In this document: piece by piece, positions 1-64,000 of the stretch
Layout of the letters: each line of letters begins with the position of its first letter
Numbering within the stretch: position 1 is the stretch's first letter
Origin: Agarophyton chilense
Lineage: Eukaryota; Rhodophyta; Florideophyceae; Gracilariales; Gracilariaceae
Direction: 5' to 3'
Length of the DNA stretch: 64,000 nucleotides
Assembly (NCBI GenBank): GCA_030374765.1
Contig: JARGXX010000004.1
Coordinates: 1,700,883-1,764,882, forward strand
Program-made: the position numbers and the translations under genes
Notes under the pieces: model-generated
Told to the model about the DNA's origin: nothing
Databases searched by the model: none
The model's input: only the letters and a program-made list of their open reading frames with translations

Positions 1-230
1 AAGGACACAATTAGGCCATGTTCGCCAACGTGCCTTACTTGGACACGTAGGGGATGTCATTGGGTCATTTACGCCGAAGTACTACACTTGGCCACGTCAC
101 GGATATACTTAAAACATATAGGCCCACGTACCACACTTGACTACGCAGCGCGTCTATATCGGCCATGTGAATGAGGACTTTCCTCGGCCATACTTAAGCG
201 ACATGTTTCGGCCTACTGCAAGTCTCATTT
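1..230. repeat. Degenerate GGCCAnGT-type motif cluster
   Basis: Short variants of GGCCA(T/C)GT and GGCCNAC recur about six times in the first 230 bases, often next to a TACTACACTTG-like string. The spacing is irregular and the units are diverged. It may be the worn edge of a tandem repeat that begins outside the window. No gene is supported between here and about 750. Confidence 0.3.
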
Positions 231-757
231 TTGTATCTTTCTTGGCACCCAACCTGGCGTACAGTTACCTACTTGTTCAGCTTTTATGGCGAGTTTTTAC
301 ACCCTAAATTTCTTCATAGGTCTAACGCGCGACTGGGAGCAGACAGAAACAGGGATGATCTGAAGAGCGGGATCAGGAAAGATCGCTCTAAAGCCGACAT
401 GATAACCGTGCGATTGCTGAGTAGCATTGCTCTCTCTCTCTTGATTTGTTCTTTGAAGTCACATCCATCAAAGTTGCAGTTATTCAAATCGGCTTGGTAC
501 AGCACAATATCTACGTCCGTCCTGCCCCAGAATTCCGAAAAAAGAACAAAGTCTAATGGAAACTCATGAAGCTGTCATTTGAGATTGTAAAAGCTGTAAA
601 GCAATGGAAGAAGCGTATTGAGTCATACATGATTTTCACGACAGAGCTTTAAAGAGTGTGCGGATTTAACCAGCTCTTCAAGAAAAAGGAAAAAGATTGT
701 TCTTCCTCAATAATTATAGCAAAAATATTCCGCGATCTTTTAGTTTCTGGACGAGGA

Positions 758-1520
758 TAGGACATTTTTATTTTCATGAACGCCATACAGAATGAGTTTG
801 AACTCGGAAAAGTCCGAATCGAAGCAAAACTAAACTTTTCAGGGTGTTACATTACAAAGGATACAGATCAAAACATCTTCTTATCAATGCTTCCCTAGAT
901 AGAACGTCTCAAACCAATTGAGCTATCAAAACCAAGAATAAGGGATCGGACAACCGAGCGAACGATGACAAGATCAGACAGTATCGTTCTCTTGCTTGAA
1001 CTCTCATGTATCTAGGCTCTAGACTGTTTCTATCAGCATCATTCACGACATCAGAAATTCAACAAAAACTAGAGAATTTGAAAGTGAAGCATCTCATGGA
1101 GGCAAATGCAATACTGTAAGAAATAAGAAACCTTAGGCCTATGATCAAGTGTATTCGGCACGTTGGTGTCAAAAGTACAACACTTATTACCCTATCTGAT
1201 GCATCTCATGGTTCTCAAGATCTCGCATACGGAAAACAAGGAATTATATGAGAATTCGGGCTTACCACCAGTGTGGACGATAACCATGTTTTCCATCCTC
1301 CGTACTGGTCAAGTACGAAACAGAAACGCGTGACATATTCCTCGTTAGGTGCCAAGATCCTTGCATGTGCCGAAACAAAAGATAGAGGATATGACATGGA
1401 GACGGCATTCGCGAACATTTTCTTAAAGCTCAAGATCATACATCACATTCTCGAGGATTCAAAAATGCTGTTAATGTGGTATTTCACTGAAGACTTTAGA
1501 GGTCTCGGTGCAGTGGGTAT
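758..1520 (+). pseudogene. Ty1/copia pol relic (RT end and RNase H)
   Basis: Broken reading frames on the plus strand resemble the end of a Ty1/copia reverse transcriptase and its RNase H domain. Around 775-890 the frame reads like the region preceding the RT thumb (FELGKV...SGCYITKD). Around 1010-1140 a shifted frame looks like the linker SLKVKHLMEANAIL. At 1273-1440 the stretch with WSSTKQKRVTYSSLGAKIL and ETKDRGYD matches the typical copia RNase H core, where WSSxKQRRVSYSSxGAEIL is usual. Several stops and frameshifts separate the pieces, and no LTR was found nearby. Assignment rests on recognised family motifs; the exact limits are approximate. Confidence 0.6.
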
Positions 1521-1736
1521 TCACAGAAATAACCGCGAAGAGCGGGTGTCGCCTTGCGAGCGACAGTCCTTAGATAAGAACAGAGTGCGCAGAAAGCACC
1601 CATATGTGCCTGAACAATGGTGAAAGTACGTGTATTCACGAGGCAGATGTCCAGATGCGGCAGTACGTGATGCACACGAGATCGGCTCGACAAACCTTGT
1701 GACAACACAAACAACCAGGTAACAATAGAGAAAACA

Positions 1737-1762
<26 letters not shown>
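1737..1762. repeat. (AC)n microsatellite
   Basis: An uninterrupted AC dinucleotide tract of about 13 units. It explains the Cys/Val-rich spurious open frames on the minus strand here. Confidence 0.95.
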
Positions 1763-1768
<6 letters not shown>

Positions 1769-4700
1769 CTGTAAAAAAAGGGCGGTAAACGCGCAACAGT
1801 AGAGGGTATCCTCGGAACAAGAGCTACAGCTGAGAAAGGTTAAGAAGTGATACTATAGAGGCCCCTTTGTGGTAAACCACTTTAGGATTTCTAGGACTCA
1901 CCAAGATGGTGTTTAGGTTGGTTGGTTGTTGGTTGGCCTTCGCCGTCTTCACCTGGGCCTTGCGCCCTTTAATACGCCAAGAGGCAAATCAAGTACTGTA
2001 CAGTAAGGAATACACGTGGCGTGCCACTACATAATTATCTAAATAATACCAAATAAAATATTTGGTGATGGCACCTTACAGAGTACACTAAATACAGTAC
2101 TTCCTCATTCAAATTCTCGTATACCAATCTTTCCATGAAGTAATTCTTCTCATAACTCCTTGTAATCGAGTATAGCCCAAGAAACAGCTTATGAATGCCG
2201 TATCGCGACTTCGTAGTATCTTTGAACGATCGAACTCAGGTGCATCCAGAATGGTACAGTGGTTGTTTGTGTGAGTGCACAAGGGTTGCTGACTTCTTAT
2301 GTCCTAAAAACTGCTGTACGTGAAATCTTCTTTCTTTTATATATATATCTCGCTCCGTTTGTCGGGCTTGCCTGACCATTTTGTTTCTGATTTTTTCTTA
2401 GTCATTTTATAAAAAGTCGTTCCTAACGCAACGCCCGGTTTTTGCGGTTGTTTTTTTGTGAACATCCACTTTTTCTCTTGAAACTTACAGTCATTCGTAA
2501 AATACCACATTTCGTAAACATTTTTTCCTGCAGAATTCCACCAATGCCTCTCGTTTGAAAGAGACCATATCAAGAGTATTTTCTGCAGAATCAAAAACGC
2601 TGTCCTGCATTGATGCGTTTTTAGAATGCATACAAAGCCTTAGCAAAGTCTCTTGGCTGATAGCTTTAGGCACAACAGATATAATAATTTCCTTCTTCAA
2701 TAAATTTAACGCAATAATTGTTTATCATCATAAACAAACTTGTGATAAATGAAAGAAATTAAAATTTGTACCGAAAAGTGTTAATTATACGCAATCGTGC
2801 CACAAAATTTCTGACCGATTGCTCAAAATGCACATTCATGGAAGATAAGTAGTTATTAAAACGGTCTTCTTAGCAAAATTGATTTGCAGACATTAAAATG
2901 GGCGTTAGAAAACGTTTGCGTCAAATTTACGCCCTTCAAACTACTCTTCAAAAGTCTGAATGCAGGGTATTATTGTCAAGAAAATCCCCAAGCTTCAAAC
3001 CGCATGATCTAAAACCTCATGGGGGAAATCAACAAATCAAATACAGATCTCGTTAAAACGATTAAATGAGTGTAATAGTGTCTATAGGACCGGAAAAATT
3101 GTTTCAAAAGTATTATATTTTTTTAAAGGATAATTCTGATCGTTAAACAGCTCCAGAACGATGTTTTAAGTACAAGCACTGTTTTGGAATTCCCAAAGGC
3201 CCGATTTATGTTCTTATGTAAAACATAGTCTACTTGTCATTGAAATGTAAAACTTTTATTACTTGGTTTCTTCAAATTTATTTTTACGAATAAGCGAAAT
3301 TTCATGAAGCGGAGAGTTTCATAAAAAGCTGTAAAAGAGACATAAATGCTTGGAGATCAAAACAAGAAAAACATTTTGTCATAATTTCTAAAAAACAGCA
3401 CAAAAAGTACGATTAGTCATCATATTAGACTATGTTCTATTTCCGTGTAATCAAGGAATAAATGCAATCTACAGACTCTAAATAACTGGAACATACAGCC
3501 AAAAACTCTTCCTTTGATGGTTTTAAATTTTGAAGTATGAATTACTTGATGATTGAAGGAGATATTTCCTTTTGACATGCTTTTTTGGATAATGTGATGC
3601 CAAAAATATTTGCTTGTTGGTGTTCTGCAAATACTCAATTTTGCTACTCCAAAAGTATATCGTTTTAAAGAAGAGTATTAAAGACTTGTTTGAATAGGTT
3701 CTAAAGTCTTTTTGTCAACGAGAAAGTTGTATGATTTTTACTTTCGTTTTCTTTCTTTCTGCTCTTAATTTGAAAATTCAGATCTTGAATGGATTTCAGT
3801 TAGTTTTTAAGAGAAATGCTGGCCTTATATGAGACCAAGCTGGCTTCAGGTAAGGCCAATCCTCCGAACGTGTAGACACTAGTGTCTTAACGACCGCTGG
3901 CCTCATATGAGGCCAATCTGTAAATTTAGGTGCTGATTTTTAGTTATTTTGACCAGATTTTTTCCTGTTTTGACCTCCAAACAGTAAAGACTTGGTATAG
4001 ACTGCTCAAAAGAATATGCGCTTCACGAAACTGCTACCATGTGAAAGAATGCAACTTAAGGAATAAAACAGTATGGAATATATGTTTAACTGATAAGCAG
4101 GCTAATTTCTATCTTAGAATATGAAACAGATACTTTTGGGTGGAAAACCCGTGGTTGCACTCTAAAAAATCGTTTTGGAGCTGTGTATGAAACAAAACTA
4201 CCTTTCAAAACATAACCAATTTCGAATTGTCTCTCCGGTCGTATAGACACTAGGTCTTGTACTGACAGCAAATAATAGCATTTACGGCAATAGCAGGTTG
4301 AGCATTACCATAATTAGGTTTCTTGATATTGATTGCAATTCTATGAATTGACCAGATGCAGCCGTGAAATAGACTAAACTTTTTGCGAAATTGCTAAACT
4401 CTGAAAGCCAGAGCTTGACATTTTTCAACGGTTACTGAAATTTTAGACAGTTTGGGACCTTTTTACAAAACTTTACATGTCTCATGAAGATTTTTTTACG
4501 GCGCTGACGCTTACCCCTGAAACCCAAGCATAAAGTTTAAGTAGTTCGATACTGCCAGAATTCGAAAGTTATAGCCAATCGCATTTGAGAAAATATTGTG
4601 GGACGCTTCGATTTTTGACCGATTAGGGCATCTATTTGACGAAATGACTCAACCATCTCATGTAGCATGCTGTTTTCTACCCTCACTAATCCTACTTATA

Positions 4701-5055
4701 TTCAGCCTTGAATCCAATTCTTTGAAGGCGACATTCCGTTTGACTAAAGAAGGGCATCGGGCCTGACGGGTTTTCCATTCGCTGTTGCTTTCAGAATAGA
4801 TACTAAACAGCGTAATAGACTTACAGCAACAGAGGCGTGAAGCAGTAATGGAGTTTCAGAAGCTACGGTAGTAACCATTAGAAAAACAGCTGTCGATAAT
4901 TAGCGATTGGGATGTTGTCGATAACGCACTATGTTGTAATCGAAGATTACATCAAAGAATAGCTGATGAGAGAGCTACACAATTAGGCGGATCGAGGACC
5001 AGAGATCGAAGGAGTAGCAGGGAGTAGCGGGTGATATAGTTCATGCAAAAGCTGC
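1763..5055. other. AT-rich stretch with no supportable gene
   Basis: Only short, low-quality open frames occur. It holds an imperfect GGTT-rich tract near 1916-1936, a perfect 16-bp palindrome at 3899-3914 with a related imperfect copy at 3821-3836, and a 7-bp inverted repeat with a 3-nt loop at 4935-4951. I see no tRNA, rRNA or convincing exon. Confidence 0.6.
3821..3914. repeat. Paired GGCCTCATATGAGGCC palindromes with a TAGACACTAG core
   Basis: 3899-3914 is a perfect 16-bp palindrome and 3821-3836 is a degenerate copy. Between them lies CGTGTAGACACTAG. A related block recurs in reverse orientation at about 26684-26730, and the TAGACACTAG core alone at about 4240-4255. This looks like a small dispersed repeat family, possibly miniature element ends. 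Confidence 0.5.
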
Positions 5056-5060
5056 ACATT

Positions 5061-5924
5061 TGTAGGACAATGCTCCCAAGGGGGAAAACCTACGAAGACG
5101 TCCAGATCTTCCTCTCACGAGGTAACCGGCGCGGTAGAGCCCTCCCAGGGATCGGCGCGCAATGCCGGGTGTAAGCCGGAGCCGAACCGTCGCGACGGGC
5201 GCAGGGAGGCTGAAAGAAGCCGAGAATATCCGCCGAAGCGGTGCTTGCGTATCCTCTGAGGAGGCAAAACCCACGAGAGTGGCGAGCACGACAGGTGTCA
5301 GTGCGAGCCGCAAGAGCGGGAATTGCCCAATGAAGGGGAGGAAAAGGGAAGGAAAATGGGAACGGAGGCAAGAGGGCGAGGTTGACCACGAGTCGCAAGA
5401 GGGGACTCGGGAATAGCCGGCACTGCCGGGTGTAGCAAACCGTATACACGGGCGGAACCACGAAAGTGGGAATAGATACCCAACACACGAAGGCTGCTTG
5501 AACGTCCAAGGGGGTTGGGAAGCCGTGCACCACGAGAAATCCTTCCGTAAGGAGTTGTATATCCGCGCAGGCGGTTCGACCCAGAGCCAAGATCTGGAAG
5601 ACCAAGATCACCCTTGTTGGGGAGACTTTACTGGACCGGCGGCCGCGAGGCCGGCGGCCTAAGTACTGTAGTCACCGTAGAATAGAATAAATAAAGTCTA
5701 TCCTAAATAGCTAAATGTCCGTCTAACAAAGGGGCCAATCAGGCGGCCACGTGTCGCGCGGGCGCTGCGGCCACGTGTATGGCACCCGGTCCCGCCGGTG
5801 CATCACCGGCGTTCCGGCCATCGCCGTGAAAACGGATTACTCCTACTCATAACGAGGTTGCACGCCGGAGGCTTCGGAAAAAACTTAAGTCCCCAAAAAC
5901 CTCTCTAGAGGACGTTGCTCTTCA
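5061..5924 (-). repeat. 3' LTR of the large Ty3/gypsy element
   Basis: 864 bp, TGTAGG...TCTTCA on the plus strand. It matches 15594-16380 with roughly a dozen substitutions I could count by eye. It holds about 77 bp (near 5790-5865) missing from the other LTR. It contains many mini-hairpins. Open frames shared by both LTRs simply reflect the duplication. Confidence 0.95.
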
Positions 5925-5940
5925 TATCCCCCCCCTTAAG
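5925..5940 (-). other. Polypurine tract
   Basis: On the minus strand the bases next to the 3' LTR read AAGGGGGGGGATA, directly abutting the LTR. This is the expected position and composition for the plus-strand primer of an LTR retrotransposon. Confidence 0.8.
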
Positions 5941-5971
5941 ACAGGGCGAACACCTCGAAGAGGAAGTCGGC

Positions 5972-7747
5972 ATGGCAGCTCGTCATGATAAGAGCGCGTC
6001 CGACACAGGGTCTCCGGAAACCAACACACCTTCACCAAGGATCCCACGCACGCTCTTCGCATCGGATTCCAACCACAGCACACCAACACGCACCATGTCC
6101 AACCCCGACCGTCATAACACATCCGCGACTCCCGCCCTTGGCGGTTCCACCGGCTTCCGGTCCGCGCCCCACCCTGGGGATGTTACCAACCTCGCGTACG
6201 AAAACCGCCGTATTGGCGCCCGCTTTCGCGGACAGGCGGACCCACCGCAGTGGCCGACCTACGACGCCCTTGTGGGTGAAAATCCGAGAACTCGGCATGG
6301 CTCCGCGATGTTGCGGTATGCGCCTTGGTTTCACCCATTGGCTGTCCACGACGAGGATTTGATCCAAACCTACACCGATAATTCGGAGATGCTCCCGGGC
6401 GACCTGCCCGGCGTGGTGACCATGTCCTGGGATTGGCGTAATCGTATCGCCATCCCGGTACACGACATACTCCGCCGACGCGGTGAATCCTCTGCGGAGG
6501 CTCAGGCCGCGCTTGTGCGGATCGCTTATCTCAGGCACCATCGGGCGCCTTTCGAGTTCCCGATACCGCCAAAGGTCGAATTCGACGTCCACCTTTACCG
6601 CACTCGCGGGGAAACGTCGTACTGTGACCGTCTTAACGGATTGGAAACCCTCGCTTGGAGGGGCACACCGATCGCTCGGCAAGAAGCCCTTTGCTGGGCA
6701 CGACCGATTCTTCGGGCAGAGTTTCGCTACCAACCGCGGCAGTCGCGCTCGAACTTCCTTCAAAACTTCATCCGCGATGAGCGGCGTTGGCGGGCCCGGA
6801 CCGGGTATTTCGTACCGTACCAGAACACGGAGATTGAGCGCATCCCGCCTGCTCACCGACGTGATCGGTACGTCAGTCTTCCAGACTGGTGGTCCTCCTT
6901 GGAGGCGTGCTGGGGTTGCTTCATTGAGCTGCCCCCAGTCTTCACCTATGTAGGGTCGTCGTTCTTGAACGATCTCCAGTCGGGGTGGTGGTCCGTCGTG
7001 GTAAGCGAATGGGCCGTCCGCACTGCGGCTTTTATCCTCGCTGAGGCGTACGACCAATACCGATTGTGGTACGTGCCACCGCGTGTGCGGGCTACGATCC
7101 GCCGTTTGGACATGCGCATCCCCCTCGGGGGCGAGGCGAACGAAGAAGAGATGCTGGGCCTCCTCGACTTTGTGGAGGGGGTCCAGTGGGATGAGGTCCC
7201 GCTGGAGAACTCCCAACGCATTCAACCGCGTCGCGGGTCTGGCCCCGGATTCGGGAGGAATACCGCGTTAGCGGGGGATTTCTTCTACTTCAACCCCTGG
7301 GATTACCACGAGATCAGCCGCGAGGAAGCGGAAGCCAACCGGCATGCGCCGCGTGAAGTCCCGGCCGACCACCCGCGAGGGTATGTCGACTCGGGCGACT
7401 ATTACCGCGACTATGCGGATGGTGACCCGATGGTCGACAACGAACCGGAGGGTCCGGGTTACGCTCCGATGGAGGGTGACGAGTCCGGCGAGGCCGGTGA
7501 GCAGTCCGTTGAATACGGTGGTGCGGCTCCATCCGGAGCTGCTGATGAAGTGCGATCGGATTCCTATCCGACTCCATCGGTGGCGGGCCCTCCCGCAACC
7601 GCCGCTGGCACGGAGCGGGGCGAGGTCATCGCGCGCTTCCTTCGGGAGGTGGGGCTTCGCCCTTCCGAGATCTCGAGTGATGTGGCCGCCATGCGGGATG
7701 CCTTAGCCAACCGCCTGGGCGGGGGTCCACCTCGTGCGGAGGAATGA
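5972..7747 (+). CDS. Antisense ORF of the Ty3/gypsy element, unknown function
   Basis: An open frame of 591 codons runs opposite to gag-pol, between the chromodomain and the 3' LTR. I chose the ATG at 5972, which reads MAARHDKSAS; in-frame codons upstream run into the LTR without an ATG. The product has a Ser/Thr/Pro-rich N-terminus (about 1-60), a central region rich in Trp, Tyr and Arg (for example WDWRNRIAIP, LPDWWSSLEACWGCF, SGWWSVVVSEW), and an acidic, Gly/Pro-rich C-terminus. I recognise no domain, signal peptide or clear membrane span. It remains fully open although the element's gag and pol are broken. Antisense ORFs are known in some plant LTR elements, so an accessory protein is plausible; a captured gene or a chance GC-rich ORF are alternatives. 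Confidence 0.55.
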   Translation: MAARHDKSASDTGSPETNTPSPRIPRTLFASDSNHSTPTRTMSNPDRHNTSATPALGGSTGFRSAPHPGDVTNLAYENRRIGARFRGQADPPQWPTYDALVGENPRTRHGSAMLRYAPWFHPLAVHDEDLIQTYTDNSEMLPGDLPGVVTMSWDWRNRIAIPVHDILRRRGESSAEAQAALVRIAYLRHHRAPFEFPIPPKVEFDVHLYRTRGETSYCDRLNGLETLAWRGTPIARQEALCWARPILRAEFRYQPRQSRSNFLQNFIRDERRWRARTGYFVPYQNTEIERIPPAHRRDRYVSLPDWWSSLEACWGCFIELPPVFTYVGSSFLNDLQSGWWSVVVSEWAVRTAAFILAEAYDQYRLWYVPPRVRATIRRLDMRIPLGGEANEEEMLGLLDFVEGVQWDEVPLENSQRIQPRRGSGPGFGRNTALAGDFFYFNPWDYHEISREEAEANRHAPREVPADHPRGYVDSGDYYRDYADGDPMVDNEPEGPGYAPMEGDESGEAGEQSVEYGGAAPSGAADEVRSDSYPTPSVAGPPATAAGTERGEVIARFLREVGLRPSEISSDVAAMRDALANRLGGGPPRAEE

Positions 7748-8080
7748 CCGGAGCTTCCGGTAGAATGTAGGGTGGCGCCACAAGGGCGCCTTTGCCAGTA
7801 GTGAGAAATAAAAAGAAGAGGGTCGCCTTTCCGACGCCCTTTCCCCAGTCTGCTTCTTTCTTTCCGGGGTACCGGCCTTCTACCAGGGTTGCGGCGTTGC
7901 AGGGAACCAGCCTAGCTGGGAGTTCCGTGTTTAACGGTGGGCGCTTCGCGCGCGGACCAGGTAACTGGCACGACCACCAAAGACGTTGGGATAGCGTGAG
8001 CGGTTGCTTCCTTCCCCGCGTTGGGGCATGGACGGAGATGGCGCGTGGCGCCATCAGCCATTCCATTCCGTGTTCACGGT

Positions 8081-8362
8081 TTATCCCTCTTGGGCGTTTA
8101 CCAGCGTGACTGGGAGGGCGGTCCCCGCAAGGCGGTGGTATCTCATTACCGCAGAGCGCGGGAGGTGCTCGATGGGCTCCGGAGTGTCCCACTGCGGCCC
8201 GTATCCGTACCAGCGGGTCCGGTACTGGAGCACCCCGTGCCCATCGTAGCTATGTCCGACGATTCCGTCGAGGACGTACTCCTGCACGTAAACTTGCCGG
8301 CCTTGCCGGGTGGTGGTGACCCGAGCCTCAGCGCCGCGTGATGCTGCGCTCGTTGTCGCCTG
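8081..8362 (-). pseudogene. Chromodomain at the end of the broken pol
   Basis: Directly downstream of the pol stop codon (TAA at 8363-8365) the same frame continues for about 25 codons into a chromodomain: EYVLDGIVGHS, then LQYRTRWYGYGPQWDTPEPIEHL. This matches the family pattern of an aromatic N-terminal strand, a Y.V.W.GY core and a WEP-like motif, here DTPEP. In chromoviruses such a domain at the integrase C-terminus guides insertion into chromatin. Being in frame but behind a single stop, it was presumably once the end of pol. Confidence 0.75.
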
Positions 8363-11300
8363 TTACGGGTCACCAGGTTTGTGATTCCGCTCTGCGGTTG
8401 TTGCCGGGTTGCCGGGGCTGCCGTACCGCTTCGCGGAAGTTGCCGGCGCGGCCGGGTTGTGTTTCCGCTGGGCGGTAGGGGCTTCCCTGAAGTCCGCTCT
8501 AACCGCGAGTTTGCGGGGGTCTTTCCGTCTTGGTGACAGTTCGCCGCAGGCCTCCGCTTGATTTGCGGCATGCGGCGTTCCCATTGGTGGGCAGTTTCCG
8601 CTGTGCGGTGCGCCGTGGGCGGTGAGTGGTTCACCGTCCCGGCGATCCGCCTCCGCGGGGTGGCTGTCAGCGAATGACCGGGATGCCGGGTGCCCATTGG
8701 TCTGATCTCCCGCCCGGGTCACGTGACCTTGAGGACGGGTGGTCGGACCGTCGCGGACGGTTGGCTCCGATTGTTCGGCAAGGGAGGCGGTTTTCGACTT
8801 GTCGTCGCGCCCCTTTTCCCCCATGGGGTTCGTACCGTTCTCAACGGAGTGGCTCGCTAGACCTGCTTGCGCAGCGTCCGCCGGAGTACTGGTATCGACC
8901 GAAACGCTCGGTGTGCGACCGCGAATGTGCGGGGAGCCCTCAGTTGCTTCCACGCGATGCGGAGCGTCCGTAGGGTTTCGCTTCCCGGCTTTGGGTCTTC
9001 GAGCGCCTTGGTTCCCCTTGCGGGGTTGCGTGGCAGTCGGGTTGACCGCTGCGTCCCGCGGGAGCGGATTGGCGTCCGGCGACGATGCCGGTTGCCCGCT
9101 CGGGGGCCTTGCCCGGGGTGTCCGGTTAAACTTCCGTTGCGACGGCGATGCTTCCGCGATTGAGCGGGTCCCCTCCCCCTCCTTAGACGGAGCGACGGGT
9201 GATGGTGGGCTAACCGCATGGCGGGTATAAATACCGCTGCGCGGCGCCCGTAAGGGTAGCTGGCCGCGAGGGCCAGGTGTTTCCGGCATTGCCGGTGGTT
9301 CCAATAAAGTCGGTATATCGAAGAGACCCCGTGAGGGGTGCGGTACCACGGCGGGGCGTGGTGCCACCGTTGTACCCGTGGTATCCGAGGCCGTTTCGAC
9401 GGGGGCTGATGCGTTTTCCGCCTGCGGCGGTGGGGCGGCTACGATGCGGTCTTGTGAAAGACGTTCGTCGTCGCCGTTTTTGTCCACCACAACGGTGCCG
9501 GGGAGGGAGGAAACGACCCGGAACGGACCTTCAGCGACAGGCGAGAGCTTGTGACGCTTGTCGGTCCGGGGGTTGTAGTACTCCCGGCGAACGAACACGT
9601 AGGTTCCCGGCTTGGGCGGTGCCGGTAGTGGTCCGCGTAAGCGGCTATCAAAGTCCCGCTTGTAGGCGGCCTGGGCACGTTCCATGGACTTCCGGGCGAC
9701 CGGTACGAGCTTAGTAAGCCAGTTCTTCCACTTGAGGCGGTATTGACCCACGGATGGGAAAGAGTTGACCCTGTGTTGGGGTTCGACCGCCACTGGCGGG
9801 GGTGTCCTGGAGAGCACAAGCTCGAAGGGAGTCAGACCGGTTGTCCGGTGAACCTGCGTGTTGTAGGCGTAGGTGATAGCATCAGAATAAATGTCCCACG
9901 TCATTGGGTGATCGGATACGTAGGAGCGTAGCGACGCGAGTAGGGTGCGGTTGAAGCGTTCCACCTGCCCGTTTGTTTGCGGGTGGTAGGTGGTAGTAAA
10001 CAGGTTCTTGACGTCGAGGATGCGGCAGACGTCCTGAAAGAACTTAGAGGCGAACTGCTTACCGTTATCGGATAGAACCTCTATCGGAGGGCCATAAACG
10101 AACGCCCAGTGCGTAACGAAGGCGTTCGCAACCGTGAAAGCGGTGATCTTCCGTGAAGGCACGGTGCGCACCAGCTTCGAAAAGCGGTCAGTGATAACCA
10201 AGAGGAACTTGTTTCCCTTGCGCGTCTTGAGTAGAGGCCCGAGAATGTCGATTGCGACAAACTCGAGGGGCGCCCTTGCGGGGAGAAGCTTCATCCGTTT
10301 GGAGTGCTTCCGGAGTTTCACCCGGTTCTTTGCGCATTGGGTGCAGAACTGCACCGTAGCGTAGCAATCAACCGCCATAGCGGGCCAATAAAAGTCCCTT
10401 AGCAGGGTTAGATAAAGTTTTCTCCCACCCGAGTGTCCCCCGAGGGTCGGGTAGTGTGAGAGGTGGAGCACCCTGGTTTGCAGAGTGTGGGGGACCACGA
10501 TCTGGGATCGGTGGTCCACCGTCCGGACGAGGTAACCGATGTCGTTTACCTCGAACGGGAGGTCCTCTCCACCGTTTAGGCAGGCCCGTATGCGCGTGCA
10601 GAACGGGTCGCCGAACTGTTCTCGGATCATCTCCTCGGTGGAGATGGGTACAAAGGTCCCGGGTACGGGTGTTTCATTCTCGCGCACTGCGAGTAGCTCA
10701 TCCATTTCCATGGTGTCTTCCCCGGTTTCGGGCCAATCCGACTCCGTCGGTGTTTCCCCTTCCAAGGTAAAGCACGGGATCTCGTCGACCTCCGGGTCGG
10801 CAAGTGCTTCACCTGTCGTAGGTAATCGAGAGAGGGCGTCTGCTTGGGTGTTCTGGACACCCTTCTTGTAGACGACCTCGAAGTCGAATTCCGCTAAGCG
10901 GAGGCGCCACCGCATTAAGTGGCCAGAAGGATCTGCGATGTTCAGCAGCCACCTCAACGAGGCATGGTCCGTGTACACGGTGAAATGAACGCCCATGAGG
11001 TATGGGCGCAGAGTGGATAGCGCCCAGACCACTGCGAGGCACTCCTTCTCGGAGACCGAGTAGTTGCGCTCGTGGACGTTCAGCGTGCGGGACCAATAGC
11101 CAATTGGTTTGCGTTCCCCCTCGGGGGTGGTTTGGAACAGTGTGCCGCCCACCTGGTGGTCGCTGGCGTCGGTGTCGATGGAGTAGGGAAGCCCAGGTCT
11201 GGGCAAGGATAGGATGGGAGCTGTCGTAACTGCCTTAATCAAGGAGCGAAAAGATTCCGACTGATCGGTGGTAAATGGCGCAAGCTTTGGTGGCTGGCCC

Positions 11301-11791
11301 TTCCGCAGTAGTGCGTTTAGCGGAGCGGTGATATCCGAGAAACTCGGTATAAACCGTCGATAGACGTTGACCAGACCTAAAAAGGATCGGAGCTCCGTTT
11401 GAGTACAGGGCTCCTTCGCCTCGCAGAGGGACTTGATACGAACTTGTTCGATCATTAACCGTCCTGGACGGATGACGTGCCCGAGATACTTCACCGTGTC
11501 GGTGAAGAACTCGCACTTCCTCAACTTGAGGGTTATTCCTGCGTCTCGCAGTACGGTCATCACGTCCCGCACGTGGGTCAGGTGATCGTCCAGGTTTCTG
11601 GAAAAGACAATGATGTCGTCCAATAGACAAGGCACGTGCGCCACTTGAAACGCGACATCAGTATGTCTATTGCCCTTTAAAAGGTGGCCGGTGCATTGGT
11701 TAAACCAAACGGCATCCGCTTGAAGCGGTAGGAACCCGAGTGGCAAACAAACGCGGTTTTGTCTCGTTCCTCTTCCCAGACTGGGACTTGC
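8363..11791 (-). pseudogene. Ty3/gypsy pol, second part: RT end, RNase H, integrase
   Basis: The open frame of 1,143 codons begins out of register inside the RT. It becomes correct near the catalytic motif, which reads LDDIIVFS after a one-base deletion around 11635. It then shows the RT thumb (YLGHVI, ELRSFLGLVNVYRRFI), RNase H (DTDASDHQVGG, TDHASLRWLL), the integrase zinc region (His pair, then CTQC), the integrase catalytic core (FVAIDILGP, LSDNGKQF, HPQTNGQVERFN) and a GPY/F-like module (KLSPVAEGPFRVV). After that comes an unusually long Pro/Ser/Arg-rich region of roughly 430 residues ending at the TAA at 8363. The preceding RT stretch (about 11640-11791) holds another in-frame stop in the true frame. 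Domains are clear; function is lost in this copy. Confidence 0.9.
8387..8658. repeat. Cluster of CCGC-loop-GCGG mini-hairpins
   Basis: Six perfect 4-bp stems of CCGC/GCGG with loops of 3-6 nt lie at 8387-8397, 8426-8436, 8465-8475, 8503-8516, 8598-8608 and 8647-8658. They fall at the end of the low-complexity tail of pol. The same style of hairpin occurs throughout the element. Confidence 0.7.
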
Positions 11792-11793
11792 CA

Positions 11794-13281
11794 TTAGCCC
11801 CAGTTAGCATCCAGAGCCGTTAACACGGTAGCGTCCCCGAGCGAGTCTATACACTCGTCCATGCGCGGAACCGGGTAGGTGTCCCTCACGGTGACGGCAT
11901 TGAGGCGGCGGTAGTCAACGCAAAACCGCCACATGCCGTCAGCCTTGAGGGCCAGCACCACCGGTGAAGCCCAAGGAGATTGGGCGGGCTCGATGACTCC
12001 AGCACGGAGCATCTTGTCCACCTGAAATACTTCCTCCTCCCGAGCTTTCGGTCCCGCCCTGTAAGGGGGTTGTGCAACCGGACGTGCGTCCGGTAGCAAG
12101 TCTATCCGATGTTCGGTTGTATTGATCTCACCCAGTGAGCCGTCCCACATTGTGGTAAACTCGCGTAGCATTCCGCGTAAGCGGTCCCGGTGTGAGACCG
12201 GTCCATGACTCAGATCCAGGTCCTCGAGGGCCTTGATCGGGTCTATCTTATCGTAGCTCGTAGGCTGTGCCCTGGTGTCAGGTGTAGGAACCGACGAGGT
12301 CGGAAATGCATCCGTCTTGATGGTTTTATCGAGCGCCAATTGCTGTGCCTCCCCGGAGGTTTCTGCACCGGATACCGGGAGACCATCCTCGGTAGAGGGA
12401 GTTATTCCGAGTACTTCGGCAGCCGTCACCTTTGTAGGGAGCATCGCGAGCGGGTGCGGCGTCACAGACCCAATGACTTGGTTCTTTGCCAGCGTCTGGG
12501 GAGCCTTTCCCAGATTGGCAACCAACACCCTGAAAGGGGAATTCGGCGTGACTTGCACGATTCCGTTCGCAACAATTAACTGAAATTTCTCGTACAACGA
12601 GGGCAAGGGCTGAACAACCCGAAGACCGTGTTGACGGGAATTGACTGAAACCATAACCTGGCTCTCCGGGGGTATGGTGACTGACGAGGCAACGCGTAGC
12701 TTCGTAGAATCCCGGTTCGCCGGTGTGGGTTCCTGCGCAGCAGGTAGAGGAACGTGTTTCCTCGATGCCCGCTTCAGCGGTTGACGAACAATGGGGACGG
12801 TCGATCCGTCCTCAAGTTCCACCTGCTTAAGGCGTGGGCGGATGGCGTCGACAAACCTGTCGCAGTAGTCACATCCCAGTATAACTGGCGCGGCCAGCGA
12901 GCGGCACACAATAAAATTTAGTTTAACCACCATCCGCCCTAGCCTGACGACCAGGTCGATCACACCAACCGTTTTCAACGGGTTGTTTTTGGCGTCTGAG
13001 ACGTCGGGTACCGTTTCAGAACGGATGAGTGACCGCAATGGCGGGGGTAAAACCGATTCCACAATAAAGTTCGTCCCAGCACCTGTATCCAGGACAGTGA
13101 GATATCTCACCATAAACTGCGTGTGCAGACCAAGGTCAGCGTAAACCTTGTAGTTACGCTTGGCCATTACCAAGAATCTATCCGGGATCCGGTTATTTCT
13201 AATCCGTATCCACGGTCGACGCAAAACACCGAGGTGTTTAGAGTCCGCGTCTGCGTTGTCCTTCCTTGTCAGGATTTTCAT
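11794..13281 (-). pseudogene. Ty3/gypsy pol, first part: protease and RT N-terminus
   Basis: The frame opens upstream of an ATG at 13281 (MKILTRKD). An aspartic protease motif appears as LTVLDTGAGTNF, followed by a long linker, then the RT start (AGVIEPAQSPWASPVV, WRFCVDYRRLNAVT, YPVPRMDECIDSL, LTALDANWG). It stops at a TAA (11794-11796) where Ty3 RTs normally carry Tyr, so a point change ended the frame inside the RT palm. Pol lies in a different frame from gag, so it was probably made by frameshifting in an active copy. The protease would cleave the polyprotein; RT copies the RNA genome. Confidence 0.9.
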
Positions 13282-13358
13282 TGAGGAGCGAGGCACCGGC
13301 GCCTAGGGCGTCGTCAGCCTCAACTCTGAGGACGCCTCTCCCGAAGGGGAGACTCCCT

Positions 13359-15470
13359 CTATTCTTTTCCCTGTACAGGGTCCTGGTCGGGCAAAGGCCC
13401 GACTTCCTCGGCAACGAGTGCATGATTCCGTTGCACGGTAGCTACCGCAGGAGCGGGTTGAGATCCACCAGCGTGGTTTGGCGCTGGTGCGGCGCGTGCC
13501 GGCTGAGCCGGTTTGTACCGAGTATTCGGAGTGTGAGCCAATGCGTTGGGGAAGTCCGTCTTCGCGCGGAGATATGACGTGAGTGGCACGGAGCCCTTCT
13601 CCTGCGGGGAGAGGGCTTCCTAATTATCCACCACTCGCGCCATATCGCGTAGCGATAAAATGCATTGCGGGGAGGTGTGCCCGCGCTCGTAGCACAAGTG
13701 GCACACCAACGTCACTCCCGCGTTTCGCAGTACGGCATTCCGAGCATCGGTGTATCTTCCGGGTTCCCGGTTTCCAACCCATCCAGGGCGCTGACTTCGT
13801 GTCATTCCGTTCGAGTACGGCATACGGGGGGGCGGAGTGCGGCGGTCATTAAGATAAAAGACCTGCCCGTTCTCCGTGTCCCTTGCGGTTGAGTCAACCG
13901 AGCCATCCGTCGTAGACGGTAATTCCGTTGTCGGAATAGATAAACCATCGTGATGGATGACATTCATATTGTAATAACCCTGTTTGGGGATGCCATCCGT
14001 CGCAAATGACGGTTAAGAAGAGTCCGACTCAAGCAGCAATGCCTTAGCGGCCTTCGACCGGGTTCCCGGATTGCGTGCACGTAGTGCATCTCCCTCTGCG
14101 CGGGCAAACTGTACGAGTTCAAGGTAGGTCACCTTCGGCTCTTGTTCCCTGTAACGGGCGACAAGAGTCTTGATGGCTGGATCCAAGCAATCAATGAACA
14201 TCGTACAGCGTTCCCCAACGGGGTATACATTACCACAACGGTGGAAAGCCTTATTCAGGCGTACCGAGTAATCGGTCTCGAGCTCGCCGGAGCGTTGTCG
14301 AGTGTCTCGCAAAGCGAGTATTGCCGCTTGTATCGCGGAGTTGGTTGCGTAGGAATGCAGGAGGTACTGCACGGCCTCGGGCCAGCAGGTCACACCTCCT
14401 TCAAAGGCTCGCGAAGAGCCCCGAACCGACAAAAACTGATCTTCAGCGACACCCCGTAGAAAGTAGGGTAGCGCCACGTAGGCTTGTACTTCGTTCATTC
14501 CGAGTATATTGGCTTCCGCTACAAAGTGGTGTAGGAAATCCAAGACCAGAATTGGATCATCCCCAGTAAACGACTGGTTACGAAGTGAAAGCTGCATCCG
14601 CTTGATGCAGTCTTTTACTTTACCCGTGTCACGCGGTGTCCGACCTAAAGAGGAATCTTCTAGCCGGTAATACCGGGAGGACAGGAGTGTCCTGTACAGA
14701 GGGTTGGTGGGCTTCAAGGGTTTGAGGCCCGGATGTCGCCGACCCTTGGGGCGCGACCGGATGGCCCCGTAGGTGGCAGAGGACCGCTTTGAGCGGGAAG
14801 AGCGCCCATAACGATCCTGTGGGTCATCGCTCGCCGAGGAATCGGAACTCTCCGAGTCACTCGGTTTACCGTCCGACTCAGATGATGAATCGGACGGGTG
14901 TCCGTGCTTACGGTTGGAATCCCGGTTCTTCCGGCTCTTCCGGTTCCGCGGCTGGGTCTCTCAATGAGAGACAACCGGTCTAGCCGCGTTCGCGGGCTAG
15001 GTTAACGTCCTCTCGACCGACTCCAGTCGGCTTCGGAGACGCTCGAAGCGATTCTCCATACCTTCTGCGAAGGAAGACGGAGCGCCAAAACACTCGAGTA
15101 GTGTATTGACGTCCGACCGCAATACGCGGATATCCTCGGCTAACTCACTTGGAGGGGGGTTAGCGAGGCTTCCTCGTAAAGAGGTGAACTCCCTCGAGAG
15201 GGTATTGTGAGCAGCCCGCAGGGAGCGGAGCTGCTCTTCCAAGCGTACAACCCGCGCTTGGTCGACCAACCGCGGAGGCGGAGAAACCACCGTTGCGACG
15301 GTCGTTAACCCGGAATCGGGCTGCGGGTGTTCAGTGCCGGTGACCGGTATCTCCCGGGAATGGGGTGTTGGAGCCAGGGCCTGTGGAACATCAGTGCCCC
15401 TGGCATCACCGCTTTGGCGGGAACGGCTGCGTGTTGCAGGAGGCTCCATGCTAGGCGGTTTCCTCGGCAT
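13359..15470 (-). pseudogene. Ty3/gypsy gag (capsid and nucleocapsid), four in-frame stops
   Basis: One reading frame can be followed from an ATG at 15470 (MPRKPPS) to 13359. Stops interrupt it at 14997-14999 (TAG), about 14961-14963 (TGA), 14013-14015 (TAA) and 13620-13622 (TAG), with no frameshift. The N-terminal part has a likely coiled coil (ARVVRLEEQLRSLRAAHNTL). A Ser/Arg/Lys-rich stretch follows, then a capsid-like helical region (ILVLDFLHHFVAEANILGM). Downstream of the third stop is one CCHC zinc knuckle, CHLCYERGHTSPQC. Gag would package the element RNA into particles. The stops argue that this copy makes no full-length Gag unless they are read through. Confidence 0.8.
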
Positions 15471-15572
15471 TGGCCACACCGTCTCGACGGAAGAATAGAA
15501 AGCAAACCGGTGAGACCAGAGAAAACCCGTTAAACGGAAAACAACCTCAGAGAGGTCACAAGCGGTCTTGAC

Positions 15573-15590
15573 TTCTAAGTCGGGAGACCA
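15573..15590 (-). other. Primer-binding site
   Basis: On the minus strand, three bases after the 5' LTR, the sequence reads TGGTCTCCCGACTTAGAAG. A TGG start at this position is the hallmark of a tRNA 3'-end (CCA) binding site. I cannot name the tRNA with confidence. Confidence 0.65.
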
Positions 15591-15593
15591 ATT

Positions 15594-16380
15594 TGTAGGA
15601 CAATGCCCCCAAGGGGGAAAACCTACGAAGACGTCCGGATTTTCCTCTCACGAGGTAACCGGCGCGGTAGAGCCCTCCCAGGGATCGGCGCGCAATGCCG
15701 GGTGTAAGCCGGAGCCGAACCGTCGCGACGGGCGCAGGGAGGCTGAAAGAAGCCGAGAATATCCGCCGAAGCGGTGCTTGCGTATCCTCTGAGGAGGCAG
15801 AACCCACGAGAGTGGCGAGCACGACAGGTGTCAGTGCGAGCCGCAAGAGCGGGAATTGCCCAATGAAGGGGAGGAAAAGGGAAGGAAAACGGGAACGGAG
15901 GCAAGAGGGCGAGGTTGACCACGAGTCGCAAGAGGGGACTCGGGAATAGCCGGCACTGCCGGGTGTAGCAAACCGTATACACGGGCGGAACCACGAAAGT
16001 GGGAATAGATACCCAACACACGAAGGCTGCTTGAACGTCCAAGGGGGTTGGGAAGCCGTGCACCACGGGAAATCCCTCCGTAAGGAGTTGTATATCCGCG
16101 CAGGCGGTTCGACCCAGAGCCAAGATCTGGAATACCAAGATCACCCTTGTTGGGGAGACTTTACTGGACCGGCGGCCGCGAGGCCGGCGGCCTAAGTACT
16201 GTAGTCACCGTAGAATAGAATAAATAAAGTCTATCCTAAATAGCTAAATGTCTGTCTAACAAAGGGGCCAATCTGGCGGCCACGTGTCGCGCGGGCGCTG
16301 CGGCCACGTGTAAGGCACCCGGTGAGGCTCCGGAAAAAACTTAAATCCCCAAAAACCTCCCTAGAGGACGTTGCTCTTCA
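15594..16380 (-). repeat. 5' LTR of the large Ty3/gypsy element
   Basis: 787 bp, same TG...CA termini as 5061-5924, about 98% identical over shared sequence by eye, with a deletion of about 77 bp. The right flank acatt matches the left flank. Confidence 0.95.
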
Positions 16381-16530
16381 ACATTAGGCGGGGATCAAGC
16401 GAGCAATAGAGAAAGAGCGGAAAAACTTCCTGTTATTTACATAAGCGTCTTACATACGTTAGTTTTCTGTGCCTAATGTCTGAAAATTTCAAAGAATGAA
16501 TCACGTCAACGTTTAATCGAAAGTGATCTA

Positions 16531-16730
16531 CAGTGCCCGAAACTCCTATACGACACCCCCCTTTTTCTGGTATTGTGGGGTACTGCGTCAAAAGTTTTCA
16601 ATGAAACTGGACCAGCTCGTCTCATTCGAACAATTATATAAAAGAGCCAATCCTCATCAGAAATCACTAATTATTTCATTACTTGTTTTGAATTCGGCTA
16701 CCATAGACGGCGAAATTCCTATACGACACT
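16531..16730 (+). repeat. Left terminal inverted repeat of the mariner element
   Basis: Pairs with 17877-18076. Outer direct repeat near 16537-16556, inner near 16711-16730. Confidence 0.85.
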
Positions 16731-16842
16731 TCTCAGTAAACGGTCAAGAGCGACCCAAATGTGTTTCTTGTAGCTCTGCACTTTCTCACAGAGGTATAAT
16801 CCGTCCTTCTGCGTTGCCCAAACACCCTTTCAATGAATAAAA

Positions 16843-17837
16843 ATGCCGAAAACTCTTCTCCTGGCAGAAAAAGAGCGAGGTTACATTAAAGCCATGCACG
16901 AGCAGAAGATATCTGTTAATGCAATTCACAAGCGTAAAAAAAGGTCTCGCGACGTCATTGCACGATATTTGAAGGACCCCGAGAACTACGGAAAGCGCGC
17001 CATCACAGTTGAAAACAGCAAAATGACCCAACAAGACCGTCTTCATTTGATTTGAGAAGCATAAAAAGGCCATTAAACAGCTTTTCAGCTAAAGAAAGCT
17101 CTCAACATGCCGGTATCACAACGACGTGTGAAGCAAGTGATCTCTTCTGCCCCATTTCTTCAATACAAAAAGATGAAACGGGCCCCAGTTTTGACTGAAT
17201 CGCACAAATGGAATCGTCTAAACTAAATGCGGGAGAGGTATGCATGGAATAAGAGAGAGTGGGGTAAAATAATCTTTTCGGATGAAAAGAAGTTCACCTC
17301 GGACGGCCAGGATGAGTTCGCGTTTTACTGGCATGATCTACGACGCGATGAAAAGGTCATATCAAAACGCCAGAAAGGAGGTGGTGGCGTAATGGTACGG
17401 GGTGTATTTTCAGAGCTTAGGACGAGCGCTTTGGAAATTCTTTTTGGTAACCAAAATGCAAAGAAGTACACTGAGACGCTTGAAAACCTCCTGTTACCGT
17501 TTTCCTGCGAAAAATATCTGGAATCCTGGACATTTCAACAAGAAAATACTGCTATACATACCGCGAAACTTACTAAGAGTGGTTTGAAGATCAAAATGCT
17601 AAAGTTATGGACTGACCTGCTCAGAGTCTTGACTTGAATCCAATTGAGAACGTACGGAGCATACTTGCTAGACGTGTTCACGCCAATGGACGGCAGTTTG
17701 AGAATCTGGAAGAGCTGAAAAGTTGTGTGTTAGAAAAATGGGGTAATAGTAAGACCCAAGAGTGTTATAAACTAGCGCAAAGTATGCGCAAACGTTCCAA
17801 GGTGCTGGAGAGTAAAGGCAGTAAGATAGACTACTAA
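16843..17837 (+). pseudogene. Tc1/mariner transposase, frameshifted
   Basis: The frame starts MPKTLLLAEKERGYIKAMHE, a helix-turn-helix-like DNA-binding region (to about 17000), and is then broken by a stop at 17053-17055. A second piece from about 17100 holds RRVKQVISSAPFLQYKKM. The catalytic core follows: KIIFSDEKKF gives the first Asp, FQQENTAIH lies where families usually have QDNAxxH (Glu here instead of Asp), and LNPIENV gives the last acidic residue after a further frameshift near 17610. In an active element this enzyme would cut at the inverted repeats and insert at TA. This copy cannot be functional. Confidence 0.85.
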
Positions 17838-17876
17838 TATAATCAACATCGTTCAGAAGAGATCTAAGTCTTTGCA

Positions 17877-18076
17877 CTGTCGTATAGGAATTTCGCCGTC
17901 TATGGTAGCCAAATTCAAAACAAATAATTAAAAATTTTGTGTTTTCTGATGCGGATTGGCTCTCTTATATAATTGCACGAATGGGACAAGCTGGCCCAGT
18001 TTCATTTAAAACTTTTGACGCAGTACCCCCACAATGCCAGAAAAAGGGGGGTGTCGTATAGGAATTTCGGGCACTG
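17877..18076 (-). repeat. Right terminal inverted repeat of the mariner element
   Basis: Inverted copy of 16531-16730, ending GGGCACTG next to the TA target duplication. Confidence 0.85.
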
Positions 18077-18125
18077 TACCTCTCTTAAGAACGGCCTTGA
18101 CAAAAGCAATCGTTGAAAAGCATGG

Positions 18126-21100
18126 TCAGGCCGCTGTCACCGGAAATGGACTTCTATCATCTCGGATGATATCTGTTAGTCCATCCTTGTACACGTTCAA
18201 ATTCCATCGAACAATTTGAGCTGCTTCCTCTACATATTTGTTCATCGGCACATCGGAGACATCATACCCGAAAGGATTTCCTAACTCTTCCGACCATTTT
18301 TCGATACCTACTACCCCATAGGCAATGAACCCAATCCAAAGAATGGTCAACCACCCACTTGTTTCTACAAGACCGAGAGGCAACAACAATATCCAAATAA
18401 CCAAAAAGATTCTCAAATGCTGTACATATCCGAAAGGCATGGGGATATTCACTATCTCCTCACAGTCTATTGCTGCGTTCTTCAGCAAATGAATGTAGTA
18501 CATGATGCTCCAATGTTCATCGAAGCTCGCTGGATCTACTTTCTCCTTTGAATTACGCCAATAATCGCTTTGAATGATATAGTGATGCATTACATCTAGG
18601 CAGTAGTCCGACTTATCAGGTGCCCTGAGCAACTTCTCCGTATCTTCTTCGCTTAGATACTTTCTGAATTCTTCCACACATTCTTCACGCCGAAGTTTGG
18701 CCATCATAGCTACAGAAAAGGCAGTCAAATGTGCAGCAAATCGTTCCTGATCCTGCTTATGCCATTCATCTCCATAGTAGCTTTCGAAGAATCTGTTGGA
18801 TAGAATTCGAGTAGTTCCCAAAATATGGCTCCAACTTTGAATGGCAGATACATATCGCCCATGACTTTCATAAAGGCGGAAACCAAGAAGAAGAAACAAT
18901 GCAAATCCGACGTACTCCTTCACAGCGTCACAGACTGCTATTCTTGAACAGAACCACAGTCCACAATCAGATTCTACCTCATCAGCAAAGGGAAATGCCT
19001 TCGAGACGCCCCACGCAATCAAGAGCGTGACAACAGTCCAGAGTAGAATTGCACCAGTTTGAATTGGAGAAAAGGTGTGCAGTGCCAAACGAATGAATTC
19101 GCGCGCCATCGGTATGCAAGATTGCTTCTCGAGCTTCTTCGGCGGCTCTTTCCAGCCTTCGGTCCAATAGGAATTGATTTCAGATGAATGTACAAACGTT
19201 TCCAAACGTGGCTTGCAGTGCTTTTCAACAAAAATGATGTCAGACACGATTAAGTCTGCCATAGCGGTAAGATCCAAGTCGTTCAAATCGGTTCCAAACG
19301 GAAATTGGAGTTCTTTCGCGATCTGATACATACTGGGGAGGAAGTTAGTATTTGTTATTGCATTTCATCAGCAATAGTATGCGTAAAGAGGTCGCTATGC
19401 TTACCCGAGCACTCCATAAGCAATAACTGGGACCCACAAAATCGTGAACCACCCTGGCATATTCAAAAGTTCGAAGACTCAAGGTCAGTTATTCTGGAAG
19501 CATGGAAAAAGGACGAAAGAATATTTTCCGAGCTGCAACAAACCTGAATATTCTGCTAGAGCAAAAGGAAGGATCAAAAACCATATTCCCATGAAGCAAT
19601 TGAGCAAAATTAGAAATCCGGGTGCAATATCAAATGACCGTAAGAACTTTGACTGACGAATCATTTTTTCCAGTGCTATGATCTCCATTTTAACGAAAGC
19701 AACTCCACTTCCATATACCACAGGTTTTCGTAGTCGGTCCGAGTGGTGCAAGTAGACCAAAAAGTACGAGCGGAGTACATCGACGCAGTGGCTGACCATG
19801 CTATCGGCACACTGAATTTTCGAGATGTCGTGGTGTGACAGCAGACCCTTAACCTCTTGGATATTACGGGAGTTGCGAAGTTCGCTCTTGAGCACCAAGG
19901 GAATTGCTGCAATGTGTGATAGAATTCTGCGGTGATCTCCATCATGAATAGAACCTTCAGGAAACAATGTTTGGAATTGTACTGCGAGAGTATGGCAAGA
20001 GGCACGTAGACGAGCTCCCCAAACACCTCCTGCAGAGATGTATCGAACAAAGGCGGCCTGAACGAAGAATCCAAGAACCATAAATGCTTTTCGAAAAAAA
20101 CACAAAAAAACGAGTAGTCAGCAAAAACTAAAGGACAATACGCCAAACCTATTGTTGAAAATTTTGACAGCAAATCATACCTGCAAAAGAAACATATGTG
20201 ACCACAGTGGTATTCACGATGAAGTTTGATTTCCACCATCTCGCAACAACGGTGCTATCTCTAGCAAAGTATGATATGCCAGTTGCCAATATAGTCCATG
20301 CTGTGACAAAGAGTAGAATCCACCAGGGAACAGATCGAAGAAGATGAGAGTACAAGTGTGGCTTGATTTTTTTCTCATCAGGGCTTTCGAAGTGCAGGCA
20401 CGGACCTTCGCCAAAGGACAAAGAGACATTACCATCTGCCTCGAAGTGGGCAAGGGTATGCTCATGTTTCACTTCCTTTTCTTGAAGAACAGCGCCTAAC
20501 TGAGGGTCCCCATCAAAAGGAGTTGATTGAGTGTGATGCATCGCGCCCCATTTGACACTATCCACCCCCTCTATGACCGAATTTGCTGCGTCGCTACACA
20601 TTTTGTTCAAGGGGATGTCAAGCTCGTCGTTCCCATAAGGATCTACCAGCTTGGAGGCCAACTCCTCAAGCCCAAGCACACCGAATGAAATGACCGGAGC
20701 CCAGAGAATAGTAAAGAATCCAGTGCTCGGGGCCATGGCTAGGGGAAGGAGAAGCAGCCACAGAATGGCGAATATATGTTGATGCTGTGTATAACTGGCA
20801 ATGACCGGATAGCGTTTGACACCAAATGCGCGCGATATTGTTTCACGAATTGTTGAGATGCGAGAAATCATGGACACAGCCACGGAACAGCTAACCCTGT
20901 TGTTTGGAAGATGTTCAAAACCATCTCTATGGACGTTATCTTGAATCAAAATGTATGCCTCGATAGTATGAAGCAGATACTGTATCGAAGATTTGCTGGA
21001 GAGCATTCGACTGCCGTCATCATCAGAAAGTAATCCTTCGTCACTCAGACTTCGATCAATCGTCAAGAGCTCGTTCCGGAAACAGAGAGGAACTTGAATG

Positions 21101-23904
21101 ATGTGTGCAACTATTCGCTCTTTGTCATTCTCATGAAAGTAGCCATCTTCAAAGCATTGCACGATTTCAATGGCCAAGTTTCGAAGATTCATTTCGATGT
21201 CGAAGATAAGCATGGCACCTTCCTCGTATCTTCCGATCGCATCAGAGGCACGGAAACTGAGGATCATAAACAATGCAAAACCGATATTTGCCAATATAGA
21301 TACTTCGATATCTATTGGACTGCACCAGGCGCCACAAGCATTACGTCTCGATTCATCCCATGTGAAAGAAAATCCATAAGACAGAAGAACTGCAATGACA
21401 GACCACAATAGAACCAGAGCCATGCCTCGAACAGAAACAGATGGTAAAGAGGCCACCATTTTTTTCAGAGACCCAAAGGGTGTAGGGTTTTTGTCGTGGC
21501 CGGCGGTCTTAAATGACAGCAGAATTCGTTTAACGAGACCAGCAGACCTGGGATCATTGACCGGTTTATCTTCATTGAGAGAGTTGTCGATAGCCTTGGG
21601 CTTAAACGTGTCTCGAGAATAGGTTGATGGACGTACAAAGTCAGCCGCTCCTCCCAATGACTCGTTGTATAATGCATGCACGGAAGCTCGGATTTCGTCA
21701 CACAGCAGGTCAAGTGGTATATCTTCCTTGTCATAACCAAAGGGATCGGCGAGATCGCTTCCAATTTTGATGAGATTAATTATTGAATAACTGATGGGGA
21801 AAATGTAGAGGAAAGAAAGGAAACCAGCAAATTGAACTAGCGATAGTGGAAGAAGTGCCAACCAAAAGAACGTAAATAGCTTCAAATGAGTAGTAAAAGA
21901 CTCTGAAATGGGAAATTTGCGGATTGATTTGCACTCCTGTATGGCTGTTTCCAAAGCCCAAAGGGTATATTCAATAGTATACACGGAGGCGTTCAGTGGG
22001 GAGGACTCAATCTCAGTGGCTTCCGCATGAGCGCAATCAAGACTGTTCAGATATCCATAAACGACATCTGTCGCATGTGCAAAGAAATCATCTGTTTCGT
22101 CAAATGCTGCAATGTCCTGAGGTGATAGGAAGCTCTCCATCACTGAAGCGTTCCTGTTGTTGCGCAAATCCTGCTTGGCACCGTACGCTAGTGCTACCAA
22201 ATGAGAGAAAAGACGCTCTCGGTCTCTGTGATGCCAAGTTCCACGCTTAGTAGTTATGGCGAATTGGAGTGCAAGTTCTTCAATGCAAGTTCTGACCTTG
22301 CTCTGCCAGAGTTGCAACGATCTCCAATAGCGGCCATATGCGACATTGAGCCAGAATCCTAGAGTCAAGAAAAGTCCGAGACTTACGTACGAAGTGATTG
22401 AGGAATCGACTGGGATGTAGACACACCACCATCTGCAAGCTCCATTTTCGTTCTCCCCTCTCGCACTGTATGTGATGAGCAAGAGAAAAGCAGCCCAAGC
22501 CATGGCAACAAAAAGATAAGTGAGCAAACCTTTGCTGAGACTGCCTAAACGAAACGAACCGAACCGAGCCAAGAAGCTTTTCTTGGAAGCTGGCTGGGTT
22601 CCTTGTTCTGATTCGCTCAGAGGCTTCTCCAGCCATTTAGGAGTATCATGGTCCTTCTTTACCACCGTGGCAATATCCAGACGATCACGAGAATAGGCGT
22701 CCAAGGTTTTGAGAGCAGCTTCAGCGGAAAGCTGATTGAGTTTGATGTCTTGCATGTCAAAACCAAAAGGATCACTGAGAGCTTGGCCGATAGTGAAGAG
22801 CATACCGACACCATAGGAAGTAAGAACTGCCCAAAGGGGTGTGAACCTTAAGTAAAAAGACGAACGAGCAAGCAGGCAAGAAAGAAGGAGATGACGGAAA
22901 GGGTTGGGGTTGAGTCAGGATTCAGGATATTCGTCGGAGTTTGTGGCAAAACGGGACAAAAACGATAAATACATGGCAACTTACCAACCACTACTTTGCA
23001 CGAGAGCAAGCGGTAAAAAGAACATCCACAAATAGAGGAAGACAGTCAGATGAGTGACATAGCCTCTAGAGGGACTCGATGTGGCTATCTTAACCAGATC
23101 GTTGGCGTTAAAATCAACAGCATCTATCATGTCCATGACCAAATAGCGGACACCCCATCCAGCAGGCGTTTTGTCAGCTGCGAGCAATTTGAACGAATGG
23201 GGGGCATCATCTTCAGACGCACTGATATAAGTCCTAACAACCCTCATACAATGCACATGCATGGAATCTGCTTCGAGCATTTGCTCAATATCGCTTTTAT
23301 GAAGAATATCTGCGACTTGAGCTGCTTCCTTTTCCCCTCGAAGGGTCATTTTCAGTGCGATGGGGCAGGCGACAAGATGTGCTACCAGACGCTCAACATC
23401 GGCACGGTGCCAAGTGCCGGAGGGGTATGCCTGACGGATGTGGCGGGTGATTTGGCGAAGATTGGCGCCAAGGCTGGACCAATTCAACTGAGCGTCGAAG
23501 TAACGATTGCTCGCCTCCCGAATGAAAAAACCGAGCAAGACGAAGAGCGCCCATCCGACACCGTAGGAAACTGAGGATGATACAGAAAGCCTGGAGGTCC
23601 AAAAGGGAACCGAGAACCAGCTGAATTGGGTGTCAGCCAATGCAAAGGCGATGAGAGTAACGGCGATGCTCCATGCGGTCTGAAAGAGAAGGATAGTGTA
23701 TGGAATGGTTCTGAGCACGGAAAGGAGGGCGGAATAGTCCGCTTGTCCTATCTCGGCACGTCCGGAGCCTAGTTTGCCGGTGAGGGCGGCGCTTCTCAAA
23801 CGAAGTGCCACGACTGTGTGCTGAAAGCTTAGGTAGGACGTGCACGGCCCAGGGTCTTCTGGAGAGCGTTGAGCTCCGAGGGTGGGTATGTATTCAGCTG
23901 CCAT
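18126..23904 (-). CDS. Five-domain tandem bestrophin-like channel protein
   Basis: I join five exons: 23904-22985, 22846-20181, 20086-19544, 19453-19405 (49 nt) and 19332-18126. All four introns (138, 94, 90 and 72 nt) are GT-AG, and the frame is kept at every junction. The product is about 1,794 aa, starting at ATG 23904 in a good context (ACCATGG). It contains five bestrophin/UPF0187 units of about 355 aa. Each has a membrane pair, an LGFR.....RY-type motif (for example LLGFRLYESHGRYVSA), a WHxxDxERxxxHL motif, a neck-like segment (IPMPFGYVQHLR in unit 5), a second membrane pair and a closing DPFGYD-type motif near residues 337, 675, 1045, 1407 and 1748. Bestrophins are pentameric anion channels, so one chain could form a whole channel; that is inference. 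Unit 4 has the most diverged neck (FDIAPGFLILL). I see no clear transit peptide. Confidence 0.88.
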
Positions 23905-24077
23905 GGTTAGAGGCTAGATTGATGGTTACGCAGTCAAAGATGCAAAACGGGGAGTTTGGGGAAAGGCCGGGAACTCCGCCCCGCAAGCAGAGAATGCCGG
24001 GGGTGGGGGGCGGGTAATGGAGGCAGGGGATTGAGATGGTGATGGTTATTGTTTGTTTCATAGGGAGAATAAAAGCA

Positions 24078-24137
24078 GGCTGGGAAGATTGGGAGTGCGT
24101 GGAATTTTCAACGCACGCACACGCAATCTTCCCAGCC
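24078..24137. repeat. 14-bp inverted repeat stem-loop
   Basis: GGCTGGGAAGATTG (24078-24091) is perfectly complementary to 24124-24137. Inside it, GTGCGTG and CACGCAC can extend the stem. It lies about 175-235 bp upstream of the bestrophin ATG. Confidence 0.8.
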
Positions 24138-24711
24138 TTAACAAACCGTGGGACATACAAGGCTGCGGTCGTGACGTGAACATTATTGGGCGCTGTGGAA
24201 AGATGAAGAAGTGAGCAGGGGCGACATTCTGCGATCTGGATCCGGGTTGTTGTCGTCGAACTTCATCGGTAATTGAGGAAGGGGCGCGGAATGGCCGAAG
24301 GGCAGCAGTGAAGGGCGGGGGCATGTTCCATTGGATTGGGGTGCAGCGGGATGAATAGTAGATTGCAAACCTTCCAACGTTTTAATGATTACGCGTAGAT
24401 AACCCGTTACAGTAGATATGTCTGCGCTGTTGATATACGTGCGCCTCATGCTAGGCGAAGGCGTAGCACGTGCGCCATGCGCATCATATCGTGTGCACTG
24501 CGCCGTGTGCCGTAGTTTGCACTGAAACAAAAAAATTGCACAGCTGACGGCTGAGACGCCCACCGGGCGGACAGGGTGTGCATGAGGAGGCTCCGACCCC
24601 TTCGTTTTCTGCATGCGCTTAGCGTTTACGTGCACGTGTCGGCGCGATGTAAGGAGTGTAATTGCGTATGCGCCAATTCCGATTCGGCCTGTGCTCGAGC
24701 GCGAAGCCTCG

Positions 24712-24768
24712 AGGGCATGCTCGTGCACGAGGGCGTGCGCGTGCGCGAGGGCGTGCGCGTGCGCGAGG
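24712..24768. repeat. 18-bp GC-rich tandem repeat
   Basis: About three copies of GAGGGCGTGCGCGTGCGC, the first diverged. It produces an Ala/His-rich spurious frame on the minus strand. Confidence 0.75.
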
Positions 24769-24886
24769 TGTGTGGGTGCGGAGGCAGAAGGCCTAAACGA
24801 AGCGCGCGCCGCCGAAGCAATCGAAACGAATTTCACCCATTCCCCCTTCCCCCCTTCCCCCTTTCCCCCAGCGCCGCTGCGCAGCC

Positions 24887-26470
24887 ATGACGCTCAATCT
24901 CCGCGAAATCGAGCGCGGTATCGGTATCGACCTGTTGAGACGCCCCGTGCTGACCGCCACCGTCAACGCCTTCCTGCTGCGCTTGTTCGTTGAGGCGTTT
25001 CTGCAGCCAACGGATGAAGACGACCAAGACGCCCACTCGACCGCCTACAAGCACCAAGATGACGTTGGCTGCGCCGACAGCGCCCTGTCCGAGAAGCTGG
25101 CCGCCTCCGCCATCTTCTTGCTGACGCAGCTCGTGCAGCTCATCGGCCTGGCAGAAAGCGCCGTGTGGGCCGTCCTTGCAGTCGTGTACAAGGCCATCAA
25201 GCTACCGCGCGTTTACGGCTTCGAAAAGCTCGTGTTGGACCTGTTGGTGCTGCTGGCCAAACCGTCCGTGTACTATGTGAAGAAGACGTTGCGCTTCCAG
25301 TGTCGCCCAGGTCAAAAGGTGCCACACCTGCAGCTCACGCGATCGGGCTACGGTCGCATGGTTATCACCGTCGTCAGTAGCACCGAGTCGCTTACGCGCG
25401 ACACTCGCGCGTTGCTGCAGATGCTGCGCTACGTCAACTACAGCACCGTGGCGTTTTGGACGGAGGACTCGGTCGTCATGGTGGGCGTCAACAAACCCGT
25501 GGAGCGCGCCCTGTGCCATCTGGGTAGCGAGCCCATCAGGATCGACCTGGGCTGGCACAAGGACGTCGTCGAGGGCACCAACTTCAAAATAGAGGCTGTA
25601 TTCACCAAGGAACACCTGCGCGTTGTGGAGAGCGGGATCCAGTCGGTCGGTCGCCGCGCTGTCATTGTGGAGCTGTGCGCCGAGCTGCGCACGACCAACC
25701 TGGAGCTACTGGTCAAGTCCATGGGACAGTTTGCGGCCGTGTGCGAGGCGTACGAGCGCGGACTGCGCCTGTTCAACGGCAAGCGCGTCACCATTTACGT
25801 GGTGGGGCTGGCGCTGTGCGTGGCGCTCATTGTGTTCTACGATGGGCTGCCGGGGCTGCTGCAGCCGTCCGTGGACGTATTGCCACTGGCCATCGGCGCC
25901 TTCACGCTGTGGATGACGCTGGGCAAGAGCGCCGCTCTGGGCGAGACGGAGGAGGAGACGATTTTCACACCGCATACGAGCGAGAATGTGCTGCTGGCGT
26001 ACCACGGGCTGGCGCGCATCGAGCCGCACGTGCGCAATGTGTGCTGGGTGCCGGAGGTGCATCGCGAGCCGCAGGCGCCCGATGTTGCCGACGGTGGCGA
26101 CGACGGCGGCGAAGGCGACGGCGGCGTGGACTTCGACTACGACGAACAACACGACAAACCATATGAGCTCAGGCGCCGGCGCAGCGGCGTGGACGGGTCG
26201 CTGTCCGTGCTGGAGGCAGCCGTGTGCCTCAGCATCTTCGAGCACTACGGCAACTTCGTCAAGTGGAAAGGATCGCGTCTGCGCATCGACCTGTACCACG
26301 TGCGCGCCGGGCCCACCGTCGGGCTGGCGCATATTGTAGGCGTGCAGCGCATACGCAGTCTGGCCGCGATGCGCCTGCACGAACACGCGCCGCTGGTGCG
26401 TCACCTCGGCGCCCCTGCCCCCGCCCACCCCGCGCTGCCTCTAGACCATGTCGCCGATGCCGCCGTGTGA
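24887..26470 (+). CDS. Unrecognised 527-aa membrane-associated protein
   Basis: A single open frame from ATG 24887 (CAGCCATGAC), preceded by a C/T-rich tract. I do not recognise the family. The N-terminal half has long hydrophobic stretches (about 65-125, for example AASAIFLLTQLVQLIGLAE and LVLDLLVLLAKPSVYYV). The middle (about 150-290) looks like a mixed alpha/beta soluble domain. Two probable membrane helices follow at about 302-320 and 330-348 (VTIYVVGLALCVALIVFYD and VLPLAIGAFTLWMTLG). A Gly/Asp-rich acidic segment then lies at about 400-425, before a basic RRRRSG stretch. The pattern suggests an integral organelle or plasma membrane protein. It is head-to-head with the bestrophin gene, which may mean shared regulation. 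Codon use is GC-rich, and open shadow frames on both strands follow from that. Confidence 0.7.
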   Translation: MTLNLREIERGIGIDLLRRPVLTATVNAFLLRLFVEAFLQPTDEDDQDAHSTAYKHQDDVGCADSALSEKLAASAIFLLTQLVQLIGLAESAVWAVLAVVYKAIKLPRVYGFEKLVLDLLVLLAKPSVYYVKKTLRFQCRPGQKVPHLQLTRSGYGRMVITVVSSTESLTRDTRALLQMLRYVNYSTVAFWTEDSVVMVGVNKPVERALCHLGSEPIRIDLGWHKDVVEGTNFKIEAVFTKEHLRVVESGIQSVGRRAVIVELCAELRTTNLELLVKSMGQFAAVCEAYERGLRLFNGKRVTIYVVGLALCVALIVFYDGLPGLLQPSVDVLPLAIGAFTLWMTLGKSAALGETEEETIFTPHTSENVLLAYHGLARIEPHVRNVCWVPEVHREPQAPDVADGGDDGGEGDGGVDFDYDEQHDKPYELRRRRSGVDGSLSVLEAAVCLSIFEHYGNFVKWKGSRLRIDLYHVRAGPTVGLAHIVGVQRIRSLAAMRLHEHAPLVRHLGAPAPAHPALPLDHVADAAV

Positions 26471-26770
26471 GCCTTCGCGCCGCCTTTTCCTTCTTCGCTG
26501 CCCGGTCCTGCTTGTACAGACACGTCTTTTCAACATCGCTTCTAGTTTCTGCTTTGAGCTGTTAGACTCCGCGACGGTACGCACGTTGCGCTGCCCTTCC
26601 TCCTTTCCACACACCAGCACCTACATCAACAAATAGTGTTTTGGTCCTACATTTTGATTCGTACCCTTCGGTAAATTTTGGTTTTACGCCTAGTGTCTAC
26701 ACGCCCGATGGATTGGCCTCACATGAGGCCAGTTCTATTTTCCAAAAAATTAGTAAAAATCGCTGGTTTC
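26471..26770. other. 3' flank of the 527-aa gene
   Basis: No gene. It holds a near-palindrome GGCCTCACATGAGGCC at 26715-26730 preceded by CTAGTGTCTACACG, the inverted counterpart of the repeat near 3821-3914. Confidence 0.5.
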
Positions 26771-26934
26771 TGTAAGGCTTGTTACGGGCAAGCGTACCCT
26801 CTGTTTACTTTTCGTTGTCTTTCTTGTCCCCCTCCCCTACCAATTCCACCGCTCGCAGGAAGGTTTTGATATTTCAGCTCGCGAGGGGCTGCGTCCGCGT
26901 CACACGTGGACACAGCCCCAAACAGAGGCCGACA
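26771..26934 (-). repeat. 3' LTR of the young Ty3/gypsy element
   Basis: 164 bp, identical by eye to 33675-33838. On the minus strand the adjoining bases TTGTGGGGCG could serve as a short polypurine tract. Confidence 0.95.
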
Positions 26935-27002
26935 CGCCCCACAACTCAAACTACGCCACACGGTGGCGTAGCGAGTGGGGTCGAGGTCTGTCACGGTGCA
27001 AT

Positions 27003-27034
27003 CCCTCCAGCAATGTCTCAAAATTGCTGGAGGG
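27003..27034. repeat. 12-bp perfect stem-loop near the 3' LTR
   Basis: CCCTCCAGCAAT pairs exactly with ATTGCTGGAGGG across an 8-nt loop. It lies 69-100 bases from the 3' LTR, in the untranslated part of the element. Confidence 0.85.
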
Positions 27035-27513
27035 CAATTATACGCGCCAAGCGTCCTGCGATCGCGTGCTATAGTTGTAAATAGCGCAACGCTTGCTTGA
27101 CACTTGCGCCGTCGCCTCTCCCTCGCCTTGTCCTTCACACCTCGTAGCCTGCGCACTGCTCGCGCTCCTGCTCACGCCTCTCTCGCGCTTAGCTCGCGCT
27201 TTGTCGGTTTTCCGCGCTTTGTCGGTTTTCCGCGCCTTCTCCGCGCATCGCGTCCTCTCGTTTTCCGTGCCTGGTCCGCGCATCGCGCTCGTTCGCTCGC
27301 TCCCGCGTTGCGGTTTGTCCGCGCCCGGTTGCTCACGTCTGCGCTGCGCTCCCCCTGCGCTGCGTCGCTTGAACCGTCCCGCCTTCCGCTGTGCTTCGCC
27401 ATCCTACGCGCTCTCTCCGACGACTGACGTGCACAGGTTGGTGTTTTAGTCCCAGTGCATACGGTTGTCGGACATCGCTCTTCGGCGGAGCCAGTGGTAG
27501 GCGTGGTACGACC
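27035..27513 (+). promoter_or_regulatory. GC/CT-rich leader of the antisense ORF
   Basis: A C/T- and CGC-rich region with a direct duplication (CGCTTTGTCGGTTTTCCG twice, about 27197-27232) precedes the antisense ORF. It may hold that ORF's promoter; nothing proves this. Confidence 0.35.
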
Positions 27514-28788
27514 ATGGCTGTTACCAGGCAGCGAGTGAGAGCCCAGCGGACGCGCCGGGTTCCTCGCTCACATGTGCGGGGGCTGGCGATGCGCGTGTCG
27601 CAGCGACTTCGTAACGAACGCCGGGACCTCATGGCTCTTCTCCACGATAGGGAAGACATCGTAGCCATCTCCCTTGATTCCCATCGGACCCATCGGCATC
27701 CTGCGTACAACGTTTTCCTTTCCAATCCGGATGAGATCGTTCGACTCTACCGCGAAGAGCTCGTCAAGATCGTGGGGAAACAAATCGTATTGTTTCTTGA
27801 GGCCACCCATGACTACGTGCTGTCGGATATCATGTTGCGAGAACTTGGGTTGACTGAGTCCGTTCATGATTCGAACAACTATTCGTCTCAGCGTTCCGGT
27901 GCGGATTGGAACATTACAACCATGTATTGGGACAATACTCATTTCGGATTTGTTGGGATCGATCAAGCTACCGACGACCATTACTCGATCCTTCTCTACA
28001 CCCTGTTCTTCGAAGGTGCCGAAGAAGGAATTCCACACCGCGTGGAGAGCAAACAAGGGCGCTTCGTTCATGGAAGTCAAAGCCGAGAACTTGCCATACT
28101 CCAAATTCACACTTGGTGTATGAAGACAGGGAACCAAGGACGCCACTTACTCATGGCTCATTCCCGTTCTCGAAGGAAGAGTTCCATTACGCCGAAGTAT
28201 CGCGAGTTGTCTTATCGGTGCGTTCCTTTTCAGGATCGTTTCGACCTTTGCATCCAGGCCGCCATATGCAACGGCCTCGATCTTCTTGGTTCAAATGATT
28301 CTGAGAAGTACTGGAAGTACTTCTGCCGGATTGCGCGCTTCTTCGAAACCGAAAACGAGCTTCCGCCGCGCATCCGCGACTTCTGTGATGCTCAGAAGCA
28401 TCTGCAACAATGGAATGTGACTCTCCGCCACGTCACTCGTGGTAACTGTCCGAGTGTTCGAGATGTTCTTGCTCTCCCGTCCGGTGTGTATGTTCTCACT
28501 ATCGACGGAACCAACGGCGTTATCCACAGTCTGGTAATCGACACCGGCCGTCGAATCATCCTCGATTGTGTTGAGGAGTTTCCGTTGACTTTATGCGAAA
28601 GGGCCCTCGAGGGTTGCGTTGACGATACTTCGACTTTCACCGGCATCCGAGAAGTGCGGATGGTCCATGTCCCCGATACTGAAGGACGCTCTAAGAAGCC
28701 TCGTCATCGTAATGGAACGAACAATAAGAAGAAGCGTCGCAAGCTCGCAATCGAGCGCGAGAGGGCTAAGGAGACTCGTGCAGCGTAG
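27514..28788 (+). CDS. Antisense ORF of the young element; candidate papain-like cysteine protease
   Basis: 424 codons, opposite to gag-pol. I start at ATG 27514 (ACCATGG context, MAVTRQRVRAQ). The N-terminus is basic, the middle resembles a globular alpha/beta domain (IVRLYREELVKIVGKQIVLFL), and the C-terminal tail is a strong basic cluster (KKPRHRNGTNNKKKRRK), a likely nuclear localisation signal. Residues fit a papain-fold protease: Cys about 246 in DLCIQAAICNG with Gln six residues before it (PFQDRFDLC), His about 338 in GVIHSLVID and Asp about 351 in RRIILDCVEE. The Gln-(6)-Cys spacing and Cys-His-Asp order are as in papain- and C39-type peptidases. Overall similarity to a named family is not obvious to me, so protease activity is inference. 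The frame is intact in this recent copy. Confidence 0.6.
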   Translation: MAVTRQRVRAQRTRRVPRSHVRGLAMRVSQRLRNERRDLMALLHDREDIVAISLDSHRTHRHPAYNVFLSNPDEIVRLYREELVKIVGKQIVLFLEATHDYVLSDIMLRELGLTESVHDSNNYSSQRSGADWNITTMYWDNTHFGFVGIDQATDDHYSILLYTLFFEGAEEGIPHRVESKQGRFVHGSQSRELAILQIHTWCMKTGNQGRHLLMAHSRSRRKSSITPKYRELSYRCVPFQDRFDLCIQAAICNGLDLLGSNDSEKYWKYFCRIARFFETENELPPRIRDFCDAQKHLQQWNVTLRHVTRGNCPSVRDVLALPSGVYVLTIDGTNGVIHSLVIDTGRRIILDCVEEFPLTLCERALEGCVDDTSTFTGIREVRMVHVPDTEGRSKKPRHRNGTNNKKKRRKLAIERERAKETRAA

Positions 28789-29010
28789 CTTCATTGATAG
28801 ATGTAGAATCCATATGCTAAGGCATCGCTGTACATCGGCGTCATGCAATGCTACAATTAGATGTTCCACATGTCCCCTTCGCAAAGCCCGCCTGCCCACA
28901 GACATCAGCTCAAGCTTTATGGCTCTGAACCCGCTCGATGAGAGCAACTTCTCAATATACTAGGTCTTCTTTCGTCCCTTCTTCCGTTTACTCACCTGTC
29001 TGCTCATCCT

Positions 29011-30921
29011 TTAACTGCGTAGGTGGACAGGTTTCCTTTTGCAAAGAACTAACCTTCTCGCATGGACGGCTGTGCGCGTTATACGTCCTGTCGAGGACAA
29101 AAGTTCGTAGCGGGGGTGGGTCGCCTTCGTGACGCGGCATGGGCCATAGTAGTATGACTCGAACGCCGGCCACTTGCGCGACTTATTAAAGGCGGGTCCA
29201 TGTGCAACTAACACTTCGTCTCCGATATCATAGTATTTGACTTTCCCCTTGGGCACACGAGGAATGCACGCTCTTTCGATTTGCATCGCGCGGGTTCCAG
29301 ACTCGCCCATTAATTCTAACGCTCGGTGATGCGGCGTGCCACCCTGCAAGAGGGCCACCGTGTCATTCGCCATCATCCTTGGTTTGATTCCGTACATCAA
29401 CTGAAACGGGGACGGAACTGTTCCCCTATCGCGACGACGGTAACCATACAAAACCTGCGGTAGAGAGTCTGCCCAGTCCAAGTCAGTACGCACTACTGTC
29501 CTCTTGATGGCCAATTTGATCGTAGGCACCATACGTTCAGCTCTTCCATTCGCCATAGGCGCGTACGGGAGTACGGTTTTCCACACGATCCCATGCTTCG
29601 TCATGAAGTTCCTGACTGCTCCAGCGGTAAAGGCGTTGGCGTTATCCGAAACGATCTTCTTCGGTGGTCCAAATGGCAGTATGATCTCCTTCCAAACGAA
29701 TTCTATCACCGTGCTCGCAGTGGAGTTCTCCGTGGCCCCTGCAATAGGCCATCCTGTGAGATGCTCCACTGCAATGATAGCGAATCTCTTACCATTCTTC
29801 GATGCGCCGAGGGGACCTGCGAAGTCTATCGAGAACGTTTCGAACAGTCCCGTTATAGGAGCTCGAAGGTTCGTGTAGTAGGTCGGGATCCTCTGCGCGT
29901 GCTGGCACCCATCACAACCTCGGACATAATCCGTGACATCTCTGCAGACACCGGGCCACCAGAACCTGTCCCGAACAAAGTTCCTCGTCGTCGTGGCATC
30001 CCAATGTCCGATCTCGTCGTGGAACATTCTTATGATCTCTCTGCGATCATCGACAGGTGGGACGGCGCGCAGCCCAGCGGCCTCTCTCCGGAAAAGCGTA
30101 TCGTTCCAGAGCATGAATCTCTTCGCGTTCCTCTTGATCGACTTCTTTCTTTTCGGGTCCTCATCCTGGACTTGAACTCCGGCCAGGAACCTGGCGACAT
30201 TAAGCAAGTACGGCTCAAGTCCCGACAGCCTAGGGTCTGCCCACGAAATTGTGGCGACTACCTCTGATTGTAAGTCTCCTTCAACAGTCTCTGGCTCCCG
30301 TGAAAGACCAGTCATGCGGGACAGGTAATCCGCCGCACCATTTACTATCCCCGGGCGATACTTAATCTCGAAGTCGTATTCGGCCATCAAGTCCATCCAT
30401 CGGGCCAACCTCCCATGCACATCCTTCTTCTTAAACGCGTACTGCAGAGCCTGATGGTCTGTCAGCACAGTGAAGGGAATATCAGAGAGGAGATACACTC
30501 TGAACTTCTTCAAAGCGAACACGACTGCGAGCGCTTCCCGTTCACTCGTAGAGTAGCGTCTCTCTACTTCCGTCATCGTACGCGAAGCGTACTGTATGGG
30601 ATGTACTTTCCCATCCTTCTTCTTCTGAGAGAGGACAATTCCCAATGCGACCGACGACGCATCGGTCTCCACTATGAACGGAGCGTCAAAGTCAGGGAAG
30701 GCCAGCACGGGGGGCGTCGTAAGTTTATCTTTCAGATGCTCAAACGCAATCTGCATTTCCCTCGTCCATTCAAACTTTTTCTTGCCAGAGGTGGCGGCGT
30801 GCAACACCGCCGAGCTCCTTGCGAAGTTCTTGATAAAGCGGCGATAGTATCCCGCCAGCCCAAGGAAACTCCTCAACTCCGTGACGTTGGTAGGCACGGC
30901 AGCATCAACAATGTCCTTGAT
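29011..30921 (-). pseudogene. Ty3/gypsy pol after the internal stop: RT thumb, RNase H, integrase
   Basis: The frame continues directly from the TAG at 30922-30924. It shows the RT thumb (ELRSFLGLAGYYRRFI), RNase H (VETDASSVALG, TDHQALQYAF, NGAADYLSRM), the integrase HHCC zinc region (GCDGCQHAQ) and the D,D,E core (FSIDFAGPLG, IVSDNANAF, NGRAERMV). It ends at TAA 29011-29013 with no chromodomain visible. Everything is open in this copy, so only the single upstream TAG blocks a full polyprotein. In other Ty3 elements the position of the stop usually holds Lys. Confidence 0.88.
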
Positions 30922-33642
30922 CTAGTCCGTGTCCACCTGAATTCCGTCAACATTAATGACGTGTCCCAATAACTTTATCTCTGATTGTGCAAAACTGCAC
31001 TTGGTGACCTTAACTTTCAAGTTGGCTTCCAGAATTCGTTCGAACACTGCCCTACAATGACGGAGGTGCTCTTCGGTCGTCTTCGAGAAGATAACCACAT
31101 CATCCACATAGACCATTGCGAATGGAAGATCCTGTAGGACTCCATCCATCATTCTCTGAAACGTCGAGGGGGCGTTCATCAATCCGAACGGCATCACCTC
31201 GAACTTGTACGTTCCATAGCGGCATGCAAACGTCGTCATCTCCTTGCAAGTCTCCGACATGCGAACTTGCCAGTACCCAGTGTACAAGTCTAGAGTTGTG
31301 AATATCTTCGACCCAGCTAAGTCGTCGAAGATCTCCTCGATCTTCGGTAACGGCCACCTGGTTGGCTTCATTACCCTGTTCAATTGACGGTAATCAACAC
31401 AGAATCGTGGTCTTCCGTCCTTTTTGGTAGCTATGACTACTGGAAAGGACCAAGCTGAACTTGAAGGCGTGATTACTCCAGCCTCAAGCAGCTCATCAAC
31501 TTCTTTACGCACAATTGCGTTGTGCTTCGGGGGCATCCTGCGCACTCTCGAATGAATCGGATTGTCGTCCGTCAACTCAAAAGAGTGCACCACAGGAACG
31601 TCAGCCGGCTGGAGGTCACTAATGTCCCAGGCGGTAATATTGGTCTCCCTCAAGGCATTCGTCAAGTCCTCTTGTGCTTCCCGAGGAAGATGCCTCATCT
31701 TTGACGCTAGTAGAGCTGAATGATCACCCTCTTCATCAACATCGGAGATATCCACGTTGCAATCGAAGTCCTGTAAATCCGGTTCATACGGCTCCTTGTT
31801 CACTATTGCCAATACCAAGTCCGGCTCACCGTCAGATTCATCCCCGGAGCTCGATGGTGATGACGATGACGCGTTAATAGACCGCTCAGCATCAGATTCT
31901 TCAGGAGATGTGAAGTCCTCGCTATCTGTGCGAGCTCCATCGATAACAGGGGGTTCGTTATAGAATGGTAACAGAACCTCTTCTGCTCCGACTGCAAGAG
32001 TAACTTGCTGGCGACTAAAATCCAGTCGCGCCTGCAAGGCATCCAGCGTCGGGCTACCAACAATGACATCAAACGGAGTATTCTGGACGACAAGGAAGTC
32101 TAAGGGGATGCTCATCGTCCCAAACGAGACTGGCACATCTTCGACACAGCCTAACACCTGGGCGACAGTCCCATCGGCGACCGTGACCTTCCTTGACGTG
32201 GCCAGGGGCGATAAAGTCAACTGTTCGCATAGCTCCAGCGAGAGTAGATTCGGAACAGCTCCAGTGTCGAGTAGGGCGTGTGTTCTCGTGCCATAAAGCT
32301 TCACAGACACGACTTTCAAACGACGGGGGAGGCCAGAGGCGCTCAAGACAGACACATGGCTCTTAGGCACACTCCCAGCCAGTAGGCGCTTCAGAAGCTT
32401 CTTGGCCTCTTCAGCGTCACCACGGAGTAGCTGCCCAAACGTGAGCCCGCACGATGCGGCAGCCAGCTCGGCTACCACATTATACTTCCCGACGTGCTCC
32501 TGAAGGCCCTGTGAGGGCTTCTTCACCTTGCGGGACTTCCTACGCTTACCCCTCGATTTCGGCCTTGCAGCCGCTCGGGGCTCGCCCGGATTCTTGTTCA
32601 CCAGAACGTCAATATCCATGACATTCGTGCGAGGTTGCTTCGGAAGAGCTTGGCCCTCGGCGTTTCTCTTCGCTGCAGCCACGACATCAACTAAAGCAGA
32701 CTCTTGCACAACTGCAACATGATTAGAGTCGCCATCGGACTTGAGTTTCATCTCTTCCTGCGACTCTGACCTCGCTCCATCGAACCCAACAGAGCGAGAA
32801 TCACTCCTTCTAGGTTTAGACCAACAAGTAGACTCCGAATGGCCCATCTTGCCGCAACGCGAACACTTCGTGTCACGATGCGGATTCGAAGGACAACGGT
32901 TTGCACCGTGTCCCGTCTTCTTACAATAACTACAAGTCCAGTCCTTGTCCGCCGTTGCCGGAGTTCCGCTGTCAAACTTCTTCTTCACCAGCAGGTGCAG
33001 CTCGGAAAAGTTCTTGGTCAACTGCTCGACCTGGCTTTGGAGCTGCTGAGTAGTCCCGGAACGAGCATCCGGCCTTGGTAAAATATTCTTCACACCAAGC
33101 GCCGCGGAGGATGAGGAACCGACTCCAGAAAAGTAAGCCTTTCGACCAACGTGATACTCCACAATGGCCTTCTTCAATGACTGATAGTCAGAAGGCGCCC
33201 TGTACATGACAAACTGAGCCATGTAAGGAATAGAGGCCACCGCGTTCCTAAGCAACCCGAAGGAAGCGGTATCGTTAAAGCCTACACGCTTGTAAAGCGC
33301 GTCCAATTCGGCCAAAGAGGATAACAGATTCTCAGGGTCTAAGCGGCCAGAGACTGCATCATAGACATCGTCTTCTGGCTGGCTCTTCTGGATGAATTCA
33401 GCCATAATCTTCTTCTTTACAGCGGTGTAGTCCATTGCTTCCTTGGTCAAAGAACCTGACTCTGCGAATGTCCTATAATAGAAGTCAAACGCAGAGCCCT
33501 CTAAGTGACAGAGAAGCTCTACTGCCTTCTCTTCGTCCGTCTTTCCGCGCATGGCGACATTTTCGTACGCAAAGAAGAAACGCTCGACCTCCGCTCCTTC
33601 GGAACCATCGAACATAACGCGAGTAGTGTTAGCTTCAGACAT
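30922..33642 (-). CDS. Ty3/gypsy gag-protease-RT polyprotein
   Basis: I start at ATG 33642 (MSEANTTRVMF). An in-frame ATG at 33675 overlaps the LTR edge and is less likely. Gag has a helical capsid region (about 10-165) and two zinc knuckles, CSYCKKTGHGANRC and CSRCGKMGHSESTC. A basic linker (RPKSRGKRRKSRKVKK) follows. The protease shows HALLDTGAVPNLL. The RT shows FCVDYRQLN, LDLYTGYWQV, FGLMNAPSTFQR and the catalytic MVYVDDVVIFS. Gag and pol share a single frame, so there is no frameshift in this family. The frame ends at an amber TAG (30922-30924) within the RT C-terminal part. Confidence 0.92.
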   Translation of the reverse strand: MSEANTTRVMFDGSEGAEVERFFFAYENVAMRGKTDEEKAVELLCHLEGSAFDFYYRTFAESGSLTKEAMDYTAVKKKIMAEFIQKSQPEDDVYDAVSGRLDPENLLSSLAELDALYKRVGFNDTASFGLLRNAVASIPYMAQFVMYRAPSDYQSLKKAIVEYHVGRKAYFSGVGSSSSAALGVKNILPRPDARSGTTQQLQSQVEQLTKNFSELHLLVKKKFDSGTPATADKDWTCSYCKKTGHGANRCPSNPHRDTKCSRCGKMGHSESTCWSKPRRSDSRSVGFDGARSESQEEMKLKSDGDSNHVAVVQESALVDVVAAAKRNAEGQALPKQPRTNVMDIDVLVNKNPGEPRAAARPKSRGKRRKSRKVKKPSQGLQEHVGKYNVVAELAAASCGLTFGQLLRGDAEEAKKLLKRLLAGSVPKSHVSVLSASGLPRRLKVVSVKLYGTRTHALLDTGAVPNLLSLELCEQLTLSPLATSRKVTVADGTVAQVLGCVEDVPVSFGTMSIPLDFLVVQNTPFDVIVGSPTLDALQARLDFSRQQVTLAVGAEEVLLPFYNEPPVIDGARTDSEDFTSPEESDAERSINASSSSPSSSGDESDGEPDLVLAIVNKEPYEPDLQDFDCNVDISDVDEEGDHSALLASKMRHLPREAQEDLTNALRETNITAWDISDLQPADVPVVHSFELTDDNPIHSRVRRMPPKHNAIVRKEVDELLEAGVITPSSSAWSFPVVIATKKDGRPRFCVDYRQLNRVMKPTRWPLPKIEEIFDDLAGSKIFTTLDLYTGYWQVRMSETCKEMTTFACRYGTYKFEVMPFGLMNAPSTFQRMMDGVLQDLPFAMVYVDDVVIFSKTTEEHLRHCRAVFERILEANLKVKVTKCSFAQSEIKLLGHVINVDGIQVDTD

Positions 33643-33654
33643 CTTCGTATTTGA

Positions 33655-33674
33655 AGACCTTGGATGCGGTACCA
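33655..33674 (-). other. Candidate primer-binding site
   Basis: Immediately after the 5' LTR on the minus strand the bases read TGGTACCGCATCCAAGG. The TGG start abutting the LTR fits a tRNA 3'-end binding site. It overlaps the first possible gag ATG. Confidence 0.6.
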
Positions 33675-33838
33675 TGTAAGGCTTGTTACGGGCAAGCGTA
33701 CCCTCTGTTTACTTTTCGTTGTCTTTCTTGTCCCCCTCCCCTACCAATTCCACCGCTCGCAGGAAGGTTTTGATATTTCAGCTCGCGAGGGGCTGCGTCC
33801 GCGTCACACGTGGACACAGCCCCAAACAGAGGCCGACA
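33675..33838 (-). repeat. 5' LTR of the young Ty3/gypsy element
   Basis: 164 bp, identical by eye to 26771-26934, flanked by gtttc. Confidence 0.95.
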
Positions 33839-33843
33839 GTTTC

Positions 33844-35251
33844 TATACTGCGGCGGCGTATTCTATTTTCTAAGTAAAAAACTAATTTTCAAACCATGTT
33901 TCTCCTGCTCTAAAGTACAATCTTTAGACAGTTGTCTTCAGTAACAGCAGCTCAGTGGTTTCACGACCGCTCGGAGACTGATACACACACGGTTCAAACC
34001 TCCCTGAGTTCAGAGTAAATCGAGAGCTCTTAAGGCAGCTCGACAAATTCCAATAATTATTGTGGTCTAAGAACGCACTTACGTACTTTTAAACAGCAGA
34101 AAAAATAATGTGACACCTGCCAAAAGAATTGTTTTCTCAGAGACCATAATAAATTTAGCAAGCTGAAGAAAATGGATTGCATTGATAAAAAGGTTAATGT
34201 AATTTGAATTTTTGTTTTATATCTTTACAATGTGCCTCTCAAAAGCCTTAAAAACTCATTTTCACACACAATAATCAATGCTGATGACTAACTGCCGCTC
34301 AAAATGTGATAAAAATCACGCAGATGATCTATAAAATAATCACGACCGGTTCCACTGTGACATATGTATACGTCCATATCATTGTACTTTTTGCATTCTT
34401 AACAAACAAATTATGATTTGTAAGTAGTTTCGCAGACTTTGCATGGTCCTTGATATGTTTAAGGCGTCAAAGAACCATCTAGTTTCTTTTGTATCTGATT
34501 GATCTCCATTCAACAAATGCCAGTTTTAGCCATAAATAGGTTTTCTATTTCATCTTCATCCTTACATTTTCTTTTCATAGTTCTGTAGAGCAACGCCCAG
34601 TCAGGGGATACTTGAAGATGCAACTCATAGAATGAGGATTGAACCCTCCGAGGGTTATGATTATGATCCCCTCTAAGGTGTGCTGAGGTGGCACTGTTTT
34701 CCGGTTATATTTCGCCTATAAGGGAAAATTCGGATGGCCCATGGTTGGATTGGCCCCGTGATACACATGGATTAATTTTGGCACCGATTTTCGGATATTT
34801 GTAGAACGTTGGACTTTTGGGCCCTACTACTAGGATCAGGTTGGGTTCTATGATTTTACATGCGTTTGGGCTGCTTACATGTTGTCATTGCTCTGACGCC
34901 AACCATGGAACGCAGCGCAGAATAAGTGTATGTGCGTTTTTGACAGCGCCTGATGGATGCAATGGAACGCGATTAAAATTTTAATTTTTTGGAGAACCAG
35001 TTGTATGCCAAGGCGCTCCGGTAAATTGAGCCCCGTTCCATTGTTGATCATTCTACGATACCAAAACCATAGAACACGGCGAAATGGAGCATGGTCTTTA
35101 CTTCAAGCATCACACGGTTCATATAACTCGCATTTCATATCTCTGATCGGTAATGGTGCAGTACTGCCCTAAAACATGTACGTGTGAAACGAATGTGAAA
35201 GTTTATACTTACGTACAGCTGCATTTACTTTCATATCTGCCTAAGCTCGTT
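33844..35251. other. Intergenic stretch with tRNA-like relics, no gene
   Basis: No supportable coding region. Two places have Pol III box-like strings: AGCTCAGTGG with GGTTCAAACC about 33 bases later (33949-34003, plus strand), and GGTTCAATCC on the minus strand near 34648-34658. Neither folds into a proper tRNA, so they may be tRNA pseudogenes or SINE remnants. Confidence 0.45.
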
Positions 35252-38200
35252 TTACTCCTTCCTCACATTTGAAAACCAAACGCCAATCCTTAGAACATTG
35301 GGAGTTTCGTCGTCCGACGACGATAACCATTTCGCAAACACCCGGTCTTGTTCGTGAAACATAGTAGAGTCAGAACGTAAGCTTGCCACTTGTGATTCGT
35401 TGAAGAGACTGCAGTCTCTGTCGCAGAAAAGATCCTGTACCAAACGCGCCCTTTTCATCGGCGATGATCTCCACAGAAACCAGCCAAGTTCCCTGAGAAG
35501 AACCAGTCTACAAGTAGGACCGAAACCCAGCCCATCCCTGTGTACTTTGAATCCTTTCGCGTAAGACAGACCACACTTGAAACAACCTCCAGATGGTATT
35601 GCAAGATCTTTGTCACACAAGCGGTACCTGTGATCCTTTGAGTAGCATCTGAAGCATCGGTTCCTTTTCCACCCGCAACTTTGATTACCGTGTTTCACAA
35701 CTGCTTTGTGTGAAACATAGCAAGCAATGCAATCATGTTCAAATTCTCTAATGAGGGACTCGCAAGTCCCTACAACATGACTCATTGAGTCTTCTTCATG
35801 AGAAGATGTAAATTGTAGTGCCCGACTAGAAGCTTCATATGCTTGAGAGAAGGCGTTAGTAGGACCTTCCGCTTCCAAGGCGTGGGGTTTCGGTCTCCAT
35901 TTCGGCCCAGCAGGGCTGCAATTCTCCCAACTCTGTCGCTTATCACCGTCATCAAATTTTGGTGCACCATTGCTTCGAGTGTCGCAAATGTCACAATTCT
36001 CCGACTCGCTATCCAGCAAGCACATGCCACTTTGTTCCCCGTCCATGACACCATACATCCAGTTCTTTCGGCACAACAAAGTGTTTTCGAGCCATTTCTG
36101 TTCTTCCCTCCACTGCTCTAGTTTAATATAGTTTTCTTCATTTTGGATCTGCAATGCCTTTCGCTCTAGTTCAGCCTCGAAGGAACGTGCAAGACTACTG
36201 GAGTAGACGGTGATACAAAAAGCGAGCCTTCCATCCCTCCCTGCTCTTCCAGACTCCTGTGCATGGTCCGAAAGTGACGTAGATCCACCTACATGCAAGA
36301 CTAGTCTCACATTAGGGGCGTCTATTCCAGCTCCAAACGCACACGTGCACACCATGAGGACCACTGTGCACTGAGATGAATCCGTAGTATCTTTTTCACC
36401 TTGACTGTTTTGCTGTCTCCAAGCTTTGTATATCTGGATCCGTTGAATCTTGTCCATGCCGGCGTGATAGCAAAGAACAGAGACCTTTTTCGAAAGTGGT
36501 TTCCTGGGGCTTCCGTTGTCTAAACCTTGTTCCTCCTCGTATAAGGCTGATAGAATATCACTGAGCTGCTCGGCGTCCTTCCTTCGAGTGACGTAAAGGA
36601 GAACCCGGAAAGCAGGCGAGTTTTGATGAGCATTGGCGTTAAGCCTAACTTGTTGACCTATCTCTTCTAACTTTTCTTCAAGAACGGAGAGAGTCTTCTC
36701 GAGGATCTTCTGCTTCGCACTTTGAAACCTTCCGCCCTCTGAACGATCTTGCGAACATGGTGAATCGCTTTCGACGTTGATCACGGCAAAACAAAGGTTC
36801 TTGCGGACTGTGGGCATGCTGAGAACAGAAGCTTTACGCATTCCATGCTTTGCGACAAGGGCAGAGCGATCTCGTGGTGGAATAGTCCCAGTTAATAAGA
36901 TGCGTGGGATGTTTTTCGGTACTTCAAGTAGTCCGTATCTCAAATCACGCAGACTTTGTCGAAAAGAAGACCAAGATGCAGTGAGATGGGCTTCGTCGAT
37001 TACAACGCGGGCCAGTCTTCTCTCCGCCACAAGTTTTTGAACCAACTGCTTGAATCGTTGGTCCCGAACCTGCTCGGGAACGAGCATGTAAACGTCGGCT
37101 GGCTCTCCGATGTTTCCAGGTATAGTTGTACTGGCATGAAGCCCACATTTTTCGGCACGGAGCCTAAGTTCCTCTACCAGTGCCACCAGCGGAACAATCA
37201 TGATTGTAGTAAAGGATGAGCGTTCCATAAACGCTGGAAGTAGAATGCACAAAGTCTTTCCCGATCCGGTGGGCATGACCACTAGAATGTTTTCACGGCG
37301 TTCTGCTACTGCAACAGTAACATTAAATTGCATGGTGGACTTAAACACCGAGTGATTACAGCTGTTCATTGTGCGAAGGTGCTCTAGAAAAGTAGAGAGA
37401 TGATGTTCATATGTCCGAGTCTCTACATCCACGAGTTTGACACCGAAGGGAGACATGGGCTGATATGGGCCGATTTCAAAGATTGTATTTCCTCTGTATT
37501 CCAAAGAAATATCGCTTTCCAGAACAGCGGCTCCAGAATAGCTTCGGCGCCCAAGACTCTGAGAACTTGGTTTCGATACATCGAAAGGAATCGTATCAAG
37601 ATTTGGGTGATGCCCTGACTTGTCTTGCATCTGGACTTTGTTCTCTGATGTAGGCAAGTTTAAAGACTTTAGCCTTTTTCTGGGACGACCAGACTCATCT
37701 GTGTCGTTTTGAAGCTCAAAAGCGTTCCTTTCTTTCCCGTGAAAGCCCAGGTATTTGTGCCATTGCATAGACCATCTACGATACTTGTCCAAACTAGGTT
37801 TCTGCAAATGGATTAATTCCTCTTTAGTTCTGGCGTAAGCCCTTTCAGCAGTTTCCACACTGTGAGCTGCCTGATTGTGCCCGACTGCACGGAACTCGTC
37901 ACGAATCTGATCCATAAGATCATGAGCTTTTCCTTCACTAACGGCAGGGACCATGCCAACTGAATAATTTCGGTAGTCGTTGAAGGTTAGTTGGATCCCT
38001 TTTAGTTCAAGATGTTTCGATACCACACCGCGTATATAATCATCAGTGAAAGGTTTACCCTTGTTGCAGAAGAGGATATTCCAGTGTTCTTTTCCCAAAG
38101 AGGGCCCATATAAAGCTGAGACCATTGCAGTTTCCAATGGCCTTATTAGAACAAGATACATGAGAAGATACTCGCTTGTTTTGGAATCTGGAAAACGTGG

Positions 38201-40444
38201 TATGGGCTTCGAGAATCCTTTCATTCCTCGGGTTTTGACCCACCTTGTAACGATCATTGCCTGACCTTGTGAGACGAAAAGACTTCGCAACCCATATATA
38301 TCGTTTGTGAGACGAAGAGTAGCTATTTCTGTAGCCCTAGCAGGAGATCCTGATGATATATGTACACAGAACAATAAAAGTTCCTGAATCTGACGGCAGT
38401 AGTTCAACCAGTCAAGAACCTTTGACTTGAGCATAAGGACACCGTGCAAATCTACAACTTCTTTATCTCCTGGAAGAGATACTCCGGAAGCGTTGGGATG
38501 ACTAAGAGAAATCCAACCAGCACGCATTTTCAACGAATCGAGTACAAAGCAAGTGTTCTTTTGCAACCAATTCTTTTTCTTTTCCAAAACTGACATGAAG
38601 TTGTAACCTGGGGCCTATACAGTAAAATTGTCTGTCAACGACTGAATCATGTTCATAAACCCATCAGGAAGTGCAGTATTATTCAGAAGGTTACTGAACA
38701 GGAGCGAGTCGATTCTGATATGAGCGTCCCTCACCCAAGTCCCAACATCTTGTAATCGAATATGAGTGTTTTTGACCACCCCACAGAGATCATGGCTCCG
38801 ACAGCAATCGAAAGTAACAGCAATATCTTCCTGGTCAATGACACCCATTGCCAAATCCAAAGCAGATCGCACATATGATGTAGTGTTGTTCTTTTGGAGG
38901 TCCAGAGCGTCCTTGATCAAAATCATCGTGTGGTCAGTGCTGTCTAAGAGAAATCCATTTCTGTTGTCTTCATTTTGTTTTTGAGAAATGGATACCTCAT
39001 GCACTGCGCAGGCAGATATGCAATACTGGAGAGCTGCAAGTGTTCTTGTGACCTCCCATGCTTCTGCATATCGAAAGTTGTTGGGTTGAGCTGTCTGCAA
39101 ACGAGCGTCTTCCTCAGATCGCACGCAGCGACAACTAAAGAAATTTTTCACTGCAAGTGATTCGCAAGAAGAAGACATTGGGCGAACCTCTGGCAGAACG
39201 CTTTTCATGAAGAAATGAAGACCAAGGTATCTTTTTTCGAAGCACATTGGTTTCGAAGATTTGAAAGGGTCTGGAACGTCAAGTTTTTGATGTAAAACAT
39301 TCTCATTAAGCTCCTCCAGATATAAAGCGATTAATCCGGCAACTTCTTCATTGCATAGATGTTCATGGCGGTGCTGACATTTGATGCAGAACGATAGAAA
39401 GCGACTTATCTCAACCGCATAGGCTTTGACGCACTTAGAAGAAACGGTTCTGAATGTAAAGCGATTATCACCCCGGCTTCTTACGTTGATAGATTCTAGC
39501 ACACAGTTCGGCATGTCAATGGTTAAATCCCGAACCATTCTGAGGTACTGAACGACGTCTTGCTGCACGACGTCCCATAAAATACTTTTCTCAGTAATTG
39601 ACCCAGAGAGTTTCACCGCGTCCTGAAGTGATATCTTCCTGTGATCTAGGACCTCATCTACCCTTGACAAGGCAACAAAAGTATTTTTCATCTTGTCATG
39701 CATAGGTTCCTGTCCTTGTAGGTCATCAGTAAACCCTACAATAGACGAAATGATTTTCGAGGCAGCCGAGTTCATACTAACACCAGAGATTTCTTCGTGA
39801 ACGATCCTAAGACCCTCCTCTGATCCGTTCAGTGAGTTCTGCCCAAGAAGGTTAGGATTCGAAATTTTCTGCCGAGCGGAGCTACATTTGGAAGTGAAGA
39901 CGATCGTCACTTCTCCCACCTGGACAGCTTCTGATACAGGAAACAATTTTCGACAACGTCCTCCGAAAATGGTTTGCAGGCGTATCAATCCACGTTTTTT
40001 TACGTCAGTGATGACATTGGCCGTATCTTCAACGCCATGCGCGGTCGAGAGATGCGTAGATAAACTTCTCATGTCCGTGTAGCACGTGATGCAATTCGGG
40101 CATTTGTACCCGTACAAGACTTTAAGGCCGGTTAGGGGGGCTAGTGGCCTTGCTGACATAAAAACGGCAGTCGGCTCCATGCCCGAAACACCACTTCTGC
40201 AGTTTTCCTCTTCACTAGGAGCGATGTAGCGATTCCAGAGAGTTACGTACGGAAGCTTCGACTCCAATTCTTTCTTTCTCTCCCAAACTGTCGCAGCCAT
40301 ATCTTTTCCCTCATCAGATGAGGCACCGTGCCGAACAGATAGATGGCGTGCTACCCCTTTCGAAGATCGTATTCCCAATTTACATGTAAGGCACAACACG
40401 AAGAATCCCACTGAATGAACTCCAATTTCTATATCCCCGTTCAT
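35252..40444 (-). pseudogene. OrsD/tyrosine recombinase/RecQ helicase protein, copy A, one internal TAG
   Basis: From ATG 40444 (MNGDIEIGVHS) a frame of about 1,731 codons is interrupted once, by TAG at 38615-38617. The homologous copy B has Lys there, and the same frame resumes at once. The first part has two C2H2-like fingers (CLTCKLGIRSSKGVARHLSVRH and CPNCITCY...HLSTAH) as in the fungal OrsD family. The second part has a tyrosine-recombinase-like region (SGSPARATEI, FNDYRNYSVG, HSVETAERAYAR). Next comes a RecQ-type helicase (VMPTGSGKT, VVIDEAHLTASW, TGTIPPRD, CAFGAGIDAPNVR, ESGRAGRDGR), then a Cys-rich zinc site (CRKN...CDICD) and zinc knuckles (CFRCYSKDH). It probably belongs to a mobile element. 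The stop may be a disabling mutation or be read through. Confidence 0.82.
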
Positions 40445-40713
40445 AATGGTTTGATTGATGGAAAAAAGAGTGTGAACACAGTATGCACGCAAGCAAAGGC
40501 AAATAACAAGCTCCAACGATAGCTCCAGGCTGAAGAAGAAGACGAAGAATGCACTCGAAAGACACAACATGCAAAGCCATATTGATGTAGTGTGGTGATG
40601 TGTGATAAGATGTATCCTAAAGGGATATTGGACCCACTTGCTCCATGATGATTTCTGGAGAAGGGCAGAATCGCAAATGAAATTATGATTGCGATCCGTG
40701 TAACGTTTGCAGT

Positions 40714-40914
40714 GGGGGACTGTAGCATCATGGAATGATGCAAACTGCTTACTTGGAAACGAAAACATGCATGATTTTTCACCGTGTTCCATGTGCTCTT
40801 CATTATGAATGCGCTGCGGGAAGCATTCACAAATAGGGGACCACAATCTCAAGGAATGATGCGAACTGCTTACTTGGTGATGGACACCTTAATATTTGCG
40901 GTGTTCCACATATT
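40714..40914. repeat. Diverged ~122-bp tandem duplication
   Basis: Bases about 40714-40793 and 40836-40914 share GGAATGATGC(A/G)AACTGCTTAC, and a following CGGTGTTCCA-like string. It lies between the small ORF and the helicase gene, upstream of the chosen start. Confidence 0.55.
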
Positions 40915-41130
40915 CGGATCCCGACAGAAAAACTGATACGACTCGATGGTGATGGTGGATATTGTGAAATGCCGTTCCGGTGAGCGAATTTTTGCTTCGT
41001 CCATAAATCTTGGATGAATATCTACCATTTTTTCGTGAACATTCTCCGTTCCGTTTGTGTCAGGTGGTCGTTCAACGGCGTATTTTGAGTGTAGTGATAG
41101 TAAGTTGGAAAAGAGTAATTGGTAATCCAT
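40870..41130 (-). CDS. Small hypothetical ORF
   Basis: 86 codons from ATG 41130 (MDYQLLFSNLLSLHSKY), located between the protease gene and copy A on the same strand. I do not recognise it. Its last codons fall in the tandem duplication, so it could be a 5' exon or leader of the helicase gene rather than a gene. No splice pair was clear enough to join it. Confidence 0.3.
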   Translation of the reverse strand: MDYQLLFSNLLSLHSKYAVERPPDTNGTENVHEKMVDIHPRFMDEAKIRSPERHFTISTITIESYQFFCRDPNMWNTANIKVSITK

Positions 41131-41159
41131 TTTCCTAGAACTTTGTGTATTTCTCAATC

Positions 41160-41871
41160 CTAGCTGAAAGGTCCGCTGGTCGAGTTAACAAATTCGTCAG
41201 TCCGATAAACCAGAATAACATGTTTATCGAAGTATTCGAATAATTCCAGAATTTTTCTGATCTGAAAAGATGATTGTGTCTCAATCTGTATTCATTCCAC
41301 ACACCATGAAACGTTAGGGTAGTCAGTTGTCGCTACCGAAAAATGAGAGTCCGATTTCTATTAAGATTGACGTCGAAGAGACTCTTGATTGGTTCAAGTT
41401 GTGAAAAATGAAAGGTCCATGTAAATTGGCTCTGCATTAGTGTCGAACCAAATTGTTAAAAATTGGCGGAGCGTCACATACCGGAAAACACGACGATGCC
41501 ATCAATTTTGAATATTTCAGAAAACGTTCTAAATTATTTGATTGAAGACTGCACTTTTCACGTGTTAAGACTCTCAATAAGTTTTGAATAAAACTTTCGA
41601 AGTTTCCCTGAGCGCCACATTGTGAATAGGAGGATTATGCCCTCCATTTCGAAAAGATTTGAAACAATATCGAAATTAATTGTCTTGACATTCGAAGGTG
41701 TGATTTCCAAATTCTATACACCCAATTCGTAAAAAATGTAGTTGAAAAACGAATGTAAAAATAATGTCGATATTTGTTGAGAGTCCTATTTTGAAGAGGA
41801 GGGCTTTGCCGTTGGTTTGGAAAAAAAATAGCATGCGGTTCGAGAATTCATTATGTTGTGGGGCACAAAAT
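41160..41871. other. AT-rich spacer, nothing recognised
   Basis: No open frame of quality, no RNA gene and no obvious repeat boundary between the protease gene and the small ORF. Confidence 0.5.
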
Positions 41872-44625
41872 CTAGTTGAGCCTACGTTTCTTCTTCACAT
41901 GATCAATGAGCTCCTTCGCTTTCTGCATACATTCCTGCCATTCTTTCTGAATACTCTTGTCTGCGCTGTGTTTCATCAATTTCGCACCTTCCAGTAATAT
42001 TGATTCTGCATCAGTGCCAGTGCGCTCGTCGAAATGATGATCTGTGTTGGAGGCACCGAGCTGAGAGGTTGGTAACATCAAACTCGGGCCTTTGTCTCCG
42101 TTGAAACTCTCTTTTGTAGAAGGGGTTCTCGTCCTTTGCAAAGCCTCTTTAATACGAGGCGCCAGAACGGAAGTGACCTTTCCTATAGCCTGCAGCACAT
42201 CGTTGCTCCGGTACACTTCTTGCATCACCCGTTCCACATTCGGATCGCTCAAAATGTGAATGAAACCACCTTCCTCCACTTTAGTTTCCGGGGCGGTATT
42301 AAGACTGAACTGCAGTAGAGCACGAGCAATTCCTTTGTTGGTTTCGAGGTTGGGTGACGAAGTCGTTGGTGGCCTTGTAGTTGATTTGCCTTCTCGGGTT
42401 GGGTCGTTGGACGATGGGGCTTCATCGCTGATATCGATGGTCTTCTGCGACGTTCTGGACGTTCCAGCTTCTAGCCTTGTCCTGTTCAACACAGGCTCAT
42501 GTTTGGAGAGCTTTGATTCCGGAAACTTCTTTGAATCCTCGCGCTGATGAGGCTCATGAGCACTTTCATAGTCGTTCCAAAGAAAGACGTTGCTGCCTAC
42601 ACATTTTCTCCCGTTTTGGCCAAATTTGAATTGCATGATATGCATCCTTGTTTGAAGAGAATGAGCATATTCACTGAACGAATAAGTCCTCCGCACGTCA
42701 CTGAGGTAGGTGCGTACATCCTCCAAATTACCTTCACGGAACACTTGAATGTTTCGAGTTGTGACTGCGGCGTGGTAAGTGGCGAAAAAGCCACATTCAC
42801 ACGCTTTCTGCAGGTTGGTTCTGTACTCGAAAATGGGAAGTAATCTTCGCAGAGTCTCAGTCTGTAGCGTCGGGTTCGGATACGCACAGGTAAGGTAATG
42901 CAGTACATTTTGCGCAAGGTTCTGATGTGGCGATGTCTTGGCATTCATGCTATCCATTATAATACATCGAGCGACTTGGTTGGACGGATACTGCTCATCC
43001 TTAAGATTTGAGTTGAACTCCATTGAACCAAGAAGTTGGGGGAGGTTTATAAGCACAGCTAGGCTCCAGTGCTTGTTTCCACACATTAGCAAGAACGACA
43101 CCTGAGACCTCCAAACTAGTTCGTGGGGGTTGATTTTCGCCTTTGTGTGCGATCGAACGTTTTGCTGCAACTGCCTGAGAGCAGCAGAGTCCTCGTTAAA
43201 TTTGTTCTCCCACCACCCGTGCGTTAGTAAAGGGTCCAATACGTATACTTCTTTCATAGTGCGATCTGTCCAGTTGTTCAAAAACGAGATTGTATACAAA
43301 AGCACTTGATCAGTAGCCCAGCTTAAGTTCTGTATAGAGAGTATATCGTTGGGAGATAGACTGAGTGTGGTTCTTAGTAACCCTCCTGCCACAACTAGTT
43401 CAGCACTACGGTCTCTGGCCGTTTCGAAAGAAACAGATTCTTCCTGTACAAGGGCTGCTAAGTCAACAACATGCCCAGCTTTCGTTTGGGCAGATAACAT
43501 CCTCAATCTCACTTTTTCAACAATATCCAGTTTGTCGGAGTTGTCATCAATCACCGTAGCCGAACATCCCGCCTGCTTCCTCACCCTTTCGTCTTCTTCT
43601 TCGAGCGCCCACTTCAGTTGATCAAGTAGGGAAAGCGTCCCCTGCACTGTCCAATCAATGTAAGATTCCCATCCAGCAGGAGGCTTTGTATGCTGAATCG
43701 GCGGACCGGGGATGGTTGAATTGTTCTTACAGGACTGCTTATCGGTAGATTTATTGTCCTTCTTCTTTCCCGTTTTTCTCTCCTTGACAAACTTTAGGAG
43801 CGTATCTGGTTCCTTCTCAATGATATGGAACCAGTGGTCAACGGTAGCTTTAATCTTTGAGATCTTCCAGGTACGTACAGTTTCAAGCGATCTAATGTTG
43901 AAGCTTTTGTTTGCAAAGCCTTCCAAGAAGCAGAGATCTCCAACTACGTTTGCTTTCAGTAATCTATCCGCCCCCGATAAGTAACCGTGCAATGTCTTCA
44001 TAGTTAAAGATGGATCCATGAAAGCAATGGCATGAGTACTTCTGTTTCGCGATGGTTTGTAGAGTACCTTGTAGAGATCGATAATTTTGGGATGTGTTGG
44101 GGATAGTGGTGTAGCGCTGGGGCGGTTGAGCTTGCGGACGCGCTCATTTTCTTTCATCTTCCAGTAGTTTCGAAGCTTTTCATATTCGGCTACTTGTGCC
44201 ATGATCCCGTAAACCGCAGGCCGCGGCTCAGAAGATTCTATGTGATGAATGAGAAGGAATTCGTGGCGCAAAAAGTCTACAGGACTTCCATCATCATTAA
44301 GATTAGATAGATCCACAACTTGGTACGGTATCAAGAGCATATGCTTCTGTCGGGCTCCCACCAGGAAACGATGTCCACCACCGACAACGACCAGTTTACC
44401 ATGCAGCACGCTACCGGTTCCGTTCAGTACCAGCAGAGGCTCTGACAAATGGTATTCCAGACTTGAACCAATCTCCTGGGCTAACGTAGTTAACTTCTCC
44501 ATAGATGTGCGACGGCCAATAACGGGTCCAACGAAGAGATCTACACAAGCCACACGCACAGAAGACGTTCTGGCTTCCTGAATTCGTCGATAAACATTCG
44601 ACGAGAAGATGGAAAGGGATTCCAT
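41872..44625 (-). CDS. Ulp1-like (C48) cysteine protease protein, probably transposon-encoded
   Basis: 917 codons from ATG 44625 (MESLSIFSSNVY). The N-terminal half is unrecognised (a Lys-rich stretch EKKTGKKKDNKS-like at about 285-300). The C-terminal half carries a Ulp1/SENP-type protease core: His in NKHWSLAVL (about residue 516), Asp in CIIMDSMN (about 557) and Cys in CECGFFATYH (about 609). The HW, DS and CGFF surroundings are typical of Ulp1 proteases carried by eukaryotic DNA transposons (for example Mutator-like, CACTA and KDZ elements), where they may remove SUMO-like modifiers or process proteins. A polar tail of about 200 residues follows. It is 5' of the recombinase-helicase copy A on the same strand, with about 1.4 kb between them, which suggests one element. 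The element's ends were not found. Confidence 0.75.
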   Translation of the reverse strand: MESLSIFSSNVYRRIQEARTSSVRVACVDLFVGPVIGRRTSMEKLTTLAQEIGSSLEYHLSEPLLVLNGTGSVLHGKLVVVGGGHRFLVGARQKHMLLIPYQVVDLSNLNDDGSPVDFLRHEFLLIHHIESSEPRPAVYGIMAQVAEYEKLRNYWKMKENERVRKLNRPSATPLSPTHPKIIDLYKVLYKPSRNRSTHAIAFMDPSLTMKTLHGYLSGADRLLKANVVGDLCFLEGFANKSFNIRSLETVRTWKISKIKATVDHWFHIIEKEPDTLLKFVKERKTGKKKDNKSTDKQSCKNNSTIPGPPIQHTKPPAGWESYIDWTVQGTLSLLDQLKWALEEEDERVRKQAGCSATVIDDNSDKLDIVEKVRLRMLSAQTKAGHVVDLAALVQEESVSFETARDRSAELVVAGGLLRTTLSLSPNDILSIQNLSWATDQVLLYTISFLNNWTDRTMKEVYVLDPLLTHGWWENKFNEDSAALRQLQQNVRSHTKAKINPHELVWRSQVSFLLMCGNKHWSLAVLINLPQLLGSMEFNSNLKDEQYPSNQVARCIIMDSMNAKTSPHQNLAQNVLHYLTCAYPNPTLQTETLRRLLPIFEYRTNLQKACECGFFATYHAAVTTRNIQVFREGNLEDVRTYLSDVRRTYSFSEYAHSLQTRMHIMQFKFGQNGRKCVGSNVFLWNDYESAHEPHQREDSKKFPESKLSKHEPVLNRTRLEAGTSRTSQKTIDISDEAPSSNDPTREGKSTTRPPTTSSPNLETNKGIARALLQFSLNTAPETKVEEGGFIHILSDPNVERVMQEVYRSNDVLQAIGKVTSVLAPRIKEALQRTRTPSTKESFNGDKGPSLMLPTSQLGASNTDHHFDERTGTDAESILLEGAKLMKHSADKSIQKEWQECMQKAKELIDHVKKKRRLN

Positions 44626-44650
44626 ACTTCTGTCATAGGCGGTATTGACC

Positions 44651-44972
44651 TATATATATTACAGGTTGTAAGTGTGGGCTGGCGCTTGGTAAAACGCGGT
44701 TGTCAGTAGCGCTTGGTAGTTACATACACCAAGCGCCACGCGCTGCATTCGACGTATGTGCGATTTTGACCCCCTGGATGGAAAACGTTGTGCTGGAGAG
44801 CGCGTATGACACATTGGCACGCTCAAAAAATCGTGGCTAATTGCGCTCAGGCGCTTCGTTCGGGTAACGTAGCGCGCGACTTGCCAGATGTTGGGGCGCA
44901 GCACCCATTTTCGCAATTTTTGCTTTTGAAAAAATCATAAATTTTATGCGCGCTGGGCTTCCTGCCAAATCC
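44651..44972 (-). repeat. Shortest 5'-truncated copy of the helicase-element 3' end (322 bp)
   Basis: Shares the minus-strand 3' terminus (plus strand TATATATATTACAGG) with the two longer copies at 44973 and 48138, but holds only the last 322 bases. It abuts the Ulp1-like gene start. Confidence 0.9.
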
Positions 44973-45890
44973 TATATATATTACAGGTTGTAAGTGTGGG
45001 CTGGCGCTTGGTAAAACGCGGTTGTCAGTAGCGCTTGGTAATTACATACACCAAGCGCCACGCGCTGCATTGGACGTATGTGCGATTTTGACACCCTGGA
45101 TGGAAAACGTTGTGCTGGGGAGCGCGTATGACACATTGGCACGCTCAAAAAATCGTGGCTAATTGCGCTCAGGCGCTTCGTTCGGGTAACGTAGCGCGCG
45201 ACTTGCCAGATGTTGGGGCGCAGCACCCATTTTCGCAATTTTTGCTTTTGAAAAAATCATAAATTTTAGGCGCGCTGGGCTTCCTGCCAAATCCTGCGTT
45301 TGCACATGTTTTATTGTAACATTTTTGCTGCACAACGTGGAGGCGTGCGTCGAGTGTGGCACTCAAAGGCGCTTGGTTTCAGCCACATCTCCGCTGCACA
45401 GTCGAGCTGTGTTGTAAGCTGGATAATGTGCGAAAATTTTATCAAAAGAAAGGGTTAGGGTATGCGTTTGCGCTTGGTTCTGTGGCGATTTCGTGGAGGC
45501 AGTTGGCACATTGTCAGGCGTTTTGTATGTGCGTTTTTGGGGTCGTGTACGCGGCTGAAAAAGGTGCGTTTGCGCTTGGTTCTAGGATGGTTTCCATATC
45601 CGGCAACACTGGGGGTCGATATTCGTTGGTATTGTCAAGTCCAATGTAGGTTGAGTGTGGTGAGTAGTAGGTCACGCGAGTGCTGGCGCCACACTCTCAG
45701 CTAAAGAGGATGCGTGCAGTGCGTTTAGTGAGGTAGGGATGACGTATGCTTAACGATGACAGGTAGATTCTTATGACGTTAAGGTTTGTCCAACAGTGGC
45801 ATCGCCACTAAGTAGCTATCGGTCAGGGCCTACGGGAGTTTACGTTTTCGTAGAGGATACCAGTGTGTACGGGCTTTTACAGGTTTCAGG

Positions 45891-45925
45891 GGTTTAGGGG
45901 TTTAGGGGTTTAGGGGTTTTAGGGG
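45891..45925 (+). repeat. TTTAGGGG telomere-like repeats (first copy)
   Basis: Three TTTAGGGG units and one TTTTAGGGG, followed by degenerate G-rich units up to about 46150 that alternate with a GAAGCTTTACCTTTATGGG-type string. The G-rich strand points to the right. Confidence 0.75.
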
Positions 45926-46567
45926 AAGCTTTACCTTTATGGGATTTTGAATTTACGGAGAGGAAAACTTTGTTTAGAGGTTTTAGGGGTTTTAGAGGTT
46001 CAGGGGTTCAGAGGCTTAGGGGTTTTAGGGGAAACTTTACCTTTATGGGATTTTTATTTACGGAGAGGAAATCATTGTTTAGGGGTTGGAGGGCTTTAGG
46101 GGTTTTAGGGGAAGCTTTACGTTTATTGAATTTTAGGGGTTTCAGGGGTCTAGAGTCGAGACATCAAGTTCCAGTATAGTACGAATGCGTGGTGTACAGA
46201 TTGTTTGAGGGTGTACTCGATATCTGTGGTGTTTGGATAAAGTTCTGTTTTGAGTGACCTGCATTCGATAAGTGTACTGGGCTTTATGTGTGTAACTGAT
46301 AGAGAGAGTAGGTTGTTTCGTTACACTGTATTTTTGAGGCGGAGTTGGCGTATTTAGGGGCTGAGGTTGAGCTGGAAATAGAGACGTTTGAAAAATGCTT
46401 GTTGCTGGATTCGGTGTAATGTAACGGTCGAATATGGGGTGTTTGGCGTTATACTTAAGTATAAAGAGGAGGACATGTGTGTTTCTGTGGCAAGGAAGAG
46501 AGTTGAAAGCAAAATGGAGGAAGAAGAATGGGTGTTTATTGTACCGGGTTGGAATCTAAAATCGTGC

Positions 46568-48137
46568 CTAAATGAGTGTTGTGGTTGACTTCCACCAAGC
46601 TGCAAGGCGTAGAATGTTGGGTACGGCAAAGTGGTTGTTGTGTGTTAACCAATCATGAAACATGGCGTCTATTTCAAGGTGGGGGGGTGAGGAATCTTGG
46701 GAGGATTGGGAAATGGAGTTGAACTTGGATTGCATGCGGCCGTCAAAGAGGTGGAGTGCAATTTCGGAGCGAGTTTTGGAGCATGTTCGCCACAAGACCC
46801 ATGCCAGTTGATAGAGCGAAATGAAGATGCAGTTTCTTGTTCCAAAAGTGTGCGGTTGAGAATGAGTTTTGAGTCCCTTGCAGAATCCGAGATGGCATCG
46901 GTAGCAGGTTCCTTGAGGTGATTTATCGAACCTGCAGTTGCGCGATATATGGTGCGGCGAAAAGCATCTGAAGCATCGTTGACGGGAATGGGGGCATGCA
47001 TGATCGTCCGTCAAGTGCACTTGCGTTTTTTCGTGCAGCAAGCATGGCACACAGAGAGGGGCAAGTCGGCGGGAGAGCTCCTCGAAGTGTGACACGATTT
47101 GTTGCGGTGTTTTTCGTTCCAAGGTGTAAAAGAAGGTGGCAGAGTGCGACTGAGATTGAGAAGGAGCGACAGTGGGGGATTGAGTTGCAGCGGATGGATG
47201 CGTGGTTGTCAGCAACGGCGATGGGGTGGAGGTGGGGGGTCGTGGTGGACGACTGGCGTGGGGTTTGGGGCTTTGTGTTGGGCCGCCGTTGTTGTTGATG
47301 TTTTGGTTGTTTAAGGATGTTCTGTTTGATTGATTGGGACCGTTTTTTGGCGGCGTGGGCGTTTGTGGGGAAGCGCTGGGTGACGGTGAAATGGATTGGG
47401 CGTTCTGAGAGGCAGAAGGGGTAGCGGAAACGGAGCTTCGTTCCGGGGTGGGAGAGGGGGAGACAGCTGCGATGCTATTGCAAATATCGCAATTAAGAAC
47501 CGAAGGAGAGAAGAGACAGATGCCTGGTTCTTTTCCGTCCATGTGGAAATAGAGGGCGTTCCTTCGACAAACAGATTTGCATTCGACCCAATGCTGCGCT
47601 TCCAACCAACGCTCCGTGGAAAGTGCTTGGTTGTATATGCGATTGGGCTCCTCAAACGCATTTGTGTTGGATGAGGACGAAGAAAGAGTTTCCGTGACGA
47701 GTTTGAAGTAGGGCTGGAAATAAATGGTGACGCAAGTGGATGGGTTTCCATCGCGGCCGGCCCTGCCGGCCTGTTGCGCGAGGTCGCAAAGACTCGCTAC
47801 TCCACCAAAGTTGAAAACCAGGCGAACATTGGGAACGTCGATGCCCGTACCAAAAGAAGAGGTGCAAACCATGAAGAGAATGTGGTTGGTTGTGGGTGCG
47901 CTGGAAGAAGGCGGAGAGTTCCAAAGGGTGTGAGCCCGGCGTTTACGAACATCGGAGAGACCAGAATGGTACAGGAGAACCGTGACAGTAGTGGATTGTT
48001 TAAGGGCACCAAAAGAAGAACGCGAAGCGGCGAGAGCTTCATGGACAGCTTCGGCAGCCGGGCGTGTTAACGAGAATATAAGAACGCGAGCTAGGGTTGT
48101 GTCACCCGACGAGTGAAGCAAACGAGCCACATGCTCT
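46568..48137 (-). pseudogene. 5'-truncated RecQ helicase fragment
   Basis: About 520 codons matching the last third of copy B (helicase C-terminal domain through zinc knuckles) with a handful of substitutions, for example Gly for Ala in LLHSSGDTT. It begins abruptly at the duplication junction, without its own promoter or start, so it is a partial duplicate. Motifs include SFGTGIDVPNVR, QQAGRAGRDG and CFRCFSPHHISRNC. Confidence 0.9.
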
Positions 48138-51100
48138 TATATATATTACAGGTTGTAAGTGTGGGCTGGCGCTTGGTAAAACGCAGTTGTCAGTAGCGCT
48201 TGGTAATTACATACACCAAGCGCCACGCGCTGCATTCGACGTATGTGCGATTTTGACCCCCTGGATGGAAAACGTTGTGCTGGAGAGCGCGTATGACACA
48301 TTGGCACGCTCAAAAAATCGTGGCTAATTGCGCTCAGGCGCTTCGTTCGGGTAACGTAGCGCGCGAATTGCCAGATGTTGGCGCGCAGCACCCATTTTCG
48401 CAATATTTGCTTTTGAAAAAATCATAAATTTTAGGCGCGCTGGGCTTTCTGCCAAATCCTGCGTTTGCACATGTTTTATTGTAACATTTTTGCTGCACAA
48501 CGTGGAGGCGTGCGTCGAGTGTGGCACTCAAAGGCGCTTGGTTTCAGCCACATCTCCGCTGCACAGTCGAGCTGTGTTGTAAGCTGGATAATGTGCGAAA
48601 TTTTTATCAAAAGAAAGGGTTGTGTTATGCGTTTGCGCTTGGTTCTGTGGCTATTTCGTGGAGGCAGATGGCACATTGTCAGGCGTTTTGTATGTGCGTT
48701 TTTGGGGTCGTGTACGCGGCTGAAAAAGGTGCGTTTGCGCTTGGTTCTAGGATGGTTTTCATATCCGGCAACACTGGGGGTCGATATTCGATGGTATTGC
48801 CAAGTTCAATGTAGGTTGAGTGTGGTGAGTAGTAGGTCACGCGAGTGCTGGCGCCACACTCTTAGCTAAAGAAGACGCGTGCAGTGCGTTTAGTGAGGTA
48901 GGGATGACGTATGCTTAACGATGACAGGTAGATTCTTATGACGTTAAGGTTTGTCCAACAGTGGCATCGCCACTAAGTAGCTATCGGTCAGGGCCTACGG
49001 GAGTTTACGTTTTCGTAGAGGAAACCATTGTGTACGGGCTTTTACAGGTTTCAGGGGTTTAGGGGTTTAGGGGTTTAGGGGTTTAGGGGTTTTAGGAGAA
49101 GCTTTACCTTTATGGGATTTTGAAGTTACGGAGAGGAAAACATTGTGTAGGGGTTTTAGGGGTTTTAGAGGTTCAGGGGTTCAGGGGTTCAGGGGGTTTA
49201 GGGGAAACTTTACCTTTATGGGATTTTTTATTTACGGAGAGGAAAACATTGTTTAGGGGCTGGAGGGCTTTAGGGGTTTTAGGGGAAGCTTTTCGTTTAT
49301 TGGATTTTAGGGGTTTTAGGAGTCTAGAGTCGAGACGTCAAGTTCCATTATAGTACGAATGCGTGGTGAACAGATTGTTTGAGGGTGTACTCGATATCTG
49401 CGGTGGTTGGATAAAGTTCTGTGTTGAGCGACCTGCATTCGATAAGTGTACTGGGCTTTATGTGTAGGACTGATATAGAGTGTAGGTTGTTTCGTTACAC
49501 TGTATTTTTGAGGCGGAGTTGGGGTATTTAGGGGCTGAGGTTGAGCTGGAGATAGAGTCGTTTGAATAACGCTTGTTGCTGGGTTGGGTGTAATGTAACG
49601 GTCGAATATGGGGTGTTTGGCGTTATACTTAAGTATAAAGAGTAGGAAATGTGGTTTTCTGTGGCAAGGAAGAGAGTTGAAAGCAAAATGGAGAAAGAAG
49701 AATGGGTGTTTATTGTACCGGGTTGGAATCTAAAATCGTGCTTAAATGAGTGTTGTGGTTGACTTCCACCAAGCTGCAAGGCGTAGAATGTTGGGTACGG
49801 CAAAGTGGTTGTTGTGTGTTAACCAATCATGAAACATGGCGTCTATTTCAAGGTGGAGGGGTGAGGAATCTTGGGAGGATTGGGAAATGGAGTTGAACTT
49901 GGATTGCATGCGGCCGTCAAAGAGGTGGAGTGCAATTTCGGAGCGAGTTTTGGAGCATGTTCGCCACAAGACCCATGCCAGTTGATAGAGCGAAATGAAG
50001 ATGCAGTGTCTTGTTCCAAAAGTGTGCGGTTGAGAATGAGTTTTGAGTCCCTTGCAGAATCCGAGATGGCAACGGTAGCAGGTTCCTTGAGGTGATTTAT
50101 CGAACCTGCAGTTGCGCGATATATGGTGCGGCGAAAAGCATCTGAAGCATCGTTGACGGGAATGGGGGCATGCATGAGTGTCCGTCAAGTGCACTTGCGT
50201 TTTTTCGTGCAGCAAGCATGGCACACAGAGAGGGGCAAGTCGGCGGGAGAGCTCCTCGAAGTGTGACACGATTTGTTGCGGTGTTTTTCGTTCCAAGGTG
50301 TAAAAGAAGGTGGCAGAGTGCGACTGAGATTGAGAATGAGCGACAGTGGGCGATTGGGTCGCTGCGGATGGATGCGTGGTTGTCAGCAACGGCGATGGAG
50401 TGGAGGTGGGGGGTCGTGGTGGACGACTGGCGTGGGGTTTGGGGCTTTGTGTTGGGCCGCCGTTGGTGTTGGTGTTTTGGTTGTTTAAGGATGTTCTGTT
50501 TGATTGATTGGCACGGTTTTTTGGCGGCGTGGGCGTTTGTGGGGAAGCGCTGGGTGACGGTGAAATGGATTGGGCGTGCTGAGAGGCAGAAGGGGTAGCG
50601 GAAACGGAGCTTCGTTCCGGGGTGGGAGAGGGGGAGACAGCTGCGATGCTATTGCAAATATCGCAATTAAGAACCGAAGGAGAGAAGAGACAGATGCCTG
50701 GTTCTTTTCCGTCCATGTGGAAATAGAGGGCGTTCCTTCGACAAACAGATTTGCATTCGACCCAATGCTGCGCTTCCAACCAACGCTCCGTGGAAAGTGC
50801 TTGGTTGTATATGCGATTGGGCTCCTCAAACGCATTTGTGTTGGATGAGGACGAAGAAAGAGTTTCCGTAACGAGTTTGAAGTAGGGCTGGAAATAAATG
50901 GTGACGCAAGTGGATGGGTTTCCATCGCGGCCGGCCCTGCCGGCCTGTTGCGCGAGGTCGCAAAGACTCGCTACTCCACCAAAGTTGAAAACCAGGCGAA
51001 CGTTGGGAACGTCGATGCCCGTACCAAAAGAAGAGGTGCAAACCATGAAGAGAATGTGGTTGGTTGTGGGTGCGCTGGAAGAAGGCGGAGAGTTCCAAAG

Positions 51101-51313
51101 GGTGTGAGCCCGGCGTTTACGAACATCGGAGAGACCAGAATGGTACAGGAGAACCGTGACAGTAGTGGATTGTTTAAGGGCACCAAAAGAAGAACGCGAA
51201 GCGGCGAGAGCTTCATGGACAGCTTCGGCAGCCGGGCGTGTTAACGAGAATATAAGAACGCGAGCTAGGGTTGTGTCAGCCGACGAGTGAAGCAATCGAG
51301 CCACATGCTCTTG
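48138..51313 (-). repeat. Reference copy of the duplicated segment
   Basis: The 3' end and downstream flank of the intact helicase gene, homologous to 44973-48137. Homology stops at gctctt, beyond which only this copy continues into the full gene. Confidence 0.9.
49055..49097 (+). repeat. TTTAGGGG telomere-like repeats (second copy)
   Basis: Four TTTAGGGG units and a TTTTAGG, counterpart of 45891-45925 with one unit more, followed by the same degenerate G-rich stretch to about 49320. Confidence 0.75.
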
Positions 51314-54300
51314 CATGATTGAGACGCCCAGCTGAAGCAGGTATCCAAACACATCCTGAAAGTGGCCATGAGCGGCGCGAAAGCGTGTGGCACGCGAAGT
51401 GCTGGGGGCTGAGCTTAGCTGATACACGACAAAAGAAATGTTGTTTCTTGCAGTCGAAGAAGCGTACACATGCGCGTTCGGGATATGCAGCTGCGACAGA
51501 AGAAGGGGGCGGTCGCGCGGCGGCACTGTCGCGCTTAAAAGCACGCGAGGGATCTTTGTGGGAATATGGCCGAAGCAGTTGTGGAGGTTGGCCAAGCACG
51601 GGCGAAAGTGTTGCCATAAAAGAAATAAGTGACATTCATCGATGGCAATGCGGGCGAGGCGGTCGGCGGCGATCAGTCGCGTGGTGAACTCTGTAAAAGA
51701 AGGAAGAGAAAGTCTTTCAGCGGAAAAGATGTAAATGTCGGCAAAGGAGTGCGATCCGGGAGGGGTGGGTGTACGAGAAGCACGAAGGCCGAAGAGCTGA
51801 GCGCGCAGTTCGTATTCACTGAGCAAGGCTGTGAGAGGGGTGATGAGAACGGTGGAGTATTTGCCCTTTTCCATGAAGACGGGGAGCAGAAGAGATAGTG
51901 TTTTTCCAGATCCAGTCGGCTGGAGTAGTAGCATGTTGGACAGCCTGTTGTACACGGCCGCTGTGTTCACAAATTGTTGGTGGGACTTGAATAAAGCGGA
52001 GTCGTTGGAAAGTGCCTGTCTTAGTGCTCGGAGCATTTCTGATGTAATATGTTCGTAGGTCACAAGCGGTTGTTGTAAGAGAGAAGCTCCACCGCGCGGT
52101 ATGGCGGCTGCCATAAAAGCAGGCGGATGTGGATTGAAAGGATGAGAGGCGGCCAGGTTTAGGTTGATTTGAGAATGGGGGATCGCAGAGCGGTCAGTGG
52201 GAGGGGACGGGGTTGGCTGCGATGTATGGATGGAGCGCTTTGGTTCAGGTGTAGGTAGAACTGTGTCAGTAACCGGACGTTTTCTGTGGTGTTGTTGTTG
52301 TTGTTGTTGTTGGGTGAGGGGAGCATTAAGAAGAAGACCGAGATACTGGTGCCATTTGCTGGACCACTCGCGATATTTGGAAAGTTGAGAGTGCTGCAAA
52401 CCGGATATGTCATGTGGTGTACGAGCGTAAAGAAAAGCGGCGGTGTGCGCAGAGTGGCCCGCCTGGCCATGGGCAGTGGTCAATAGCTCTTCCAAGATGT
52501 GATCGGCTACAGAAGATGCGGTGACATTGGAAACTGTGTTGGTCATTCCTACGGTGAAGTTTCTATAGTCGTTGAAGGATATCGGGAAACCGCGTTTGCT
52601 CAAGTGAGAGCTGATTATCGAGCGGATGGTGTTTGCGGCATACGGAATTCCGCAGTTGGCGAACAGCATTTTCCAATGCATCTGGAAACAGTTTCCTCCG
52701 TGTAGGCAGCGGACGATATATGCTTCAAACGGACGTATCAGAGTCAAGTACATGAGCAGAAGACGGGATGTTTGGGCATCGGGAAAGCGAGCAATCGGAG
52801 TGGCGGCCCCTTTGCTGTTTCGCGTTTTCATGTACCGGCAAATGAGGACAGGCGATTTGTCGATGAGCATGAGACAACGTTGAAAGTGTTGGTCGTTGTG
52901 GATACGGTATGTCTCAATCTCTGTGCCGCGCGCAGGAGAGCCCGACGAAAGGTGTAGCGCAACCAACAGGCGTTCTTGGATTTTCTGTGCACATGAGAGC
53001 CACCTCGACAACGCATGCGTGAACATATCGGTGCCCAAAATGTCGGTTGTGGGCAGTTGTGTGCGGGGAAAGGTACCGTTTTGCTTGCGTTGCGGAAGAA
53101 ACGGAGTGTGGTCGGTGTTGGAGTTGTGGGGCATGGAAGACGTGAGACAAGTGAAAACGAAAGCCATGTTTTGTTCGATAAATGGGCGGTTGTTGAGGTT
53201 GGTAAGGAAAGAAAAGCCTGGGCTTTTGTTGAAGGAGTCGTCCTGAAGTGAGTGTAGCGCGTTTGTGAAACCGGTTGGCAGAGCGTGGCCAAGAAGCAGG
53301 TCGTTGTGAAGAGTATGTTGTATTTCTTTGTGTAGAGTTAAAACCAAAGAGCCGACTTCTGAGAGGGCGAGGTGAGTGTCACGCACTATGCCGCAGGACG
53401 GGTGAACATCACAATTGTGGAAAGAAACGAACATTTCCTCGCGAGAGGATATGGACATTGCAAGCGTGAGTGTCTTTCTGACAAACGAAAGGGCGTTGTT
53501 GGAATCAGCGTCGATTGCCGCGTCGATGGTACGCATGCGTTCTTGAACGTGAACTGGGCGTTCGGAAGCAGGGGTGGCAGGTTGCAACAGGGGAGAAGAT
53601 TTGGAGAGCACGTGCAGTTCGTGTATGGCGCAGGCACAGATGCCATATTGAAGAGCGGCGAGGAGGTGCGTCACATCTGAGGCGGCTGCAAAACGAAAGG
53701 AGGTATTGTTGGGGTCGTGAGAAATGACCGTGTCGTAAGGCTCAGGCGTGCGGTCAGACGGCAAGGGGGCAGCGATAGGCGGGTTGGGGTCGGTGCTTAT
53801 CACGCTTGCGCAAGCAATGAAGTTGCGAACGGAGAGGAGATCCAAAGAGTGGTATGGCGCTAAAGATTGAAGCAAGAAGGGCTTGAGCGCGCTATGGACC
53901 GCTGGGCCATGTTGGGTTGGAGGAAAGGGAGCGGGGAGCTCACCAGAGGAAGACATGCGAATGGCATCCAACACGGAAGTAGTGTAGCAGTACATGAGGT
54001 CTGAGTCGGGTACGAGATGAGGGAGGTTTGCCCTTGTCCTGTGAGTAAACACAAGCAAACGGGAAATGTGTGAAGCGTAACGCTTGAGGGTTTCAGTGGA
54101 GACAGTTTTAAAAGCTGTGTCGGTGCGCTTGTTGAGGCGGTCCAAGAAAGCCAGGGAGGTCTTACTAACCAAAATGTTCACCTGAGAGAGGTAGTCGAAG
54201 ATGTGGTGGGTGATGGTGCTTTCAGCGGATGTGGGCGTTGTGCCAGTTCTGGATAGTTGAGCCGCCACATCCAGATGAACATGAAGCGAGTGAAGAACGA

Positions 54301-55285
54301 TGTCAAACTTGGAAAAGGTGATGAAAGAATTCTTCTCCGAGTGGTGACGAAGCAAAGGGTCTGATTGCGAACAAGGAGCGCCGGTGTTGAACTTTTGTAA
54401 AAAGTGGTTAATGTGTTGAAGCGGGGGCTCGATGCCTTTGGCAGTCGTTGCCACTGGACGATGGGGTGGTTGGAGACAAACAGGCTGCGCCGGGGGGGTA
54501 TCAGGCCGTGCCGCAGGCGCCTGCGGAACCTGGAAAGTTTTGGACAAGCAGCCTATGGGTTGAGCATTGGTAACGGGGAATAAACGGCGACGAACGCCGC
54601 CGTACACTGTCTGCAAGGCAATACGGCCCGACGAGACGGTACGGTCAAGGTGTGGCTGGGCAACCGCAGGCGACATATTGTGGCATTCGATCAGATGCGC
54701 TTGCAAACGAACGGGGTCGAGGTAGCAGAATTTGCAGAGCGGGCACTGATAGCCATTGTGAATGGCAATGTGTGCCAGGGGCGTGAGGAACGTAGAGGGC
54801 CCGGACACAAATTGAGCGTTGTGTTGGGGGCGATACTTTTGCCACACGGGGGCAACGTTAGAGTTGTTGCGCAAGGTGTGCACCTCGTGCAGGATTGCCA
54901 TTGACATGGGACTTGCAATTTCCAAAGGGATGGAGTGCTGTTTGCGCAAGTGATGTTGGATTGCGCGGGCAGACGGCAGCCCACACTGGCAGTTGACGCA
55001 CAACGGAAAGAACCCAATAGAATGAATACCCATATTCACAATGGTACCGAGTGCCATGATAAAAGAGGAAGAATCGTCGGCTGCATTTGCGTCGGTAACG
55101 GGTAAGTCGGAATGGGGTTGAGCATGGGCGTCACGCGCCACGGGCGGAGGCGGTGGGGGGAGCAGGGGATTAGGGGGAGTGGGCGGTGAGATGTTCACCG
55201 CAGCCCTCGGTGGGCTGTGCACCGAAGAGGGGATGAACACGGGCAAGCCATGTTCGCCGGCGGAGGATAAGCTGTTTTGCGACAT
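49742..55285 (-). CDS. Intact OrsD/tyrosine recombinase/RecQ helicase protein, copy B
   Basis: About 1,847 codons from ATG 55285 (MSQNSLSSAGEH); in-frame codons upstream lack an ATG. A Pro-rich N-terminus precedes two OrsD-type zinc fingers (about 92-115, CVNCQCGL...HHLRKQH; about 180-203, CPLCKFCY...HLIECH). A tyrosine-recombinase-like domain spans about 740-960, with Arg in SGSPARGTEI, NDYR where HxxR is usual, and GHSAHTAAFLYAR carrying His and the candidate nucleophile Tyr. The RecQ-like helicase spans about 1095-1475 (LQPTGSGKT, AIDECHLF, SATVPPRD, SSFGTGIDVPNVR, QQAGRAGRDG). Then come a four-Cys zinc site (about 1507-1542), a Pro/Ser/Thr linker and zinc knuckles (CFRCFSPHH, CYRCHLGFC; about 1720-1755). 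It could cut, join and unwind DNA for its own movement. Similar OrsD-helicase proteins are known to me from fungi. Confidence 0.85.
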   Translation of the reverse strand: MSQNSLSSAGEHGLPVFIPSSVHSPPRAAVNISPPTPPNPLLPPPPPPVARDAHAQPHSDLPVTDANAADDSSSFIMALGTIVNMGIHSIGFFPLCVNCQCGLPSARAIQHHLRKQHSIPLEIASPMSMAILHEVHTLRNNSNVAPVWQKYRPQHNAQFVSGPSTFLTPLAHIAIHNGYQCPLCKFCYLDPVRLQAHLIECHNMSPAVAQPHLDRTVSSGRIALQTVYGGVRRRLFPVTNAQPIGCLSKTFQVPQAPAARPDTPPAQPVCLQPPHRPVATTAKGIEPPLQHINHFLQKFNTGAPCSQSDPLLRHHSEKNSFITFSKFDIVLHSLHVHLDVAAQLSRTGTTPTSAESTITHHIFDYLSQVNILVSKTSLAFLDRLNKRTDTAFKTVSTETLKRYASHISRLLVFTHRTRANLPHLVPDSDLMYCYTTSVLDAIRMSSSGELPAPFPPTQHGPAVHSALKPFLLQSLAPYHSLDLLSVRNFIACASVISTDPNPPIAAPLPSDRTPEPYDTVISHDPNNTSFRFAAASDVTHLLAALQYGICACAIHELHVLSKSSPLLQPATPASERPVHVQERMRTIDAAIDADSNNALSFVRKTLTLAMSISSREEMFVSFHNCDVHPSCGIVRDTHLALSEVGSLVLTLHKEIQHTLHNDLLLGHALPTGFTNALHSLQDDSFNKSPGFSFLTNLNNRPFIEQNMAFVFTCLTSSMPHNSNTDHTPFLPQRKQNGTFPRTQLPTTDILGTDMFTHALSRWLSCAQKIQERLLVALHLSSGSPARGTEIETYRIHNDQHFQRCLMLIDKSPVLICRYMKTRNSKGAATPIARFPDAQTSRLLLMYLTLIRPFEAYIVRCLHGGNCFQMHWKMLFANCGIPYAANTIRSIISSHLSKRGFPISFNDYRNFTVGMTNTVSNVTASSVADHILEELLTTAHGQAGHSAHTAAFLYARTPHDISGLQHSQLSKYREWSSKWHQYLGLLLNAPLTQQQQQQQHHRKRPVTDTVLPTPEPKRSIHTSQPTPSPPTDRSAIPHSQINLNLAASHPFNPHPPAFMAAAIPRGGASLLQQPLVTYEHITSEMLRALRQALSNDSALFKSHQQFVNTAAVYNRLSNMLLLQPTGSGKTLSLLLPVFMEKGKYSTVLITPLTALLSEYELRAQLFGLRASRTPTPPGSHSFADIYIFSAERLSLPSFTEFTTRLIAADRLARIAIDECHLFLLWQHFRPCLANLHNCFGHIPTKIPRVLLSATVPPRDRPLLLSQLHIPNAHVYASSTARNNISFVVYQLSSAPSTSRATRFRAAHGHFQDVFGYLLQLGVSIMQEHVARLLHSSADTTLARVLIFSLTRPAAEAVHEALAASRSSFGALKQSTTVTVLLYHSGLSDVRKRRAHTLWNSPPSSSAPTTNHILFMVCTSSFGTGIDVPNVRLVFNFGGVASLCDLAQQAGRAGRDGNPSTCVTIYFQPYFKLVTETLSSSSSNTNAFEEPNRIYNQALSTERWLEAQHWVECKSVCRRNALYFHMDGKEPGICLFSPSVLNCDICNSIAAVSPSPTPERSSVSATPSASQHAQSISPSPSASPQTPTPPKNRANQSNRTSLNNQNTNTNGGPTQSPKPHASRPPRPPTSTPSPLLTTTHPSAATQSPTVAHSQSQSHSATFFYTLERKTPQQIVSHFEELSRRLAPLCVPCLLHEKTQVHLTDTHACPHSRQRCFRCFSPHHISRNCRFDKSPQGTCYRCHLGFCKGLKTHSQPHTFGTRHCIFISLYQLAWVLWRTCSKTRSEIALHLFDGRMQSKFNSISQSSQDSSPLHLEIDAMFHDWLTHNNHFAVPNILRLAAWWKSTTTLI

Positions 55286-56254
55286 AACTGAACGTGTAAG
55301 AGAGAGAAGAAGACGCTTGGGAGGATTGTTTTTGAAGACGCAAAGAAAGACACACACAAACAAACACAATCGAGTTTGGGAGCATCAGCGAAATGGACGG
55401 GTTCACTGCCGATATAGCAGTATAAGTAGTAAATAGGTGGGGCGAGGGTAATTGGAGAAAGGCGGTTTGGTGTTTTGGGGGAGGGCGCGTGTGGCTGGCT
55501 TGAGCAAATGGCATACTGTACAAGGGAACCTTCACGATACTATTTGGTATTGCAGGTCATTCATTCCCGGTGTATGACTGTGGGGTTGTGGGGAGGAGTG
55601 TGTCACAATAAAGCTCATTGGCCTCCGCCCCATTGAGGAGAGTGATTTTGTGTAAGGGGCGTGGTTTCCGTGCAGGGGGGGAGCGGGAAGGGGAAAAAGG
55701 GCAGCACAGAGAAGAGATGGGGCTGCGCGGTGGTGGAGTCGGGTTGGGGGAGGGCAGAAGTTTTCAGGGTGGGTTCGGACTTGTGTGTAAATGGACGGAG
55801 GTTTAGAACGAGCTGGCGCGCGATCGGGTGCGCCAGCGGATGTTGTGCGGCAATGTGGCAACTTGTTGTGAAGCATGACGTTTTCAGAACGGCTAACTAG
55901 TGGCGGTGGTGGCGTATCGTACACACGTATTAGTTTGAGCACAAGCGGTGCTGCACCGCGGTTGAGCTCATATATGCATATGCGACATGTTTGACCGTTG
56001 ATTTTGGAAAAATGGTTCTACATGTGACGTGGGTAGGAGGGGTGCTATGTGTTACAGTATGCGCACTGTGTAACGTTATGATGGTGTTTGGCAAAAGAAG
56101 TGAGATGTTGCGGGGCGTGGCAGTGGGGGCCGAAGAAGAAGGTTATAGGTTTTCTGTTTTTAAAACGAATGAAGGAAGAGAGTTTGCGCGTGGTTGTTCT
56201 TAGGAGAGAAGGTTTAGTTTTTAGTTGTGTTCTACTGAGAAAGAAAAGAAACAA
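55286..56254. other. Spacer between the helicase and methyltransferase-SET genes
   Basis: No supportable gene. It should hold the promoter of the helicase gene. The ORFs present are Pro/Cys-rich shadows. Confidence 0.5.
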
Positions 56255-59200
56255 CTAATCTACAAGATCCACATGAAAGGTGTGTGTTTGTGGTTTTGGA
56301 ACCCTGGGCCAATGAGCGTAGTCGTTTCCATAGTCTATTAGCACTTCTTCTTCTCGCTCGATGGTTCGGGTGGCTACTATTGTGATAAGGTGGTAGTCTT
56401 GGATTCCTGACTTTGAGTTTTTCAAAGTAGACGAAAGGCGCGCTACTACATTTGGTGTGCGAGGGTTGGGGAGTACCTTGTCCCGTAAGGCCTGAATGTC
56501 GAGGTCCTCTGGGCGGTATTGGGCATCATTGATGATTCCGCCAACACAGAACGGGGCAGGCGTGATCCACATGGAGTGGGTTCCACGGTCTCCCGGGGTG
56601 GGCAGTCTGACAAAGTCCGGACCTGTCACTCGGATTTCCATGGAAGTGGAGTTGAAGCGCTCCACGGTGACGGCGAGCAAACCGTTGGCATACGAAGACT
56701 GTGTGGCGGAGCGTTTGGAGAGGTCGTGGTAGACGAGAGTTCCATAAAAGTAGCACACGGTGTCGCCTTCATTAAACTGGCGTGCGGCAAAGACCCCGTC
56801 TCCCGCCAAGGGGTGTCGGATGTCGGACTTTTTGGTATACACTCCATGGGCATACCCTTCTATGGCAAGTAACGTAGCCGGATCAATCTGAGTGAGAAGG
56901 CCCTGTTTCTCTCGCGGCCATTCATGCACCGGTTTAGTGCGGCAAACGGCTGCAAACTCACGGTCTTTCCACAAGTTGCAGAGAAAGGAAGCGAGCGGCG
57001 CAGGAAAAATTTGGTACTGTGGCAGACCGGGAGGCGCGGTCCAAAGGTATTTCGATCGCAGGTCCGTGTTCGGTAGTGAGCGAACTAGGCGACTGAACTT
57101 GGCGATGAGATGGTGCGGCACTTCAATGTCGGTGCTGTTCTGTAAAACGGTTTTGATAAAGTGAACGACAGCATTGTGTTTTGCGTGAGCGTAACACACT
57201 GCGTCTTTCTCGCACCCCAAAAAGCGTCTGTGACCTGGGAGCTCCATGCACGCCAAAGCGGTGGAACCCGTTCCGGCAAATAAATCCACCACCATGTCGC
57301 CAGGCTGAGAATAGCGGCTTATGAGTTCCTTGAGTAGAGCACGACTCTTCTGCTCCGGGCGTACTTTTTCAGTGACGGCGTTGTGATTGTTGGTGACAGA
57401 ATGCAGGCGATTCCAACGCAGGGTCTCGCCAGCGGCTAGTCCCGGCACGTTATCAATCACGTTCTTGTAAGCCGGGTAGCGAGAAGGAACGTAGTTGTAG
57501 TTGACGAGGTTTACGCGAGCCAGGTTTTCATCGTGAGTGAGCCCCGTTTTGATGCCGTGAATGGCGTACTCGGTGATGGGCAACGGCGACGTTCGCAGCC
57601 CGCGGTGGCTCCCAGTAGGATGGGAGGCGGCGCGGACGAAAACCAACGGCACAGGGTCCACCTTGAACAGCGCAGTATGGGACTCGGAAATGCTCTTGAA
57701 GCACGACAACCACGGCCTGAACTGGCGAATGGAGCAAAAGAGAATAAAGTGGCCGCCAGGGCACATCAGCTCGCCAATAACCTGCGCCGTGCGCTTCATA
57801 TCGTCTTGGGAAATGGCGTCGTGGTTGCTGTTGTGGCGGCCAGCTAAGGACCGAATGTTGTAAGGCGGGTCGGTGAGGACCAGTTGCACTGCTCCGACTG
57901 GAGATGAGGCGGTAGTTCGTTTGATAATATCCACCTGTACGAATTCTTTGAAATCGACACCGTAGAGGCGAATATGCTTTTCCATTTCGTCCTCCGCCTC
58001 TTGTAGAGCGTTGAGAGTAGTAGTTTGGGTGAAGGAGTGCGGCGGGAGGACGCGAGTTTCGTTGACGTTGTAGGGAAGATTTGGGGGTTGGGGAGGAGGT
58101 GAGGGACCAGCGGCGTTGGCGCGTTCCGACGACGACGGTAGTGGCGCTCCTGGATCAGGCGGAAGTTGCTGCTGTGACTCGTTCATAATGATGTCCACCA
58201 ACTCGGCTTCTTTTTTGGCTATCTCCACGGCCGGGTTGAGGGGTTGGCCTGGAATAGGACCGACCATGGCCATTCGAATCGGGGTCCAAAGTGGCAGACC
58301 GAACGTCGTGAAGCGGTGAGGGTACACGTCGACGGTCGAGTTATACTCGAATTGCGTCAAAGATTGCCAGCGAGCGGTTTCATCCATTTCGTATAGGAAG
58401 TCGTTGAAAAGCAGGCGGTGAAGGTCGTTCAAAAATTCGGAAGCTAGCACGCGTAGATTGCGGTCAACCTCGTCGGTGTGGGACCAGGCGACGCTGTCCA
58501 CTTCAGATTGGACTTTGGAAGGCTGTGCGTTCTTGGCAAATGTGGTAGTTTGCGATAAAGGGGCGTAGCCTTCGCCGCGGCGTTCGAGAGCGTGGTAGGT
58601 TAGGGTGTTGCTGTCGAACAAGATGTACGGAGCGAGCATGTGCTCCAGTGAGTCATACCCAAGATGGCGGCAGAACACATTCCAAGAGGTCACAAGCTTG
58701 TGCACGACAAATGAAATTCGCTCGCACGTTTCGTGCTTAAAGTTTTGCAACGAAGGCAACATAGAGGTCGCGGTTGCAACGCCGGTATTGAGGCGTTGTT
58801 TCTTGGTCTGGCGCGATTTGAGTTTCTCGCGTTTGAGAGTGTAGATCATCGACAGATACAAAACCATTTCAAAACGAGATGCCTCAACGGTAGTGGAGAA
58901 TCGTGAGCGACTGTCCTTGGAAGTTTGCGACTGTGGAGGCAGAATGCGCGATTTGAGGAAGGACGACAAGAGAGCCGTTTTCGGAATGAGCAAGTCGACT
59001 TGACGGCTGGGGCGGCGGCGATTTGTAGGCGCATTGGAAGAACGAGCACTTGCACGGGTGGTACCATTACCAGCAGCAGAAGACGGTTGCTGCTCAGAAG
59101 TATTGCTTGAAGCTTGGATTTGGAGGTAGAGCTGGTACAAGTCCCTGAGACGCCGGTCGTTGCTACCATCGTCGAGGTCCACACATCTGGCCATGAGGTA

Positions 59201-59452
59201 CACCTGAGAAAAGTAGTTGTTTTTGAGGAGGCTGTGTTGTATCTCCGTGTTGGTGTACTTGCCGTGCTTTTCAGATGGCACGACCAAGGAGCAAACTTCC
59301 TCTGCAGCTGGCACAGAGCCTCGGTTCTGAACTGCGAAGTAGACCAAGTCCAGGTACTGGAGCGCGCGGGCGTTGGGATCATCGGGGCGCATGCGGGCGT
59401 ACGCGTCGCGCAGCGGCAAGAACAAACCAATGAGACCTTCGGTGGTGACCAT
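56255..59452 (-). CDS. DNA amino-methyltransferase fused to a SET domain
   Basis: 1,065 codons from ATG 59452 (MVTTEGLIGLF), with no in-frame ATG upstream. The N-terminal ~480 residues are unrecognised. Motif IV, LTDPPYN, is at about 527, and motif I, VVDLFAGTGSTAL, at about 718-733. The order IV then I marks a beta-class amino-methyltransferase, and DPPY is typical of N6-adenine enzymes (N4-cytosine is possible). After about 130 residues comes a SET-like domain (about 870-1045): GDGVFAARQFNEGDTVCYFYGTL, then GGIINDA...PNVV in place of the NHSCxPN motif, and TIEREEEVLIDYGND at the end. SET domains methylate protein lysines, so this chain could mark both DNA and chromatin; activity is inference. 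It is upstream of copy B on the same strand with 0.97 kb between them. Confidence 0.82.
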   Translation of the reverse strand: MVTTEGLIGLFLPLRDAYARMRPDDPNARALQYLDLVYFAVQNRGSVPAAEEVCSLVVPSEKHGKYTNTEIQHSLLKNNYFSQVYLMARCVDLDDGSNDRRLRDLYQLYLQIQASSNTSEQQPSSAAGNGTTRASARSSNAPTNRRRPSRQVDLLIPKTALLSSFLKSRILPPQSQTSKDSRSRFSTTVEASRFEMVLYLSMIYTLKREKLKSRQTKKQRLNTGVATATSMLPSLQNFKHETCERISFVVHKLVTSWNVFCRHLGYDSLEHMLAPYILFDSNTLTYHALERRGEGYAPLSQTTTFAKNAQPSKVQSEVDSVAWSHTDEVDRNLRVLASEFLNDLHRLLFNDFLYEMDETARWQSLTQFEYNSTVDVYPHRFTTFGLPLWTPIRMAMVGPIPGQPLNPAVEIAKKEAELVDIIMNESQQQLPPDPGAPLPSSSERANAAGPSPPPQPPNLPYNVNETRVLPPHSFTQTTTLNALQEAEDEMEKHIRLYGVDFKEFVQVDIIKRTTASSPVGAVQLVLTDPPYNIRSLAGRHNSNHDAISQDDMKRTAQVIGELMCPGGHFILFCSIRQFRPWLSCFKSISESHTALFKVDPVPLVFVRAASHPTGSHRGLRTSPLPITEYAIHGIKTGLTHDENLARVNLVNYNYVPSRYPAYKNVIDNVPGLAAGETLRWNRLHSVTNNHNAVTEKVRPEQKSRALLKELISRYSQPGDMVVDLFAGTGSTALACMELPGHRRFLGCEKDAVCYAHAKHNAVVHFIKTVLQNSTDIEVPHHLIAKFSRLVRSLPNTDLRSKYLWTAPPGLPQYQIFPAPLASFLCNLWKDREFAAVCRTKPVHEWPREKQGLLTQIDPATLLAIEGYAHGVYTKKSDIRHPLAGDGVFAARQFNEGDTVCYFYGTLVYHDLSKRSATQSSYANGLLAVTVERFNSTSMEIRVTGPDFVRLPTPGDRGTHSMWITPAPFCVGGIINDAQYRPEDLDIQALRDKVLPNPRTPNVVARLSSTLKNSKSGIQDYHLITIVATRTIEREEEVLIDYGNDYAHWPRVPKPQTHTFHVDLVD

Positions 59453-59895
59453 CTTGTAAGACGGAACTTGGAGAGATATTCGAAGTGTCGGTGGAGAAGG
59501 CTGGGGGCGGAGATAGAGAGATAGAAGGGGGGGTGATTGAACGAAGAGAGACTTGTTCTTTTGAAGGGGAATTCGGGGGCTGAAGTTGTGCAAGGGCGTC
59601 TTGATTGAAGGGGTCGTGGGGTTTAGGGGTTCAAAGAGCGGGGCCGTGTAGGGGTTTGCGCAATGGTGAGGTCTTGGGCTTTAGCGGGTGCGTGTACGTC
59701 AAAGCCGTTCTTGATCGTAACTCGATACCGCAGCGGGCGCAAGAATCCAAAACAAGCAACACCGCTGAAACAACGACAAAGTTTCGAAAGGCGAACGTTG
59801 CCAAGCGGAGAGGACTGCAGAAGAGCGATAGCCGACAGCTCAAATACGGTCGGGGTCGGTTAACGTGAGATGCAGTTTGAGGGAGCAAAAGGGGG
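59453..59895. other. Spacer before the satellite array
   Basis: No gene recognised. A single GGTTTAGGGG occurs near 59619. It should hold the promoter of the methyltransferase-SET gene. Confidence 0.45.
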
Positions 59896-60038
59896 ATTGC
59901 CTGCAGGCAATAAATTTCAACTGCGAATTACGGCTCATAATTTGCACCCCGATTGTTGATTTGCATTATTATTTCGCACTTTCGGGGTGCAAATTATGAG
60001 CCGTAATTCGCAGTTGACCAAAAGTGCCCGCAGGCAAT
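59896..60038. repeat. Foldback unit inside each satellite monomer
   Basis: The inner 33-nt arms (59918-59950 and 59984-60016) are perfect inverted repeats around a 33-nt spacer. The outer ends (ATTGCCTGC and GCAGGCAAT) are also inverted, with an imperfect middle. The shape is that of a MITE or foldback element. It recurs at 60669, 61441, 62215, 63012 and 63784; the last copy has one extra C in its left arm. Confidence 0.9.
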
Positions 60039-63000
60039 TTCACTCAATGTGAGCAAACTCGTTTCTCTTCTACCAGGCGCCGTACCAAGGCCATAGACGC
60101 TGTATAGAGCCGATTCCCATGCCTGTGTCTCCCTCTCACGGCTTTATACCGGCGGAAACGAAGGTTATTGAACCTGTTGGGGCTGAACGCCTTTTCTAGC
60201 GTCGCCCAACCTTACACTACCACAGGCGAATACTGTGGAATTTGAAAGGTGAACGAGCTTGCGTAAAGGGTGCCGGCAGACATGTTTGTGGAAAGACATG
60301 TTTTGGTGCACTTCCGAGAATTAGTAGCATCTGTATAGAAAGGAGAGTGGTGAGAAAGTTTGGTTTTTTAGAGTACTTGGTTGAAATTGAAAAGTTGAAT
60401 GTACATGAGTTGTGACACGGTGCAGTGAAGAAGAAGCGTTGTGGGCGAGTGAAGGTGTTTAGTGAAACATCATTAGGCTTTCGGTTTTGCAATGACGCTT
60501 GATATGGGTTTAAGCAGGCGTATGCGAGATATGAGGGGTGTGGTGAGAGTTTACGAGTGTGGCGCAAATGTAGGGAGGGGCGTGTGGGCGAAGGCGAAAA
60601 ACGGGGTGTTGGGGGCCCAGGGGGGTGTTTTTGGATGTGGGCAGACGTAGTCAAAAAGGGGGATTGGGATTGCCTGCAGGCAATAAATTTCAACTGCGAA
60701 TTACGGCTCATAATTTGCACCCCGATTGTTGATTTGCATTATTATTTCGCACTTTCGGGGTGCAAATTATGAGCCGTAATTCGCAGTTGACCAAAAGTGC
60801 CCGCAGGCAATTTCACTCAATGTGAGCAAACTCGTTTCTCTTCTACCAGGCGCCGTACCAAGGCCATAGACGCTGTATAGAGCCGATTCCCATGCCTGTG
60901 TCTCCCTCTCACGGCTTTATACCGGCGGAAACGAAGGTTATTGAACCTGTTGGGGCTGAACGCCTTTTCTAGCGTCGCCCAACCTTACACTACCACAGGC
61001 GAATACTGTGGAATTTGAAAGGTGAACGAGCTCGCGTAAAGGGTGCCGACAGACATGTTTGTGGAAAGACATGTTTTGGTGCACTTCCGAGAATTAGTAG
61101 CATCTGTATAGAAAGGAGAGTGGTGAGAAAGTTTGGTTTTTTAGAGTACTTGGTTGAAATTGAAAAGTTGAATGTACATGAGTTGTGACACGGTGCAGTG
61201 AAGAAGAAGCGTTGTGGGCGAGTGAAGGTGTTTAGTGAAACATCATTAGGCTTTCGGTTTTGCAATGACGCTTGATATGGGTTTAAGCAGGCGTATGCGA
61301 GATATGAGGGGTGTGGTGAGAGTTTACGAGTGTGGCGCAAATGTAGGGAGGGGCGTGTGGGCGAAGGCGAAAAACGGGGTGTTGGGGGCCCAGGGGGTGT
61401 TTTTGGATGTGGGCAGACGTAGTCAAAAAGAGCGATTGGGATTGCCTGCAGGCAATAAATTTCAACTGCGAATTACGGCTCATAATTTGCACCCCGATTG
61501 TTGATTTGCATTATTATTTCGCACTTTCGGGGTGCAAATTATGAGCCGTAATTCGCAGTTGACCAAAAGTGCCCGCAGGCAATTTCACTCAATGTGAGCA
61601 AACTCGTTTCTCTTCTACCAGGCGCCGTACCAAGGCAATAGCTGCTCTATAGAGCCGATTCCCATGCCTGTGTCTCCCTCTCACGGCTTTATACCGGCGG
61701 AAACGACGGTTATTGAACCGGTTGGGGCTGAACGTCTTTTCTAGCGGCGCCCAACCTTAGACTACCACAGGCGAATACTGTCGAATGTGAATGGTGAACG
61801 AGCTCGCGTAAAGGGTGCCGACAGACATGTTTGTGGAAAGACATGTTTTGGTGCACTTCCGAGAATTAGTAGCATCTGTATAGAAAGGAGAGTGGTGAGA
61901 AAGTTTGGTTTTTTGGAGTACTTGGTTGAAATTGAAAAGTTGAATGTACATGAGTTGTGACACGGTGCAGTGGAGAAGAAGCGTTGTGGGCGAGTGAAGG
62001 GGTTTTGTGAAACATCATTAGGCTTTCGGTTTTGCAATGGGGCTGGAAATGGGTCTACAGAGGCGTATGCGAGAGACGAGGGGTGTGGTGAGAGTTTAGG
62101 AATGTGGCACAAATGTAGGGAGAGGCGTGTGGGCGAAGGCGAAAAACAGGGTGTGGGGGGCCCAGGGGGATGTTTTTTGGATGTGGGCAGACGTAGTCAA
62201 AAAAGGGGATTGGGATTGCCTGCAGGCAATAAATTTCAACTGCGAATTACGGCTCATAATTTGCACCCCGATTGTTGATTTGCATTATTATTTCGCACTT
62301 TCGGGGTGCAAATTATGAGCCGTAATTCGCAGTTGACCAAAAGTGCCCGCAGGCAATTTCACTCAATGTGAGCAAACTCGTTTCTCTTCTACCAGGCGCC
62401 GTACCAAGGCCATAGACGCTGTATAGAGCCGATTCCCATGCCTGTGTCTCCCTCTCACGGCTTTATACCGGCGGAAACGAAGGTTATTGAACCTGTTGGG
62501 GCTGAACGCCTTTTCTAGCGTCGCCCAACCTTACACTACCACAGGCGAATACTGTGGAATTTGAATGGTGAACGAGCTCGCGTAAAGGGTGCCGACAGAC
62601 ATGTTTGTGGAAAGACATGTTTTGGTGCACTTCCGAGAATTAGTAGCATCTGTATAGAGAGGAGAGTGGTGAGAAAGTTTGGTTTTTTAGAGTACTTGGT
62701 TGAAATTGAAAAGTTGAATGTACATGAGTTGTGACACGGTGCAGTGGAGAAGAAGCGTTGTGGGCGAGTGAAGGTGTTTAGTGAAACATCATTAGGCTTT
62801 CGGTTTTGCAATGACGCTTGATATGGGTTTACAGAGGCGTATGCGAGATATGAGGGGTGTGGTGAGAGTTTAGGAGTGTGGCGCAAATGTAGGGAGAGGC
62901 GTGTGGGCGAAGGCGATAAAAAACAGGGTGGCGAAGGCGAAAACGGGTGTTTGGGGGGCCCAGGGGGATGTTTTTGGATGTGGGCAGACGTAGTCAAAAA

Positions 63001-64000
63001 GAGCGATTGGGATTGCCTGCAGGCAATAAATTTCAACTGCGAATTACGGCTCATAATTTGCACCCCGATTGTTGATTTGCATTATTATTTCGCACTTTCG
63101 GGGTGCAAATTATGAGCCGTAATTCGCAGTTGACCAAAAGTGCCCGCAGGCAATTTCACTCAATGTGAGCAAACTCGTTTCTCTTCTACCAGGCGCCGTA
63201 CCAAGGCCATAGACGCTGTATAGAGCCGATTCCCATGCCTGTGTCTCCCTCTCACGGCTTTATACCGGCGGAAACGAAGGTTATTGAACCTGTTGGGGCT
63301 GAACGCCTTTTCTAGCGTCGCCCAACCTTACACTACCACAGGCGAATACTGTGGAATTTGAATGGTGAACGAGCTCGCGTAAAGGGTGCCGACAGACATG
63401 TTTGTGGAAAGACATGTTTTGGTGCACTTCCGAGAATTAGTAGCATCTGTATAGAAAGGAGAGTGGTGAGGAAAGTTTGGTTTTTTAGAGTACTTGGTTG
63501 AAATTGAAAAGTTGAATGTACATGAGTTGTGACACGGTGCAGTGAAGAAGAAGCGTTGTGGGCGAGTGAAGAGACGCAGTGAAACATCATTAGGCTTTCG
63601 GTTTTGCAATGACGCTTGATATGGGTCTAAGCAGGCGTATGCGAGATATGAGGGGTGTGGTGAGAGTTTACGAGTGTGGCGCAAATGTAGGGAGGGGCGT
63701 GTGGGCGAAGGCGAAAAACGGGTGTTGGGGCCCAGGGGGGTGTTTTTGGATGTGGGCAGACGTAGTCAAAAAGAGCGATTGGGATTGCCTGCAGGCAATA
63801 AATTTCAACTGCGAATTACGGCTCATAATTTGCCACCCCGATTGTTGATTTGCATTATTATTTCGCACTTTCGGGGTGCAAATTATGAGCCGTAATTCGC
63901 AGTTGACCAAAAGTGCCCGCAGGCAATTTCACTCAATGTGAGCAAACTCGTTTCCCTTCTACCAGGCGCCGTACCAAGGCCGTAGACGCTGTATAGAGCC
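59896..64000. repeat. Satellite array of ~773-bp monomers
   Basis: Monomers start at 59896, 60669, 61441, 62215, 63012 and 63784 (periods 773, 772, 774, 797 and 772), and the last runs off the window. Copies are nearly identical, with a few substitutions and a short insertion in the fifth. Each carries a foldback (first ~143 bp) and about 630 bp of single-copy-like sequence. A 116-codon or longer minus-strand frame persists in several monomers but looks like a by-product of homogenisation. Confidence 0.95.

What the first reader, a model, noticed from the sequence alone, without database searches (positions are those of the whole stretch)
18126..23904. One gene encodes five bestrophin domains in a single chain
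Splicing four short GT-AG introns restores one frame of ~1,794 aa in which the whole bestrophin module repeats five times, each with its own neck and DPFGYD-like end motif. Known bestrophins assemble as pentamers, so the copy number equals the subunit number of the channel. A covalently linked pseudo-pentamer would fix five different subunits in order and allow each to specialise; unit 4 has the most altered neck. Fusions of rhodopsins to bestrophins are known in algae, but I know of no five-unit concatemer.
Basis: partly seen in the sequence, partly recalled or inferred. Interest (0 to 1): 0.9.

Follow-up and report, generated by a model that had tools for sequence, protein, structure and literature searches.

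The report
Five-in-one bestrophin channel of red algae
A red-alga gene joins five bestrophin channel subunits, normally five separate proteins, into one long chain in a fixed order, so nature seems to have built a one-piece five-part ion channel whose parts have each specialised.

Summary
The window is from a Gracilaria-type red alga. Its genome holds at least five such genes of five units, plus two one-unit loci. Of 32 long relatives, 27 show five units (whole in 5; unit 1 clipped in 20) and 5 show four, all cut short; the order is 1-2-3-4-5 in 32 of 32. Each unit position is its own fully supported branch, so the design is old. All five units are under purifying constraint. Neck residues differ by position and are conserved within it. 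AlphaFold places three consecutive units confidently (pTM 0.82). Best reading: a natural single-chain pseudo-pentamer with a fixed, asymmetric pore. Ring closure, conduction and selectivity are inferred, not shown; a cleaved polyprotein is not excluded. The claim that unit 4 has the most altered neck is not supported for this gene. My paper searches listed no such protein.

The parts
18126..23904 (-). Whole gene, start codon to stop, 1,794 aa after splicing
22985..23904 (-). Exon 1 (aa 1-306 and part of 307): N-terminal tail and most of unit 1
22847..22984 (-). Intron 1, 138 nt, inside the end of unit 1; has a counterpart in all five genes of this genome
20181..22846 (-). Exon 2, 888 complete codons (aa 308-1195): end of unit 1, all of units 2 and 3, start of unit 4
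20087..20180 (-). Intron 2, 94 nt, in the neck helix of unit 4; three cut-short relatives end at this place
19544..20086 (-). Exon 3: middle of unit 4
19454..19543 (-). Intron 3, 90 nt
19405..19453 (-). Exon 4 (49 nt)
19333..19404 (-). Intron 4, 72 nt
18126..19332 (-). Exon 5: end of unit 4 and all of unit 5, stop
22651..23763 (-). Unit 1 (aa 48-372, holds intron 1); neck W,V,F; DPFGFD
21625..22587 (-). Unit 2 (aa 394-714); neck L,L,F; DPFGYD
20521..21498 (-). Unit 3 (aa 757-1082); neck F,M,F; DPYGND
19182..20379 (-). Unit 4 (aa 1130-1443, holds introns 2-4); neck F,M,F; FPFGTD
18156..19130 (-). Unit 5 (aa 1461-1785); neck F,L,F; NPFGYD

Best explanation
The gene makes one polypeptide of five bestrophin modules (by the family's anatomy about 20 membrane helices) that folds, most likely on its own, into the five-part bestrophin ring around one central pore. 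Shown: five modules in one chain, kept in number and order, each position separately constrained, with position-specific neck residues. Inferred: consecutive modules pack side by side as neighbouring subunits do in bestrophin pentamers and module 5 closes against module 1; linkers of 17-47 aa lie on the cytosolic side; the order W/L/F/F/F at the first neck ring makes an asymmetric gate; modules 3 and 5 keep an arginine/acid pair behind the neck (KpBest R71/D253) that modules 1, 2 and 4 replaced by aromatic or aliphatic residues, so two kinds of module sit in the order A-A-B-A-B. It probably conducts anions (chloride, bicarbonate) across a membrane of the algal cell and may respond to calcium through the acidic motif kept in every module. 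Ion, membrane and trigger are guesses from the family.
Against: No coordinates were available, so the five-fold packing was not measured, and the whole chain was too long to fold here. No RNA, protein or current data for this gene. The five-unit design arose once as far as seen, so the conserved number is one event kept, not many independent ones. For the 20 relatives with a clipped first unit a further unit upstream cannot be excluded. The R71/D253 positions were picked by hand, not by a scan of all pairs, and whether they touch was not tested. The aperture position could not be aligned with confidence. The deposited gene model differs in detail (P0001).
Confidence: 0.77

Rival explanations
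1. Polyprotein: one long chain is made but cut at the linkers into five separate subunits, which then assemble as a heteropentamer in equal amounts.
For: Linkers of 17-47 aa in this gene are long enough, and sequence outside the units is much less conserved (39% identity between two paralogues against 62-71% inside units).
Against: No cleavage site was searched for. Free subunits would not need a fixed order, yet the order is the same in 32 of 32 relatives; shared descent alone could also explain that.
Confidence: 0.08
2. Chains join with each other: units of two or more chains share rings, or five chains line up like units, giving larger arrays rather than one ring per chain.
For: Nothing tested here excludes it; BST4 of Chlamydomonas runs at about 1,000 kDa on native gels against about 330 kDa for a pentamer, though its authors also offer other reasons (passage of PMC11638005).
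Against: Copy number equals the ring number in the chains whose ends are present; one chain already supplies a full ring; AlphaFold packs three consecutive units with high pTM.
Confidence: 0.1
3. Artefact: five neighbouring genes wrongly joined by the splice calls, or an assembly duplication.
For: No transcript of this very gene was at hand; the deposited model of it differs in detail (P0001).
Against: 888 uninterrupted codons span parts or all of four units; units only 25-28% identical to unit 5; four relatives give nearly the same introns; relatives in Gracilariopsis chorda (64% identity, 100% of the query covered) and Gracilaria domingensis (62%, 99%); a transcript-derived protein of a paralogue spans four units.
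Confidence: 0.02
4. A decayed or scaffold bestrophin that no longer conducts.
For: The most divergent paralogue (C75:231k) has lost the end motif in unit 3 (model).
Against: The window gene keeps hydrophobic neck residues and the end motif in 5 of 5 units and a purifying pattern in all five.
Confidence: 0.05

Closest known systems
KpBest, the bacterial bestrophin of Klebsiella pneumoniae (PDB 4WD7/4WD8, 6IVx series)
   Different: One unit per chain, five identical chains; units 1, 2 and 4 here lack the R/acid pair; neck ring here is not uniform.
VCCN1, plant thylakoid bestrophin (PDB 7EK1-3)
   Different: One unit per chain; VCCN1 lacks the acidic clasp residues (passage), whereas all five units here have acids at the two mapped positions.
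Metazoan BEST1/BEST2 (PF01062)
   Different: PF01062 does not match this protein at E up to 0.1; the I-F-F neck is absent (middle residue V, L, M, M, L); BEST1 is five chains.
Bestrhodopsins (PDB 7PL9), rhodopsin-bestrophin fusions (of algae: recalled)
   Same: A bestrophin module inside a longer chain; recognisable match.
   Different: Its title gives rhodopsin-rhodopsin-bestrophin, one bestrophin domain; no rhodopsin domain here.
Four-domain voltage-gated sodium and calcium channels (recalled; related titles in the listing)
   Same: The idea: a ring of subunits fused into one chain, then each domain specialises.
   Different: Four-part rings of an unrelated family; here five-part.
One-unit bestrophins of the P0032 family (C13:847k in this genome; further members unnamed)
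   Same: Nearest group to the five-unit genes in the larger tree; same family.
   Different: One unit, presumably five separate chains per channel; R71 kept in 7 of 7 rows.

Membership tests
Bestrophin_2 (PF25539) | Match to the family profile above its cut-off | tested here: met
   574.8 bits against a cut-off of 27, five stretches
Bestrophin_2 (PF25539) | Bestrophin fold | tested here: met
Bestrophin_2 (PF25539) | Three hydrophobic neck residues on the second membrane helix | tested here: met
   W,V,F / L,L,F / F,M,F / F,M,F / F,L,F in the window, mapped on KpBest I62, I66, F70
Bestrophin_2 (PF25539) | Five units around one pore | not testable with these tools
   Five units in one chain shown; ring not measured, no coordinates given; pTM 0.82 and 0.75 for parts
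Bestrophin_2 (PF25539) | Ion conduction | not testable with these tools
   needs expression and recording
Metazoan bestrophin (PF01062) | Match to PF01062 | tested here: not met
   Only PF25539 at E up to 0.1; the genome search with PF01062 found nothing, but its controls did not ring either, so that call says nothing
Metazoan bestrophin (PF01062) | I-F-F neck | tested here: not met
   Middle residue V, L, M, M, L
Metazoan bestrophin (PF01062) | Calcium clasp acids at D301 and D304 | tested here: met
   D at both mapped places in 5 of 5 units of the window; also in 6 of 9 and 7 of 9 other short relatives, so calcium binding does not follow
Bestrhodopsin | Rhodopsin domain in the chain | tested here: not met
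   No other Pfam family at E up to 0.1

The most novel reading that the evidence does not exclude
A naturally concatenated pentameric ion channel: a whole gene family in red seaweeds in which one chain is the complete ring, with five irreversibly specialised modules in the order A-A-B-A-B (B = bacterial-type arginine/acid pair behind the neck, A = pair replaced) and an asymmetric gate conserved across the family, the five-fold counterpart of four-domain sodium and calcium channels.
Probability: 0.65. Interest if true: 0.92.

Novelty: new variant of a known kind. Interest (0 to 1): 0.86.

Why it matters
In the papers I could see, bestrophins are rings of separate chains. A natural single-chain version means subunit order and number are fixed by the gene, so the role of each position in gating and selectivity can be tested by changing one residue in one position, which a homopentamer does not allow. 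It also gives a five-fold case of the fusion-then-specialise path known from four-domain channels (recalled), with one-unit relatives still in the same genome for comparison. What five such genes do in a seaweed is open; ion and carbon handling are the obvious candidates.

Tried and rejected
Genome search with PF01062 found nothing and its controls did not ring; replaced by PF25539. Aperture mapping (KpBest I180): alignment too gappy, residues vary, not used. Common origin of units 1, 2 and 4, suggested by their shared lack of the R71/acid253 pair and by one branch (support 86): neither rejected nor shown (p-AU 0.509), so left open; the seven one-unit rows were also not one clean group (one group in 44% of bootstrap trees). 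The R71/acid253 link has exceptions: 4 of 32 unit-3 rows and 6 of 29 unit-5 rows lack one or both partners, and 2 of 7 one-unit rows keep R without the acid. Four-unit relatives as true four-unit proteins: rejected, since P0010, P0022 and P0029 end at 'YVSFAG', the intron 2 site, P0004 ends in a frame shift late in unit 4, and P0028 starts inside unit 2. Two shorter proteins (P0030, 567 aa, Gracilaria domingensis; P0031, 540 aa) hold parts of units 2 and 3 only; I take them for gene or contig fragments but did not check their DNA. Foldseek and VIA listings showed bestrophins over one unit of each model only, so unit-to-unit geometry could not be read. Plastid targeting: judged by eye only, no clear transit peptide, not claimed. 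Papers: searches listed nothing on multi-unit bestrophins; several lists were partial (15 of 24, 12 of 1,503, 10 of 13, 5 of 263), most subscription papers are missing from the library, and supplements were not open to me.
Full report
What is there. A profile built from the five units places them at aa 48-372, 394-714, 757-1082, 1130-1443 and 1461-1785. Units 1 to 4 are 25-28% identical to unit 5, and there is no long DNA repeat between them. The second exon alone runs 888 complete codons and joins the end of unit 1, units 2 and 3 and the start of unit 4, so most of the fusion does not rest on the splice calls. Four relatives used as spliced-alignment queries gave introns 1, 2 and 4 at the same bases in 4 of 4 runs and intron 3 in 3 of 4, with extra forced introns near the gene ends in all four runs and one inside exon 2 in one run.

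Whose it is. The closest protein is from Agarophyton chilense (P0001, 100% identity over 71% of the query); Gracilariopsis chorda (64%, 100% covered) and Gracilaria domingensis (62%, 99%) carry close relatives. A. chilense is a red alga, Gracilariales, Florideophyceae. P0001, the deposited model of the same gene, has 1,733 aa, another N-terminus and a shortened unit 2, so the start codon is not certain.

A gene family. The window's own genome (79.8 Mb, 135 contigs) has 31 PF25539 matches, a lower bound by the tool's own note. They fall in seven places: five genes with five units each (the window; C4:591-597k; C4:705-711k; C16:268-273k; C75:231-236k) and two one-unit loci (C13:847k, C13:1038k; the second could not be modelled cleanly). 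Spliced models give 1,841, 1,828, 1,817 and about 1,773 aa for the four paralogues (with the window protein as query; the last is rough, with several unlikely introns, and the third has one doubtful intron at its start). By place in the chain, introns 1, 3 and 4 have a counterpart in 5 of 5 genes and intron 2 in 4 of 5. P0004, by its source name a transcript-derived frame (GEZJ01002761.1), equals exon 1 of the C4:591k paralogue over 343 of 343 aa and follows its second exon at 97.1% over 1,106 aligned positions. By eye it crosses introns 1, 3 and 4 and enters exon 5 after a small frame shift. So one RNA of a paralogue holds units 1 to 4 and runs into the last exon; for the window gene itself no RNA was at hand.

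Five, and in order. Two searches with whole chains (lengths allowed about 986 to 3,140 aa, that is about three to nine units) gave 32 different proteins, 29 and 3 new ones. 27 of 32 show five units and 5 of 32 show four. In 5 of the 27 all five units are near full length (P0002, P0003, P0007, P0009, P0026); in 20 the first unit is clipped, P0001 has a shortened unit 2, and P0005 shows unit 5 in two pieces. The five with four units are cut short: P0010, P0022 and P0029 end at YVSFAG, the intron 2 site; P0004 ends in its frame shift; P0028 begins inside unit 2. Of the 25 unnamed proteins 17 begin just after the intron 1 site, as expected of frames called without introns; for clipped ones a further unit upstream cannot be excluded. 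By best match to the window's units the order is 1-2-3-4-5 in 32 of 32, and in the four paralogue models as well. Proteins of about 545-985 aa, where two-unit chains would lie, fell between the searches; P0030 and P0031 (567 and 540 aa) hold parts of units 2 and 3 and are probably fragments.

An old split. In a tree of 94 rows each unit position is one branch at SH-aLRT 100, with seven one-unit proteins (one from A. chilense, six unnamed) beside them and 12 other short relatives outside (one named as a bacterium, the rest unnamed). A careful tree of 53 rows agrees for the five positions (bootstrap 100), though there the one-unit rows are not one clean group. A shared origin of units 1, 2 and 4 is neither rejected nor shown (p-AU 0.509). 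Between the window gene and the C4:591k paralogue each unit keeps 62-71% identity and third codon positions differ about three to four times as often as second ones; linkers and ends keep 39%. All five units are therefore under similar constraint.

Specialised positions. The neck residues of bestrophins are I62, I66 and F70 in KpBest and I76, F80 and F84 in BEST1 (passages of PMC8496536). Mapped through the alignment printed, the first ring is W in unit 1 (12 of 12 rows with a residue there), L in unit 2 (30 of 31), F in unit 3 (30 of 32), F in unit 4 (25 of 32) and F in unit 5 (26 of 29) (the rows P0001, P0004, P0005, P0006 and P0026 were left out as doubles of genome models, and 19 of 31 unit-1 rows lack this part). 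The middle position is V, L, M, M, L in the window; in the family unit 4 has mostly T (16 of 29). The last is F in 122 of 133. One step behind the neck, the places of KpBest R71 and D253, which I picked by hand and not by a scan, tend to change together. R with an acid: unit 3 in 28 of 32, unit 5 in 23 of 29, other short relatives in 9 of 9, one-unit rows in 5 of 7. Neither R nor an acid: unit 1 in 12 of 12, unit 2 in 31 of 31, unit 4 in 29 of 29, nearly all aromatic or aliphatic at both (Ser once in unit 1, His twice in unit 4). In unit 5, 2 rows lost both, 2 lost R alone to an aromatic residue, and 2 have Q or H with the acid. That the two residues touch is inferred: position 253 follows W252, the match of BEST1 W287, which lies on the helix behind the neck and governs opening (passages of PMC6342527 and PMC6591409). 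The end motif is the place of the calcium clasp of BEST1; acids matching D301 and D304 (passage) are present in 5 of 5 units of the window, but also in 6 of 9 and 7 of 9 other short relatives, so calcium binding does not follow.

How it most likely works. Bestrophins of bacteria, animals and plants are rings of five chains with four membrane helices each (passages of PMC9076864, PMC8496536 and PMC11638005). Four membrane helices per unit leave both ends on the same side, so units can be strung together by linkers of 17-47 aa. A chain with exactly five units can close as one ring with one pore. The position-specific neck then gives a permanently asymmetric gate. Conduction of anions, the membrane it sits in and any calcium control are guesses from the family. 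A polyprotein that is later cut, or rings shared between chains, cannot be excluded here.

Known or new. I made ten paper searches; nine bear on this (seen as listings, several of them partial) and listed no multi-unit bestrophin; bestrophin with Gracilaria gave no paper at all. Most subscription papers are not in that library. The named long relatives are called only 'hypothetical protein', 'unnamed protein product' or 'Bestrophin/UPF0187'. I rate it a new variant of a known kind: the module is an ordinary bestrophin, the single-chain ring is not.

Noticed in passing
window 24077-24138: A 25-nt inverted repeat (92% complementary, 12-nt spacer) about 170 bases upstream of the start codon.
   Followed up: no
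window 17227-17637: Remnant that looks like a Tc1/mariner-type transposase by eye, just behind the 3' end of the gene; no Pfam match.
   Followed up: partly
window 8363-13302 and 29011-33708: Two retroelements with reverse transcriptase, RNase H and integrase domains.
   Followed up: partly
window 35252-40888 and 49742-55384, fragment 46568-48136: Large frames: 35252-38614 and 49742-55384 have DEAD and Helicase_C domains, the latter (1,880 aa) also an OrsD match; by eye 46568-48136 is a near copy of its end and 38615-40888 resembles its front. They look like parts of a large mobile element.
   Followed up: partly
window 56255-59680: One 1,141-aa frame holds an N6/N4 DNA methylase domain and a SET domain, an odd pairing.
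   Followed up: no
window 46000-64000: Steady GC skew of about 0.17-0.39 over 18 kb.
   Followed up: no
introns 22847-22984 (unit 1) and 19454-19543 (unit 4): The two introns sit at nearly the same place within their units (profile positions 257 and 256), perhaps a trace of the unit duplication, perhaps chance.
   Followed up: no
L034 (C75:229800-237800): The most divergent five-unit paralogue; its unit 3 has lost the end motif (model).
   Followed up: partly
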